NCBI GenBank assembly: GCA_963575745.1
Contig: CAUYUJ010022563.1
Span: 41,001-105,000 of the forward strand
DNA length: 64,000 bases
From: Prorocentrum cordatum
Lineage: Eukaryota > Sar > Dinophyceae > Prorocentrales > Prorocentraceae
Reading direction: 5' to 3'
Below, one piece after another: positions 1 through 64,000 of the stretch (position 1 is its first letter; each line of letters starts with the position of its first letter). The notes under the pieces were generated by a model. It saw only the letters and a program-made list of their open reading frames with translations. It had not been told where the DNA came from and did no database searches. The translations under genes were made by a program, and so were the position numbers.

Positions 1-419
1 GCGGCCCCCTTCCCCTGCTCCTCCTTCTCTACCTTCGCTTCCTCCTGTCATCCTCCTCTTCCCCTGCTCTCTCGCGCCTTGTTCACTCTCCCGCGCCATC
101 CTTCTAGCCGCCGCGCATGCCTCCGCTGGCCGGGGGGCGCGCGGCGCCCATGGCGGAGCTCGCGGGCGCCGGCGCGGCTCTGCCACAGGATGCCCGTTTC
201 ATCGGGGAGGGGCGCCTCCGTTTTTTCTTGCTCACCTCTTTCCCTTGCTCGCTGCATGCCTTTTCCCGCCCTCGGGGTTCCGGACTGTCCCTGGGCGGCC
301 CTTCGTTCCTGAGTGCCACGCCGCGGGCTTCCTGCTCGGGCGGGCTAGCGCGCTGCCTCTTTTTTTTGGTTTTTGCCTTTGCGCGTGGGCACCTCTCCGA
401 TGCAAATATGTTCTCCCAG

Positions 420-2612
420 GCGGGCGCAGCGCCCCCTCTTCGGCAGTTCGACCTCAACGCCTTCACTTTTGCGCACATAGCTCGGCTACCGCCTCCAGTG
501 GAGCTTCAGGCCCTGGGGGACCGAGGCCCTTACTTACGCCTTCCACCCCGGGAACCGAGGCGTAGAGCTGAAGAGGAGTGCTTGAGGATACTGCCAGCGG
601 GCGCGAAGACGTACTCGCCGCGCATGTTGCGCAGGATGGCTTGGGACGCGCTCATGCGCAGGCACAGGGGTCTGAACTCGTCGCCCCTACTGTCCACGCT
701 CGCACCACCCCGCCGGGTCACTGCCTAGCTCTGTCCCCGTTTGGGCTCATGTATCCTCCTGGGGCAATGCCGGATGCCATGCCTCGTTCCTGCATGCTCC
801 TTTGCTTGGCAGGTTCGTGTCGCATCGTGTCTTCCATCTTCCAGCTCTGCGCCTGTATCTCGCACGTCGCACCCCCCTTCTGTGACCCCCGCCTCGGCCC
901 TGCGCATTCCAAACATTGGGGAAGGGTCCCTTCTTCTGACTGCCTCCGCAGGGCGCGAGCAGAGATGGAAGAGCTTCGTCGTCTGGGGGAGCATCCGCTA
1001 GCTCAACGATGGGAACGGGACATTGCAGCCGCACAACTCGCTTACAAGCGGGAGCAGGAGCAGCGCCAGGGGTCCTACTTCCTCAAAGTGCATGAGGAGG
1101 TGGTGCTCCACGCAAGTCTGATGTCATGGATCGACGGGGCCTCGGGCCGCGAGCGTGGCCCGGCAAGTGCCTCTCGAGCGTCTCGTTGCCCTGATGTGCC
1201 GGTCGTGGCAGCGTCGCGCCTGGCTTCGGCGGTCGCCGCGGCTTCCGTCGCAAGCCCGCAGCGGGGGGCTCAGAGGTGCGCACCGCGCGCCGGCTCGGCC
1301 GTGGATTCGCCACAGATGCTGTCCACGCCGCTCCCGGGGACGGGGCGGCCCCCCCATTCAGTGCCAGGCTTTTCTCCAGATCTTCCAGATGCGGTTCCTG
1401 ATTCCGGGCGGCCCGGGGGCGCCCACCCTGCGGACGTGGGCGTGCGTCCAGGCCGTCTGCGTGTGCTACCCTGTCTTGTTGCATCGTTTCATGTGCATAG
1501 TTACCTGGTCGCGCAGTTGTCGTCGCGAGCGCGCGCGCGCATTCACGTGATTTCGTTCGAGTTCTCCCGCTCTCCCTTGCACCCGGCCCGCGGGCATCGC
1601 GACTCTGTTGTCTCGCTGTTTCATTCCATGCCTTTCCTCGGTCCGCTGCCTCCTCTGTTCCCCTCATCGTGATTTCCGTCGTCTAGTCAACGCCCGCTGC
1701 CGATCAGGCGCCGCGGAGTCCATCCAGGCTACCTCCGTGGACATCGTCGCCAGCCTGGCCTCCATGACCGCGGGCACCCGCTGTGCTTGGGGATCCTTGC
1801 GTGCCGTGGCTGCCGCCCTGCGCCTTTCAAGGGAGCACGCTGAGCTCGCCAGGGACTCTTTGACTTCCTCTGGGCGCCTCGCCTGGGTGGGGGACTACGT
1901 CATCCTGAAGCAGGTGCCCAGCACTCCTTCAGCTCTCCTGCCTCGCGGGCAACCGTGGCTTCTATGTCCCTTATCTTTCTCTCGCTCTGTTTGCTGTTTC
2001 CATCGTGGCTTGTTCCCGTGCAAATTCATTGCTCACGCGGCGGCCCATTACTTCGACGCCGTTCCCCCTTGTCTTCCTGCCGATTTGCCCTCCGGATTCA
2101 ACCTTGCAGGCGCCGTTCTTCATCCCCGAGCTGGAGTTCCTCGAGGCGTCGGGGGAGGGGGTGGCGTGCATGTGGCGGGCGCTCCGACGCCCCGGACAAC
2201 CAGAAGTTCCTGTGGCAGTTCTCTCCTGCTTCTTGCAGGTTCATTGGGGGTGGGCCCCGCAGGACCGCGCGGGAACTCTCCGGCCATGGGGACGTTCTTC
2301 GTCCAGATCGGCGTAGTTCGGTCTCTTTGATATTCGCCATGCTTCTGCTTTCATCTGTTTTGCCGTTGCTGTCTTTCTGCTGCGCCGGTCCTCGCCGAAC
2401 GTCGCCGATTCGGGGGATGAGCGCTATCTTGCTTCCGCATGTTCTACCCTCTAGCGCCTTGCTTTGACGCATCCTTGCCACGCAAGGGGGGGGGTCGCCT
2501 TTCCTTCCCGCTAGGACTTCGACGATGTCCTGCATGAGCTCCTGGGCAGCGTTGCCCAGTGCCGCGACGGCCTACTCGAGTTTCTCCAGGGGGGGCCGTT
2601 CCTAGTGTCGCC
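420..2612 (+). CDS. multi-exon gene of unknown function (candidate exons)
   Basis: I do not recognise the product. Several plus-strand segments read like protein and begin after AG acceptors: 420-about 679 (contains FDLNAFTFAHIARLPPP), 952-about 1160 (EELRRLGEHPLAQRWERD; charged and helical), 1728-1913 (ends LKQ before a GT donor; contains REHAELARDS), 2110-about 2239 (FFIPELEFLEASGEG) and 2515-about 2610 (DFDDVLHELLGSV). Between them the sequence is pyrimidine-rich, intron-like and interrupted by stops in the same frames. No catalytic motif is visible. The first exon, start codon and exact joins are not determined, and the gene may begin before the window or continue into the MULE gene downstream. 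That these are exons is an inference from residue composition and splice-like borders. Confidence 0.4.
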
Positions 2613-3354
2613 GTGGTGATGCGCCTGCGCGGTGCGTGATTTTCAGGGAGGCGCCGGGGGCGCTTCGCTATAATATTTGCATGCGGCGAGTCAAACCTCA
2701 TTCGCTTTTCCTTTCTCCTCAGCGCCACTTGTTTCTTTCACCTTCCGCAGAACAGGCCGCGCACCCTCGGTCACAGCTCCTCTGATATCGCGGCCCCCCC
2801 GGGGCCTCGGACGGGCAATTCTGCTTCCATCCATTGTGGGCGGGGCGGTTTGTTCTCGCCAGGCCTTTGCAATCGTTATGGACGCGATGGTGACGCCGTT
2901 CTTTCATCCCCTTCCTCAGCCTGGCCCCTTCCTGTCGACAGCGTCTCTTCAATCCGCCGCTTCCCTTGCGCCGGCCGCTTCTGCCGCCGCGCGCGGCCCA
3001 CGTTCTGCAGCCGTGCTTCTACTCGTCAAATTGTTCGTGCGCCTCGGGCACGTGCACGGCACGCGGCAGCTACTCTCGTCGCCCTTCGTCTCGCGGCGGC
3101 CCCGCCGCAAAAGTATGCAACAAGTCCACAACGAGCCCGCCTTTTCTGCGACCTCCGCCAAGCTACCCCTGCTCGGCCATTCTGCGGGTCTCCCTCATGC
3201 GCGGTGTCCGCGGCACCTGCGGTACTTGTTTTTCTCTCTCGTGCTTCCCGGTGCCGCGTCCATTGCCCGCTATTGCCGCGCCTAGGAGGTATCCGGTTCA
3301 TTGGCCCCCCTCCCTCTCACTAACCGCGGCCGCCGCCCTGGTCGCAAGGGCCCC

Positions 3355-3770
3355 ATGGCAAGTGCGCCCTCGGCTATGGCTGCGGCGGCGGGGGCTGCGG
3401 CCCCCGCGGGCCAGCCGCAGGGTGGGCGCGAGGCTGCAGCCGCCAACCCCGTCGAGTGCGTCATCTTGAAGTCGCAGCGCGGGGCTAACAAGCTGGCCGT
3501 GGCAGGCCGCGCGCCACCCAGATGTCTTCCTGCGTGTCTCCTGCACTCTTTACATTCCATCGCATGTGATCCACGCTATTCTAGCAACCATCTGGCGCCG
3601 CCGTCGGAGCCGCCGTCGACGACGACGACGACGGCGAGGACGGTCACGACGGAGCAAACTGACCAAAACGATAACGACGACGACCACAACGATCACGACG
3701 ACGACGACGACGACCACCACCACCACGACGACGCGACGACGACGACGACGACGACGGGGGCGACGGCGGA

Positions 3771-3804
<34 letters not shown>

Positions 3805-6800
3805 ACCACGACGTCGACCATCCATTTCCGGGCCAAAGTGTTTGGCCCGAAAACGCTCTTCAAGTTTTTGCAAGAAAATGCTCTTCAAGTTTCCTTGAGG
3901 AGTCCAGGCGCTCCGCCGTTAAGCTCGCCCGTTTCCAGAAGACAAAGAGGGGCGGGCATCGAGGGTGTGGGATCTTCGCGTTGAATGGCACGCGGGCAAG
4001 TAAGAGCGAACAGTCTTACAACGCTGCTTATTATTGTTGTTGTTGCTGTTGTTGTTGGTGCTGTTGTTGTTGTTGCTGCTGTTCTTGTTGTTCTTGTTGT
4101 TGTTGGTATGCCGATGTTAGGGCGTTCCGAGCGTCGCTCCTTTGGCTGTTCGGGTCTTCGGCAAAAGAGGGGGCCGTGTTCAGGTGTGGCCGCGTTCGGC
4201 TGTTCCTCCCCTTCGCTCTGCTCCTCCCCTCTCCTCCGCTCCACTTAATTTTCACGAGCCTGCTGCTCCTCTGTCGTCGCGCATCTTCTCTCTGCGGTTA
4301 GCCTAGGGGCCGTGATTTCCTCGGACAGGCTACGTGTTCCATTACAAGAGGCAGAAGAAGGGCGAGCACATATGGCGTTGCCGGGCACAGGACGCTTTCT
4401 CTTTATTCATACCCTTGCCTCACACGTGTAATGTTGCCCGACCCCTTCTCCCCCAGGGCGAACTCCACTCCGCACATGGCTCCGCACGTCTATTCGGCAG
4501 GCTTCTGGCTCATTGATTTGCGTGCACGGGGGCGGCTCGATCATTTGTACAAGTGTGGCTCCGCACGTTCGTTTTGAGCAGGCCTTTGCGCCACTTCTGT
4601 CAGGGACCTGAAGCTTCATGCCGTTTGTAGCGGTCTCTTTCGTTTTCTCTGCCACTTCGATTCGTTTGTAGCCTGGCGCTACGGAGTGCCGCCCTCTATC
4701 CACATGGGTACTCCCGTCTCTTTCCAGAGTGTTCCTGGTCAGTTTACGTGGCGCTCGCGAGTCTTCTCGATTCTGCAACTGTACGGGCGCGGACTCATGG
4801 GAGGGGGCCGCTTCCTCGCTTCCGCCGCGCCCATGCGACTTCCTTTACATCTCGCTTGCGCGCTGGGTGCGATCGCCTCACTGAGCGCGGGGGACGGTCC
4901 GGGGTACGACTGCGCTCCTTCGCGGGCTTCCCATTCCGTGATCCCGCACACGCGACGGACGCTTCTTGGCTTTCCGGGGGGGGGTGCTGGTGAGGGAACC
5001 CAGGCGAACTGCAAGGCGCTCTTGATCACGACCCTCGATGAGGCCACTGGCACGCACACTGTCGTCGGCACGCCGCCGCACCACGTCTGCGGCATGCCGG
5101 ATCCAGAGCGGGTCCGCGCCACCGTTTCCTTTTCTCTTTTTTGTGCTTCTTTCAGATGGCACTCGGAGTCTCCAGGGTGAGCGTTTCGGGCTCCATGGGC
5201 CCAGCCTGCCGAGGTGCGGGCGCGGCCCCCGCTTCCACGGCCGCGTCTTTTCATTGCACCTCCAAGCTATCGCCGCGTCTCAGTTCCATTTCTCTCTCCC
5301 CCCCCCCAGCTCTCTCCTGTGCAGGTTGCGCGGGAGGTCGCTGCGCAGGAGCTCTCGCGGCTCGCCGTCGAGCAGCCTTTTACACCGTGCACCCGCGTGG
5401 TGTCGGACGTGCTTGGCGAGACCGACCAGCCTGACAAGCTCGCCATGCCCGGCAACCAGTCTTTGAAGAAGAGAGTGTGGGCTGCCAGGGCATCCGAGAA
5501 GGGCAAGAAGCTGAAACAGGGCGAGGACATCGAGGAGCCTGACTACAGCTCCGTCAGCACCGTTTGCATTCCCAAGGCTCTGATGAAGTACGACGACGAC
5601 CCTTTTCTCCTCTATGACGCGGGCCAGCCTGCAGGGGAGGATCGCTTCTTGATCTTCGGTACAGGCGCTTCCGTCCAGACTCTGGCAACGTGTTCTCGTT
5701 GGTTTGCAGATGGGTCTTTCCGCATATCTCCAGAGCCCTTTGTACAGGTCTATACGATCCATGGGGTTGTGGCTGGATACGCCCTTCCGTTGCTTTACGC
5801 TTTGTTGCCTAATAAAAAGACAACGACCTACGTCCAACTCTTCAACGCGGTGCGCCTCTTGGTGTCCAAGGTCCCTGGCGTTAAAGGCGTCGCGGGGGCC
5901 GTGGAGCGGATCAGTCTCGATTTTGAATTCGCGGCATACAAGGGCGTGTGCCAGGTCTTCCCCGGCGTCGCCGCAGACGGGTGTTACTTCCATTTACAAC
6001 AGGCAATCATGCGCAGGATCCAGGATTCCGGCCTGACGCAGAAATACTTCGAGGATCAGGCCTTCAGGATCAGAGCGCGCTGCCTTGGCACGCTCTCATT
6101 CCTCCCCCCCGGATCGATTCCCGGCGCCTTCGAGCTCCTCCGGGGGGAGTTCCCCCCAGGCGAGCACCACTTGCTATCGTACTTCGAGCACACTTGGGTC
6201 GGGGAGCTCGACCGTCGCAAGGTTTCTGTGACCGCCAAGGGGCCCCCCAAGCGCGCAGCTCCACTTTTTCCTTTCGAGTTCTGGAGCACGCACGAGAGGG
6301 CCCTGAAGGGCGATGAGCTGACGAACAATATCGCCGAGCGGCGCTCTCCTGGCAGTCCGAAGGGATGTCTTTCCATTTCCCTCCTCTTTCTTCTGCTTCA
6401 TACGGGGTCGGGCTCTTCGTCGACCACGGGGCCTCCACCTCCGGGCCATCCTGCCCTCGCCCACGGGGTCGCATCCAAATCAAATCGCCAGACACAGATG
6501 ACTTCCCGGAGAAAGCTCTTCCCGGGGACCCCCGCGCATCCAGGCATAGTCTTCGCGTGCGCTTGTCCTGGGTTCGGGATTCTCCAGACGCAGATCCGAT
6601 GCATTTACTCCCTGTTGGTTGCAGGCTCCCCTGTTGATTACGTCGCGCCCCAAGGCATGGCGCGCGAAGCCCTTCTGTTGGGCGGTTCAGAATGCTTTCC
6701 AGGGTACTGCCCCAGCTATGCGGAAATCCCACTGGTTCCGTTCCCCGGGGTCGTTCCTTGGCCGCGCCCCCTCGGCTTTCTCGCGTTGGGCGCTATGCTT

Positions 6801-8055
6801 CAGTTCGCCATTTCTCCCCGGGCCTGCTGTCCACCCGCCCAGTCGATCGAAGCGCAGGGGTGTGCCATCGCTTTTTCCGTTTTCTACTGACCACCTCCTT
6901 TTCCACATTCCTACCTCTTTCGTCTCCACCGCTTCCTCAGGATACCCCTCTATACTTTGTTTCCTCAACCAGCGGATCCGCAGGTTCCACCGCGCATTCC
7001 GGATCCAGTTGCACCACGGGGCGAACAAACCGTCCATGGCGGCATTCTTGGAGGCGCGCGCGCAGCTTCATTGTTCCTCCCAATGTCGTAGTCGTACTCC
7101 AGGTGCCTTCCAATCTTCTGCTCTCCTGCCCCCTGTCTTCTCGCGCCCGCTCGCCGATTAGTCTTGCGTCATCCCGCCGCCCTGGCGCTCCTGATCTGCG
7201 GCAGCCTGCGCACGCTTCGCTTTCATTTTTTGCGCGCGGCGCGACGCGAGGGGGGAGGGGGGAGGGGGGGGGGGGGGTTGCAGGTCGGTGGGGGCCTCTG
7301 TTGCTGCATGCTCGGTTTTCCCTTCGTTTGCCTCCCCCCATTGACCTCCTTCTGCGGGGTGCCCGGCAGGCGCTCCACGGGCAGCAGAGGCACACGGATA
7401 ACAACCTGAATCAGATTGGCCTGGGCCACGTCAAGGAACCCACGGCGCGGTGTAAGTCGAGGACTCTCTTTTGCTGGATTTGCTCTTTGTTGCGCGACCG
7501 GGGGCGGCGCGCGTTCACAGGACCGCCCACCCGAGTCCACTCTATTCTATCTGCGCCCATGGTCTTCCTAAGTTGATATCTGCCACACAGACCCCCGACC
7601 CCCCCCTCCATTCCCCGCGTGTGCATTGAGATTCTTTCTTCCGGGTCGGTTGGGCCATCCAACGAGGCGTCCTTTTCCTACATGGTCATTCCCCGCCCGT
7701 TCTGTTGCATGTTCGTGGGCATCCCCCTACTCGTCCGCGCCCCCTCACCCGCGGACATCCCCCAGTCCGTGGACATCTCCCCGCCCGTGGACATTTGGAA
7801 TACTTCCTGGGGTGGACTGCCACCTAGGACCGCCATTCGCACTCATTCTGCCGTCTGCGGTTTCTGCGTGCTTCTTTTGCCGCGTCTGAACGCGCGCGCG
7901 GCCGCCATTTCGCGCTCCCATCACATTCTTTCTCACGGGACTTTTCTCCAAGGTGCCGGTGCTTGGACAACCTGCTGAACGCGTGGTTGAACGATTTCGA
8001 CTCCGTCAAGTGCGTCCGGGCCATCGCGCAGATGTACATGGCTATGACGGACTGA
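3355..8055 (+). CDS. FLYWCH-MULE transposase gene, eight exons
   Basis: A Mutator-like transposase, which would bind the ends of its DNA element and cut and join them in the nucleus. Model: exons 3355-3505, 4329-4390, 5004-5111, 5156-5176, 5325-6340, 6984-7053, 7370-7449 and 7953-8055. All phases agree, giving 1611 nt or 536 residues. Exons 1-3 form a FLYWCH zinc finger: LKSQRGANKLAVAG, then GYVFHYKRQKKGEHIWRCRAQ split over an intron, then NCKAL and a terminal HH. Exon 5 holds the MULE domain: FADGSFRI (first Asp), LPLLYALLPNKKTTTY, SLDFEF (second Asp), then DGCYFHLQQA. The NNIAE / RFHRAFRIQLHHG motif is restored across intron 5. Intron donors are GC, GA, GT, GT, GC, GC and GT, and acceptors are AG|G except one AG|A. 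No terminal inverted repeats were found, so it may be a domesticated or stranded copy. The start is the ATG opening exon 1; upstream exons cannot be excluded. Confidence 0.8.
3605..3825. repeat. CGA/GAC trinucleotide array
   Basis: Nearly uninterrupted GAC/CGA triplets inside intron 1 of the transposase model. Asp/Thr/Arg homopolymer frames here are artefacts. Confidence 0.9.
3826..3950. repeat. dispersed palindromic repeat, copy 1
   Basis: Related to 12009-12160: the same CCATTTCCGGGCCAAAGTG start and the same downstream segment ending CCGTTTCCAGAAGA. It lacks the palindromic middle present in the other copy. It directly follows a CGA/GAC triplet array. Confidence 0.8.
4028..4110. repeat. 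TTG/TGC trinucleotide array
   Basis: Runs of TTG/TGC triplets within the same intron. Confidence 0.9.
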
Positions 8056-8709
8056 ATGGAGCGACTTCTATCTGCGATGTTGCCGCCCGCTTCTTCCGCC
8101 ACATCGCCCTCCCCTGGCGCTAGTCGCCCTCCCAGAGCCGTTCTGGCTCAAGGCAGCGCGACTAGCGCTATGCACTCGCACTCGGCGCCCCCGCCTCAAC
8201 CGCTGCGGCTATGGTTCGGACCCGGGCCACGAGAGGCAGAAGAATTCGTTCAGCGCTTCTTTGAGGCGCAACAAGATTTCAACCTTGTATCTTGCGAGCT
8301 TCTCCTGCCGCCCGGCAGCGTTGGCTTCGTCGTCGAGATGAACGGGGCCGGCCTGGCCTGGCTCATGGACGCCTTCCCTGTCTTCATCGCCGTTAGCTCT
8401 CAGGCTGCCCGCGGAGGGCGCGCTGTCACGATTGCGATCGGCGGGCCGAGGGCTTACGTTCCCAGCGCTGTTCGAGAGGCAGTCGCATGGCTTCTGGCGG
8501 GTCCGCGCGTAGCCGCGGCCCCTGCATCGAGCGCCTTCCCTCGGCGACTGGGCGGGGGACTTCCAGAGTCGCCGGTGGACCTCGCGAGCACGCAAGAGTA
8601 CGGTTCCCCTCCCGATGTCGTCAGTGGCCTCGCGGCGGAACGCGCGGAAGAGGCGGCCGATGGGCTGTCCCCCACGCAGCCGGTCGGCCCAGCTCGACCG
8701 CTCCTCTGA
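8056..8709 (+). CDS. 217-codon open frame abutting the transposase stop
   Basis: Open frame of 217 codons that starts with ATG immediately after the TGA (8053-8055) of the MULE transposase and in the same frame. The middle reads like a folded protein (LWFGPGPREAEEFVQRFFEA, then LLPPGSVGFVVEMNGAG and a hydrophobic AFPVFIAVSS), while both ends are Ala/Ser/Pro-rich. No family is recognised. It could be a separate gene, a readthrough extension of the transposase, a final exon reached by alternative splicing, or chance openness in GC-rich DNA. The direct TGA|ATG abutment leaves no room for a promoter or leader between the two. Confidence 0.35.
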   Translation: MERLLSAMLPPASSATSPSPGASRPPRAVLAQGSATSAMHSHSAPPPQPLRLWFGPGPREAEEFVQRFFEAQQDFNLVSCELLLPPGSVGFVVEMNGAGLAWLMDAFPVFIAVSSQAARGGRAVTIAIGGPRAYVPSAVREAVAWLLAGPRVAAAPASSAFPRRLGGGLPESPVDLASTQEYGSPPDVVSGLAAERAEEAADGLSPTQPVGPARPLL

Positions 8710-9290
8710 GCCAGCAACTGACCATGAGGTGGCCTCGGGCGGGGTGCGCGCGACGATCGGTGACCCCGGCAACGTTTTCTATGCCAGTTTCTCTGTCCAT
8801 GCGCGTGGAGGCGCGGGCCATTTTTCCGCCTGGCCACGTCGCAGTGGACATGCCTTCTGTTTGCCACTGGTGGAGGCTAGCTTTGCGCAGTCCTCTAATC
8901 TCACTTGTCCCTCTCCTTCGCGCGCCTCGGGATTCCTCCTTCATGTCCACTCTCGGGCCTTCCACGCCACGGACAGATCCTCTCACCAGCTTCTGGCATC
9001 GCTCGGACGTGTGCATTTTTTCTCGGCGAGAACCATCGAGGACCATCCTGGACCATCGAGCCAAAAATACACGCACGAGACCGACACATGCACAAGGAAT
9101 GGACGTCCGAGCGACGGCGAGAGCTCCCCTACCCGAGGATTTGGGACCAAGTCCGCCCCTGGCATTCGGCGCATGGTGCGCCCGAGGTTCGGCCACTGCC
9201 TCGTCCCAGGGCTGTGCTCCCGTGCCGTCCGAGCGCTCCCGCGCAGGGACGGCGCGGCGCGCCCCGGGCGTGCCGCCAGAGGACGCTGCG
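8710..9290. repeat. intergenic stretch with dispersed repeat copy (see 50595)
   Basis: No gene is supported. About 8996-9125 holds a segment related to 50602-50735: both have GGCATCGCTCGG, then TTCTCGGCGAG, ACCATCG, and later AATGGACGTCCGAGCGA followed by GGCGAG. Two diverged copies about 41 kb apart indicate a dispersed repeat of unknown class. Confidence 0.5.
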
Positions 9291-9294
9291 TCCG

Positions 9295-9640
9295 AGCACG
9301 CTGGTCCTCGGGTGCCCATGGGGCCGCGAAACGAGTGAGGGGTGTGCTGAAACGGGCGTGGCGCGCACATGTGGAAATCCCGATGTGGCCACGCAACGTT
9401 CGAGGGGTGTGCAGGAACGGTGGTAACGCCCACAATGCGGACTCTGCCAGTGGGGCTGTAGGTGCAGCTGCCTATGGGGCCACGAAACGTGCGAGGGGTG
9501 TGCTGAAACGGGCGTGACACCACATGCGAACCCTGCCACTGGAGCGTTAGGTGGAGCTGCCTGTGGGCCACGAAACGTGTGAGGGATGTGCCGGAATGTT
9601 GGTGGCGCCCACACGTGGACCATGCCATTGGGTATGCGGA
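9295..9640. repeat. about 70 bp tandem repeat
   Basis: Four to five imperfect units share GGGGCCACGAAACG, GAGGGGTGTGCTGAAACG and a variable tail. Open frames across it are repeat translations. Confidence 0.7.
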
Positions 9641-9659
9641 AATTGTTGGCCAGGGGCCG

Positions 9660-10160
9660 ATGTCGATGAGGATGACGATGACGTTGGATGATGACGATTA
9701 CGAGGTCGGTAATGGTGATGATGATGATGTTGATGATGATGCTGCTGCTGATGATGATGACGCCAATGCCGATGACAACAATACTAACGAGGATCTTGCT
9801 GATGATGATTGTGAAGCTGATGATGGCGTTGTTGTTGTTGGTGTTGCGGTTGTGCTTGTTGTTGTCGTTGTTGTTGTGATTGCAGTTGTTGGTGCCGGTG
9901 TGTTGGTTGTTGTTGTGGTTGCTGCTGCTGTTGCTGTTGCTGTTGCCGTTGCTGTTGCTGTTGCTGTTGATGTTGCTGTTATCGCTGTTGTTGACGATGG
10001 TGCTGATGGTAGTGGTGGCGATGCTGATGATGATGTTGATGCTGCTGGTGATGATGATGACGATGCTGCCGATGCTGACGATGCTGATGATGATGAGGAT
10101 GGCGATGATGCTGCGGATGATGATACTAATGCAGATGATGATGAGGGAGGGGGGAGGAGG
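9660..10160. repeat. trinucleotide block (GAT then GTT/GCT then GAT)
   Basis: Imperfect GAT/GAC triplets, then GTT/GCT triplets, then GAT again. The apparent poly-Asp and poly-Val reading frames are repeat artefacts. Confidence 0.85.
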
Positions 10161-10194
10161 ATGAGGAGCAGGACGAAAACGAGGAGGGGGACGA

Positions 10195-10680
10195 GGAAGA
10201 GGAGACGAGTAGTGTCAGCTAGTGTCGTTTAGCGTCCTTTAGTTAGTTTAGTGTCGTTTCGTGTAGACTGGTGTCATTCAGTGTCCTTTATTGTCTGCTC
10301 GTGTTCTTTAGTGCCGTTCAGTGTCCTGATAGTGTCGTTTGGTGTCGTGGTAGTGTCGACTACTGTCAGTTTAGTGCCGTTCGGTGCGGTTTATTCTGCT
10401 GTCCCACAAGACAGCCTCAGCGGCCCCCAAGACAGCGCCAAGGCGGGCCAAGGGGTCCGCGAGGTGGGCTTAAATGCCTTCAAGAGGGCCCCCCAAAACG
10501 GCACAAGACAATTCTCTTACAGGACGGCCCTACAGCGCCCAACACGGCCCCCAGACGGCCCAGAGCGGCCCCCAAGACGGCCCAAGACGGCAGGGCAGGC
10601 CAAGAGCGCCTAACGACGGCATCAGAGGCCCACAGGAGACCCCAGGAGGCACTCATGAGGACCCCAAGAGGCTCCAGTGC
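10195..10680. repeat. two minisatellites (TAGTGTCGTTT; AAGACGGCCC)
   Basis: About 10195-10390 is a decamer-like array of TAGTGTCGTTT/TTCAGTGTCC units. About 10395-10600 is a second array built on CCCCAAGACGGCCC. Similar AAGACGGCCC units recur at 53.5 kb. Confidence 0.75.
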
Positions 10681-10816
10681 TTAACCGCACACGCATTTTT
10701 GCTCAAGCGGCTCAAGACCTGGAGGCACACCGGTGTTTGTGACCATGTCTGGCCACGGCGGCTCCCGGACGTGCCCAGTTTGGGGGTGCGTTTGCTCTGC
10801 GAGCCCTTGGTCCGGA

Positions 10817-11825
10817 CATAGCTCTGTGAAGGCGTTGAGCCGGAGCACGGAGCTGTGCGTGGAACACCTGGCAGTGGCCGCCGGCGATGCGACGGCCGTG
10901 GCTGGAAGCAGGCGTGCGCGGCAGTCGCTTGGAGCTCGCCGCGTGGTTGGCGCGCTCGAGAAGGACGAGCCTTTCGTGGTCATCCGCAGTTTCGGCCGCG
11001 CCGGCGTCCTCGAGAGCATGGCCCTGTCCTTCTTCGAGAAGGCTGCCGCCCCCGTTTTCCTCGCGCTCTGCCCCGAGGACCCGTCCTTTCACGAGTACAT
11101 GGAAGTCTGCGGCGCGCAAGGGGAGGCTGGGCGAGGGAGCGGCCTTCTGAGGAGGCCCGGGGCTTCTCAGGACTCCCCGGGGGTCTTTCGAAGGCCGCGG
11201 TTTCTAGGAATCCCCTTGGTTTCTAGGAAAGCACCCCCCCTCGACCATCCGCTCTTCGCGCGCCGTCGAGGACGTGTACGGGAAGTGCGTCTCTCGAGTG
11301 CTGCTTGTGCCGTCCGGGACCGCCAGGGCAACGCGCAGCTTGCTCGCGATCGCTCGGGAGGCAGGCCGCGAGGGCGTTTTCGTCTGCGACGACAACGTGA
11401 AAGGCTTCTTCGTGCATACCTCCGGGGCTAAGCGCGATCCCGAGGCTGCTCCTGCGAAGACGTACCTCACTCCGGCCCAGGTGCGGCAGTGGTTGCGGGG
11501 GATCCCGCAGGACGTTCGAGACTCCGGCAGTGTAGCTGCCAGCTGCCACACGATCCAGATGGGGCCCGGCAAGTACCGGCAGGCAGTCTTCCAGCGGGCC
11601 CACGATAGCAGACGCGTTCGTTCGCGTGACTTGCCCTCCGTGCTCGAGGCCCACGTCTCTCAGGGATGTTTGTACGGGGCTTTCTCCTACCTCGCCGTGG
11701 GGTTGGGCCCGGGGTGCCTTCCCGCGGACTGCGCTGGCGCCAACCCGCGGTGCGATTCGGAGTTGACTGTCCGGCTGTGGATGCTCGGCCACTCCTGGCT
11801 CCGTTATCGCATCTCCGCAGACAAG
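10817..11825 (+). CDS. two-exon gene fragment, unknown function
   Basis: Two segments read like protein. The first runs from about 10817 to 11104 (EKDEPFVVIRSFGRAGVLES, then FLALCPEDPSFHEYMEV) and ends at a GT donor after a complete codon. The second begins after an AG at 11207, is in phase, and ends at a strong GTGAGT donor after 11825. It contains RVLLVPSGTARATRSLLAIA then GVFVCDDNVKGFF, which recalls the first strand-helix unit and DxD-like acidic motif of GT-A glycosyltransferases; this similarity is weak and only an impression. If the last donor is used, the next exon was not found, and 11940 onward is a dispersed repeat. Without that splice the frame runs on to a stop at 11960. Confidence 0.4.
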
Positions 11826-11939
11826 GTGAGTTGCGCCGGCGGCCAGTTGGCGCTGTTCAAAGGGTCCGAGGCGAAGCGGGTCGCCAACGAGAAACGCAAC
11901 GAGCGCCGCATTCTCAAGTGGGCTCTCAAGGACGCCCGG

Positions 11940-12165
11940 GAATGTCCCGGCCAAACTTGAAGAGCATTTTCGGGCCAACCTTGAAGGGCATTCTCGGGCC
12001 AAACTTGAAATCCATTTCCGGGCCAAAGTGTTTGGCCCGGCCATGGATTTCAAGTTTGGCCCGAAAACGCCCTTCAAGTTTTTGCAAGAAAATGCCCTTC
12101 AAGTTTCCTTGAGGAGTCCAGGCGCTCCGCCGTTAAGCTCGCCCGTTTCCAGAAGATGCGGTCGT
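11940..12165. repeat. dispersed palindromic repeat, copy 2
   Basis: Short GGGCCAAACTTGAA-type units surround a nested palindrome: outer arms 11995-12015 and 12043-12063 are a perfect 21 bp inverted repeat, and inner arms 12018-12027 and 12031-12040 a perfect 10 bp one. The right part (CTTCAAGTTTTTGCAAGAAAATGC to TTTCCAGAAGA, written here only by its ends) matches 3850-3948. Confidence 0.8.
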
Positions 12166-12296
12166 GGTGGAATTCGTGCTCGCCCTTGCATACGTGGGCT
12201 TAGGCGCTGGGCTGCCCCTCTCTGTTTCTGCGCGCGGACAGCGTCGCAGGCACAGCGGCTGATCTCGCCAGGGCGATCCTGTGCAATATGCTCCTC

Positions 12297-12306
12297 CTCG
12301 TCGCCA

Positions 12307-12343
<37 letters not shown>

Positions 12344-12350
12344 AGTCGTA

Positions 12351-12401
<51 letters not shown>

Positions 12402-12413
12402 CTCGTCCTCGTC

Positions 12414-12449
<36 letters not shown>

Positions 12450-13300
12450 CTCGTCGCCGTCGTCGGTCCCGCGGGGCCACCTTGGACTCACTTTGGGATC
12501 ATCTTGGTGCAACCTGGGCGTCCTATCGGGGTCGTCCTTGTGCTGCCTCGGGCTCGCCTAAGCCTATGTGGCACCTTCGGGCCGTGGGCCATACAGGGGT
12601 TTAATCGGCGTCATAGCTCCTCTTCCTCGTCTTCCTCTTCCGCCTCCTGCTAGCTCTGCACTTGGGGTGGAGACAGCGAAGGGTGGGGGTGCTACCAAGG
12701 GCAGCGGCGCGTTCGGGCGTTCGTGCGTTAGGCTGTTCGGGCGCGGGGCCGTTTGGCTGTTGCCGTGCTCGGGTCTCGTCAACGTCGTTGTCGTCGTCAC
12801 CGCCGTCGTCTTCGCATTCGTTTCCTCCGTGCCGGCCTCGGAGGCCGCGAGGGCCCCAGGAACGTGAAAAAACGACCTCGGTGATCCTCGAGCCCTTCCT
12901 CTGCTCCTTCGGCTTCGGGCCCCGCGACCGCGACAAAAGCGAACCGGGAAATCCTCGAGTCCTTCGCTTCCCCTCTCCCTATCCTTCACCCTCCAGCCGC
13001 GACCCTCGAGTCGCCTCGTGGTCGTGGTTGTGGTCGCGGTCGTGCTCGAGGTCGTTGTCATCGTCGTCGTCGTCGCCTGAACCAACCTGATGGAAGTTGC
13101 TCCCATCCCCTTCGGGGCAAGCAGTGATGGGAGCCCCTGCTGCTGCTGCTGCTGCTGCTGTCGTTGCTGCTGCTATTCTTGTCGTTATCATACTGATGTT
13201 CCTCTCGTACTGTTGTTGCTGCTGCTCGTGTTGTTGCTGCTGTTATTCATGTTAGTGTTTTTGTTGTTGTTGTTGTGTTGTTTTTGCTCTTCCCGGTGTT
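12297..13300. repeat. GTC array and triplet-rich intergenic DNA
   Basis: 12297-12465 is a long GTC array. 13020-13080 (GTC) and 13136-13290 (TGC/TTG) are further arrays. Between them (12480-13010) I see no supportable gene. Confidence 0.7.
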
Positions 13301-13475
13301 GACGCGCCTCCCCCACTTCCGCTGCGTGTGGCGGGAGTCGTCGTCGTCGGCGGCACTGGTCACGGCGCCGCCGCAGACAGCGTGGCGGGGGGCCGCATGA
13401 GGATGATGACTAGGACGAGCAGGAGGACGAGGAGGGGCCACGCGCAGCTGTGGGGACCCGGGGGAGGGCCAGAGG

Positions 13476-13478
<3 letters not shown>

Positions 13479-13536
<58 letters not shown>

Positions 13537-13545
13537 AAGAGAGGG
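13479..13545. repeat. GA dinucleotide array
   Basis: About 65 bp of almost pure GA repeats. Confidence 0.95.
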
Positions 13546-14494
13546 AGTCCTTTCTTATGCCCTGCGCCGCGCGCCGCGCAGGAGATTCACTGAGCGGGGG
13601 GTCCGGCCGTCACTTCAATTTGACGTGGCGGTGGCGGGGTGTCTACTGGGACGGGTATCAAGGGAAGGGGAGGGGGCCTCTGCCCGCGTCCTGTTCTACA
13701 TTTTCGGGGACCGCTCCTTTTCTGAGCCACCGGCGGCGTGCTGCTTGCGGGACTTCTACAGGGTGAGGTCCAGCATAGATTCCTCTGCTTCTCTCCGTTT
13801 TACGCCGTGCGTCGGTCGAGCCGGCCAGTGCGCAGCTTCCGCTGCTCTCGAGCGTCCGTTTGCGGCCATTCCAGGTGTGTATCTCTCAGTGCGCCAGGGC
13901 AGCCGTTGGGTAATCCGCGGGCAGGATGGCGCGCGCACGCCTCCGCACGGACCTCTGTTACAGGTTCTCGCCCTGCTGTTCCCGGAGTCCCGGGGACGAC
14001 TTTTTATCTTTCACGTGCTCGAATATGCATCATGCTTCGAGAGTCGTCGTCGCACCCACTCGCCTTCGGCACATCCCGCCGCTCTGTCTGGGATCTCGGA
14101 CGATTGTTTTTTCCACGCGTGTTCAGATACGGAGGCCTGTTGGGGGGTTTCGGGGTCTTCTCCGATATCCTTTTCTCAGGGCCTCTGCTGGCCATACTCG
14201 GGCCCTTTCGCTGTCATGCGGGCGCGCTCCGTCCTCAGGAGACCTCCGGGGAGGAAAGGGGTTGGGGGCTTGTGCCCTCTTTGTTTTCTTCGGGGGCGAT
14301 CTCGCTCAGGGGGGGGCTCCACTTTGCGCCTCCGGGCGCGGTTGCGGATTCTCAACCTGGCCCAGTCAACTGGGCAGGCCGTGGCAGGACAGGTTCCGCG
14401 GCCCCGTTGCACAGCGCGGCGGGTGTCTACGGGAGGACGCGATGCGAAAATTGTGCTCTTCCACCGCGCTGTTCTGTCTGAGCCCGCGCTTCAG

Positions 14495-14608
14495 CAGTCA
14501 AACACTACCGCCTTCATCGATTCACCGTCCGAGACGGCCGTTGCCTGCGAGGACTGGCCAGGAGGGAGCGGGGTGCTCACGAACGCGCACACACTACTCA
14601 CCGGGAGG
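14495..14608 (+). CDS. single exon, trypsin/HtrA-like catalytic-His segment
   Basis: A 114 nt segment (38 codons, phase 0-0) between an AG acceptor and a GTACGT donor. It encodes ETAVACEDWPGGSGVLTNAH followed by TLLTG. The GSGVLTNAH string matches the segment around the catalytic histidine of trypsin-like proteases, best known from HtrA/DegP (GSGxxxTNAHV). The Asp and Ser parts of the triad were not found, and downstream DNA is a CGG-rich minisatellite and a retroelement, so the gene is either interrupted or spread over exons I could not join. An upstream segment at 13876-13961 (VYLSVRQGSRWVIRGQDG) may be another exon. The call rests on a short motif. Confidence 0.35.
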
Positions 14609-14814
14609 GTACGTACGCCAGTTCTCCGGGGGTTCTGGTTCACGTCGAGTGGGACCCAGCGTTGTGTCACCTTCACCCACATCAGCATCACCATCACAAT
14701 CATCATCAACCAACCATACCACCATCACTCTCGCGCGCGGGGTGCTTCCGCACGCGCGCGCGAGGTCCGGTGATTGTCTGCCTTACGCTCGCGCGGATCC
14801 CCCTTGCCGGCAGG

Positions 14815-15252
14815 CCGGACTCGGCCAGTCCGAACTCGGCCGGGGGCCGGACCCGGCCGGGTCCGGACTCGGCCAGAGGCCGGACTCGGACCCGGCCGGA
14901 CTCGGCCGGCCGGACTCGGCCGGCCAAACTCGGCCAGGTCCGGACTCGGCCGGCGGCCGGACTCGCCCGGCCGGACTCGGCCGGCCGGACTCGGCCAGGG
15001 ACTAGACTCGGCCAGGCGAGACTCGGCCGGGGCCCCGGCTGCAGCGCGAGCGCCGGCCGGACTCGGCCGGGCGGAACTCGGCCGGCGGAACTCGGCCCGG
15101 CCGAACTCGGCCGGGCCGGACTCGGCCGGCGGCCGGACTCGGCCGGCCGAGCTCGGCCCGGCCGAACTCGGCCGGCCGGACTCGGCCGGCGAGACTCGGC
15201 CGGCCGGACTCGGCTGGCCGAGTTCGGCCTGGCCGAGTCCCGCCTGGCCGAG
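14815..15252. repeat. GGCCGGACTCGG minisatellite
   Basis: About 35 imperfect 9-14 bp units of GGCCGGACTCGG/CGGCCGAACTCGG. It abuts the 5' edge of the recombinase remnant of element D1. Proline/arginine-rich frames across it are artefacts. Confidence 0.9.
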
Positions 15253-15255
15253 TCA

Positions 15256-15720
15256 GGTCCTTGTCTCGTCTGGGTGCCCGAGATCCAGGCTTTGGGGCCG
15301 CTGTGTCCGACGAAGTTGCTGCGGAGCTGGCTACGTCTACGAGCCGAGACGCGCGGGGACGTCGAGGGTTTTTTCTTCTGCGTGACAGGGGTGGCCGATC
15401 TCAAGCTTGTTTCCGCCGACACATTCCGGCGCATGCTCGCTCGTCACCTCAACGACGCACAGGTGGGCAGCCACTCCCTGCGGAAAGGCGGGGCGCAGTG
15501 GTGGAAGAACGCAGCGTCCCTGCCCGAAGAGCTTGTGCAGGGCCAGGGCGGCTGGTCTTCCATCGATGTGATGCGGAACTTCTACACGAAGTTTTCCGCA
15601 GCAGCTAGGAAAGAGCGCCTGCTGGAAGCCGCCGCCCGTGCTGCGTGCTCGGTTGCACAGCCGTCTGCGTGCCGACCGGCGAATTTGGATGCATTGCCGG
15701 TCTGGCAACGTCCAATGTGA
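15256..15720 (+). pseudogene. tyrosine recombinase, C-terminal half (D-type)
   Basis: This is the catalytic half of a YR. It contains the H-x-x-R box (SHSLRKGGAQWW) and GGWSSIDVMRNFYTKF, which supplies the Trp and the nucleophilic Tyr. It aligns throughout with the C-terminal half of the D2 recombinase, and both end LPVWQRP plus one residue. The N-terminal core-binding domain and first catalytic Arg are absent. It stops with TGA at 15718-15720. Inactive fragment. Confidence 0.8.
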
Positions 15721-15825
15721 TTCCTTTGTGCTGCGCAATGAAAAACATTGAGACGGCTTGGCATCCTGCGCTGGCGTCCCCGTCGGTCCACGCTTCGCGC
15801 CATCCTCCCGGACGTGCGCCTCGTG

Positions 15826-16035
15826 GGGGTAGGTGGCTCTCCTCTTCTGGAGGCGCTGCCGTGGCCTGCGGCAGAAGCAGCACTCCCAAAAGAGCCACAT
15901 CCGTGGCAGAAGGAGTTTTGTACATTCCTTACGCTTCGCGTCCCTCCCGGCCGGGTGCCCTTGTCTTGGGTTTCCCCGGGGCCCTTGCGGCCTATGGGGG
16001 CTGACAAATATGGCGGTGTAAAGCGGAAAGCGTTT
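15826..16035 (+). repeat. D1 terminal repeat B1
   Basis: Direct copy of 16208-16412; ends GTAAAGCGGAAAG. Confidence 0.85.
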
Positions 16036-16207
16036 TTTCTTAGGAGGCTGTGCATTCGGGAAATGTGGTTTTCGCGGCCACCCCATCTCATTCGTTCCTC
16101 TACGCGCGCACGCGCGCAGGCCTGGGAGGCGGCGCCGCGCGTCTCGCGGTCCCGCCCTCCCTCCCTGTGTGGCGTGACGTGCTGGTCGCAATCCGCTTCC
16201 CTTCGGG

Positions 16208-16412
16208 GGGGTAGGTGGCTCTCCTCTTCTGGAGGCGCTGCCGTGGCCTGCGGCAGAAGCAGCACTCCCAAAAGAGCCACATCCGTGGCAGAAGGAGTTT
16301 TGTACATTCCTTACGCTTCGCGTCCCTCCCGGCCGGGTGCCCTTGTCTTGGGTTTCCCCGGGGCCCTTGCGGCCTATGGGGGCTGACAAATATGGCGGTG
16401 TAAAGCGGAAAG
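16208..16412 (+). repeat. D1 terminal repeat B2
   Basis: Second copy of the B repeat. After it the homology with the B1 side ends, marking the element boundary. An inverted diverged copy is at 16949-17132. Confidence 0.85.
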
Positions 16413-16460
16413 GGCAGTACGGGCGGCAGGCGCGATCGCCGGCGCCCGGCGCGGAGCCCG

Positions 16461-16931
16461 CTAGTCCGGCACCTTGGGGAGCTGCGCGATGCGGCCCGCA
16501 GCCAGCCCTGCGAATTCAGCCGTGCTGCCGCCAGCGCAGCGGAGGCCTCCCAGGAGCAGCACCGCCTGCCCGCGCGCCGGCAAGCGCTCTCGCCAGCCCG
16601 GACAAGCAGTGGCCAGCATCGCCTCCGAGGTTTCCGCGCTGCCGCCGCAGCGCAGGCAGCGGACCTGCCCCGGCCTCTGCACGAGGGAGCGAGGCCACCG
16701 GCCCGCAAAGAACTCGACAAGCATGGCGCCTGCGCTGACGGGCTCGGCACTGGCGCCCCGGCGAGGCCGTGCTGCAGGCGGGGCCGCGGGCGCGTGGCCG
16801 GCGGCGGCGGGGCTCGGCGCGGACGCCGCGCGAGCGCGGGCCCCTCGCCAGACTGCGCGCCAGACACGCCAGCGGCGGCGCTGGGGGGCAGGCGCCGCAG
16901 CCAGGGCTGCTTGCTGGGCAGCCGCTTGCAC
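16461..16931 (-). pseudogene. LINE-type zinc-finger tail fragment
   Basis: The open minus-strand frame contains VRCLRCGGSAETSEAML then CPGW. The C-x2-C-G ... E ... C-P spacing resembles the zinc finger that follows reverse transcriptase in many non-LTR retrotransposons. It lies between the two facing D-type ends. No RT or RNase H motif remains. The remainder is Ala/Arg-rich and not informative. Confidence 0.35.
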
Positions 16932-16948
16932 CCGCTGCCCCGCTTCCT

Positions 16949-17535
16949 TTCCGCTTCACACCGCAATCCCTTGGCAGCTTTCGTGGAGCCCCGGGGACAC
17001 CGAACCCCCGAAACCCCTGGAACACAGACAGGGCGACGCGAAGCGTGCGTAAGGGAAATCCGCTTGCCACTGGCCGTGGCTCGTCGGGAGTGCTGCGTCT
17101 GTCGCAGGCCACGGCGGCGCACCCGACGAGGGGCGGCCACCAACCCCCCGAAGGGAAACGGATTGCGACCAGCACGACACGCCACACAGGGTGGGCGGGA
17201 GGGACCGCGAGACGCGCGGCACCACCCCCCGGGCCTGCGCGCGTTGAGGTAAGGAGAAGAGAAGGAGGAATTTAGGAGGAGAATGGGTGTCCGCGAAAAC
17301 CTCGCTTCCCGAATGCATAGCCTCCTAAGAAACTACGCTTTCCGCTTCACACCACAATCCCTTGGCAGCTTTCGTGGAGCCCCGGGGACACCGAACCCCC
17401 GAAACCCCTGGAACACAGACAGGGCGACGCGAAGCGTGCGTAAGGGAAATCCGCTTGCCACTGGCCGTGGCTCGTCGGGAGTGCTGCGTCTGTCGCAGGC
17501 CACGGCGGCGCACCCGACGAGGGGCGGCCACCAAC
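16949..17535 (-). repeat. D2 terminal block B2-A2-B1 (inverted relative to D1)
   Basis: In plus coordinates: repeat 16949-17132, spacer 17133-17338, repeat 17339-about 17535. The two repeats are near-identical direct copies, and both match the reverse complement of the D1 B repeats (they begin CTTTCCGCTTCACACC). The spacer matches the D1 spacer (sense strand TTTCTTAGGAGGCT, then TGCATTCGGGAA). Read on the minus strand this is the B1-A2-B2 3' end of D2. Confidence 0.75.
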
Positions 17536-17622
17536 CCATACGAGGCCCACAGTGCACAGTGCAAGCGCGAAGCGCGACGCAGATATGGTCACCTGACCTG
17601 CCGGGAGTTCGACAGGAGATTT

Positions 17623-17917
17623 TCATAGCCCCGAAATCGCGCAGCGGTTTTGGGGGCAGGAAAATCTCCCAAGGTGACCGGTGCCAAATGGGTGCCTTTT
17701 CGCTTCCTGGCCTCTTAGCCTTTTGGCAGCCCTCAAAGAATGCGACGTCGGGCGCTTTGAGTTGCAGGCGCAGCTCTCTGCCTGGGTGCCTCCAATAGGG
17801 GGCTGCGGCTCACGCGCCCGAGCGGCCTCACCTCCCGCTCGCCTCCGTCTTCCTCCTCTTCGCTGGCTGGCTGGTTGGTGGCTGGGATGTGCGGTGGAGA
17901 GCGCTCCTCGCTGCAGA
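17623..17917 (+). repeat. element G repeat A1
   Basis: 295 bp, copied at 18579-18873 with a constant offset of 956. The left edge forms GGAGATTTTC ... GAAAATCTCC, a perfect 10 bp inverted repeat reaching across the core. Confidence 0.9.
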
Positions 17918-18370
17918 CAGGCGCGCAGAACGCGGGAAGCACGCAAAAGCGCACATGCGCGCAGAAGCAAACACAGACGCGCAGAAGAGTAAAAGAAGCA
18001 CGCTGATACACTCAGAGCGCGCAGGCAGGCGCAAAAGCGCGGAGACGCGCGCAGAAACGTAAGGAGCGCACAGACGCGCGGAATAGCGCGCAATAGCGCG
18101 CCGAAGTATGCAGAAGTGCGCACACTCACGCATACCAAGCAGGCGCACAGAGGCACGCAAAGGCGCGTAGTAGCATAAATGATAGCGCCAGCGCCTACGC
18201 GTCCAGGCAAACGGAAGCGCGCGCAGACAGGCGCGGGCGCGGCGGAAGCGCGCGGAGGCGATGCGCGAGGCCGCGCAAACGGTCAAGCGGAGCCGAAGCC
18301 GGCCGCACAGCGATGTGGCCCGCGGGCGTGCACCAACCTGAGTGCGCGCAGAAGACAGCTCGTCTTCTCT
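17918..18370. repeat. GCGCGCAGAAGCGC array in element G
   Basis: Irregular short units alternating GCGCGCAGA and AAGCGCGC. A very similar array fills 32330-33230 in element E. Confidence 0.75.
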
Positions 18371-18578
18371 ACGCGCGCGCGCGCAGCCCAAGCATCTCCC
18401 AAGCAACGCCTTGTCTGTGCATTGGGCCCGGTGTTATCTCAGACGCGGGTCTGCCTCGGCAGCTGCTTGGCTGGGCCCTGGGTGCATTGGGCCTGGTGCG
18501 TTTGCCCAGGAGCCCAGCCAAGCAGCAGGCTTGACATCACTGCCCAACGCTCCTGCGAGGGCAGCCTGCAGGAGATTT

Positions 18579-18873
18579 TCATAGCCCCGAAATCGCGCAG
18601 CGGTTTTGGGGGCAGGAAAATCTCCCAAGGTGACCGGTGCCAAATGGGTGCCTTTTCGCTTCCTGGCCTCTTAGCCTTTTGGCAGCCCTCAAAGAATGCG
18701 ACGTCGGGCGCTTTGAGTTGCAGGCGCAGCTCTCTGCCTGGGTGCCTCCAACAGGGGGCTGCGGCTCACGCGCCCGAGCGGCCTCACCTCCCGCTCGCCT
18801 CCGTCTTCCTCCTCTTCGCTGGCTGGCTGGTTGGTGGCTGGGATGTGCGGTGGAGAGCGCTCCTCGCTGCAGA
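18579..18873 (+). repeat. element G repeat A2
   Basis: Second copy of A, directly after B1 and the core. Confidence 0.9.
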
Positions 18874-19265
18874 TGCTCCGATCCGTGTTCAGCACGTCGC
18901 AGCAGCGGGGCGACGCCCCGCAGCAGAGAGAATGTCCCGCAGGACGGGAGAGGCACTCCGCAGCGAGGCCGAGCTTCCCGCAGGACGGGAGGCAGCGCTG
19001 TGACAGGAAGAGCCCCCGCAGGACGGGAAGGCTTTCCGTCATGGAGCGCGCGGCGCCGCGCTGCCCACAGGATGGGAGAGCTGGAGGCGCCGCAACCCAC
19101 CCTCTGCCACCCTATGTATGTGCTGTGGCTGTGGCTATTCCTGCAGGCTGCCCTGCTGGACTGGGGGCCTGGTGCGTTTGCCCAGGAGCCCAGCCCAACA
19201 TCACTGCCCAACGCTCCTGCGAGGGCAGCCTGCAGGAGATTTCCCTCTACAGTCCTGATCCATCA

Positions 19266-20340
19266 AGGTACTTTTGGGTCGAGCGCTTCTGTCCACAGCT
19301 GGCATAGGCTTGGTTCGTTCTTCCAGGCGTTGCTTGCGCGAGATCTGTTTGTGGCATATCCCCGGTTCGTGGGCGATCTGTTCTCGGCCGATAGGTGCCT
19401 GGACGCAGCAAGCGCGCTGACAGGGCCAGTAGGGACAGCGCATTGCGCAGAGCAACTGCTGGGCTTGACAGGCTGGGTGCTTGAGCCTTCGAAGCGCGTG
19501 AGAGGCGCCACGAGCACCACCATTTTGGGAGTGGACGTTTCTGCGCGCTCAGGCGAAATCATCTTCCAGATTGGGCCAGCTAAACTGCAGAAGTGGCTCG
19601 AGACCATTCGGGAGGCTCTCCAGAGTGACGCCCTCCGTCCAGCCGAAGCGAAGCGGTTGGCCGGCCGCCTGAATTGGGCTGGCAGCGCTGTTTTTGGAAA
19701 GGGAGCCAGGGCGTATCTCGCAGCGCTTCACTGGCAAGCGAATCGCCGCACTGCTCGTTTGACGGCGCGCGTCCGGACGGCGCTCCGCTGGTGGTCCGCG
19801 TTTTTAGCAGAGGCGCCGACCAGGCGGTTTCAGCTTGCGCCGCGCGCCGTTGAGCGGTGCATTGTGTATACAGATGCTGCGGGAGATGGAGGAATAGCAT
19901 TCGCACTGGTGCACCCGAGTTTCCGATTGTGGAGCGCCGCCTCGGTGCCGCAGGAGGCTTGGCAGTGGGCGCATCCACGGCGCACCCAGATTGTGCTGTG
20001 GGAGCTGCTTGCCGCAGCGTGCGCAGTCCGATGTTTAATCGAGCGCGGACTGGCTAACTGCGAAATACTTCTTTTCGTGGATTGCAATCCGGCGTTGCAC
20101 GTGCTTGTGCGCGGAGCGAGCAGACAAACGGATCTCAATGCTTTGGTCACTGGTTTCTGGTTCCAGGTCGCCAGGGCCGGCATCTCTTTGCACGCGTTCC
20201 GTGGTCCAAGTAAGCTGAACCTCGCCGATGGGCCCACCAGGTGGGACACCTGGGACGCAGCTGTGGCCGCATTTGGCGCCCGGAGCTTTGAGCGGATTGC
20301 CTGGTTATGGCCGGCAGCACTGCCTTGGGACGCGGAGTGA
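19266..20340 (+). pseudogene. RT-RNase H fragment of element C
   Basis: The frame joins the pol family at RT motif B (TFGSSASVHSWHRLGS) and runs to the normal C-terminus (ALPWDAE). Motif C reads YPRFVGDLFS where elements A and B have FVDDL or FVDDM, so one of the two metal-binding aspartates is Gly. RNase H residues are kept: Asp in IVYTDAAG, Glu in LWELLAAA, Asp in FVDCNPAL, Asp in NLADGPTR. The region before motif B is lost at the 5' truncation. It cannot be a working reverse transcriptase, though RNase H could have been intact. Confidence 0.85.
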
Positions 20341-21179
20341 CTGTACCCGACCGTGGAAAAAGAACTTTCGCTGTCAGGTGCGGCGTCGTCACCATCGTGC
20401 GGCACAAACCCTCATCTCTGCGTGCCACTTTGACAGGTCTCTTGTCGGAACGCCGTTTCCTGTTTGTTTTTGGCGCCCTGGGCGCTTCCATTCGGGCCCA
20501 TGAGGTTCGGCCCTGGTTCCTGCAGTTGGTGGCCGAGGTTGTTTCCGCAGGGCCTCGGACTCCGAAAATTGTTCTGTGTGCCCGTCAGCTGGTCCGTGGC
20601 CAATGTGTGCTCGCGTTACGCCTGTTCGGCGTCATTCGTCGTCCACTGCGCGGTTCCGTCCGTAGCCGATTGGAGCAAATGTTACATTTCATTGGCCAGA
20701 GTAGGGCACGGCAGGACGAGCTGGCTCGAGATGATGGTCGTTTGGTGCGTCCCAGGCTGAGCGATGCGCGTGACCACGTGGAACCGGCTGGCAGTTCCAC
20801 GCTCGGCGTTTTGTTGCGAAGAGCGGCGAGCATTTCAGGTCTCACAGTCGACGTGCGAAGAATTGAGTCGGATCTGGCCGTGGGAGCAGTAGATCATTCG
20901 GATTTCCTTGGCATTTCGGCGGCAGAGGCGCAGGACATCTGGTCTGCGCTCAGAGGCGTACCTTTGCCGTTCGCGGAGGCGCTGACGGAGCTGTGCGCGT
21001 CGGCATGCGCTTCTGCAGTACCTGAGGGCGCAGTGCGCGGTGCTGTGGCCCCGTTGCTCCCCGACGCCCAGATACTCCCCGAACTGCCTGTGCTTGCCCT
21101 TGCGTCAAGGACAAACTCTCGGGCAATGGCAGCGCGCGCGGCTCTCAGGCTTTGCGCTGTAGCCCGCGCGTCTGGGGAA

Positions 21180-21289
21180 AATTATACGTCGCAGCACTAT
21201 GCTGCGTGCGCTCCCGCACGGACGTTGGGCACGACAAACACGTGCAGCTGGCTGGCGCCAACCTGAGAGAGAGAGCCTCAGGACGCCCA
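21180..21289 (-). repeat. element A repeat B2 (3' terminus)
   Basis: 110 bp copy of B1. It abuts the GAA at 21177-21179 that belongs to the interrupted YR codon series of element C. Confidence 0.95.
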
Positions 21290-21333
21290 GCCAGCGGAGC
21301 GCAACCCAGGGAGGGCGGGCGGGGAAAGAAAAC

Positions 21334-21671
21334 ACCCACGCCACGAGGCCCACCCCGCGGTGCCAGCTGACACCCACGGGCAGGACGAGGACGTCCCAGG
21401 GAGACGACGGACAGACAGACCGACAGACAGACGACAGACCGACAGACACACAGACGGGACGGACGGACAGACAGACCCACACCCGCCGTCCACAGGACAC
21501 GGCGCGTTAGCTGACCCACCAGGGCGGGTGAAGTCCGCCACCCCCAGTTGGAGGTATCCAAGCTTCGTGCGTTCTGCTGGGAGCTCAAGGCCATTAGGCT
21601 AGGAGGAGTGTGGCACCGCTAGCTCCTGAAATTTTCCTGCCCTCCAAACCGCTGCGCGATTTGAGGGCTAA
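21334..21671 (-). repeat. element A repeat A2
   Basis: 338 bp copy of A1, joined to B1 through GAA (21672-21674). Confidence 0.95.
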
Positions 21672-21674
21672 GAA

Positions 21675-21784
21675 AATTATACGTCGCAGCACTATGCTGC
21701 GTGCGCTCCCGCACGGACGTTGGGCACGACAAACACGTGCAGCTGGCTGGCGCCAACCTGAGAGAGAGAGCCTCAGGACGCCCA
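21675..21784 (-). repeat. element A repeat B1
   Basis: 110 bp beginning (plus strand) AATTATACGTCGCAG and ending CCTCAGGACGCCCA; identical layout at 21180-21289. Confidence 0.95.
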
Positions 21785-21866
21785 ATGCACGCAGGTGGGG
21801 CCGGGCAGCTGCGCGAAGCGAAATGCTTTTGCAACAGCAGGAACACCCAATGCACGCAAGAGTTTT

Positions 21867-23468
21867 TCACTCGCCTGCCCCGGACGACTCTGAGTGCTCA
21901 ACCAGAAACTCGGCCTCAGCTACCGAGCCCCGCGCTTTGGCGGAAGTATACGCAAACGCAGTAAGCCCTCGCCAACCGCCTGAGTAGAACAGTGCTGTTG
22001 GACCGTTAGCACGAAGGCACTCCGTGGCCCAACCTCTACGAAAGGCATGCGTGCCCCACGCCACCGCATCAGCGAAGCCGCAGCCTTGAGCAGCGAGCTT
22101 AAGCACAGCAAGGCTCATCGCGTATGTCATGCCTGGGAAAATGACATTATTCCCAGCTTCAGCCTGCGGCGCCGTGTCTGTAGACGCAGAAGCCGCGGCA
22201 CCACTCGCGAGCTTGGCCCGGAGCTTGTACCGGGCGACCACCCGGCATACACCACACAGTGCCTTCCCTTGGAGATCACAAACGCACCTGCGAGTGACAA
22301 CGACAGGTTCAGAATAGCACTTTCTATTCATGAATGTGATGTCCACGACATTCCGCCCTTCCACAGTCACACTGATCGACACGGGAGCTGTGTCGGAGCC
22401 CAGCTGCAAGACTTCGCCGTAGCGCAAACAAAACTGCCGCGCCACTACGAAAGACTCACCGATGTCAATGAAGCCGTTCCCGGAACACCACCGTGACAAT
22501 TCTTTTGTCTGCTCTGCAGAGGCACGGATCTTCGGCCGCCGCAGCGCCCGCCCTGCCTTCTCAGCTCCCCGCACAACACGTGCTGTGTCCGCAAGGGGGC
22601 CCACAGAACAGTGCAACCAGACTAAGACAGTGCGAATGTGCGACAAATATCTTGACAAAGTAGCCGCACTCCTGAAGAGACAAACGTACGCATCCAATAT
22701 ACCCTGTGTTGGTGGCCATGGCGGGACCCTGCAGAAGAGAACGACTTGGCCATAGAGTCTCAGTGCCGAGGCATAACCTGCAGCGCTGGCCTTCCATCCG
22801 CAAAATTCCAACCACATCGCCTGCTCCGCCATCGCTGTTGGGGCAGTGCCATCGCGCGAGATACGTGCGATCTCCTGCCGCGGTGCTCCGGGGGGACTGT
22901 GCAATGCCAGAGCGTCTGCTTGTGCCATGGCAGCAATAGCGTCGGCAAGGACGTGCGGCGCAGGGAGCCGGCCAGACGTCCGCGCCGCAGTGCATAGCCG
23001 CAACGCCGCCCTCGCCACAGCTTGTTCCTCGGGCGTGGAACCTGCCTTTCGCCGCGCCATGGCCGGAAGCAGAGCTGCCTGGCGCACCTGTGGCGACTGC
23101 GGACACTGTGCAGGCGAAGCGATTTCCTTTGCCACACTTTGACCACAGGATTTACACAAATCCAAGAAGGAGCTGACGACAGCAAGAGACACTCTCGAGA
23201 ACGCGCCCCACACCTCAACAGCTTCCTCGGGCGTGATGCCCAAGAAATCAGATGGCGCCACGGCCCCTTCCTGCCGGAGATTTGCCTCCACCGTGCGTAC
23301 ATCCACCGGGACATCCGCGATGCCCGCCGCGCGCCTGAGCAGCTGCGTCAAGACAGTCTCGGGTGTATCTTGCGGAGCCGGTTCGGGCAGTCTCGGCCGC
23401 ACTTGCCGGGCAGCATCGCCGCCGGCCAAGGCAGCCCGCTCCCGACTGCCGGCAATGAACTCAAGCAT
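21867..23468 (-). CDS. tyrosine recombinase of element A
   Basis: This is the integrase of the element, expected to insert a circular DNA copy at a short homologous core. Start: the ATG opening MLEFIAGSRE is preferred because B (MALRFIDKSRA) and C (MLHFIGQSRA) begin alike; an ATG 20 codons upstream directly follows a TGA. Numbering from that upstream ATG, the signatures are Arg369 in CLRYGEVL, Lys403 in NRKCYSEP, His494 and Arg497 in GTHAFRRGW, Trp519, and Tyr527 in GLTAFAY. A C-x-C-x7-C-G-x-C cluster (415-428) lies between Lys and His. It is in the same frame as pol but behind three stops (TAG, TGA, TGA), so it is probably translated separately. Confidence 0.9.
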   Translation of the reverse strand: MLEFIAGSRERAALAGGDAARQVRPRLPEPAPQDTPETVLTQLLRRAAGIADVPVDVRTVEANLRQEGAVAPSDFLGITPEEAVEVWGAFSRVSLAVVSSFLDLCKSCGQSVAKEIASPAQCPQSPQVRQAALLPAMARRKAGSTPEEQAVARAALRLCTAARTSGRLPAPHVLADAIAAMAQADALALHSPPGAPRQEIARISRDGTAPTAMAEQAMWLEFCGWKASAAGYASALRLYGQVVLFCRVPPWPPTQGILDAYVCLFRSAATLSRYLSHIRTVLVWLHCSVGPLADTARVVRGAEKAGRALRRPKIRASAEQTKELSRWCSGNGFIDIGESFVVARQFCLRYGEVLQLGSDTAPVSISVTVEGRNVVDITFMNRKCYSEPVVVTRRCVCDLQGKALCGVCRVVARYKLRAKLASGAAASASTDTAPQAEAGNNVIFPGMTYAMSLAVLKLAAQGCGFADAVAWGTHAFRRGWATECLRANGPTALFYSGGWRGLTAFAYTSAKARGSVAEAEFLVEHSESSGAGE

Positions 23469-23582
23469 TGAGCCAAACCGGCTACTGATGACGAGAGTCC
23501 AAACGCAAACATTGCTACAAACCCGCATTCAGCCACTCTTGGCCGCAATGGCCTCAGATGATGCATTTTTTTTTCAACAGCA

Positions 23583-25709
23583 CTACGGTGACCAAGGCAG
23601 TGCGGACGGCCATGCCCACTCGAGCTGACGGAATCCGCGGGACTGAAAAGCCAAGACAGAATCGTCCCAAGTTTCTTGCCGAGTCGGGCCGTCAGCAATA
23701 TTTAACTTGCTAGGCACTCGGAAAGCGTGCAAAAGCATGCACGCGCTGGCTACTTCAAACCAGAAACCGGTGATCACATCATTTAAGTCACTTTGCCGGC
23801 TCGCTCCGCGAACCAGCGCGTGCAAGGCTGGATTGCAATCGACGAACATGATTATCTCACACTCAGCGAGCCCATGCTCGATCAGACAGCGCACAGCACA
23901 AATCGCAGCAACGAGTTCCCAAAGCACTATCTGCGTCCGGCGCGCGTGCGCCCACGCCCACGCCTCCTGGGGCACCCTGGTGGCCCCCCAGGCGCGGAAA
24001 GCGGGATGCACAATCGCAAAAGCTATGTGGCCATCCCCTGCGGCATCCGTATAAACGACACACCTGGGCAGAGATAGCGGCTGGAGCGATACCCGGCGCG
24101 TGGGGACGCTGCCTAGGAACCGGCACCACCATTGCAGTGCTGTGCGGACTCTAGAAGTGAGCGTCCCCGAGGACCTGTGGGCTTGCCAATGCAGCGCTGC
24201 CAAATATGCACGAGCCCCCTTGCCGAAGACAACGCTGCCTGCCCAGCTCAGCCGCCCTGCCAGCCGCTTCGCTTCGGAAGGGCGCAGGACATTCTCGCTG
24301 AGTGCACGCGTGATAACAGCCAGCCACTTCTCTCTCTTATGCTTTCCAACGCAGAAAATGAAAGCACCTGGCACAGAGCTTACTTCCACGCCGAGCATGG
24401 TAGCCGCAGTGACGTTGTGCACACGTTTCTTCGGCTCGAGTTCCCAGCCGGTCAGCTGGAGCATCTGCTGCGCACACGCCGCGGTGCCCGCTGGCCCCGT
24501 GAGCGCCCTATGTGCCCCCTGGGCGCGGTCCGCCGAAAATAAATCATCAACGAACCGAGGATACGCAATGTACAATTCTCGCGCCAGGAGCGCCTGCAGA
24601 AACGAGCCCAATCTATGCCAACTATATACAGAAGCTCGCGACCCGAATGGGCAACATAGCAACTGTAAACCTTTGCCGGACAAAGCGGCGCTTTGCCAAG
24701 TCACAACTGCAAAAGGCAAGTGCTGAGACAGGAGCGGGAGCGATTTGAATGCACCCTTAAAGTCCTCTTTCCTGAACCGGAACTCGCAATCTGCAGGCTG
24801 GCCACGGGCAAGCCGCACAGCCAAGGACACCAATGTATCCAGCGTATCCACTGGCATTGGCTCGCCAACAGCTGTCGCCGAATTCACAAGCGAGGCAGTG
24901 AAATCATCAATCAATCGCACTTTCGGGCACACACTACCCCGCTCATCTTCCTTCCACCCCTCCAGGGCAGGAAAGCGTGCAGAAATGATAGACGCTGCCG
25001 TGTTCAGCCGCGTCCACCATGCTTTCTTCTCTCCTACCTCTTGTACACACTTTGCTTCAAAGGCTTCCTCCACCATCGGGTGCGCGCCGGTCGGCCTGCG
25101 CGCCCTGTGCAACGTAGCAACGTTGTGCTCCTCACAATGGCGGAACAGAAACTCAGGAGTGAACGACAGCTGCGGGAAAGGCACTGGCGGCAAAATGCCC
25201 GAGCGCGGCAATTCCCCTATCAACGGAAAACCAAATTTCAGATGCTCAATGAGCAACTGGTCTGGCCACTCGATCGCCTCCAGCATTTCGGCCACGAGAA
25301 ACAAATTCTTATCCAGCCCGAGCACGCACTGGCAGTGCGCTGGCAATCGCGATACTGCCCGCCGCCACGCAGGGTCTGTCACACGTTTCCTATCAGCCCA
25401 ATACTGGAGCTTGCTCGCACGATGTTCGTGCAATTCAGAATCCGTTAAAGATTCTGCCCGCTCCAACGCCTCAACTATTATTGCTGGCATTGCCGCGGGC
25501 CCTTCAAAGGCTGGCAAAGTACAGGCCCATTCAAGATGATCCCACGCACACATGGACTCAAGCAAAACTGAATCGGCCAACAGCGCGCTGACAGCCTCGC
25601 TCAAAGTGGCAAACCCACCAAGCGCACGCTGCCGCCCACTATCTTCGCTTAGAACACTTGTACCGGTACTGCTTGCGTCGTCCTCGGACGCAGGCTTCTC
25701 TGGCGAAGC
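23583..25709 (-). CDS. reverse transcriptase-RNase H of element A (same frame as gag)
   Basis: The frame is open from the codon after the gag TGA. Numbering from the TTG at 25604: RT fingers VRLIDDFTAS (229-238), motif A RKEDFKGAF (Asp281), motif B CCPFGSRASVYSW (318-329), motif C YPRFVDDLF (Asp353, Asp354), then thumb. RNase H follows: Asp520 in VVYTDAAG, Glu563 in LWELVAA, Asp589 in FVDCNPAL, Asp638 in NIADGPTR. All catalytic residues are present and there is no internal stop. There is no methyltransferase or protease domain. The role is copying element RNA and removing it from the hybrid. It ends with TAG. The first in-frame ATG is at codon 18, just before the conserved DHLEWACTLP block. 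Confidence 0.9.
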   Translation of the reverse strand, partial: ASPEKPASEDDASSTGTSVLSEDSGRQRALGGFATLSEAVSALLADSVLLESMCAWDHLEWACTLPAFEGPAAMPAIIVEALERAESLTDSELHEHRASKLQYWADRKRVTDPAWRRAVSRLPAHCQCVLGLDKNLFLVAEMLEAIEWPDQLLIEHLKFGFPLIGELPRSGILPPVPFPQLSFTPEFLFRHCEEHNVATLHRARRPTGAHPMVEEAFEAKCVQEVGEKKAWWTRLNTAASIISARFPALEGWKEDERGSVCPKVRLIDDFTASLVNSATAVGEPMPVDTLDTLVSLAVRLARGQPADCEFRFRKEDFKGAFKSLPLLSQHLPFAVVTWQSAALSGKGLQLLCCPFGSRASVYSWHRLGSFLQALLARELYIAYPRFVDDLFSADRAQGAHRALTGPAGTAACAQQMLQLTGWELEPKKRVHNVTAATMLGVEVSSVPGAFIFCVGKHKREKWLAVITRALSENVLRPSEAKRLAGRLSWAGSVVFGKGARAYLAALHWQAHRSSGTLTSRVRTALQWWCRFLGSVPTRRVSLQPLSLPRCVVYTDAAGDGHIAFAIVHPAFRAWGATRVPQEAWAWAHARRTQIVLWELVAAICAVRCLIEHGLAECEIIMFVDCNPALHALVRGASRQSDLNDVITGFWFEVASACMLLHAFRVPSKLNIADGPTRQETWDDSVLAFQSRGFRQLEWAWPSALPWSP

Positions 25710-27182
25710 TCACTTCTTCTTCCCGTCGTACCACCCCTGCTGATACCAGCCATCCTTCCTGGTGTTACGACTCCTGGAACGGCCGCGCTGGCTGGGAGGC
25801 TTCCTCGGCGGCGAACGCACGGGCCGGTTATCGCCCTTGCCACTCTTGCCGCCCTTGCCGACAGCCTTACCGCCGCTGCCACGACCGTGATGCCCAGCCG
25901 CGCTCTGAGCAGACGACCCCGCTGCAGCAGCTGATGCGAATTTCGCAACCCTGCCAGCGCCAGACTGCGCTTTATCTTTTGCTGCCCTGGCCGTGTCGTC
26001 GTTCAGCTCGAGGAGCCAGCGCAGCACGTTGGGCTTCTCACGCTCCAGTTCCGTGGCCATCTCTTTCCGCACCTTGACGTCATAGTGGTACGCTGTGGCC
26101 ACACCACCATGCTCCTCCGCCACCCGGGTGAGGATGAAGACATACGACAGGAGGTGCGTCTGAGAGCAAACCTTCATCATGACGAGCTTGAGGCCCCACG
26201 AGAACACATGCCCCAGGAACGTGGCGAAGCCCTGGTAGTGCACCCGCTCTTCCAAGGAGCGCGCCTTCTTCATGTCGAGCGCGGCTTTGAGCCGATCATC
26301 CCAACTGCCGCCGCTCGGCATCAAATCGATTGCTGGCGACCTCGTCCACGCTGGCCGGTGCAATGCCATCAGGTCATCTGCGTCTGCACTGCCGACGTAG
26401 ACGCGGCCCTTTTCTGCAGCTATCTTTCCGGCCGCTTCCCACTTGGCCAGAAGATCCTCTGATGGCAGAGCTTCTGGTGGGAACTCTGATAGGCCTACGT
26501 CTTCGATCCTCTTGGCGTAATTGAAAGACAACCCTTTGGGTTTAGTTGTCTGCTTCTCTTTCTCGGCCTGACACTTTACGAACTCTGTGAGAGCATCCTT
26601 CAAACCGTTGTCGCCCAGTTGCCCATCTTTAGAGCCTTGTGCCACCTCCATTCCCGCTGATTTCGCGAAAGCAGCCTGGACACGCAAGGCGAACACAACC
26701 ATGGCCGGAGTCATCTTGAGAGTCTTCCAACTCTCCGGATTGCCTTCTTCATTGAATGGCGTGTCGCCAGCTTTGAAGTTGGCCTTGATCACGTCGCGGA
26801 CGTAGTCGTCCGCGTAATCTTCCGGTTGCGTGCTGCACACCACGTCGGCGAGCAGCCGCCCGACGCCCGTGTAGAAGCGCAGGTCATGCTTCCCACGAGC
26901 TTGGGGCTCCACGTCCAAGACCGTTTCCATCCACTGGACGCGGACATCCATCTCAGTCTTGTTGAACGCGCTAGCCGGCAGACCAGCGAGGTCCGCGCGG
27001 ATCTCTTCAGGGGCGACCCACGCCACGAGGCCCACCCCGCGGTGCCAGCAGACACCCACGGGCAGGACGAGGACGTCCCAGGGAGACGACGGACAGACAG
27101 ACCGACAGACAGACGACAGACCGACAGACACACAGACAGGACGGACGGACAGACAGACCCACACCCGCCGTCCGCAGGACAC
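25710..27182 (-). CDS. Gag-like protein of element A
   Basis: This would be the structural protein of the element's ribonucleoprotein particle. It aligns with the element B Gag from PEEIRADLAGLPASAFN (near 27010) to the tail. Shared signatures are AEEHGGVATAYHYDV and DNRPVRSP, the latter in a basic, Ser/Arg-rich C-terminus (about the last 110 residues) likely to bind RNA. There is no CCHC knuckle. The codons before about 27013 are translation of the GACA-rich A1 repeat and probably not protein. No ATG precedes the conserved N-terminus in this frame, so initiation (non-AUG, or splicing from another A1 frame such as the ATG at 27223) is unresolved. It ends with AAG AAG AAG TGA (25712-25710), and the frame continues into pol. 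Confidence 0.75.
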   Translation of the reverse strand: MSCGRRVWVCLSVRPVCVSVGLSSVCRSVCPSSPWDVLVLPVGVCWHRGVGLVAWVAPEEIRADLAGLPASAFNKTEMDVRVQWMETVLDVEPQARGKHDLRFYTGVGRLLADVVCSTQPEDYADDYVRDVIKANFKAGDTPFNEEGNPESWKTLKMTPAMVVFALRVQAAFAKSAGMEVAQGSKDGQLGDNGLKDALTEFVKCQAEKEKQTTKPKGLSFNYAKRIEDVGLSEFPPEALPSEDLLAKWEAAGKIAAEKGRVYVGSADADDLMALHRPAWTRSPAIDLMPSGGSWDDRLKAALDMKKARSLEERVHYQGFATFLGHVFSWGLKLVMMKVCSQTHLLSYVFILTRVAEEHGGVATAYHYDVKVRKEMATELEREKPNVLRWLLELNDDTARAAKDKAQSGAGRVAKFASAAAAGSSAQSAAGHHGRGSGGKAVGKGGKSGKGDNRPVRSPPRKPPSQRGRSRSRNTRKDGWYQQGWYDGKKK

Positions 27183-27353
27183 GGCGCGTTAGCTGACCCA
27201 CCAGGGCGGGTGAAGTCCGCCACCCCCAGTTGGAGGTATCCAAGCTTCGTGCGTTCTGCTAGGAGCTCAAGGCCATTAGGCTAGGAGGAGCGTGGCACCG
27301 CTAGCTCCTGAAATTTTCCTGCCCTCCAAACCGCTGCGCGATTTGAGGGCTAA
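27016..27353 (-). repeat. element A repeat A1 (5' terminus)
   Basis: 338 bp, matching 21334-21671. It contains a GACA/GACG tandem stretch (27080-27165). Its inner edge coincides with the start of conserved gag sequence, so it acts as the 5' leader. Confidence 0.95.
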
Positions 27354-28469
27354 GAAATGCCAGGTCCTGCAACACTCGCAGATGCCATTTTGGTTTTGGC
27401 CAAAATTGACGGGGATGTGTTTCCGCTGCCCTCTTCTTCGCCAAGGCAAGAGCTGACTCGCAGCCGCCATATTGTCGACTTGGAGGCCATGCGCGAGCAG
27501 GCTGTGTGGCTCGAATTTTGCGGGTGGCGCGCCAGTGCGCGAGGCTACTCTTCTGCAGTGCGGTTGTACGGCCAGGTGGCTTTGCACTCGGCATCTGCAC
27601 CTTGGCCGCCGACGACGCCCGTGGTTGACGCATATATCAGTTTATTTCGGAGTGCAGGGACCTTGGCGCGATACTTGTCCCACCTCCGCACTGTGCTGCA
27701 TTGGATGCGTTTCCCTTTGGGCGCCCTGGCAGATACGGCCCGGGTCGTCCGTGGCGCTGAAAAGGCAGGCCGGTCGTTCAGACGGCCTCGCGTTCGTGCC
27801 ACCGCTGCTGAGACCAAAGCTCTGTCCACGTGGTGCTCGGCGTTCGGCCTGCCCGACGTTGGGGCGTCCTGGGTCGTGGCGCGTCATTTCTGTTTACGGT
27901 ATGGCGAGGTTCTCCAGATTGGATCGGTGACAGCGCCAGTCTGCCTCGCCGCGGCGGCTGGTACGCGCAAGGAGGTGTCCATCACTTTCACCAACAGGAA
28001 ATGCTACAGCGAGCCCGTGCAAGTGGTTCGGAGGTGCATATGCGCCCTCCAGGGTAAAGCGCTTTGTGGAGTATGTGTGCTTGTTTCTCGCCACAGCTGT
28101 CATTCCGGAGCGCTGTTTCCTGGCCTGACATATTCGGAAAGCCTTGCCACGCTGAAGGTGGCGGCTCAGGCGTGCGGCATAGAAAACGCCATGTTCTGGG
28201 GAACGCATGCTTTTCGCCGAGGTTGGGCGACGGATTGTTTGCAGGCGAACGGCCCCACTGCCTTGTTTTATTCTGGTGGGTGGCGCGGGCTCACCGCGTT
28301 CGCGTACGCCTCGGCCAGGGCGCGGGGGAACGTGGCGGCAGCAGAGTTCTTAGTTGAACACTCAGATTCGTCGGACGCTGCCGAGTAAAAATGCTCCTGC
28401 TTGCATGGGGGGGCACAGGTACCAGTAGCAAACCGCTTCGCGCAGCTGTCCGGACCCACCTGGGTGCAG

Positions 28470-28575
28470 TGGGTGCCCTGGAGGTTTCCCAGGGCGGCCC
28501 CAGCCAGCTGCACGTATGTGTGTTGCCCATTGCACGTGTGGGAACGCGTGAATGTACATGCGAGGAATAATTTTA
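28470..28575 (+). repeat. element C repeat B1
   Basis: 106 bp from TGGGTGCCCTGGAGG to GGAATAATTTTA, copied at 28995-29100. Confidence 0.85.
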
Positions 28576-28994
28576 GTCGCCCCTAAATCACGAGGCACGA
28601 GTGGTTTGGGGGGCAGTGAAATTTGAGGAGCAGGATTCTTGTCCACTCTTAGCCTCTTGGCTTCCTGGCCTCCTAGCTTCGTGCGTTTGGCTCATGGCCG
28701 GTAGCCTCCTACGGAGGCTGCGGAGTTGGAGGGGAAGTTCTTGCTCACGCCTGGCCCGTTCAGGGTGCGGTTTCCTTCTCTGCCCGTCTGTCCGTGTCCG
28801 TCCGTCCGTGTCCGTCTGTCGTTGGTCACCAGGGGCCTTGTGGACCCTGCGTCAGCACGCGGACGCAGCAGCGCCTGCGGGGTCAGGGGGTGCGCGTGCG
28901 CATCGCTTCTCGTGGGGCTGCCGCTGCCGCGGTGCAGGCTGCTCTCGGGTTGGGTTGCTTTCCCCGCCCACCCGCTCCCTCGCGTTCCGCTGGT
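28576..28994 (+). repeat. element C A2-like segment
   Basis: Follows B1 directly. It starts with CGCCCCTAAATCACGAGG and later GGTTTGGGGGGCAG, the same stem-loop plan as the A ends of elements A and G. Its partner A1 was lost with the 5' truncation. Confidence 0.6.
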
Positions 28995-29100
28995 TGGGTG
29001 CCCTGGAGGTTTCCCAGGGCGGCCCCAGCCAGCTGCACGTATGTGTGTTGCCCATTGCACGTGTGGGAACGCGTGAATGTACATGCGAGGAATAATTTTA
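28995..29100 (+). repeat. element C repeat B2 (3' terminus)
   Basis: Second copy of the 106 bp repeat; homology ends exactly at 29100. It is distantly similar to the B repeat of element A (shared GCCAGCTGCACGT). Confidence 0.85.
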
Positions 29101-29610
29101 TCTACAGTCCTGATCGATCAAGGCAGTTCTCTATAACGGGCGCTGCCAAACTGGGAGCCTGCTCAGATTAGGCAAGCTGTCTGCCGGCCGAGGCGTGGCT
29201 GAACACGCGGCCTGCGCTGCCTCCAGGAGGCGCTGCTTCCGAGCGTGTGCGGAGAATTTTGTATAAAAATTCCGCATCACGTCCAGAGATGCCCAGCCGC
29301 CCTGGCCCTGCACGAGTTCCTCCGGCAGAAAAGCGGCGTGTTTCCACCACTGGGCGCCGCCCTTGCGCAGGCTGTGCGTGCCGATCTGCGAATCGTGCAT
29401 GTGGTGGGACAGCATGCGCCTGAATGAGTCCGCAGAGACTGGTTTCAAGGCCGCTATGCCTGTGACACAAAACAGCACGCCGGTGTCCTCCTGCCGCAGC
29501 GCCGCCCTCTGGGACACCCAAGCCCGGAACAGCTTCGCAGGGCACAGGGGCCCGAGCGGCGGTAGCTCGGGGATCCAGACGAGCAAGCCCTCGCCGAAGG
29601 GGTCGTTTTT

Positions 29611-30484
29611 CATGGCGCGTAAACTTGTTTCCGTCACAGGAAAATCATCAGGAGCAAGCCCTCGCATTGTTTTCTCCTTCCTTCTTCGCCTCTATGCCTC
29701 TTCGCCTGCCTCGCGGGCTAGTAGTCCTGGGCAGGCCGGCGATTCCGTGGAACGGCAGAGGTAAGCTCCTGGGCGTGGCTCTGCTGGCGTGGGGTTTCTC
29801 GAGGCTTACCCGCGCCTCGTCGCCACAGCCCGCGTTCCTCGTTGCCTAGGCGTGTCCGTTGTCCTCGTCGCTTGAGCTTCCTGGAGGAAGCAGCGTCGAA
29901 AGCTAGTCGATTCTTGCCGCTCCTCGTCGCCTTGACCGCTGGGAGTGTCGTCCTGCCGCTCTTGCACAGCCATGTCCGCCGACTTGGGACCTCTGGCTTG
30001 CCACGCCTACCGACTTGGAGGCCTCTGGCGCCAAGCCCGCCGACTTGGGGGCCTCTGGCATGGGTCCCTGCCTTCTCGCGGGCAAACCCAGGGCCCCTGT
30101 CTTCTCGCGGACAAACCCAAGCCCTAAGGGCTGTTTCCCTTCGGGCCTTTGCCTTTTCGCGGGCAAACCTAGGCTTCCTGCTTTCTCGCGGACAAGTGCT
30201 GCTTCAAGAGCGTGATGCTCTCTGGCGGGAGCGCTCTGTCTGGCGTGCCCGCGCTCGTCGCCACCCTGGCCGCCGAGAGGACATCCTCAGCCATGTCCGC
30301 CGACTTAGAGACCTCTGGCTTGCCACGCCTGCCGATTTGGAGGCCTCTGGCGCTAAGCCCGCCGACTTGGGGGCCTCTGGCAGGGGTCCCTGCCTTTTCG
30401 CGGGCAAACCCAGGGTCGTGTCTTGTCGCGGACAAACGCAAGCCCTAAGGGCTGTTTCTCACCGCGCCTGCGCGCCGTCTCTGG
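29611..30484 (+). repeat. element E repeat A1
   Basis: 874 bp, copied at 33426-34304 with few differences. Contains internal units TCTCGCGGACAAAC and GCCGACTTGGGGGCCTCTGG. Confidence 0.92.
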
Positions 30485-30519
30485 TCGTGGGTTCGGGCCC
30501 CACGGTGGGTGTAAAAACG

Positions 30520-32330
30520 CCCAAAATGACAATTGGAGCGGGATTCCGCGCACTCGCAGGCGCGCCCAGAATCGTCAATGGAGCGCGACTCCGCGCATTC
30601 TGGCGCGGGCGCGCCCAGAATCGCAAATGGAGCGCGACTCCGCGCATTCTGGCACAGGCGCGCCCAGAATCGCAAACGGAGCGCGAGTTTGCGCATTCTG
30701 GCGCAGGCGCGACCAGAATCGCAAGTGGAGCGCGGCTTCGCACATTCTTGCGCAGGCCCGCCTAGAATCGCACATGGAGTGAGCGTGCAGGGCGCCCAGA
30801 ATGAGAACTAGAGCGCGAACCCGCGCATTCGGGCGCAGACGCGCCCGGAATCGCCAATAGAGCGCGGCTCCGCGCATTCTGGCGCAGGCGCGCCCAGAAT
30901 CGCAGATGGAGCGAGACTCCGCGCATCCTAGCGCAGGCGCGACCAGAAGCGAACCGAGCGCGACTCCGCGCATTCTGGCGCGGGCGCGCCCAGAATCGCA
31001 AATGGAGCGCGACTCCACGCATTCTGTCGCAGGCGCCTCCAGAATCGCAAGCATTCTGGCGCAGGCGCGCCCAGAATTGCGACTAAGCGCGACTCCGCGC
31101 ATTCTTGCGCGGGCACCCAGATTCACACATGGAGTGGACTCAGCGCGTTCGGGCGCAGGTGCGCCCAGAATCGCAAAAGTAACGCGAATTCGCGCGTTCC
31201 GGCGCAGGCGCGCCCGAAAGCGCAAATGAGGCCCGAATCAACGCATTGTGGCGCAGGTGCGAGAAGAATCGCAAGTGGAGTCCGAATCCGCGCATGTCTG
31301 CGCAGGCGCGCCCAGAATGACAACTGGAGCGCGATTCTGCATTCTCTGGCGCAGGCGCGCCTAGAAGCGCAAACGGGCGCGACTGCGTATTCTCTGGCGC
31401 GCGCGCGCCGAAAAGCGCAAATACAGCGCGACTCCGCGCAGTCAATCGCAGACGAAGCGCGAACCCGCGCATTCTGCGCAGGCGCGTCCAGAGTCGCAAA
31501 TTGAATGCTAATCCGTGCATTCTTGCGCAGGCGCGCCCAGAATGACAACTGAAGCGCGATTCCGTGCATTCTGGCGCAGGCGCGCTCAGAATGGAGCGCG
31601 AGTCCGAGTATTCTGGCGCAGGTACGACCAGAATCGCAAACCGAGCGTGACTCCGTGCATTCTGGCGCAGGCGCGCCCAGAATCGCAAACGGAGCGCGAG
31701 TCCGCGCATTTTGGCGCAGGCGCGCGCAGATTCGCAAATGGAGCGCGAATCCGCGCACTCTGGCAGGCGCGCCCAGAATTGCAACTAAGCGCGACTCCGC
31801 GCATTCTGGCGCCAAGATTGTCATTCCAAGTGCGTTTCTGCGCTCGGCGGCGCAGGAGGCGGCCCAAATCGTTTTCGGGGCGAGTTTGCCAAATCTTCGG
31901 CGCGGGGCGCCCGCAGTGGTATTCAGAGCGCAGTTCTGCGCTCAGCGGCGATGGTGCGCCCAGAATTGCGATTGCACGCGATTCAGCGGTTGCCTGCGTT
32001 ACAAGACGCCGCACCCTTAGATTGGCATCAATGAATGCAGTTTTCGCGCCTTCGCGGCGCAGGTGCGCCCGAAATCGCAGTTCGAGTCTTATATTCTGCG
32101 GCGCGGAGCGCCCAGATTAGCATTTTGAGCGCGTCTCCGAGCTCTTCCGCGCTCGGTGGCGCAGGTGCGCCCAGAATTGCAATTCGGACGCATTCCGCGG
32201 TTTCGTGCAGTCTCCAGCGCGAGATGCCCACATAGATAAGCATTTGGAGCGCAATTCCGCGCTCGGCGGCGCTGGTGCGCCCAGAATTGCGATGGACGCG
32301 ATTCCGCAATTGCGTGCGATGCGGGGCGCG
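30520..32330. repeat. GCGCGCCCAGAATCGCAA minisatellite (element E body)
   Basis: About 50-70 bp units, more than 20, with GCGCCCAGAATCGCAA, GGAGCGCGACTCCGCGCA and TTCTGGCGCAGGC. Long frames on both strands here are repeat translations. Units become more diverged after about 31800. Confidence 0.88.
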
Positions 32331-33230
32331 GCACGTGCAGGCGGGATGGGGCGCAGAAGCGCGCGCAGGCCCGCGGGAGCGCGCAGACGCGCACCGGTGC
32401 ACAGGCCTGCCGGGTCGCGCAAGTGCGCACGCGCAAAACGCACAGAAGGACCACAATTGCGCAGCGGCGCGCGGAACGCGCTGACGCGCAGGGACGCGCA
32501 GCGTCGCGCAGACGCGCACATGCAAGCAGCGGCACGCGGAAACGCGCGAGCGCAGAGACATCGCAGAGGCGGCAGCGGAGCGCACATGCGCAAGAGGCGC
32601 GCAAAATCGTCCACATAGCGCTCAGCAGCACGCAGTGCGCACGGACGCGCAGAGACGCGCGAGCGTGGAACAGCGTGCCGAGGTGCGCAGATATTCGCGC
32701 TCATAGGTAAGGGACGCAGAGTGTCGCGCGGACGTGCGCACAGGTGCGAAGACGCGCGATGCTCGAAGAAATGAGCAGTAGCGCGCACGGAGACGCTGAA
32801 ACGCGCGCAAGCGCGCAGAGGCGCGGAGTGCAGAAGCGCGCGGGAACGCGTGCCGAAGTGCACGTGCGCACAGGCGGCGCGCACAAGTTCAGAAGCGCGC
32901 GCAAGCGCGCGGATGCACGCATATGTCCAAAGGCGCGCCATAAGTGTACAGGAGCGCAGACGCGCAAAGATGCGCGTCTTGGCATGCAATGGCTTGTTGC
33001 AGCGCGCCGCAGCAGACGAAGTCGCGCAGTGGTGCGCAGACGCGCACGCACGCTGAGAAGCGCGAGCGGTCGCGCATGCAGAGCGCCGAGGACTCAAGCG
33101 CTGAGGACAAGACAGGCATGGCTGCGCCAGCGGACATTGGCCGCGGGGGAAAATGCGCGTCACCGCGCACATTGGCGGCGGGATGCAGAAGCACACGCAT
33201 CAGTAAGCAGCTGGCAGCGTTGACGCTGAT
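32330..33230. repeat. GCGCGCAGA/AGACGCGC array (element E body)
   Basis: Irregular 8-14 bp units rich in GCGCGCAGACGCGC, like the array in element G. Confidence 0.75.
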
Positions 33231-33302
33231 CGTGTGCATTGGGTGACGAATATTCACGATTGCATCGCAAGCTGCTGCGCTGTCTGGCGTCTTCTGGTGC
33301 AT

Positions 33303-33420
33303 TGGGAGTCTCGGATTGAGATCCAGAAGATCCCAGCCAGGCAGCGCTTCCCTCAAGCCCCTTGCTGGCGCGGGGCGCCGGCCATTTTTCTGCACATACG
33401 AGGGCTTGGCGGCCGCAATG
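33303..33420 (+). repeat. element E repeat B1
   Basis: 118 bp, from TGGGAGTCTCGGATTGAG to GGCCGCAATG; copied at 34353-34470. Confidence 0.92.
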
Positions 33421-33425
33421 ATTTT

Positions 33426-34304
33426 CATGGCGCGTAAACTTGTTTCCGTCACAGGAAAATCATCAGGAGCAAGCCCTCGCATTGTTTTCTCCTTCTTTCT
33501 TCGCCTCTATGCCTCTTCGCCTGCCTCGCGGGCTAGTAGTCCTGGGCAGGCCGGCGATTCCGTGGAACGGCAGAGGTAAGCTCCTGGGCGTGGCTCTGCT
33601 GGCGTGGGGTTTCTCGAGGCTTACCCGCGCTCCTCGTCGCCACAGCCCGCGTTCCTCGTTGCCTAGGCGTGTCCGTTGTCCTCGTCGCTTGAGCTTCCTG
33701 GAGGACGCAGCGTCGAAAGCTAGTCGATTCTTGCCGCTCCTCGTCGCCTTGACCGCTGGGAGTGTCGTCCTGCCGCTCTTGCACAGCCATGTCCGCCGAC
33801 TTGGGACCTCTGGCTTGCCACGCCTACCGACTTGGAGGCCTCTGGCGCCAAGCCCGCCGACTTGGGGGCCTCTGGCATGGGTCCCTGCCTTCTCGCGGGC
33901 AAACCCAGGGTCCCTGTCTTCTCGCGGACAAACCCAAGCCCTAAGGGCTGTTTCCCTTCGGGCCTTTGCTTTTTCGCGGGCAAACCTAGGCTTCCTGCTT
34001 TCTCGCGGACAAGTGCTGCTTCAAGAGCGTGATGCTCTCTGGCGGGAGCGCTCTGTCTGGCGTGCCCGCGCTCGTCGCCACCCTGGCCGCCGAGAGGCAA
34101 TCCTCAGCCATGTCCGCCGACTTAGAGACCTCTGGCTTGCCACGCCTGCCGATTTGGAGGCCTCTGGCGCTAAGCCCGCCGACTTGGGGGCCTCTGGCAT
34201 GGTGGGTCCCTGCCTTTTCGCGGGCAAACCCAGGGTCGTGTCTTGTCGCGGACAAACGCAAGCCCTATGGGCTGTTTCTCACCGCGCCTGCGCGCCGTCT
34301 CTGG
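33426..34304 (+). repeat. element E repeat A2
   Basis: 879 bp copy of A1 following B1 and TTTTC. Confidence 0.92.
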
Positions 34305-34352
34305 CCCACCCGCATACCACCCTCGCAGCTTTCGCCGGTGCCCTGTCTTGGC

Positions 34353-34470
34353 TGGGAGTCTCGGATTGAGATCCAGGAGGTCCCAGCCAGGCAGCGCTTC
34401 CCTCAAGCCCCTTGCTGGCGCGGGGCGCCGGCCATTTTTCTGCACATACGAGGGCTTGGCGGCCGCAATG
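34353..34470 (+). repeat. element E repeat B2
   Basis: 118 bp second copy, followed by ATTTTC and the D2 recombinase codons. Confidence 0.92.
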
Positions 34471-35384
34471 ATTTTCTGGCGCCGGATCCGGCATTGTATT
34501 GCCGTGCCTTGATCTTCGATGTCTTCGAGCTGAAGTGCCTGGACTTCTGCGAAACGCCGTATACCGAAGAAGGCGAACCCCGCCATAGCAACGTCCCGGA
34601 TGCCTGCAGGAGAGACCTGTGCGAGACGCTTGCGCTGTACTACCCCCAACTCTGCAAGAGAGATTGGCCGCTTAGCACGGCGCAAAGAATGGTCTGCAAG
34701 CTTTTTCAATCCGCGCCAGAACTGCCATGCCCGAGGCGTCCACGCCCGCTCGAAAGTATGCAAAAGATCTCTTTCGATATGCCATGCTCGGACGCCTGCT
34801 TTTGCTGCGGCGACGGAGCCCCAGGGCTGCCGCACGAGCGCCGAGAAGATGAGCATCAGCTTCTCGTCCGAATCGCAGGGGAGCAACGGCAACTTGGTGT
34901 CCAACTCCCGCGTGCTCACCAGACCCCGCAGTGTAGCGTCGTAGCGAACCCTTGTGCTCTGTTCCCAAGCGGCTTCCAAGCACTCGCGTATGCACGCAGC
35001 AGCTGTTTGGCGCGCCACGAGCGTGGCCGGGGCGCAGTCCTCTGCCAGAAAAGGTAATTCCAGCTGAGGCCCCTGAAGCCTTCGATCGCCATGGCTGTCC
35101 GGTGGGACAAGAGAACCGCCCTGTGCGGCCCTGCTGTTGGCGATGAAACCCAGGAGCGTCTGCGAGCCGCCGCCGCCGCTGCTAACTCCCGCTTGCCGCC
35201 GCGAAGGCAACGGCGGGTCAGGGGGCTCGGCGTGCACCAGGGCGACCGCTTCCGGGCGCGCGCCCTGCCTTTGGGGCGCCGGCGCGCGCACAACAGCCAC
35301 GGGCGCCCGGATCAGCTCTCGAGCGGCGGAAGAGCCCACGGGAACATTGTCTGCGAAATCATTCCTGTGAACGTGGTCTTCCAT

Positions 35385-35715
35385 AACTCGTGCCTCCCTG
35401 GCTACGGAGAAGCGATATAAATAGCTCGTTCACGAGGGAACGAAGCGGCACACGTGAGCGGACACCCCATAGAGGCAATTTTTCACAAGTCTCGGCACGC
35501 TCTCGGTCGCAATAACAGAGCGGCGTACGAGATGCAATATGGAGCTGTATTTCGCAAAGGTTACGTACACGAGAGGCCGTGCACGGAAGAAATATGAAAG
35601 TTGCTGGGGGCGTATCCCTGAGCAGGATGGCTACCGTGAGTCAGAAAAGCTAGAACGGGACGAACCTTGGGGTTCCAAATTTCCGCCCCGAGCTACGCGG
35701 TGCTGGGACCTCACT
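35385..35715 (-). other. spacer between D2 gag-like and YR genes
   Basis: 331 bp without a supported gene; presumably the leader of the D2 YR gene. No motif recognised. Confidence 0.4.
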
Positions 35716-35868
35716 CTAGCACTTGCAATCTGCCATCCAATGCACGACGTTGGTGGTCCTACCCGCGCCCGTGCACTTGGTGCACGGGAGGAGGCACGGG
35801 TTCTTGAGCTCGCGGCACTTCCTCAGGGTGTGCTTCACGATGCCTTTGCCTGCCATCAAACAGTTTTT

Positions 35869-36418
35869 ATGAAGCGTAAACTCGTTTCCGGCACAGGAAA
35901 ATCATGTGGAGCAGGCTCAAGCGTGTTCGCCTCACCTCCTCTGCTCCATCTCACACGCCTCTGCGCCTGCTTCTTTTTTTTCTTTTTTGTTTTTATTTTT
36001 TTTTGTTGTTTTTTTTTTTTATTTTTAGTTTTTTTTCTTTTTTTTTTTTTTTTTTTCTCGCGGGCAAGCGGTTCATGGCGGGCCGGCTTGCGTTTTCGGA
36101 GGCGGAAGTATTCTCGGTGCTAGTCTCTTGGGTCAGCCGTTCTGGTCGCCCCACAGAGGCGGAAGTATTCTCGGTGCTAGTCTCTTGTGTCAGCCGTTCT
36201 GGTCGCCCCACAGGAGGCGCTCTCGGTCTCTGCGGGGAGCAGGGCCATGCCAGGCCAAAGCACGAGCGACGGCCTGGTGCGCTGTGGCACTGCCCGCTCC
36301 CTCGCAGGCACGTGCCTGAGAGCTTGTCGGCAGGGGCCGCCTTCTCAGGCTCTCTGACCGAACGCTCTCCGCGTGGGACGGCGCCCGCAGGGCGGGCAGC
36401 AGCCGCCTGGCGGCGGTT
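35869..36418 (+). repeat. element B repeat A1
   Basis: Matches 44686-45092 but is longer: it contains a T-rich expansion (35968-36058) and a tandem duplication of the segment GGCGGAAGTATTCTCGGTGC...CCCCACAG (starting about 36100 and 36157). Confidence 0.9.
35968..36058. repeat. T-rich tract in element B A1
   Basis: About 90 bp almost entirely T, absent from A2. Confidence 0.95.
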
Positions 36419-36829
36419 ACCGCGTGGCATGCTGCGTGCAGGTTACCTCGCTGCCTTCTCGCGGGCAAAGCCCTGTCGCGGGCACCCAGAAGTCACTTTG
36501 AGGTCGCTGCCTTCTCGCGGGCTTTACCTCGTGCGACGTGGAGGTCCCCTGCCTCCTCGCGAGCGGCAAACCCAGGTCTGTCGAGCCACGCTCTCTGGCC
36601 CTCTTCGCCAGAGGACGGGGCGTCCCGGGGCGCAGGCTCCTTGTTGGTTTCCAATGGGTGCGGTCCTCAGTGCATTTCTGATGCCGCTGAGCGCCATTCT
36701 CGCACCCCGCCGTGAGGGCTACTCTCTCGCTGGTCCTTGCCGCCTGTGGTGAAATGTAAAGTGCGTCGTTGCTCCCCCGTGGGCGCCGTGCTCTCTCTCT
36801 GGCCAGTATTGCACTCTATGCTCCTACCT

Positions 36830-37800
36830 TTTTGCGTTCTGGTGCCCAGGCGCATCCAGATTCGCAGTCTGAGCGCGACTTTGCGCTCGTGGGCGTCCGC
36901 GTGCCCAAAAATTGCATTTTGTGCTCCTTTCGGCGTTCTGGTGCCGAGGCGCACCCAGTTTTGCAGTCTGTGCGCGATTTCGCGCTCCTGGGCCCCGCGC
37001 CCACAGAATTGCATTCTGAGCTCCTTTCTGCGTTCTGGTGGCCAGGCGCACCAAAATTCGCAGTCTGAGGGCGTCCGCGTGCCAGAATTGCATTCTGAGC
37101 CTTTCGGCAGCCTGGTATCCAGGCGCACGGGGCTTTGCAATCTGAGCGTGACTTTGCGTTGTTGGGCGTCCGCGCGCCCAGAATTGCATTCTGAGCTTCT
37201 TTCTACGTTCTGGTGGCCAGGCGCACCAATATTCGCAGTCTGAAGGTTTCTGGGCATCCGCGCGCCCAGAATTGCATGCTGAGCTCCTCTCTGCGTTCTG
37301 GTGCCCAGGCGCACCCGGGCTCGCAATCTGAGCGTGACTTAGCGCTCCTGGGTGTTCGCGCGCCCAAAAAATTGCATCCTGAGCGCCTTTCTGGGTTTTT
37401 TGATTCCAGGCGCACCCACGTTTGCAATCTGAGCGCTTGTGGCGTCCGCGCGCCCAGAATTGCACTCTGTGTCCCTTCTCCGTTCTGGAGCGCAGGCGCG
37501 CCCAGATTCGCAATCTCAGCGCAGCAAAGCGCTCCTCAGGGTTCGCGCGCCCAGAATTGCATCCTGAACGCCTTTCTGCGTTCTACTGCGCTGGCGCCCT
37601 GATTCGCAAGCTTAGCGCACATTAGCGCTCGTGGGCGTCCGCGCGAAATTGCATTGTGAGTTCCCCCTTTTGCTTTCTGGTGCCCTTGCGCACCCAGATT
37701 CGCAACCTGAGTGCGACTTAGTGCTCCTGGGCGTTCGCGCGCCAGAATATCGCATTCTTAGTTCCTTTCTGCATTATGGTGCCCAGGCGCGCCAAAATGC
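36830..37800. repeat. GCGCGCCCAGAATTGCA minisatellite (element B leader)
   Basis: About nine units of 90-120 bp: GCGCCCAGAATTGCATTCTGAG, then TTCTGCGTTCTGGTGCCCAGGCGCACCCAG and GCAGTCTGAGCGCGACTT (quoted in parts). Related to the E body minisatellite through CGCGCCCAGAAT[T/C]GCA. Confidence 0.88.
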
Positions 37801-39219
37801 AGTGACCTGGCCGTCTCGACCGCGCGAGCCAGAAGCAGGGGCTACAGACACACTCTGGGGCACTCGGGGTCGGATGTGTGCAGGCGGCAGAAGCTAGTCC
37901 TTGATGGGGGAGCATTTGCTAATCCCCCACCTGCACACAACGGGGGCGGGGTGCTTTGCATTTGTGCAGCACGCCCGTCCTCGACCGACCCCGGGGGGCC
38001 TGCGTCCCAAACGGCGCGTAATCGGAATATCCATGCTGACGCCCTTTCACCAGCGAGCTCAGAATTAAATTCTGGTGTGGCTGCTGAAAATACGGCGGCT
38101 GAGATTGCAACTGGACGGATTTCCCATGGGAACTCGGCCCATCGGATTTCGGAAGATTTTCGGCCCCAAAATGGGTGCCAAAGAAGCGTGGGTCGGAAGC
38201 GCCTCAGCAAGCAGTTCCTTGGCTGCGTTTCCTGTTGCCTTAGCTCCGAGGCGAAGCTGACATTCGCGTCGTTGCAATAGCGCGCAGTCGAGCTGCGCAC
38301 GCCCTCTAGCGAGTCGCCTTGGCGGCGTTGCCCGCCAAGACGGCGCGCCTCACATAAAGAATGGGGGCACCCAGACCACCCACCAGGAAAGAAACCGTTT
38401 GGAGACGGATTCGCCTGCTACGCGGCGACGCGCAGCATTCTATCGCGAAGGGCGAGCGTAAGCCCCTTCGCGCCGCGTCCAGGCGGACGCGCTCGCCCCA
38501 AAGATGGGCGCTCACTCATCCATCTCATCATTCAAATCTGCTCTGTGTCCTCTGGCGGCGGCGGTGACAAAGTTGAATCGCGTCGGCGGCGTGGTGGCGT
38601 CAGGGGAATCCTTTCTCTGACGGCAGCCCAGCACCGTCAAGCTGCAGGGAGCCAGCGCGGCAAGGCAGGTTCTCCACCGGGGCAGCATCGCACGCAGCGC
38701 TCGGCAGGCGCGCTTATGACGCCCTCCGGAGGCCTGGGTGGTGCACTCAGGCTGCGGAGGGGATAAGCATCGCAATCAGCGCTGGCTACGTTTTGCCCCG
38801 CAGTGCAGGCCGCGCCTGAGCAGGTTGTCGTCTCTTGTCTCGTGCGTTGTGCCGCACTAGCTCAGACGAGCACGCTCAGGCAATCTGCCCTCTCACAGCT
38901 CAGACCTTGCCCAGCCTCTCACAGGTTGCTGTCGCGTGTTTTGGCGGCGGCAGCAGGCGGCGTCAGAACTGATTTTGCGAAGGGAAGTCTTTGGAGGGGC
39001 TGCCTGCCTGCATGTTTGAGGAATCGGAAATACGGTTGCTCTCACCATGCCTGAGGCCACTCTCCTCTTTGTCTCGTCGGAAGAGAGGCCAGGTATCCGC
39101 CTGCGGGGGGAGATCCTTCAGCTGTCCACTGTAACCGTGATGGCTCGGACAAGGTGTCTGAATTGCAGATTTGTGTCCTAGCACGCAGAGTAATATGATT
39201 CTTCGTCGTCCGAGGGAAG
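37800..39219 (+). other. element B leader upstream of gag
   Basis: No coding frame is supported in these 1.4 kb. It probably holds the promoter and untranslated leader of element B. I see no recognisable promoter motif. Confidence 0.4.
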
Positions 39220-40539
39220 ATGTCTTTCTCTCCGAGTGACGTCGCGGCGATGATCGCCACCGCCGCCAGTGGAGCCTTCAACGGCGCAGGTGCAGATCAG
39301 GTGCGTGAGTGGGTGGACTTCGTCATCAATGTCGACGTCGACCCCGCCAAGAAGCACGATCTCTTCCACTACGTGTCTGTCGCGCGGCTGCTGGCCGAGA
39401 CGGGAGGCAGCATCGCGCCAGCCGACTTCGAAGACCCTCACATGCGGGACATGATCAAGGCGAGCATTCCCGTTCACGCCACCCCGTATGCCACCGAACA
39501 GGACGACCCGTGGAAGAGCTGGAAAGTTTCGCCGGCACAGATTGTCTTGGCACTCAAGGTGCAGGGGGCGTGCGCGAAGAAAGCCTCGCCAGGACCATCG
39601 GTGCCACCAGAGGTGGCCCACAACAACAAAGAGCTTTCGGGCATGGCTGAAGCAGTGAAGCAATTTGCGGAACTTCAGTCGCAGGCGCTGCAGAAAGGGA
39701 AGCCGAAAGGACTCAGTTTCAAGTTGCAGGACCGGAAACTCGAGCTGGGCATGCAGCATTTCGCCAAGGATGCACTCCCGTCAGAGGAGGTCCTCGCGAA
39801 GTTCGAGGCGGCGGGGAAGATCGCGCACGACAAAGGCAGGCCGTGGGTCGGGTCCGCTGAGGGCGAGGATCTGCGCGATCACCACCGCCCAACTTGGAGC
39901 CGGACTCCTATGATCGACGCTGTCGTGGGGGACGGCTCTTACGAGGAGCGGGTGAAGCAGAGCGCTGCCGCCAAGCGGAACATGGCGTGGATGGACAAAG
40001 TCGACTACGCTGGCTTTGCCACGTTCATGGGCCACCTGCACGAGTGGGGATTCAAGGTAATCCTCACCAAGGCATGCAGCATGGCTGACTTCCTTGCGTA
40101 CGCCCACAACATCGTGCGAATCGCCGAGGAACACGGTGGAGTCAGGACAGCTTATCAATACGATGTTCTCCAGAGGAGGGCCATGGCCAGGGCTCTGGAG
40201 GAAGACGTCGTAGATTTGGCGCCTTACTTTGCCAAGATCGATCGTGAAAACCTAGCTGACGCCAAAGACAAAGTGAACAAAAGCTTCACGGAGGCTGGCC
40301 GGGCTGTGACAGCTAAGGGGCAGCAGTCGAAGGGTCAGCCCAAAGGCTGCGCCAAGGGCGTCACCGACAAGGGCGGCAAGGGGAGCAAGAAGAGTTCCGA
40401 CGGCACAGAGGCTGACAACCGGCCTGTCCGGTCGCCGGCCAAGCGCCCCAAGGGCACGGCGGGCACCGATTATCAGCACAGGTCTCGCAGCCCCCGCTCC
40501 GGCAATCAGCAGTACAACAGTTGGGGAAACAAGTGGTGA
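39220..40539 (+). CDS. Gag-like protein of element B
   Basis: 439 residues from an ATG (MSFSPSDVAAMI). It aligns over its whole length with the element A Gag: KHDLFHYVSVARLL versus KHDLRFYTGVGRLL, KGLSFKLQDRK, ALPSEEVLAKFEAAGKIA, GFATFMGHLHEWGFK, and IAEEHGGVRTAYQYDV. The last 90 residues are basic and Gly/Lys/Ser-rich (KGGKGSKK, DNRPVRSP, RSRSPRSG), suitable for RNA binding. No zinc knuckle. It should form the particle that carries element RNA. It ends AAC AAG TGG TGA (40537-40539), and the pol frame follows at once in the same frame. Confidence 0.85.
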   Translation: MSFSPSDVAAMIATAASGAFNGAGADQVREWVDFVINVDVDPAKKHDLFHYVSVARLLAETGGSIAPADFEDPHMRDMIKASIPVHATPYATEQDDPWKSWKVSPAQIVLALKVQGACAKKASPGPSVPPEVAHNNKELSGMAEAVKQFAELQSQALQKGKPKGLSFKLQDRKLELGMQHFAKDALPSEEVLAKFEAAGKIAHDKGRPWVGSAEGEDLRDHHRPTWSRTPMIDAVVGDGSYEERVKQSAAAKRNMAWMDKVDYAGFATFMGHLHEWGFKVILTKACSMADFLAYAHNIVRIAEEHGGVRTAYQYDVLQRRAMARALEEDVVDLAPYFAKIDRENLADAKDKVNKSFTEAGRAVTAKGQQSKGQPKGCAKGVTDKGGKGSKKSSDGTEADNRPVRSPAKRPKGTAGTDYQHRSRSPRSGNQQYNSWGNKW

Positions 40540-42690
40540 GTGGGCCAAGCACCACTAGTCGAGGGCGCCGGGAGTGATATCTCGGAGGAAGCATCAGACG
40601 ACACGGAGGCGTCGCCGCTTCCAGGTACCAGTTCAAGGTCAAGTGAGTCAGCAAATTCTCCACTCGAAGCTGTCCAGGCAGCTTTCTCTGCATTTAGCGC
40701 CCGCGAGGATTTGCATAGCCTGGGTCCGAGCGACCACTTGCGCTGGGCCAGCGGCTTGCCAGAAGCCGACGATAGCCCGCGCGTGCCAACATTTTTAAAC
40801 GGCCATTTTGCGAGATCGGTTTCAATGTCGGTTGCCGAGCTGCAAACCGCTCGCCAGTCTGCTCTTGCTTTTTGGAAGCATCGGAAGCTAGTGACGGACC
40901 CACAGTGGCAGACTATCTTTAGAAGTTTGCCAGCTCACTGTCAGTCAGTGCTGGGTCCGGAGAAGAACCTTCTGCTGCTGAAAGAGATGCTCGAGGCTAT
41001 AGCATGGCCAGATAATACCTTGTTTCACAACCTCTGCCATGGCTTCCCTTTGGTGGGGCGCCTGCCTGCTAGTGGCATCCATGCGCCCGCTGCCACGTCT
41101 CCGGAACCAGCCGAGACTTTGCGGTCGCTTTTAGCACATCCGCGCGAGCGGAATGAGGCGACTCTCGGTAGAATCGCCGCGGAAAAGGGCGGCGATACGA
41201 GGGTTAGGACTCAATTTTTATCGGCCTGCTCAAAAGAGGTCGAAGATGGCAAGGCCCGCTTCCGTAACCTAGACGTAAATTCTTGTGTTTTAACAGCTCG
41301 CTTCCCTATCGTGCAGGGGGAGAGAGACGGAATGCCAAAAATTCGTTGCATAGACGATTTCACTGCGTCTGCGGTGAATGGCGCGGTTGTACATAGTGAA
41401 AGAACATGTCCAGACACGCTGGACACTTTGGTGGCATTAGTGCGCCACGCAGCAGCAGGCAAGCAACACATTGCCATGAGGTGGAGGAAAGATGACTTCC
41501 GGCACGCTTTTAAGACACTGCCGATTTGCAGCGGCCACTTGCCGCTAGCAGTGACAGCTTGGCCAGAAACAGTGGCAGACGGTAAAGCGTTACAGTTGCT
41601 GTGCCTACCATTTGGCTCTTCCGCATCAGTGTCCGGTTGGGATCGTTTCGGTCTCGCCATTCAAGGCATTTTGGCAGCTCTGTTTCACTTGTTATATTTG
41701 CGTTTTGTCGACGATATGTTCGCCGGCGATTCGGCCCTGGAGGGGCGCGATATTGGCAGTGACTGCTTAATCGGCCCCGCCGGCTCTGCGCGCCTGGCAA
41801 GAGCAGTCGTGTCAGAACTGCTGGGCTGGGATCTCGACGCCGGCAAAGCCGTCACGGAGGCCACTAAGACCGTAATCCTCGGAGTCTGCGTAGAATTTGA
41901 CGACCACAACCAGCTGATCCAGTTTTCTCTCGAAGCAGAGAGGTTGGAAAAATGGACCGCAGAAATTCGAGAGGCTCTGCGGCGAAGATCGCTCTCGCCT
42001 GCGCGGGCTTTAAAATTAGCAGGCAAATTGAGCTGGGGTGCGACCGCCGTCTTCGGCCGAGGCGCGCGCGTTTACCTTGCTGCCATTTACCACCACGGCT
42101 CAGGCAACCAGAGCCGGCTGTCCCAGCGCACCAAATTGTGTCTGCGTTGGTGGCTGCGGTTCTTACAGGAACCGCCATCGAGGAGCGTCCCGGTGATGCG
42201 TCGCCAGAAGAAGCGTTGCATCCTTTACACCGACGCCACAGGCCAGGGACGGATGGCATGGGTCATCCAGACTCCCTGTTTAAAGGCTTGCGCTGCTGCT
42301 GATGTCCCAGCAAAGGCGAGGCAGTGGGTGCTTCATCGGAAGAATCAGATCGGCACTTGGGAGCTCATGGCGGCTCTCTGCGCGCTTAAGTTTTTGCTGG
42401 GTTATCTGCCTGGCGAGTTTGAAATCCTCGCCTTCGTGGATAACACAAGCGCGCTGGGTGCACTTTTACGCGGCTGTTCCAGGCAATTTGATTGGAACGA
42501 GCTCATAGGCGAGCTTTGGTTTGCAGTCGCGCAGCGTGGTCATTATTTGCACCTTTGGCACGTGCCATCGCATTTAAATTTGGCCGACGCTCCGACCCGG
42601 CCAGAAGCCAAGTCAGAGCAGCTGCGTAAGTTAGCCGCCGACGGGTTTCAAGAAATGCCGTGGTCCTTCCCAGCCGACGCGCCCTGGTGA
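40540..42690 (+). CDS. reverse transcriptase-RNase H of element B (same frame as gag)
   Basis: 716 codons open directly after the gag TGA. Numbering from codon 40540 (GTG): conserved DHLRWASGLP (65-74), RT IRCIDDFTAS (268-277), motif A RKDDFRHAF (Asp319), motif B CLPFGSSASVSGW (355-367), motif C LRFVDDMF (Asp391, Asp392). RNase H: Asp565 in ILYTDATG, Glu608 in TWELMAAL, Asp634 in FVDNTSAL, Asp683 in NLADAPTR. The first ATG is codon 96 (40825), after the DHLxWAxxLP block that is also conserved in A. So translation must enter from gag by UGA readthrough, or start at a non-AUG codon. It ends with TGA, and a TAA follows 13 codons later. Confidence 0.92.
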   Translation: MGQAPLVEGAGSDISEEASDDTEASPLPGTSSRSSESANSPLEAVQAAFSAFSAREDLHSLGPSDHLRWASGLPEADDSPRVPTFLNGHFARSVSMSVAELQTARQSALAFWKHRKLVTDPQWQTIFRSLPAHCQSVLGPEKNLLLLKEMLEAIAWPDNTLFHNLCHGFPLVGRLPASGIHAPAATSPEPAETLRSLLAHPRERNEATLGRIAAEKGGDTRVRTQFLSACSKEVEDGKARFRNLDVNSCVLTARFPIVQGERDGMPKIRCIDDFTASAVNGAVVHSERTCPDTLDTLVALVRHAAAGKQHIAMRWRKDDFRHAFKTLPICSGHLPLAVTAWPETVADGKALQLLCLPFGSSASVSGWDRFGLAIQGILAALFHLLYLRFVDDMFAGDSALEGRDIGSDCLIGPAGSARLARAVVSELLGWDLDAGKAVTEATKTVILGVCVEFDDHNQLIQFSLEAERLEKWTAEIREALRRRSLSPARALKLAGKLSWGATAVFGRGARVYLAAIYHHGSGNQSRLSQRTKLCLRWWLRFLQEPPSRSVPVMRRQKKRCILYTDATGQGRMAWVIQTPCLKACAAADVPAKARQWVLHRKNQIGTWELMAALCALKFLLGYLPGEFEILAFVDNTSALGALLRGCSRQFDWNELIGELWFAVAQRGHYLHLWHVPSHLNLADAPTRPEAKSEQLRKLAADGFQEMPWSFPADAPW

Positions 42691-42828
42691 TTCGGAGACA
42701 GTGAGCGGCAAAGGGGAAAAACATCATCGTAATCCTGTGTTGAGGTCATATCACGTGAGAATCGGTTGTCCACGCAGCTACTTGTGCGCACATTCTCTGT
42801 GTCTTCTGTTCCGGAGCTCTGGCCCAGC

Positions 42829-44403
42829 ATGGCTTTGAGATTCATCGACAAAAGCCGTGCCGCTAAGTACTCGCATCCGCCAGCTGCCAGCGATGAGGTC
42901 GCGGAGGTCCGCGTCGAGGTGGAAGCGTCCCCTCTGGCGGCCGTCGTCCGCGGCGTCGCGGCGCAGGCAGAGCCAGGGCACCACGTCACGGGCTTGATCG
43001 CTGCGTTGACAGAATCGGGCTTCAAACACATGTCGGATCTGAGCGACATTGGAGCCGACGACTTCGCAGAGCTCGTGCCGGCATTCGCCGCTTGCAACAG
43101 CAGCTTCGTCAAAGCCTTCTTGTCGCACTGCCAGAGCAGCGCCAGTCGCGAGCAGGCAGCTCAAGCGCACAAGCCTGGCGGGCGAACGGAGCCCCAGCGC
43201 CCGGCATCTCTGGCAGCGGGCGTCGCTGCGCAGGCGGGCTCCGCCTCGGGCGGCGCCGGCGCTGGCTATGCTGGCGACCAGACGCCCACTGCGAAGCGAT
43301 TGGACGCCCCCGCCGAAGAGAAGGCCCGCGCTGCTTTTCTAGTGCTTGGAGAGGCGCGGCGGGCGCGGGCCGCTCCTGCGCCTGCAGTGCTTGCAGCCGC
43401 CGTGGCAGCTGCTGCCAATTGCAGCTGCTATCCGGGAGCGGAGCCCACTGGCAGGCCACGGGACGAGATCAAGCGGGCTCGTCGCGAAGCCAGCGGCGGC
43501 GACCATCTGAGCTTGCACACCTTGTGGGTGGAATTTGCCAGCTGGAGGAAAAGCGCCTCCCAGTATGCTTCCGCAGTGCGCCTGTGGGGCGACGCTGCCA
43601 CTGCTGTCGGGGCGCCTGGGTGGCCACCAACAGAACTGATCCTTGACACTTTCGTTGGTTTGTTTCGCAACGGCCACACCTTGCAGAGATACGTGTCGCA
43701 CGTGCGCAGTGTATTGCACTTGGTGCAGGCTCCGCTGGGCGCCCTCGCAGATACGCATAGATTGTCGAGAGGCGCCGAAAAGATAACGAAGTATGAATTC
43801 AGAAGAGAGAAAATCCGTGCCACAGCTGAGGAGACCAGACGCATCCGTAAGTGGTGCTCGGAAGCCGGATATCCGACACTAGCGGCCTCGTGGGCGATTG
43901 CCCGCCATTTTTGCTTGAGATATTCTGAAGTACTAAATCTGGGGACCCACGCGGTCGCATTTCGTTTTACCGGCGAGGGCCGTAAAACGTGCATCATCCG
44001 TTTTGCTCACCGGAAGTCGTACAATGAACCCTGCGAGACGACGAGGCGTTGCATCTGCCACCAGCAGGGTCGGCTCCTGTGCGGTGCTTGCACACTGTTC
44101 TCCTTAGGAGAAACAAGCGCTGTTCCTTTTTCAGGAATCCAATACGCCGACGCTCTCGCTGTGCTAAAGCTGGCAGCGAACGCCCTGCATCTGCGCAGCG
44201 CGCCTGCTTGGGGCACGCATGCGTTCAGGAGAGGGTTCGCAAACGAAGCCCTCCAACAAGGAGGGCCGACAGCATTGTTCTTTAGCGGTGGATGGAAAGG
44301 CGTGGCTGCTTTCGGCTATGCTAGCGCCCAGAGCCGAGGGGCTCTCTCGGCCGCTGAATGGCTAGTAGAACATTCTGACTCCAGCGACGGCGAGCAGGAC
44401 TGA
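42829..44403 (+). CDS. tyrosine recombinase of element B
   Basis: 524 residues from the ATG of MALRFIDKSRA; the frame is open 21 codons further upstream without ATG. Numbering from the upstream edge (42766): Arg385 in CLRYSEVL, Lys417 in HRKSYNEP, His485 and Arg488 in GTHAFRRGF, Trp510, Tyr518 in AAFGY. The cysteine cluster CICHQQGRLLCGAC (429-442) is between Lys and His. An Ala-rich linker (about 150-240) separates an N-terminal helical region from the core-binding domain. It is in the same frame as gag and pol but behind TGA and TAA. All catalytic residues are present, so it may be active. It would act on the T3-5C core. Confidence 0.92.
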   Translation: MALRFIDKSRAAKYSHPPAASDEVAEVRVEVEASPLAAVVRGVAAQAEPGHHVTGLIAALTESGFKHMSDLSDIGADDFAELVPAFAACNSSFVKAFLSHCQSSASREQAAQAHKPGGRTEPQRPASLAAGVAAQAGSASGGAGAGYAGDQTPTAKRLDAPAEEKARAAFLVLGEARRARAAPAPAVLAAAVAAAANCSCYPGAEPTGRPRDEIKRARREASGGDHLSLHTLWVEFASWRKSASQYASAVRLWGDAATAVGAPGWPPTELILDTFVGLFRNGHTLQRYVSHVRSVLHLVQAPLGALADTHRLSRGAEKITKYEFRREKIRATAEETRRIRKWCSEAGYPTLAASWAIARHFCLRYSEVLNLGTHAVAFRFTGEGRKTCIIRFAHRKSYNEPCETTRRCICHQQGRLLCGACTLFSLGETSAVPFSGIQYADALAVLKLAANALHLRSAPAWGTHAFRRGFANEALQQGGPTALFFSGGWKGVAAFGYASAQSRGALSAAEWLVEHSDSSDGEQD

Positions 44404-44494
44404 GTTCGCATCGTTTGCATTGGGGCAAGGGAAAACACATCACGATGTCCTCTCCTCAGGCGCTGCTGCGCGGTCCGCCGCCTCCTGGTGCATT

Positions 44495-44684
44495 GGGAAC
44501 CTCAGGACAGGGTCCAGGAGGCTCCGGCCAGGCAGCGCTTTCCTTTTGCCCCTTGCTGGCGCGAAGGCGCCGGCGCCGAGCCGTGACGGGGCCCCGGGGC
44601 CCGAGAACGTGTTCCGAGGTGCTTCGGGGCACCGCAGAGGCGAGGGCCTGCTTTCCCTTGGGCCGGGCTGCCAAAAATGATTTT
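44495..44684 (+). repeat. element B repeat B1
   Basis: 190 bp beginning GGGAACCTCAGGACAGG; identical layout at 45145-45334. Confidence 0.94.
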
Positions 44685-44685
44685 C

Positions 44686-45092
44686 ATGAAGCGTAAACTC
44701 GTTTCCGGCACAGGAAAATCATGTGGAGCAGGCCCAAGCGTGTTCGCCTCACCTCCTCTGCTCCATCTCACACGCCTCTGCGCCTGCTTCGCGGGCAAGC
44801 GGTTCCTGGCGGGCCGGCTTGCGTTTTCGGAGGCGGAAGTATTCTCGGTGCTAGTCTCTTGGGTCAGCCGTTCTGGTCGCCCCACAGGAGGCGCTCTCGG
44901 TCTCTGCGGGGAGCAGGGCCAAGCCAGGCCAAAGCACGAGCGACGGCCTGGTGCGCTGTGGCACTGCCCGCTCCCTCGCAGGCACGTGCCTGAGAGCTTG
45001 TCGGCAGGGGCCGCCTTCTCAGGCTCTCTGACCGAACGCTCTCCGCGTGGGACGGCGCCCGCAGGGCGGGCAGCAGCCGCCTGGCGGCGGTT
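44686..45092 (+). repeat. element B repeat A2
   Basis: 407 bp copy of A1 without the T-rich expansion and without the tandem duplication. Confidence 0.92.
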
Positions 45093-45144
45093 TTGCCCAC
45101 CCACATACCACCCTCGCGGCTTTCGCCGGCGCCGCGTCCTGGCA

Positions 45145-45334
45145 GGGAACCTCAGGACAGGGTCCAGGAGGCTCCGGCCAGGCAGCGCTTTCCTTTTGCC
45201 CCTTGCTGGCGCGAAGGCGCCGGCGCCGAGCCGTGACGGGGCCCCGGGGCCCGAGAACGTGTTCCGAGGTGCTTCGGGGCACCGCAGAGGCGAGGGCCTG
45301 CTTTCCCTTGGGCCGGGCTGCCAAAAATGATTTT
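45145..45334 (+). repeat. element B repeat B2 (3' terminus)
   Basis: Second copy; D2 gag codons resume after the TTTTC core. Confidence 0.94.
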
Positions 45335-46628
45335 CACACACGTGATTGCTGAAGATCGTCATCATAGCGCTGCGGTGAGCATCATCGACTTGGTACTGCC
45401 TGTCGATCCACGCTTGGAGCTTCTTGGGGGGGTTGTTGGGGATCAGCGCCGACAACTCGTTGAGGAGGTGGCTGACCAACTGCTTCCGGTCTTTGGCGGC
45501 GTCTTTGGCAGCACCGCCGCCTGCCGGGGAGGAGCCACCAGGGCCAGCACCTGAGGAACGCTGGGCTTTCGCCGCCGGCTGGCCCTCTTCCTCGAACAGC
45601 CCCTGGCCGGACGACAGCTCCGAGATGTCGAAGGACCTTTTGGTAGCCAGGCTAGTCACCAGCGCCGCCTCGCCCAAGATGAGGTCCTGGGCGAAATCGC
45701 GCAGCAGGATCTCGTGCTCCAGGGACACTGATGCGCTGGCCTTCGTGGTGCGCTTCTTGTACTGCTTGATCGTATGGTACATCAATGGGAGAAGAGCGGT
45801 CTTTTGAGAAGCCGCTTTCTCTGGGCCCGTGCGCTTGGCCGACTGCACGACTGTGCAGCGGCGCTCCGTCAAGTTGAGGAGGACAAGGAGCGACCGGGCG
45901 AGCGCCTTCACATTGTCGATCGGAGCATCCGCTTTCTCCGTAAGGTAGTTCTTCAACCGGTCCCAAGAGCCGCCTTGCTCCGGGAAACACAAGCTTTTCC
46001 ACCGCAACTTGGCGGCATAGCGCACCGTGGAAGCCCGCTTGAGCTCGGCCAACTCGGCGTTGCCTGGGTTGGCGGCGGACAGCGCCCAGATGTTAGCAAG
46101 CGCGGGAGTCTGCTCGGCAGCTTTCAAGGTGGACGCGAGGTGGTCCGCATCCACCACGAGGTCGCGCCAAGCAGCTTCCCACTCGGCGACCGAAAGCTGG
46201 CGCAGACGGGCCCTGTACGGAAAGGCCGCGTCCGCCCGCCGCTCGCACTCGGCCTGCACAGCTTTGCTCAGTTCAGAAGCCGGGTCCTTGAGAGCCGTAA
46301 CCACAGCGGGCACCGAGTGCGTGTTGGCAGCAGCAGTGGCGCCGGCTGCGATGGCGAGATCGCCGACCTCCCCTTGATTGAACGCCTTCGTGATCTCGGC
46401 AGTGATCGCTGTCATGATGGCGCCCGTCGGCTCGAGGGCGGCAGCGATGGCTGCCTGCGCCGCTGCTTCCGCCATTGTGCCGTGGGAAACACTAGGACAG
46501 AACGAAAACAGGTCGTTGCGTTGCAATTGTTATCACTAGAGGGAACCTGAAACGGCTGCGGCCGAAGAGGGCTAAGTTGGGGAACGCAGGCAAAGAACTG
46601 ACGCCGTCAGCGCCCACAAACGTACGTC

Positions 46629-48686
46629 TCATGTGTCACAAGCAGAACCCGAAGACACACTAATGGATGTGCGTTCATTTTCCTCGCGCTTGCGATTGCG
46701 CCTGTTTGGCTCCCAGCTCTGCAGTAGCAAGTAAGGCAAGTCAGTCTTCGGGCCGCTGCAGAACGCAGAGCCCGAAGGGTACCTGAAAAGGTCCGAGCCG
46801 GCAGGCCACGACCGAATCCGGTGCCATGCCTGAAGCAGCTGTGGTCGGAACCACGGGGCGCCTCTATCCTCGGGGCACAGGAGAACAATCTTGGGCGCGT
46901 CCGGTGCTTGGAGGGCGTGGTTGAGAAACTCTAGCGTTGCTCTGAGAAGCTCTCTCGGCGGGTGTGCCCAGACCGTCTCTCCAGCCAGAGTTGCCTCGAA
47001 TGCCGAATTTTCTGGCGAATGCCAAATCGGGGCCTTTGATGTAAGGCCTGCACGATCTGCAAACAAATCCAGTGTGAAACACACGCCCGTCCGCGACACG
47101 ATATCATCAAAAATTCGCGGCCTAACACATGCTGTACGAAAAGGGTCGGAATTCCATCGCGCTGAGAACTGCATATCCCGGGAGCCCAAATTCGCAGCTC
47201 TGTTGGCTGCGCCGCTGATGTGCGCCGCGAGAGCCCAGCAGGAGGCCCGCCGCTCAGCAGATTCCAGTTTCGCTGCTAACTTTTCCAACGTTGGGATGGC
47301 TCCATATCTCGCGTTTGTGTAATGAACTGCGCATGTATTGTCGGTACGGAACAAGACGCGCCAGCCTGCAAATGCGGTGGGCTGATCTTCGATGCACTTC
47401 ACAATCACCCAGAGCTCTTTAAAGTTTATGTCGATCTTTTCAAGCGGTATGCCTTCGTCCACGGCCAATGTACTTGGCCACAGACCTGACACAGAGACGC
47501 CCGAATGACATAAGTGATATGACCAGCCTGTCAGTCCAGCCGCGTCGGTTTCGACCACGCGAATGGAGCCTTCCTTGGCAAGCTGAGACCAACGGCCGTG
47601 CTCTGGCGACTTGTGGCCCCAGTTGCTGAGCTGCCCGGCCAGATTGTGAAGCACCCGCCTTGGTGGAGACGCCAGAGCTTGGAGACTCCACACCAAGTTT
47701 TTGCGGCTGAGTTCAGAGAGCTGGACCACTGGATTAGCTTGAGGACTGCGACTCCACAGCGTGTACACGCCTGCAGCGTTGAGATCAGCCCAGACAGGGT
47801 GTAGACGACGCCTTGCCTGTGGATATAACTCGCCCAAGTGAGAAGCCAGACCAGCCGCAGACGACAACTCTTTGGCCCGGAGCTCGCGAGCATCGTCGCG
47901 CTCCAAGACAGCCGCGATGCCCTTGCATGTCTTATCACATTTGTCCTGAGATACCGTAACCACCGCATTGATGGAATCGAATTCCCTGCGGCGGGCGCGC
48001 ACTGCGTCGCTCGGCAGGGCCCGCTGCGCGGCGGCGGCGCCAGCGTTGCCGTCGGCTACGGCGTTGCCGAGGCGGTCGCGCTCGCTGACCCCAAGGCGCC
48101 GCGCCTCCGCCGGCGTTTTCTGCGCTGGCACCCAGCGGGCCCGCAGGCGCCCAGTGCTCACGGGGTCCACCAGCTGCAGCCACAGGTCGGCGTGTTCCCA
48201 GTCCCGCACGTCGGATCCGCCTGCGATCTGCGCGCACGACCTCACGACGTACTGGCTGTCCGAGGCCAGGTCGACGGGGCCGCCGACGACGCGCGCCGCC
48301 GCCACGGCAGCTGTCACCTCTGCGCGCTGCGCAGTCTGCAAGCCGTCCACTGGCCCGGCGGAATTCGGGGAGTCGAACCCCGCGCACCGCAGGCCCCACG
48401 CCGTCCGAGCCAGGAGCGGGTCGGTTGGGTGGAGGCAGGCACCGTCGCTCCACACCGTGCGGCGGGGCGCCCCAGGGAGCAGCGCGGCTTGGGGCGGAAG
48501 CTGCGGGTCCTCGTTGCCTGCAGCCTCAGCAAGGGCCGCGAGCAGCGGCGGCGTCGCTAGCACCCCGGTCGCGGCGACCCTGGCGGGCAGCAGCTGCCGC
48601 AAGGCCCCGGCATTCATGGGAAACGGCTCCGTGCGCGGCGCCGCGGCGAGCGCTGCGCGGCGCGGGCCTTCCCACGCTGGGCACAA
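46629..48686 (-). CDS. D2 pol remnant: LINE-type RNase H fused to DIRS-type RNase H and methyltransferase-like domain
   Basis: One uninterrupted frame with two parts. Residues 1-about 234: zinc-finger remnant (upstream frame TCPHCGLAPEDLERHLW then CP) and an RNase HI domain with Asp81 (VWSDGACL), Glu123 (QRAEVTAA), Asp143 (ASDSQYVV) and Asp212 (GNAVADG), typical of a non-LTR retrotransposon tail. From about 235: RT-thumb-like ELSSAAGLASHLGELYPQ, a second RNase H with Asp381 (VVETDAAG), Glu424 (FKELWVIV) and Asp449 (FRTDNTCA) but Asn at the last position (RAANLGSR), then LDLFADRAG ... WAHPPREL ... GAPWFRPQLLQAW, the Dam-like methyltransferase module of DIRS-type elements with HPPR in place of NPPF/DPPY. 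RT palm motifs are absent. Either a chance in-frame fusion or a real double-RNase H polyprotein. A TAG upstream (near 48775) and no ATG suggest a broken 5' end. Confidence 0.65.
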   Translation of the reverse strand: MCPAWEGPRRAALAAAPRTEPFPMNAGALRQLLPARVAATGVLATPPLLAALAEAAGNEDPQLPPQAALLPGAPRRTVWSDGACLHPTDPLLARTAWGLRCAGFDSPNSAGPVDGLQTAQRAEVTAAVAAARVVGGPVDLASDSQYVVRSCAQIAGGSDVRDWEHADLWLQLVDPVSTGRLRARWVPAQKTPAEARRLGVSERDRLGNAVADGNAGAAAAQRALPSDAVRARRREFDSINAVVTVSQDKCDKTCKGIAAVLERDDARELRAKELSSAAGLASHLGELYPQARRRLHPVWADLNAAGVYTLWSRSPQANPVVQLSELSRKNLVWSLQALASPPRRVLHNLAGQLSNWGHKSPEHGRWSQLAKEGSIRVVETDAAGLTGWSYHLCHSGVSVSGLWPSTLAVDEGIPLEKIDINFKELWVIVKCIEDQPTAFAGWRVLFRTDNTCAVHYTNARYGAIPTLEKLAAKLESAERRASCWALAAHISGAANRAANLGSRDMQFSARWNSDPFRTACVRPRIFDDIVSRTGVCFTLDLFADRAGLTSKAPIWHSPENSAFEATLAGETVWAHPPRELLRATLEFLNHALQAPDAPKIVLLCPEDRGAPWFRPQLLQAWHRIRSWPAGSDLFRYPSGSAFCSGPKTDLPYLLLQSWEPNRRNRKREENERTSISVSSGSACDT

Positions 48687-48827
48687 CCAGAGGTGGCGCT
48701 CGAGGTCCTCAGGGGCAAGCCCGCAGTGCGGGCAAGTGCCAGCCTGGCCATTCCACTTCGCAGCAATGGCCTAGGTGACGATGCTGCCGCATATGACGCT
48801 GCGCAACGCGCTGGCGGCCTCCTCATG

Positions 48828-48892
48828 CACCTCCTCCTCCTCCTCCTCCTCCTCCTCCTCCTCCTCCTCCTCCTCCTCCTCCTCCTCCGTCT
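48828..48892. repeat. CCT trinucleotide array
   Basis: Pure CTC/CCT triplets next to the 5' edge of the D2 pol remnant. Confidence 0.95.
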
Positions 48893-48974
48893 TGCCCCGT
48901 CCAACTTATGGTGGTGGTGGTGGTGGAACACAGGCCCATCAAGTCTGAGTCGGAAGCGACGCGCACTTCTGCCA

Positions 48975-49151
48975 GGATGAAAGCCCCTGGAGGAGCAGTG
49001 TTTTTGGACGTGTTCGCGGTGTCTCGGTGGCTGTCCAGCCTCGGGAGGCGTTCCAGCAGCTTCGCCTCGCCGAGGGCCTTCTGGACATGCCCAGATCGTT
49101 TTTGGAACGGCTGCCCGGGAGCCGATGTACGATCCGAGGGAATGTCCCAGT
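48975..49151 (+). CDS. exon-like segment, unknown
   Basis: After an AG acceptor the frame reads GRVRGVSVAVQPREAFQQLR then EGLLDMPRSFLERLPGS and CTIRGNVPV. It looks like protein, but no family, start or partner exon is recognised. GAG-rich repeat follows at once. Confidence 0.25.
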
Positions 49152-49154
49152 GAG

Positions 49155-50060
49155 TGGGTTGTCGGAGAGGAGGCGAGGGGGAAGTGAGGAGAGGTGTGAA
49201 GAGGTGGGAGGTCGGAGGGGGGAGGAGTGGGAGGAGTGGGAGGTGGGGAGGAGATTTTGCGGAGATCGGAGGCCAGAGGCAGACCATTTCAGCGATAAGC
49301 CGTAGACACCCGAAACAGAACACTTCCTCTAGCGGCGCTTGTACCGCTGCATCTGCCTCTGAACGTTGGAGGGGGGGGGGCGTCACTCCACGCGGCATTC
49401 TCTCTCTCTCTCTCTCTCTTGGATGAGACCTCCCAACTCTGGTTTTTGTCAGGGCCGTGTTCGCCCGCGGCAGCGGAGTGCCCTTTACAATCGGGGCCTT
49501 CTCGTAAGTTTCGCACGATTCCGCCGAAGCGTCGCAGAGTCCGCGCATAGACCTTTTCGGAAGCCCCGCAGAAGTTGTTTCCAGAAGCCCCGCAGAAGCC
49601 CCTCGCTGGCCCCCCAGGCGTCTCTCAAACGCCTCCCAAAAGTCACACAGTCGTCTCTCAGAGGCGTTTCAGTCGCCTATCGGACGGCTCCGGGAAGCCT
49701 GTCAGTCGCCCATCGGACTCCTCTCAGTCGACTCTCGGAGTCTTCGCGGAAGCCTTCTCGAAAGGTTCTCGGACTCCAGGCGGCAGTTTCTATCATGATA
49801 CATGTCCTCAGATATAGATTCGCTAAGTTTAGCCTGTTTGATTCGGCATTCAAGCGCCCCCCTGGAGCCCTTACCACCACCCTTGGACCTGGATAATCTT
49901 TGGATAATCCTTTCTGTAAACCCTCGTCGGATAATCCTTGGAGAATCCTTGGATAATCCTTGGATAATCCTTGGACCTGGCTAATCCTTGGATAATCCTT
50001 GGAGCTTACCACAACCCTTGGAGAATCCTTTCGGTGAGCCTTGAGGGGGCCTTCTGGGGG
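49155..50060. repeat. simple and minisatellite repeats
   Basis: 49155-49260 GAG/GGA-rich; 49402-49422 TC; 49555-49770 imperfect GAAGCCCCGCAGAAG and CAGTCGCCTATCGGAC units; 49886-50035 a 12-14 bp GGATAATCCTTGGA array. No gene supported. Confidence 0.75.
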
Positions 50061-50205
50061 CGCCGACCGCACCTGCAGAGGGCGCCGGAGGCCGCCCCGG
50101 AGGGCGACGGCGGCACCTGCAGAGGGGGCACCATCGGCACTTCGAGACCGGGGCCAGCGAGGGCACGGCCAGATGTCGGGAGCGGAAGACCAAGAGGGTT
50201 TGCCA

Positions 50206-50341
50206 GGACCCGGGTTCGCCATCGTTTTTTGACGACCGCGACTCGGATTTTGACGAGGAGGAGTTTTGTGGGATGTTTGCAGCGGGAGGCCTCTTCAAAA
50301 TGCAGGCTCGGCCTCGTCGGGAGCGGAAAAGAGGGGGGTGA
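50206..50341 (+). CDS. 3'-terminal exon-like segment, acidic then basic
   Basis: The frame after an AG reads DPGSPSFFDDRDSDFDEEEF then CGMFAAGGLFKMQARP and RRERKRGG, ending in TGA (50339-50341). Acidic and basic blocks suggest a regulatory or nucleic-acid-binding tail. Upstream exons not found. Confidence 0.3.
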
Positions 50342-50594
50342 TGACTAGGGGGGGGTGGATATCATGGCGCGGGCCATGATTTTTCCCCAATTTTCATGGC
50401 GCCTCTTCTTGTTTCATTACGTTCCTGGCCCCCCCGCTGGGCCGCGCACATGCCGCCGGTCATGATTTGCACCCCCCCTCTTGGACACCCCCCTCTTGGC
50501 CGCTCCCGAGGAGTCTTGCTTCCAAAGGGTTCTTGCACTTGTTGCATGGAAGGAGGACAATGTCACATCACGACTGCGGAACAACCCATCCTGC

Positions 50595-50735
50595 TGCTTG
50601 GCATCGCTCGGGCGCGTGCATGTGTTCTCGGCGAGCACCATCGGGAAGCCTCTTGGAACATTCCTGCGAAGAAGTGCAGGCACGAAGCTGAACAACGCAC
50701 GGGGAATGGACGTCCGAGCGATGGCGAGGCTAGGG
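50595..50735. repeat. dispersed repeat copy (see 8996)
   Basis: Shares ordered blocks with 8996-9125 (GGCATCGCTCGG, TTCTCGGCGAG, AATGGACGTCCGAGCGA). Confidence 0.5.
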
Positions 50736-51283
50736 GGCGAACGAGCGGTTGCTTGCAACCCGATGTGGAGCGAGTTCGGCGAGACGCCTGCCGGGCCCTG
50801 CGACCGGTGGAGGATCGCCCCGCGCGCCCCCTTGCCCCCAAGGCGAATGTAAGCAGTGGTGGGCGGACGCGGCCCACGAGATGCGCCAGGCCCCCCTCCC
50901 TGGATGCGGACGGAGGAAGGAGAAGGAAGAAGGAACAAGGAGGAGGAGCTCACGACGTATGGCGGGGGCCGGGGAGGCGCGAGATGCTTCCCACTCGGCA
51001 TGGAAGCGCGCGGCCGCCTTAGCCTGCGCGCCCTCGCATTTCTCGAAGACTTGGCCCTCCAGCGGGCTGCGCGGACGCCAAGACAGCCAGTGGGTGTTCT
51101 ACGGATGAAATTCGGCATCGCGCTCGTCCGGGCGCTCCCCGAGATTGCGGCGAGCGCCAGCAAGGAGAGGGAGAAGCATGGTGCACACGTGTGGATATAT
51201 CTTGATTGGGTCTTCAGCAGTAGGAGCATCAGGACGAGTGCAAGGAGGAGGAGGAGGAGGAGGAGGAGAGCCAGGGCGAGACA

Positions 51284-51517
51284 ATGAGGATGAGGCTGGT
51301 CGTGATAGGCGAGGAGAATCGGACAGAGAAGGAGATGTCAGGCAGCGGTATGCAAAAGCATGCGTGCATTCCCGAGGACGCCCTGAGTGTAGTCGAGTGG
51401 ACGTCGACAACGTGGCCTGTGCTGCACCTCTTGGGGCACGTCGCCGTCGCCGTGGCCGAGGAAGGGGGGCTCCAGCTTCTTGCCGCCTGTCTTTTGCACT
51501 GGCCGCGTTCAGACTGA
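51284..51517 (+). CDS. small open frame, unknown
   Basis: ATG-started frame with MRMRLVVIGEENRTEKEMSG then a hydrophobic LHLLGHVAVAVAEEGGLQLL tail. It could be the last exon of a gene whose previous exon is about 51000-51230 (FGIALVRALPEIAASASKERE, another frame). No family recognised. Confidence 0.25.
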   Translation: MRMRLVVIGEENRTEKEMSGSGMQKHACIPEDALSVVEWTSTTWPVLHLLGHVAVAVAEEGGLQLLAACLLHWPRSD

Positions 51518-51564
51518 GGGACTCCATTCCTTTCCCGCCCTCCCTCGAGCAGTGGCGAAACGTC

Positions 51565-51660
51565 CTGGTTTGCCTATAGGCCCACAAAGGATGTTCTTAG
51601 GAACCCTTTGTGGCGTGCACGAAATGTTCTTAGAACATTTCTGGCCGAGATTGTCTTGTT
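51565..51660. repeat. dispersed repeat copy 1 with palindrome
   Basis: Related to 52945-53035 (CCTATA[A]GGCCCAC, GTTCTTAGGAACCCTTTG, TTAGAAC, TTTCTGGC). It includes the perfect inverted repeat GAAATGTTCT-T-AGAACATTTC. Confidence 0.6.
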
Positions 51661-51789
51661 CTTACACATCGGGTGTGTGGTATAAGAACCGGGTCTTTCT
51701 TCTTAAAGCTTATTCGGGTTCCGAGAACATGTCGCGGTAGACTTATACGAATGCCGGGACGGTCGGTCCTTGCTCAAGTTCCGCATTTC

Positions 51790-52245
51790 CCTTCCTCCGT
51801 CCCTTCCGCGGAGGGACGGAGGAGGGGAAGGGCGGAAGGAGAGGGGGCGGGGAGGGGAGGGGAGGAGGGAGGGGACGGGGAGGGAAGTCTCCTGCTTCCG
51901 CGCGCTGCGGGAAAGAACAAAAACGAAGCCAAAAGGCCGCGCCTGTCTAATTTTTTCGGAGGGAGGAGGAGGAGAAGAGGAGGAGGAAGGAAGGAGGAGG
52001 AGGAGGAGGAGGAGGAGGAGGAGGAGGGAGGGGGGGGGGGGGGGGCCCTTGCCTGGCCCAGGCAGTGGCGGACGAGAGGCCCGCCCCCCGAAGCGGGTCC
52101 AGACCTCTGGAGAGGGGTGAGGAGGAGGGGGAGAGAGGAGGTAGGAGGAGGAGGAGGAGGAGAGGAGGAGGAGGAGGAGGAGGAGGAGGAGGGGGAAGGG
52201 GGAGGGGGAGGGGGAGGGGAAGGGGAGGGGTATGTATGCATGGAG
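51790..52245. repeat. polypurine GGA/GAG tract
   Basis: About 450 bp almost only purines on the plus strand, with an 18-20 nt G run near 52030. Poly-Glu/Gly/Arg frames are artefacts. Confidence 0.9.
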
Positions 52246-52944
52246 GGTGTCCTTGCCTCCCTCCCGTCCCCCTTCCCTCCCCCCTGCCAGCTCCCCCCAC
52301 TCTGCCCAGATAGACCGCAGGAGGGCCAGAACCGAGAGAGGTTGTGAGGTGTTCGTTTGTGTCAGCACCCAAGCTCGATTGCTTGTGTGACCCTGGCGCC
52401 TTGAAAGTCGACGTAGTAAGGACACAGTGTTTCACCCTTGCACCCTTTACCACTTCGCAACGCCCTTGGCCATCGATCCTAGAGCAGGCGGCCAGCTTTC
52501 GGACTCGGCCCTTCATAACGCGGCCACGCTGCTTGCCGCGCTCCTCATCGAGACGATCCAGAGTTCCTCGTGCCCCATTTCAAGCTCTCGCTGGGAAGGC
52601 CCCCTCCCCGTCTCCTCCTTTCTCTGTACCTCCCCCCTCGCAGCGAGTACGGCCACTTTGGCTTGGCGTGTCGCTCCGCCGGTTCTGGCCCACCACGCTT
52701 TCGGAGTGGCACGCTAGCCGCGACCCATTCCAAAGCGTCAAGGCCCCGAGCTTTCCCGAGCCTCCCGCCGCTCGGCACGGGGTGACGCCGCTGTCCGCTC
52801 GCAGGGCACAGCGTGTCGCCAGGGCCGCCGCCGCGACACGCGATCCGCGACATGCTATCAACAAGTACCTGGTTGCATGCGTTCTGCCAGGAAGACACTG
52901 GCACCAGCGCGGGCAATGCGCAAGCAGTCGCGAAGCTTCTTGAC

Positions 52945-53035
52945 CTGCCTATAAGGCCCACCAAATAATGTTCTAAGAACCCTTTGCGTTTTGCACAACA
53001 TGCCCTTAGAACGCTTCTGGCTGCGACCGTCGTGC
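52945..53035. repeat. dispersed repeat copy 2
   Basis: Diverged partner of 51565-51660. The palindrome is degraded here. Confidence 0.6.
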
Positions 53036-53115
53036 GTTGATACGCCGGATGAAATTGCTAAAGCATTTCTCTCTACCCGGCAGGTTGGGGGTCGTTTGAT
53101 TTTTAAATACATATT

Positions 53116-53127
53116 TTATATACATAC

Positions 53128-53166
<39 letters not shown>

Positions 53167-53210
53167 TATATATATATATATATTATATATATATATATAT
53201 ATATACATAT
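53116..53210. repeat. TA-rich microsatellite
   Basis: Alternating TA with short interruptions, in sharp contrast to the GC-rich surroundings. Confidence 0.95.
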
Positions 53211-53499
53211 AACGGCGCACCGGGTCCGGGGGCCCGGGGCCGGGACCCGACCACAAATGTGGGCCCCGGGGGGCCGGAGGCTCGTCGGACCGCCGGACGC
53301 CGTCCAAGATCGTTCGCAGGCGGCTTCGGAAACGCGCTCCGATGGCTCAGATGCCTTCCAAGACGCCTGTCATGACACCAAGAAGGTCCCAGAAGCCTCC
53401 AAGACGCTCCGAGAGGCAGCCCAAGAGAGGCCCAAGAAGCAAAAATCGTGCCATTCCTATGGGAAAACGTATATTTTTCGCATGTTCGCCTCTTGGGCT

Positions 53500-53800
53500 T
53501 TCACCGCGTCCAAGACGGCCCAAGAGGCGCCCAAGACCGCCCCAAGACGGCCCAAGAAGCTTCCAAGAGGGCCCCAGGACAGCCCAAGAGGGCCCCAAGA
53601 CGGCCCAAGAGGCGCCCAAGATGGCCCAAGAGGGCCCCAAGACGGGCCCAAGAGGGGGCCCAGAGGGGGACCACGAACCGCAAGCTCGAGCGTTCCGCCC
53701 CAAGAGGCCGCCAGGAGGCCCCAAGGAGGCCCCTCAAGAGGCCCCAATGGACCCCCAAGAGGCCCAAAGGAGGCCCCGAGAAGCCCCAAATCGGCCCCCA
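53500..53800. repeat. CCCAAGAGGCCCC minisatellite
   Basis: Irregular 12-18 bp units of CCCCAAGA[C/G]GGCCCAAGAGG. Related in motif to the array at 10.4 kb. Confidence 0.8.
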
Positions 53801-54003
53801 AAATGCTTCGAACCTGCTTCCAGGAGGCCCCCGACAGGTTCAGAGGCTCCCGAGAAGCTACGTCAAACTCCCAGCGAGCGGCCGGACGAGGCCCCCCACA
53901 AAATCACAAGAGGGTTCCAGTATTTGTATCCTTCAGCGCTCTCTGGCCTTCTTCCCCCTGCCCCCTTCCCTGCGACTTTCGTTGACTCAAGCTCGCCTCC
54001 TAG

Positions 54004-54071
54004 CTAGAACCTAAGCGCGCGCGAAGCGCGCGCGTGGTTCTAGTCTATATATATGTGTGTATAATATATGT

Positions 54072-54106
<35 letters not shown>

Positions 54107-54152
54107 TATATTATTATATATATATAATATATAATATATATATATATATATA

Positions 54153-54205
<53 letters not shown>
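54004..54205. repeat. GC-rich hairpin followed by TA microsatellite
   Basis: CTAGAACC (54004-54011) and GGTTCTAG (54036-54043) enclose two GCGCGCGC arms, giving a strong stem-loop. A TA array follows (54044-54205). Confidence 0.8.
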
Positions 54206-54207
<2 letters not shown>

Positions 54208-54369
54208 GAGGTTGGGGGGGTGAGATCGCAGTGAAACGGAGACCCCGCACCGGGAAATCGGTTTCGGTTTCGTGTCTGTGTCGTGCGTGCGGGCGAGGCG
54301 AAGCTGCGCGTGATCCTCCTGTAGCTCGGCCGAAGGGGGCTCGGCGCTAACGCGTGTTGTTAAGTTCAT

Positions 54370-54935
54370 AGTTCATTTTGTTCGGCGCATGCGGCGGGCT
54401 CTCTTATCCAATCCAGCTTACCTGATCCAATCCATATTGTCCAATCCAATCCATCTCATCTGATCCAAACCATTGTGTCCCATCTTATCTTATCCCACCC
54501 AACCCAATCCACCCAACCCAATCCATCAATTCATTTGTTTCTGCGCCTGCGGCGGGCCAATCTAATCCATTCTATAGTATCCAATCCATTCCTTCCAACG
54601 CAACCCATATTATCTGATCCAATTCATCTTATCGAATCCACCCCACCCAACCCAATCCATCAATTCATTTTTGTCGGCGCTTGCGGCGGACTTTCTCATT
54701 TTGCTTTTGAGGTCGATAGTGAGATCGACAATGATATCCACCGATCGTGAGATCGACAGGGAGATTCACCGATAGGTCGGTCCACAGATACGTAGACAGC
54801 GGGATATCATCTTCATCGCGATCATCATTGTGGTGGAGGGAGAGTCTGGTAGAGAGGGAGAGAGAGAGAGAAAGGGCGAGAGAGAGAGAGTGAGGCAGAG
54901 AGGGAGAGAAAGAGACAGAGTGGAAGAGAGATATG
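54370..54935. repeat. ATCCAATCCA array and GAGA tract
   Basis: 54370-54680 is built from ATCCAATCCA/ATCTTATC units plus three TGCGGCGGGC-type boxes. 54838-54930 is GAGA-rich. Confidence 0.75.
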
Positions 54936-55061
54936 ATATCAAGGTGGCAGGCTGGAGGTCAGTCAGGGTGGGCATTTGATCTGAATCCCCCCCAACATCC
55001 TTATCGCCCCCAGGGCGGTCGTATAGGTATCTATACACCTCCCGACACGTCCACCCTGCAT

Positions 55062-55265
55062 ACCGCTGCCGCCAGATCCCCAGGTCCCCCGAGTGTCCCC
55101 GAGTGTCCCACCTCGAGCCATTCTGCATACCGCGGCTGCCAGATCCCCAGTTCTCCCGAGTGTCCCCGAGTGTCCCGCCTCGCGCCACTCTGCATTCGGG
55201 GGCTGCCAGATCCCCAGGTCCAGATCCCCAGGTCCCCCGAGGGTCCCCGAGTGTCCCCGCCTCGC
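55062..55265. repeat. about 68 bp tandem repeat, three copies
   Basis: Units contain CTGCCAGATCCCCAGGTC, CCGAGTGTCCCCGAGTGTCC and GCCTCGCGCCA. Confidence 0.85.
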
Positions 55266-55715
55266 GCCCAGAATGTTACAGAACAGTATTATAAAGTAAA
55301 TAGTGCAGCACGGCACTAGAAACTATTACGGGACATTTCACAACAGCACACGCCAACACACCGGGGGCGCCTGTCCTTTCTGTTCTCGAGCATATATTCA
55401 CGGCCTCCTCCGCATTGCCACATCCTCCCTATACTTCCTCCCGCTTTTGCTTCCTCATATTTAGAATTCTTTGTCCTCCTCAGGAGGATCCGACCTGCGA
55501 CGATATTGACGGTGACGCCGACTGGCCCGTGCTGCGCCGGGAGGCTCAGGACAGCTGTCGGGGAAGCGCGCGCAGGTGTGCGGGGGAGCTGCGCACTCAA
55601 GGCCAGCGGGAGGGGGAGATGGACTTAGGAGGGGATGCATCGACCCCGATCGCCCATCCACCAAGTAGGGGACCGACTACGGAATTGATTTACCTCCGAA
55701 TGATTCCTCTCGCTT

Positions 55716-57330
55716 CGCGGGGTGCACGTCCGGAGCACGTACAGTCACGTCGTCGCGGAGCCTCTGGGGAGCTTCTTGGGGGCCTCCTGGAGGCCTTCTG
55801 GGAGCTTCCCTGTGCCTCTTGGGGCCTCCTTTTTTCAGACTCCCTCCCCATATTTCCTTCCAGCGCCGGCTCTAATCATGGGCGCCGCTGTGGCCAACTT
55901 CCACCTGGCTGGCGCTGCGCCGCAGTTCGCCCAGGTTGGACAAATGAAATTGCACTCCAGTCGCTGTGTGGCCTTTGGGGGGCTTCTTTGGAGCCTTTGG
56001 GAGGCTTCTTGAGGACATCTTGGAGGCCTCTAGGGGGCTTTTTGGGGCCCCTTGGGGGCTTCTTGGGGGCCTCTTGGGGCCTCTTGGGGGCGTCTTTGGC
56101 CGTATTGGGCGCGCTTTTGCGCCATTTCGCCCATTCGGAGGCCGTCTTGGGGGCCTCTCGCGGCCGCCTTGGTGCAGTCTTGGGGTCCTCTTGGGCCGCC
56201 GTCATATGGGCCTCTTGGACCGTTTTGGGGGCCTCTTTGGACCGTCTTGGGGCCCTCTTGGGGGCTTGTTGGGTTGTTCTGGGGCGATTTGGAAAGCTGC
56301 GTGGGCCGCAAAAGCGAGAACGCTAAAATATTACCAAACCGCACGGAAATCAATGATTTTGGCGTCTGAAGGCGCAGTCGTGGGCGCTCTTGGGGCCCTC
56401 TTGGGCCGTCATTGGGTTTTTTTGGGCCCTCTTGGGGCAGTCTTGGACCGTCTCGGGGCCGTCTTGGCCCTCACAGAGCCCATCTTCAGCCGTCTTGGCT
56501 GGTACGTTTTTGAGCCCCAGGAGGGGGGGGGCATCTTGGTCTGTTCATGTGGCGCGACTGCAGGGGGGGGTTTGGGGGGGAGACATAATAATGTAACACA
56601 ATACAACATGTGGGAATTATGCAAACATTGGACACATTGGATCCACTGCGTTACAGCATCCGCGGGAAACGCTGCCGCTCAGCACGTCACTTCCTGACGT
56701 GGATTCCTTTTCGTTTCGCGGGGTGCACGTCCGGAGCACGTACTGTCACGTCGTCGCGGGGCCTCTTGGGAGCCTTTTGGGGGCCTCCTGGAGGCCTCCC
56801 GGGGATTTCTTTTGGCCTCTTGGGCACTTCTTTGGGGCCTTTCCCCACTCCCTCCTTTTCATACACCCTCACCATCTTCCCTTCCAGCGCCGGCTCTAAT
56901 CATGGGCGCCGCAATGACCAATTTCCACCTGGCTGGCGCTGCGCCGCCGTTCGCCCAGAGGGGGGAAAATAACATTACACTCCAGTCGTTGTGTGGCGTT
57001 TGGGGGGTTTTTTGGAGGCCTTTTGGAGGCTTCTGGGGGGCTTCTTGGAGGCTTCTTGGAGGTCTCTTGGGGCCTCTTCGGGGCGTCTTCGGCCGTCTTG
57101 GCGCTTTTGCGCCGTTCCGCCCCCTCGGAGGCTGTCCTGGGGACTTTTCGCGGCCGCATTGGAGCCCTCTTGGGGTCCTCTTGGGCCGTCTTCGCGGCTT
57201 CTTGGACCGTTTCGAGCGCCTCTTGGGAGCCTCTTGGGCCGATTTGGGGCGGTCTTGGGGGAGTCCGGGGTTGTCTTCCACGCCGTGAAGGCCGAAAAGT
57301 CGTGTATAATAGAAATGCACGCTACCCCAA
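55716..57330. repeat. 1 kb segmental tandem duplication
   Basis: 55716-56340 and 56716-57330 are diverged copies. Both have GGGGTGCACGTCCGGAGCACG, then CGCCGGCTCTAATCATGGGC and CACCTGGCTGGCGCTGCGCC, followed by a CTTGGGGGCCTCTTGG minisatellite. The intervening 56341-56715 has no supported gene. Confidence 0.8.
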
Positions 57331-57654
57331 CAAATTCGACGATTTTGGCCTATGGGGCCCCTCTTGGGGATGCTCTTGGAGGCTTCCTGGGCCGTCTGGG
57401 AGGCTTCCGGGGGTATTGGGGCCATTCTGGGCAACTTGGGCCGACCTTTGGTTGTTTCGGGGGCCTCTTGGGCCGTCGTTGGGGCTGCTTGGAGCCGTCT
57501 GGGTCCTCGTGGAGCCCGGAGACTTTTGCCCCCCGCCCCCACCCCCCCCGGCCGAACCAGGCTCCCGGGGGATGGGTTTGGGGAGGGGGAAGCATTTCAC
57601 ACGCCGTGGACCCCAAAGGGTCGGCGGATTTTTCTTTTCGAATCTACAGGAAAA

Positions 57655-57750
57655 AAGTAGAGCTCTCAGTGGATCTGCGAAAAGTCGAAGCGTTTGTCGT
57701 AGATTTGGAGCTCACGCATTTTAGATTCGCTCCCCCACTAGGGGCCCCAT
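57655..57750 (+). CDS. exon-like segment, unknown
   Basis: The frame KKVELSVDLRKVEAFVVDLE then LTHFRFAPPLG follows an AG. Not recognised; possibly chance. Confidence 0.15.
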
Positions 57751-58449
57751 GGCCCAATCCGCTCAGGACCGTGCGGATCTGCTATCGGGGTCCTACCGCC
57801 GATCAGTCGGCGATGAATCGCCGATGCCAGCTCGATGCCTCATGGGCATGCCCCGCCCCCCTCTCAACGTCGCCCCTCATGCACTCCTCCGCGCCGTCTT
57901 CCTCATTATCTCTGCGCGGTGCTTCTCAGTGCAACAGCGGCGCCAATCGTGAGGCTACGCTGTCACAGCACCGCTCATGACGGCGTGGCGATGCTCTTCG
58001 GCCGGCTTTGCCACAAGGGGGCGGGGCCGAGCCGCGCCTCGCATGTGGAAGACAAGATCGCTCACGCCCCAAAGTTCCAAGCCCCCTCTTTCCACTCGTC
58101 AGCACCATCTGCCTCCCCCCTCCCCGTGTCTCGCTTTGCCTCGCCCTGGCTCCCTGTCGATGTCCCCCAACATGTTGGCGCACGCGCCCCGCATCCAAGG
58201 CGCATTTTCAGCTACCAGGTGCCAACATGGCGACAGCATGCGCACCGCAACGTGAGTGGTTTGCCCGTCCGAGGAAAGGACGGTTTCAGACCAGCCGCGC
58301 ATCTCATACATGTCTATGTGGATTGATGTCGTAGGCATCGCGAGACTAAAGTGATCTTGTCTCGCCTACACGTTCCATATCGATATACCGCCTATCACTC
58401 TGTCTCGGCTGGTGTATGCCTTTCCTCCCCACGCGCTCTCGTGTCCACC

Positions 58450-58650
58450 ATGCTGCTTGCTATGCCGTGGTTCGCGGAGGACGTCTTTGGAGAAGGGACG
58501 AACGAGGGCATCAGAGCGATCTTCGGCACCACTCTGAGCAAGCCATTTGACACCTCTTGTCCAGCTGGGCTCTTCTGGGGAGGGGGACAAAGGAGAAGCC
58601 AGCCTCCTCGCCGTTCTGATCGTTGCTGCTGCACTGCAGCGCTGTCGTGA
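58450..58650 (+). CDS. small open frame, unknown
   Basis: Reads MLLAMPWFAEDVFGEGTNEG then IRAIFGTTLSKPFDTSCPAG and stops at 58648-58650. Protein-like but unrecognised. Confidence 0.25.
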   Translation: MLLAMPWFAEDVFGEGTNEGIRAIFGTTLSKPFDTSCPAGLFWGGGQRRSQPPRRSDRCCCTAALS

Positions 58651-58654
58651 ATTC

Positions 58655-58765
58655 TCATTTGCGTATCCGTGTCTCGCTTCACTCAGGAGGGGAAGAAACA
58701 CACAGACACAATTAATCGTCGATCCCCAGGAAACTATGGGAAAATATGGGAAGTGGTGGGGAAGA
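58655..58765. repeat. dispersed repeat pair member 1
   Basis: About 105 bp matching 60772-60880: ACACACAGACACAATTAATCG, CCCAGGAAA, TATGGGAAAATATGGGAAGTG. Confidence 0.85.
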
Positions 58766-58929
58766 CAAAAACCCAGAAACCGCCCCTGCTTTCTACATCC
58801 AGGTCACTGCGGCAGATCCGCCACCGAGCCGGCGAAGCCGTCTGGTGAGGCGGCCTCTCTCGTCTCTACCTCTCGATGGGGGCTCCTGTGGAGTTCCGTT
58901 GCTCCGCCTTCGGCTCCTCCTCCCATTCC

Positions 58930-59403
58930 TCCCACTCCCCTCCTCCTCCTCCTCCTCCTCCTCCTCCTCCTCCTCCTCCTCCTCCTCCTCCTCCGCCTCC
59001 TCCTCCTCCTCCTCCTCCTCCTCCACTCCTCCTCCTCCTCTTCCTCTTCCTCTTCCTCCTCCTCCTCCTCTTCCTCTTCCTCCTCCTCCTCCTCCTCCTC
59101 CTCCTCCTCCTCCCCCTCCTCCTCCTCCTCCTTGATAGGGCAGTTTTGGGAGGGCCCCTTGGGGGGCCTTGTCGATCGTCGCAGGGGCGCTCTCGGGCCG
59201 ACTGGGGGCCATTGTTGGCCGCCCGGGGGGGCGACCCTTGGGGGCCATCGTGGGCCGCCCTCTCGGGCCCGCGTGGGGCGCTTGGGCAAGTCGGGGCGCT
59301 GAGCTCGCGGGGGGGCTCGTCCGCGGCGGGGCCGCCGTCGTGGTGCGGGGGGGGGGGGGCGTGGAGAGGCAGTCCTCCACTCAGCGAGCGGGCATCGTCG
59401 CCG

Positions 59404-59444
<41 letters not shown>

Positions 59445-59480
59445 CTCGTCGTCGTCGTCGTCCTCCTCCTCCTTTGGGTG
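58930..59480. repeat. CCT array, GGG-rich spacer and GTC array
   Basis: 58930-59135 CCT/CTT triplets; 59136-59395 GC-rich with no supported gene; 59400-59475 GTC triplets. Another short CCT array is at 59713-59755. Confidence 0.9.
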
Positions 59481-59906
59481 GAGGGGGGCAGGAGAGGGCT
59501 GGGCCGCTCCTGCCGCGCCCGTGGCGACGTAGTGCAGCGGTGCCGCTGGGGAGGGCGGCGCCGCGCGGCCGTCGGAGCCGCCGGGCACGGCGCCTGGCAG
59601 CTGCACTACGTCGCCACGGCGCCGTGGGCGTGAGGCTCCCTATGGGCTTTCTTCGAGGACCGACAGTCGAGAAATATTCGGGCAAGAGCGCAGAAGGCAG
59701 AAACATACCTTCTCCTCCCCCTCCTCCTCCTCCTCCTCCTCCTCCTCCTCCTCGATAGTGAAGGCAGAAACATACCATAATCACCTACACGGACACTCTT
59801 CTGGCATCGCGGCCGCGCCCGCAGCGCCGCAGCGGTGGCGGCCAGACGGAGGGAGCAGGAGCGCGATGGGCCTTCACGCAGGATGTCAATTCAGCGGTTG
59901 TTAGGA

Positions 59907-60106
59907 TTAAGTCGGGCCTGTCCCCCTACAGGGGGATTTTCGACGATTGTTTAAACAAAAAAAGAGAGAGAAAAAACTAAACATATACCAAAAAGGCACA
60001 TCAAAAGGTAGTCCCCAGACTATGTTTGGAATAGTTGTTGACTATGTTTGGGGTACTTTTAATTTCTTGTCGAATATCCCCTTGTAGGGGGACAGGCCCG
60101 ACTTAA
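59907..60106. mobile_element. MITE, 200 bp, 8 bp target duplication
   Basis: Terminal inverted repeats of about 38 bp (TTAAGTCGGGCCTGTCCCCC ... and its complement ending CCCGACTTAA) flank an AT-rich interior. Target duplication TGTTAGGA (59899-59906) / TGTTAGAA (60107-60114), 7 of 8 identical. Eight-base duplications are typical of hAT elements. No coding capacity. The TIRs also contain a small self-complementary CCCCCTACAGGGGG. Confidence 0.85.
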
Positions 60107-60529
60107 TGTTAGAAGGGAGGAGGCCGAGGTCCATCTTGGGAGCGGAGGCGGAGGAGGAGGCTAGGGCGACACCACAGACCAACCCCTCAGTTAGGGTCTT
60201 CAGTTTCGCTCCCTCGCCTTAGAAAGCGCGTCACGTAGCCGCAGCGTGCCACCCCGGACCGCTTCCTGCACTTCCCTCCGTCAGTCCTTCTCTCCCTCCA
60301 TCGCTCCATCCCCCCCTCCATCGGTCCATCTTGTTCTTCCATCCCACCGTACCTGCCTCCAGTCGTTCTTGTCCCTTTCTTTTTCCATGCGTCCTCTCTT
60401 CCCTGGTTCTCGCTGTCTTCTCCCTGACCTGCTTCCTCCGCTCTTCGCCCTGCTTCCTCATCCTCGTCGTCCTCCTCGGCGCAGCAGGCCGCTTCCAGAT
60501 GCGCAGGGGCCCAACAACGATCACAGCGA

Positions 60530-60612
60530 TCACAAATCACAACGATGACGTTGGGATCGCTATCGTCATCGTTGTGTTTGCTGCCGTTGTCGTGGACCGT
60601 TGTGATCGCTGA
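60530..60612. repeat. GATCACAACGATGACG-type inverted repeats
   Basis: GATCACAGCGATCACAA and its complement-like partner TTGTGATCGCTGATCA near 60600 enclose CAACGATGACG / CGTCATCGTTG arms. Confidence 0.6.
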
Positions 60613-60771
60613 TCATGGCCAGAGCTGCCCGGCGGAGAAGCGAGCCTGGAAGCGCCCGCTCTGGCGGCCGCGAGGTTCCAGTGGGTGGCCACCGTGAAGA
60701 TGTCCCTCTGCGCGCGCCTGGAGGTCAAGTGCGCGCGGGGCACCGCATGCGCGGGGCTTGCGCCGTGCTGC

Positions 60772-60885
60772 CGCAGCTCAGGAGGGGAGAAAACACACAG
60801 ACACAATTAATCGCCCACTCCCAGGAAAGTATGGGAAAATATGGGAAGTGGGGGGGAGAACAAATTCCAGAAAATATGGGGAATC
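60772..60885. repeat. dispersed repeat pair member 2
   Basis: Direct copy of 58655-58765. Both copies lie about 60-160 bp upstream of long CCT arrays. Confidence 0.85.
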
Positions 60886-61019
60886 CTGTTATTTGTGTGT
60901 ATTGATTTGTGTATCCCAGGGCCCCTTCAGCAGCGCCACGGCCGCGCCCTCCGTTGGGGGAGCGTCCGGGTGTCGACGTCTACCGCCCCCCCCCCCGCGC
61001 CCTTCCCCCCACCCCTCCT

Positions 61020-61445
61020 CCCCTTCCTCCTCCTCCTCCTCCTCCTCGATCCTCTCCTCCTCCTCCTCTCCTCCTCCTCCTCTCCTCCTCCTCCTCCTCC
61101 TCCTCCTCCTCCTCCTCCTCCTCCTCCTCCTCCCCCTCCTCCTCCTCCTCCTCCTCCTCCTCCTCCTCCTCCTCCTCCTCCTCCTCCTCCTCCTACCCTC
61201 CCCCCCCTCCTCCTCCTCCTCCTCCTCCTCCTCCTCCTCCTCCTCCTCCTCCTCCTCCTCATCCTCCTCCTCCTCCTCCTCCTCCTCCTCCTCCTCCTCC
61301 TCCTCCTCCTCCTCCTCCTCCTCTCCTCCCTCCTCCTCCTCCTCCTCCTCCTCCTCCCTCCTCCTCCTCCTCCTCCTCCTCCTCCTCCTCCTCCTCCTCC
61401 TCCCTCCTCCTCGTCCTCCTCATCCTCCTCGTCCTCGTCTCCTCT
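61020..61445. repeat. CCT trinucleotide array, about 420 bp
   Basis: Almost pure CTC/CCT triplets. The poly-Leu/Ser/Pro (plus) and poly-Glu/Gly/Arg (minus) frames are artefacts. Confidence 0.97.
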
Positions 61446-61719
61446 CCCCAGGGATCTTTCGAGCGCTTGCCGGCCAAAGGGAAGAGCAGTGGGGCGTACC
61501 CGACCCCACAAGAGCAGCCGAGAAGCACGAACAAAACATCATTTGGGTGCCCTCCCCCGGGGGGGGGGGGCGGGAGCGGCGCGACGCCCCGAGGAGGTGG
61601 AGGTCACGGTCCGCCTCGGGGTTTTGTGTGCTATCGCTGGGGGGCCAAAGCGCCGGGGCCAAATGTCGGGGGGACTTGCAGGCGAGGCTCTCTGGGCCAG
61701 GGCTCGTTTCGAATCCTCC

Positions 61720-61915
61720 GATTCGATTCGGTTCGACTGCGATGGATTCTGATTCCGATTCGATTCGATTTCGGATTCCGATTTGGGCTCCGATTTCTTA
61801 TTGGACGCATACTAGCTTGCCGATTTCCGCCGATTCGACTTTTCCCGACTCGGCTGCCGATTTGTGCCGATCCGACTTATTTCGATCGCCGGTCCGACTT
61901 GTCGATTCGATTCTG
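61720..61915. repeat. GATTCCGATTCG degenerate array
   Basis: Units GATTC/GATTCG/TTCCGATT repeat irregularly. Confidence 0.8.
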
Positions 61916-62100
61916 GGCTCCCCTGCTGGGCAGCCGCCAGAGCAAGTCAGACCCCCTCGACGCAAATCCTGCCTCCTGCTCCACGCGTTGTCCTTCTCCC
62001 TCTCCCGCTCGCCGCACCCTCCAACTAGCCCCTTCCCTCCTCCCAACTCTCCCCTTCTATCCACCCCGCCCCCAGTCTTCTAGCGACGCAAACGCCTTGA

Positions 62101-62322
62101 ATGCAATCAGCTTGCCGTCGAGTTCAATGCGCTTGCTGTAGGAAGGCAGGCAAGTGTGACCAAACGATCAGGCAATTCGGGGCAATCTGGCGAATTCGTA
62201 TGTGTCGTCATGCTATTGCTGTTGTTTGCTTCCTCGCGCGGGCTAGCGCGTTGCCATCTGTTCGTGCACACGAGGAAGCCATGGTTAGAGGGAAATGGAC
62301 GGAGGTGGATGAGAAGAGCTAG
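62101..62322 (+). CDS. 73-codon cysteine-rich open frame, unknown
   Basis: ATG-started, with CRRVQCACCRKAGKC near the N-terminus and a hydrophobic middle. No family recognised and may be chance. Confidence 0.15.
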   Translation: MQSACRRVQCACCRKAGKCDQTIRQFGAIWRIRMCRHAIAVVCFLARASALPSVRAHEEAMVRGKWTEVDEKS

Positions 62323-62667
62323 GAGCAACAAAAACAAGGTCTGCGAAGCGCAAGAAGCGCCACCACCACCACCACCACCAACAACAGTAACATGAACAGC
62401 GATAGCAACAACAACAATAACAATAATCAAGTTAAGACTGTTCGCCCTTATCTGCTCGAGTGTCCAACAACGCTTATTTCCCAAACCCTCGATACCCCTC
62501 CTCTTCGTCTTCGATCGAACCCCTTTTGGGGGCATACCTTTCTTCCCTGCAGGCCGGGCCCCGGCAAGCGGCGGGGCGGCCGCGGACCATCGGCCTGGCC
62601 AGCGGCATTGCTGATCGGCGCGGTGGCCGCGGACCGTCGACCCGACCCCAAGAGGAACGGACAGGGC

Positions 62668-62745
62668 ACCGACCACGACGACGACGACGACGAAGACGTC
62701 GACGACGACGGCGACAACGACGACGGCGACGCTGACGACGAGCGA
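62668..62745. repeat. GAC trinucleotide array
   Basis: GAC/GGC triplets giving Asp- or Arg-rich frames. Confidence 0.9.
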
Positions 62746-62764
62746 AAGCGAGAGCGAGAGAGAA

Positions 62765-63356
62765 CGACAGCAGGGCCACGAAGGACAAAAAGTAGGCCAC
62801 GAAGGGCGACATCGGGGACACGAAGGGAATGCGTATAGGGCCACGAGGAGCGCGAACGAGCGGGGGCCCTGAAGGGCAGATAATGCGGGGCCACACAAGG
62901 TAACGATGGGGCCACTGAGGGTAGCAACTGGGCCACGTAGGACACTAAGGGGGCCACAAACGGCGACATCGGGGCCACGAAGGGCATGCACATGGGGCCA
63001 CCACGGGCGCGAACGAGGGGGGGCCACGAAGGGCATACATCTATGGGGCCAAGAAAGGCAGCGAGGGGGCCACGAAGGGCTGCAACGGGGCCACAAAGGG
63101 GAGCGAGGGGGGCACGAAGGGCTGCAACGGGGCTACGAAGGGCTGCAACGGGGCTACGAAGGGCAGCGACGCTGCCACGGGGCCACGAAGGGCAGCGAGG
63201 TGGCCACGAATGGCTGCAACGGGGCCACGGAGGGCTGCAACGGGGCCACGCAGGGCAGCGAGGGGGCCACGAAGAGGAGCGAGGGGGGCACGAAGGGGCC
63301 ACGAAACAAAGCGAGGGGGCCACGAAGGGCTGCAACGGGGCCACGAAGGGCAGCGA
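62765..63356. repeat. GGGCCACGAAGGGCAGCGA minisatellite
   Basis: About 20-24 units of 22-27 bp (GGGGCCACGAAGGGC plus AGCGAG or TGCAAC), starting degenerate and becoming regular. Long minus-strand frames (VAPLR... type) are repeat translations. Confidence 0.92.
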
Positions 63357-63369
63357 GATCCCGATTCCT

Positions 63370-64000
63370 AGGTAATATGTGAGGGAGTCCTAAGCGTGAG
63401 CGCGACTCCTGGGTGCCTGGGTGTCGGGAGCGCGGCGCCTGAGTACACTGCAGGAAATTCCAACGCTACTCGTCAGTAAATTGCAAGCAAGTCTCTAGAG
63501 AGAGCGCGACTCCAGAGCGCCAGGAGAGCGATTCTTGAGTACATTGCAAGGGAGTCCCAGGTGAGTGCGCAATTCCTGAATGACATGCGAGGACGTCTCG
63601 GGCAGAAGCGGGGGTCCTGGCTAAATGGTGAGAAAGTCTCAGGGGGCAGCTGTTGAACTCTCACTTCTGAAGAATAATTATTGTTGATCCCCCCTGTCCG
63701 GTGCCCATTGGTTTTTTCAATTGAAGTGCTTCCTCTGGCGCTCGCACCCTGTTTTTTGACAGGGAAAGCCTTGCGGATCAGATTGCGTTGTTGGGCCCCG
63801 GACTACAACAACAACGGCTCCCACCTAAGACTTCCTCACAATTTACTCAGGACCCCCGCTCCCGCCTGAGACTTCCTCAGAATTTACTCCGGAAGGCGCT
63901 CCCGCTGCAGACTTTTTCGCATTTTACTTAAAAACGGCGCTCCCGCTTGAGACTTCGTTAATCAGGACCCCTGCTCCCGCCCGAGACTTTTTCATAATTT
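63370..64000. repeat. two short tandem repeats at the window edge
   Basis: 63400-63640: about 65 bp units with GAGTACATTGCA/AGGGAGTC and GCGCGACTCC. 63800-64000: about 45-50 bp units with CGCTCCCGCCTGAGACTT and AATTTACTC, running off the window. No gene supported. Confidence 0.75.

Follow-up and report, generated by a model that had tools for sequence, protein, structure and literature searches.

A conserved in-frame UGA between Gag and Pol in DIRS-like retrotransposons of Prorocentrum cordatum and its probable readthrough

DIRS-like retrotransposons in the genome of the dinoflagellate Prorocentrum cordatum keep a single UGA codon between Gag and Pol, with both coding regions in the same reading frame. 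UGA readthrough, resulting in Gag together with a little Gag-Pol, is the best-supported mechanism for this arrangement and, on the basis of the sequence comparisons described below, a probable one. According to this proposal, ribosomes would translate Gag and most of them would stop at the UGA, while a minority would put in an amino acid, probably by means of a near-cognate tRNA, and would carry on in frame, across an acidic linker, to the reverse transcriptase and RNase H. This process would provide a small supply of Gag-Pol, and the third ORF of the element would be started independently from its own ATG. The first-pass annotation of this DNA had put forward readthrough as the simplest explanation for one element, and this reading was reinforced by the retention of the stop and of the zero frame in 18 of 18 families and by the coding-type evolution of the sequence after the stop.

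Layout of the two elements in the window

The window, a stretch of 64,000 nucleotides, lies within the 4.13 Gb P. cordatum assembly (21,875 contigs) and contains two elements, designated A and B, whose features are collected in Table 1. Element B is a retrotransposon, DIRS-like by its layout, with gag, an in-frame TGA, pol (reverse transcriptase and RNase H) and a separate recombinase-like ORF. The presence of reverse transcriptase and RNase H in Pol is one of the features by which DIRS-like elements are recognised, and the corresponding fold was modelled across approximately residues 136-690 of the element B Pol. The split direct repeats A1 ... B1-A2-B2 are present in this element as well, with A1 interrupted and located 2.8 kb upstream of gag. 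The Gag-like ORF is homologous to the Gag of element A and to 45 database proteins. The earlier observation that the gag stop of element B is directly followed by a long run of open codons in the same frame was confirmed; in the linker, stops number 0, 1 and 4 in frames 0, 1 and 2, respectively, so that only frame 0 is open.

Element A is inverted relative to element B in the window and displays the same gag-TGA-pol arrangement, with identities between both elements of 37% for Gag and 42% for Pol. Since this diverged element has the same layout, the arrangement observed in element B is more than the product of chance. Searches for relatives elsewhere found none in viral contigs or genome contigs; the matches outside P. 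cordatum were proteins only. Regarding the third ORF, residues R, HxxR and Y were aligned in three copies, a pattern similar to the tyrosine recombinase motif. Searches with this ORF gave no useful match to Pfam or PDB profiles, and its structure model (pLDDT 48) was too poor for searching.

Table 1. Coordinates of the features of elements B and A, numbered along the window
Feature	Positions	Strand	Remarks
Element B, A1 (5' copy of repeat A)	35864..36418	+	Broken at 35974-36057; pieces 98-99% identical to 44681-45092
Element B, Gag-like ORF	39220..40536	+	439 aa; basic W/K/R-rich tail, terminal KW
Element B, hairpin	40532..40556	+	TGA within 5' arm; comparable stems in 4/18 families only, in differing registers
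Element B, in-frame TGA at Gag/Pol boundary	40537..40539	+	TGA in 158/162 aligned junctions
Element B, linker (Pol codons 1-64)	40540..40731	+	No ATG; acidic and Ser-rich at start
Element B, Pol ORF	40540..42690	+	716 codons to 42687, then stop TGA 42688-42690
Element B, third ORF	42829..44403	+	Own ATG; tyrosine-recombinase-like by residues R, HxxR, Y
Element B, repeat B copy 1	44495..44686	+	Identical to 45145-45336
Element B, stretch with A2 (3' copy of repeat A)	44687..45144	+	Sequence match to A1
Element B, repeat B copy 2	45145..45336	+	Identical to 44495-44686
Element A, 5' copy of repeat A	27016-27357	-	Sequence match; split A1 ... B1-A2-B2 arrangement present
Element A, Gag from first ATG	25713..26951	-	Gag frame open to 25713
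Element A, in-frame TGA at Gag/Pol boundary	25710..25712	-	Seen in sequence
Element A, Pol frame	23586..25709	-	708 codons, then TAG
Element A, third ORF frame	21870..23528	-	ATG 23468-23466, preceded by spliced-leader-like motif 23487-23467
Element A, 3' repeats B1-A2-B2	21177..21784	-	113-nt repeat at 21672-21784 and 21177-21289, flanking 21334-21675

Retention of the TGA and of the reading frame

The conservation of the TGA across family copies, which the first-pass annotation had proposed as a check, was determined by alignment of 171 junction loci, including element A. The 170 fetched loci were drawn from 262 overlapping match rows, those left out being mostly partial or repeated, and nine loci (L045, L046, L047, L050, L095, L096, L099, L100 and L101) had no alignable junction. 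The 162 alignable junctions comprised 158 with TGA, three with CGA and one with TGC, with no case of TAA or TAG. A search of the 171 loci for the outcomes that had been named as contrary to the proposal (a predominance of sense codons, of frameshifts or of a different stop) revealed none of them. By sets, TGA was present in 78 of the first 82 junctions and in 80 of 80 junctions of a later set, each of the latter with an alignment that covers 118 or more of the 123 positions.

Grouping of the first 82 junctions at 85% identity over 210 nt resulted in 18 families. TGA was the commonest codon in all 18 families, and in every one of them Pol was found in frame 0 relative to Gag with one stop between. 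These families are related by descent, and the same sequences recur in several family pairs, which means that tests based on them are not independent. In the family of element B, TGA was observed in 31 of 31 copies, a result that is uninformative taken alone because the 30 copies compared are nearly identical.

The copies with CGA look like single-copy changes: apart from one column at the alignment end, this site is the only one that sets both L051 and L052 apart from their relatives, and the sequence closest to L051 is a TGA copy rather than L052. In one copy (L073), the TGA that ends Pol was also changed to CGA. Such copies bear on the possibility that RNA editing converts the UGA into a sense codon, either CGA or UGG. 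Editing of RNA has been reported in P. cordatum (PMC10666404), and CGA apparently arose three times, with three T-to-C changes in the first set against 0.73 expected (P 0.038), an estimate obtained from families of at least three copies only, with L056 left out. The frequency of CGA, as a possible editing footprint, thus looked elevated in the first set but no longer after the analysis of 80 more copies. These further copies were all TGA, and the overall value of 3 in 162 is close to the approximately 1.8 expected at the T-to-C rate; in addition, no TGG copy was seen among the aligned junctions. Editing is disfavoured because the 80 additional copies showed no CGA, and we consider it extremely improbable, the last in rank of the alternatives weighed here.

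The copies carrying an Arg or Cys codon, although possibly dead, also argue against the decoding of the UGA as selenocysteine, which the first-pass annotation had mentioned together with readthrough. The codon is the one required, UGA, and the host genome contains two tRNA-Sec matches (64.4 and 59.7 bits, with a cut-off of 47). However, the element itself provided no positive evidence for selenocysteine insertion: no Rfam match, SECIS included, was obtained with E values up to 1 in regions 38900-45400 (element B) or 21000-27500 (element A), a search that a diverged SECIS may escape. We regard this possibility as highly improbable.

Translation of the sequence after the TGA

Between the TGA and the conserved H-motif of Pol, no in-frame stops were found along the 841 codons of 13 families, compared with 20 and 40 stops in the other two frames; the five remaining families of the 18 were left out of this count, since their H-motif was unmatched in the fetched stretch. 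Within the first 25 codons after the TGA, substitutions amounted to 90/253, 96/252 and 140/251 at codon positions 1, 2 and 3, respectively, when the nucleotide sequences of 12 family pairs were aligned without regard to frame. The linker showed dN/dS values of 0.19-0.48 in 10 of 11 computable pairs, with high dS (up to 2.55). Within families dN/dS was variable, and several values near or above 1 had few changes behind them. Judged by these substitution patterns, the sequence directly 3' of the TGA evolves like translated sequence.

This pattern has consequences for the idea that the TGA is removed by an intron, in such a way that unspliced RNA would give Gag and spliced RNA would give Gag-Pol. 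The stop lies within GTGA in 16 of 18 representatives, and within GTGAG in several of them, a context similar to a 5' splice site. Furthermore, one of the 12 P. cordatum Gag gene models inspected (P0021) has a tail suggesting that an intron was predicted across the stop, although this tail is not in the frame of Pol. However, the sequence that would form the intron has an open frame, its substitutions are of the coding type from the first codons onwards, and splicing is disfavoured because this region evolves as coding sequence. Since Pol is in frame 0 in all 18 families, an intron length of 3n would also be required every time, and the TGA region is present in every aligned copy, although cDNA copies of spliced RNA would lack it (9 of the 171 loci are unalignable). 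Altogether, we consider splicing very unlikely.

The first-pass annotation had noted that conserved Pol sequence of element B precedes the first ATG, and this was borne out: the motif DHLRWASGLP starts at codon 65, and no in-frame ATG occurs until codon 96. In the structure predicted for this Pol, the modelled fold begins near residue 41, also upstream of that ATG. Among the 13 families with a recognisable H-motif, an ATG was found four codons ahead of the motif in five and further upstream in three more, positions that would be suitable for a separate start of Pol, whereas the five remaining families have no ATG before the motif. Such a separate start might take place by reinitiation, at a non-AUG codon or at a downstream AUG, possibly on trans-spliced RNA.

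The third ORF does seem to be started in this separate way. In 5 of 16 families its ATG is preceded by a spliced-leader-like motif (at least 16 of 21 matches), a figure reached by 0 of 2000 permuted motifs. The frame of this ORF relative to Pol was 0, 1 or 2 among the seven families with a start that could be placed (by its motif), and it varies even inside one family (L083, L090). By contrast, the Gag-Pol junction contained no spliced-leader-like motif, with a best value of 13 of 21 matches among the 18 representatives. Judged by the third ORF and the motif that precedes it, the frame is constant at the proposed readthrough site and varies at the site of a likely separate start. A separate start of Pol would make the fixed frame unnecessary, and it is also at odds with the excess of third-position substitutions within the first 25 codons after the TGA; we regard it as unlikely, though ahead of splicing in rank.

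The Pol protein matches were also inspected for direct fusions. No fusion to this Gag was present in 13 of the 17 matches listed (in a search that allowed up to 1253 aa), in two more or in two fragments. A distant Symbiodinium gene model, P0019, is an exception in its structure, with the reverse transcriptase joined to an N-terminal part of no assigned identity.

Known systems and candidate signals around the stop

SymbioDIRS elements of Symbiodinium (PMC5890265) resemble element B in the order of their repeats (A-coding region-B-A-B), in having a Pol ORF with reverse transcriptase and a separate tyrosine recombinase ORF, in a reverse transcriptase poorly matched by Pfam and in their dinoflagellate host. 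They differ in the DNMT domain of their Pol, and the main text of that report describes no gag, frameshift or readthrough. Ngaro elements of Cafeteria (PMC8547959) share a Gag-like ORF1, an ORF2 with reverse transcriptase and RNase H, a YR ORF3 and direct repeats; on the other hand, frameshift, in-frame and readthrough are terms absent from the main text, where the sole mention of a stop codon concerns other elements. Like element B, Tca2 of Candida albicans has a UGA between gag and pol, and UGA readthrough was proposed for it (PMC2194720), but this is an LTR element for which a 3' pseudoknot was proposed, and its junction alone gave no readthrough in S. cerevisiae. In MLV and other gammaretroviruses, gag and pol occupy one frame and Gag-Pol results from readthrough of the stop codon (PMC5778647, PMC4178896), as proposed here, and the structure of MMLV reverse transcriptase bound to eRF1 has been described (5dmq). 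The MLV-type organisation, in which a single stop separates Gag from Pol within one frame, is thus the one observed in the 18 families, although the MLV stop is UAG, found in 0 of 162 junctions here, and MLV is a retrovirus and not a tyrosine-recombinase element. The stop of MLV is followed by a 3' pseudoknot.

In the literature searched, which has most subscription journals outside it, no report was found of Gag-Pol readthrough in tyrosine-recombinase retrotransposons or in dinoflagellates. Nor did that literature contain a clade-wide UGA between Gag and Pol in DIRS-like elements, or one in dinoflagellates; UGA in Tca2 and UAG in MuLV were known already. If the proposal is true, a single genome would offer more than 100 natural sites of readthrough, spread over at least 18 sequence contexts, and it would become possible to test directly which cis-signal dinoflagellates use to read through UGA.

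Regarding this signal, the first-pass annotation had placed the stop in a potential hairpin formed by AGTGGTG (40532-40538) and CACCACT (40550-40556). The hairpin is present in element B, where taken alone it reached P values of 0.003 with Watson-Crick pairs and 0.043 with G-U pairs included (mononucleotide shuffles), but most families lack it. A stem over the TGA at P of approximately 0.03 or less was found in only 4 of 18 families (L001, L068, L094 and L044), which exceeds the chance expectation, yet the registers differ, and the hairpin was rejected as a general signal. Among pseudoknot-free folds, none shared across the 18 families was found. Composition-corrected fold scores near the TGA (mean z of -0.5 to -0.7) did not stand out from those at other positions, which reached -0.97 (at +75), and the TGA was less paired than average. 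In terms of uncorrected 40-nt folding energy, stability rises 3' of the TGA, but the segment at the TGA ranks 22 of 91.

The base following the TGA is G in 12, A in five and T in one of the 18 representatives, and never C. Elsewhere, C after UGA is the leakiest context, and its absence here counts against the proposal. As for the codon itself, Pol ends in TGA in 13 of 16 families, in TAA in one and in TAG in one, and its stop is missing at the conserved place in one; because TGA is also the usual end of Pol, a specific requirement for UGA at the junction is unproven.

On the 5' side of the stop, all 18 P. cordatum families and all 20 environmental Gag proteins have W, K or R as the last Gag residue (38 of 38), compared with a background of 35% among the 19 residues before it; given the relatedness of these groups, any P value calculated for 38 of 38 is too small. 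The presence of W, K or R before the stop may be a determinant of readthrough or a demand of Gag itself. In this context, we tentatively suggest, as a possibility that is rather doubtful at present, that this clade of dinoflagellate DIRS-like elements uses a structure-free readthrough signal, consisting of UGA and a last Gag codon limited to Trp, Lys or Arg. Decoding of the UGA might then be tuned by the P-site codon or by the nascent C-terminus, with UGA being inherently leaky in these cells, and the W/K/R rule stands as a concrete prediction. Single-copy departures from this rule were observed in 2 of the 80 junctions of the later set, with GAG or CAG as last Gag codon. The C-termini of Pol show W or R in 4 of the 15 families with a stop.

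A spliced-leader-like motif before the third ORF

The ATG of the third ORF, a separate tyrosine-recombinase-like frame downstream of Pol, was directly preceded in 5 of 16 families by a motif resembling the dinoflagellate spliced leader, with 16-18 of 21 positions matching. In a control with permuted motifs, none of 2000 equalled this result. A trans-spliced RNA may be the origin of the internal ORF or the form in which it is expressed.

Variation at the Pol end and at the Gag-Pol junction

In the L053/L054 family of junction loci, the open Pol frame extends over 1160 and 1264 codons, and locus L083 is devoid of a stop at the conserved Pol end, as if Pol were continuous into the third ORF. At locus L092, the junction codon is TGC in place of TGA, and a new TGA is found in the linker at the site of a Trp codon in its relatives.

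Neighbouring elements, repeats and distant relatives

Element A is adjoined by pieces of another pol (43% identical to that of B) and of another third ORF (49%), and therefore older related elements are nested close by. One of the diverged tandem repeat arrays is located between A1, the 5′ copy of repeat A in element B, and gag.

The N-terminal part of the distant RT relatives P0014, P0015 and P0017 resembles a cytosine-methyltransferase domain. Such a domain is also present in the SymbioDIRS elements described in PMC5890265.

Features and loci (window positions unless a contig is given)
Feature	Location	Strand	Context
Remnants of further pol and third ORF	19273-20328, 27360-28385		adjoining element A
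Diverged tandem repeat arrays	30518-31812, 36803-37803, 58902-61449		
Spliced-leader-like motif, element A	23487-23467	minus	before third-ORF ATG
Spliced-leader-like motif, L071, L072, L076, L080			downstream of Pol, before third-ORF ATG
L053, L083	G000:C14888		
L054	G000:C13248		
L092	G000:C16922:75969-76718
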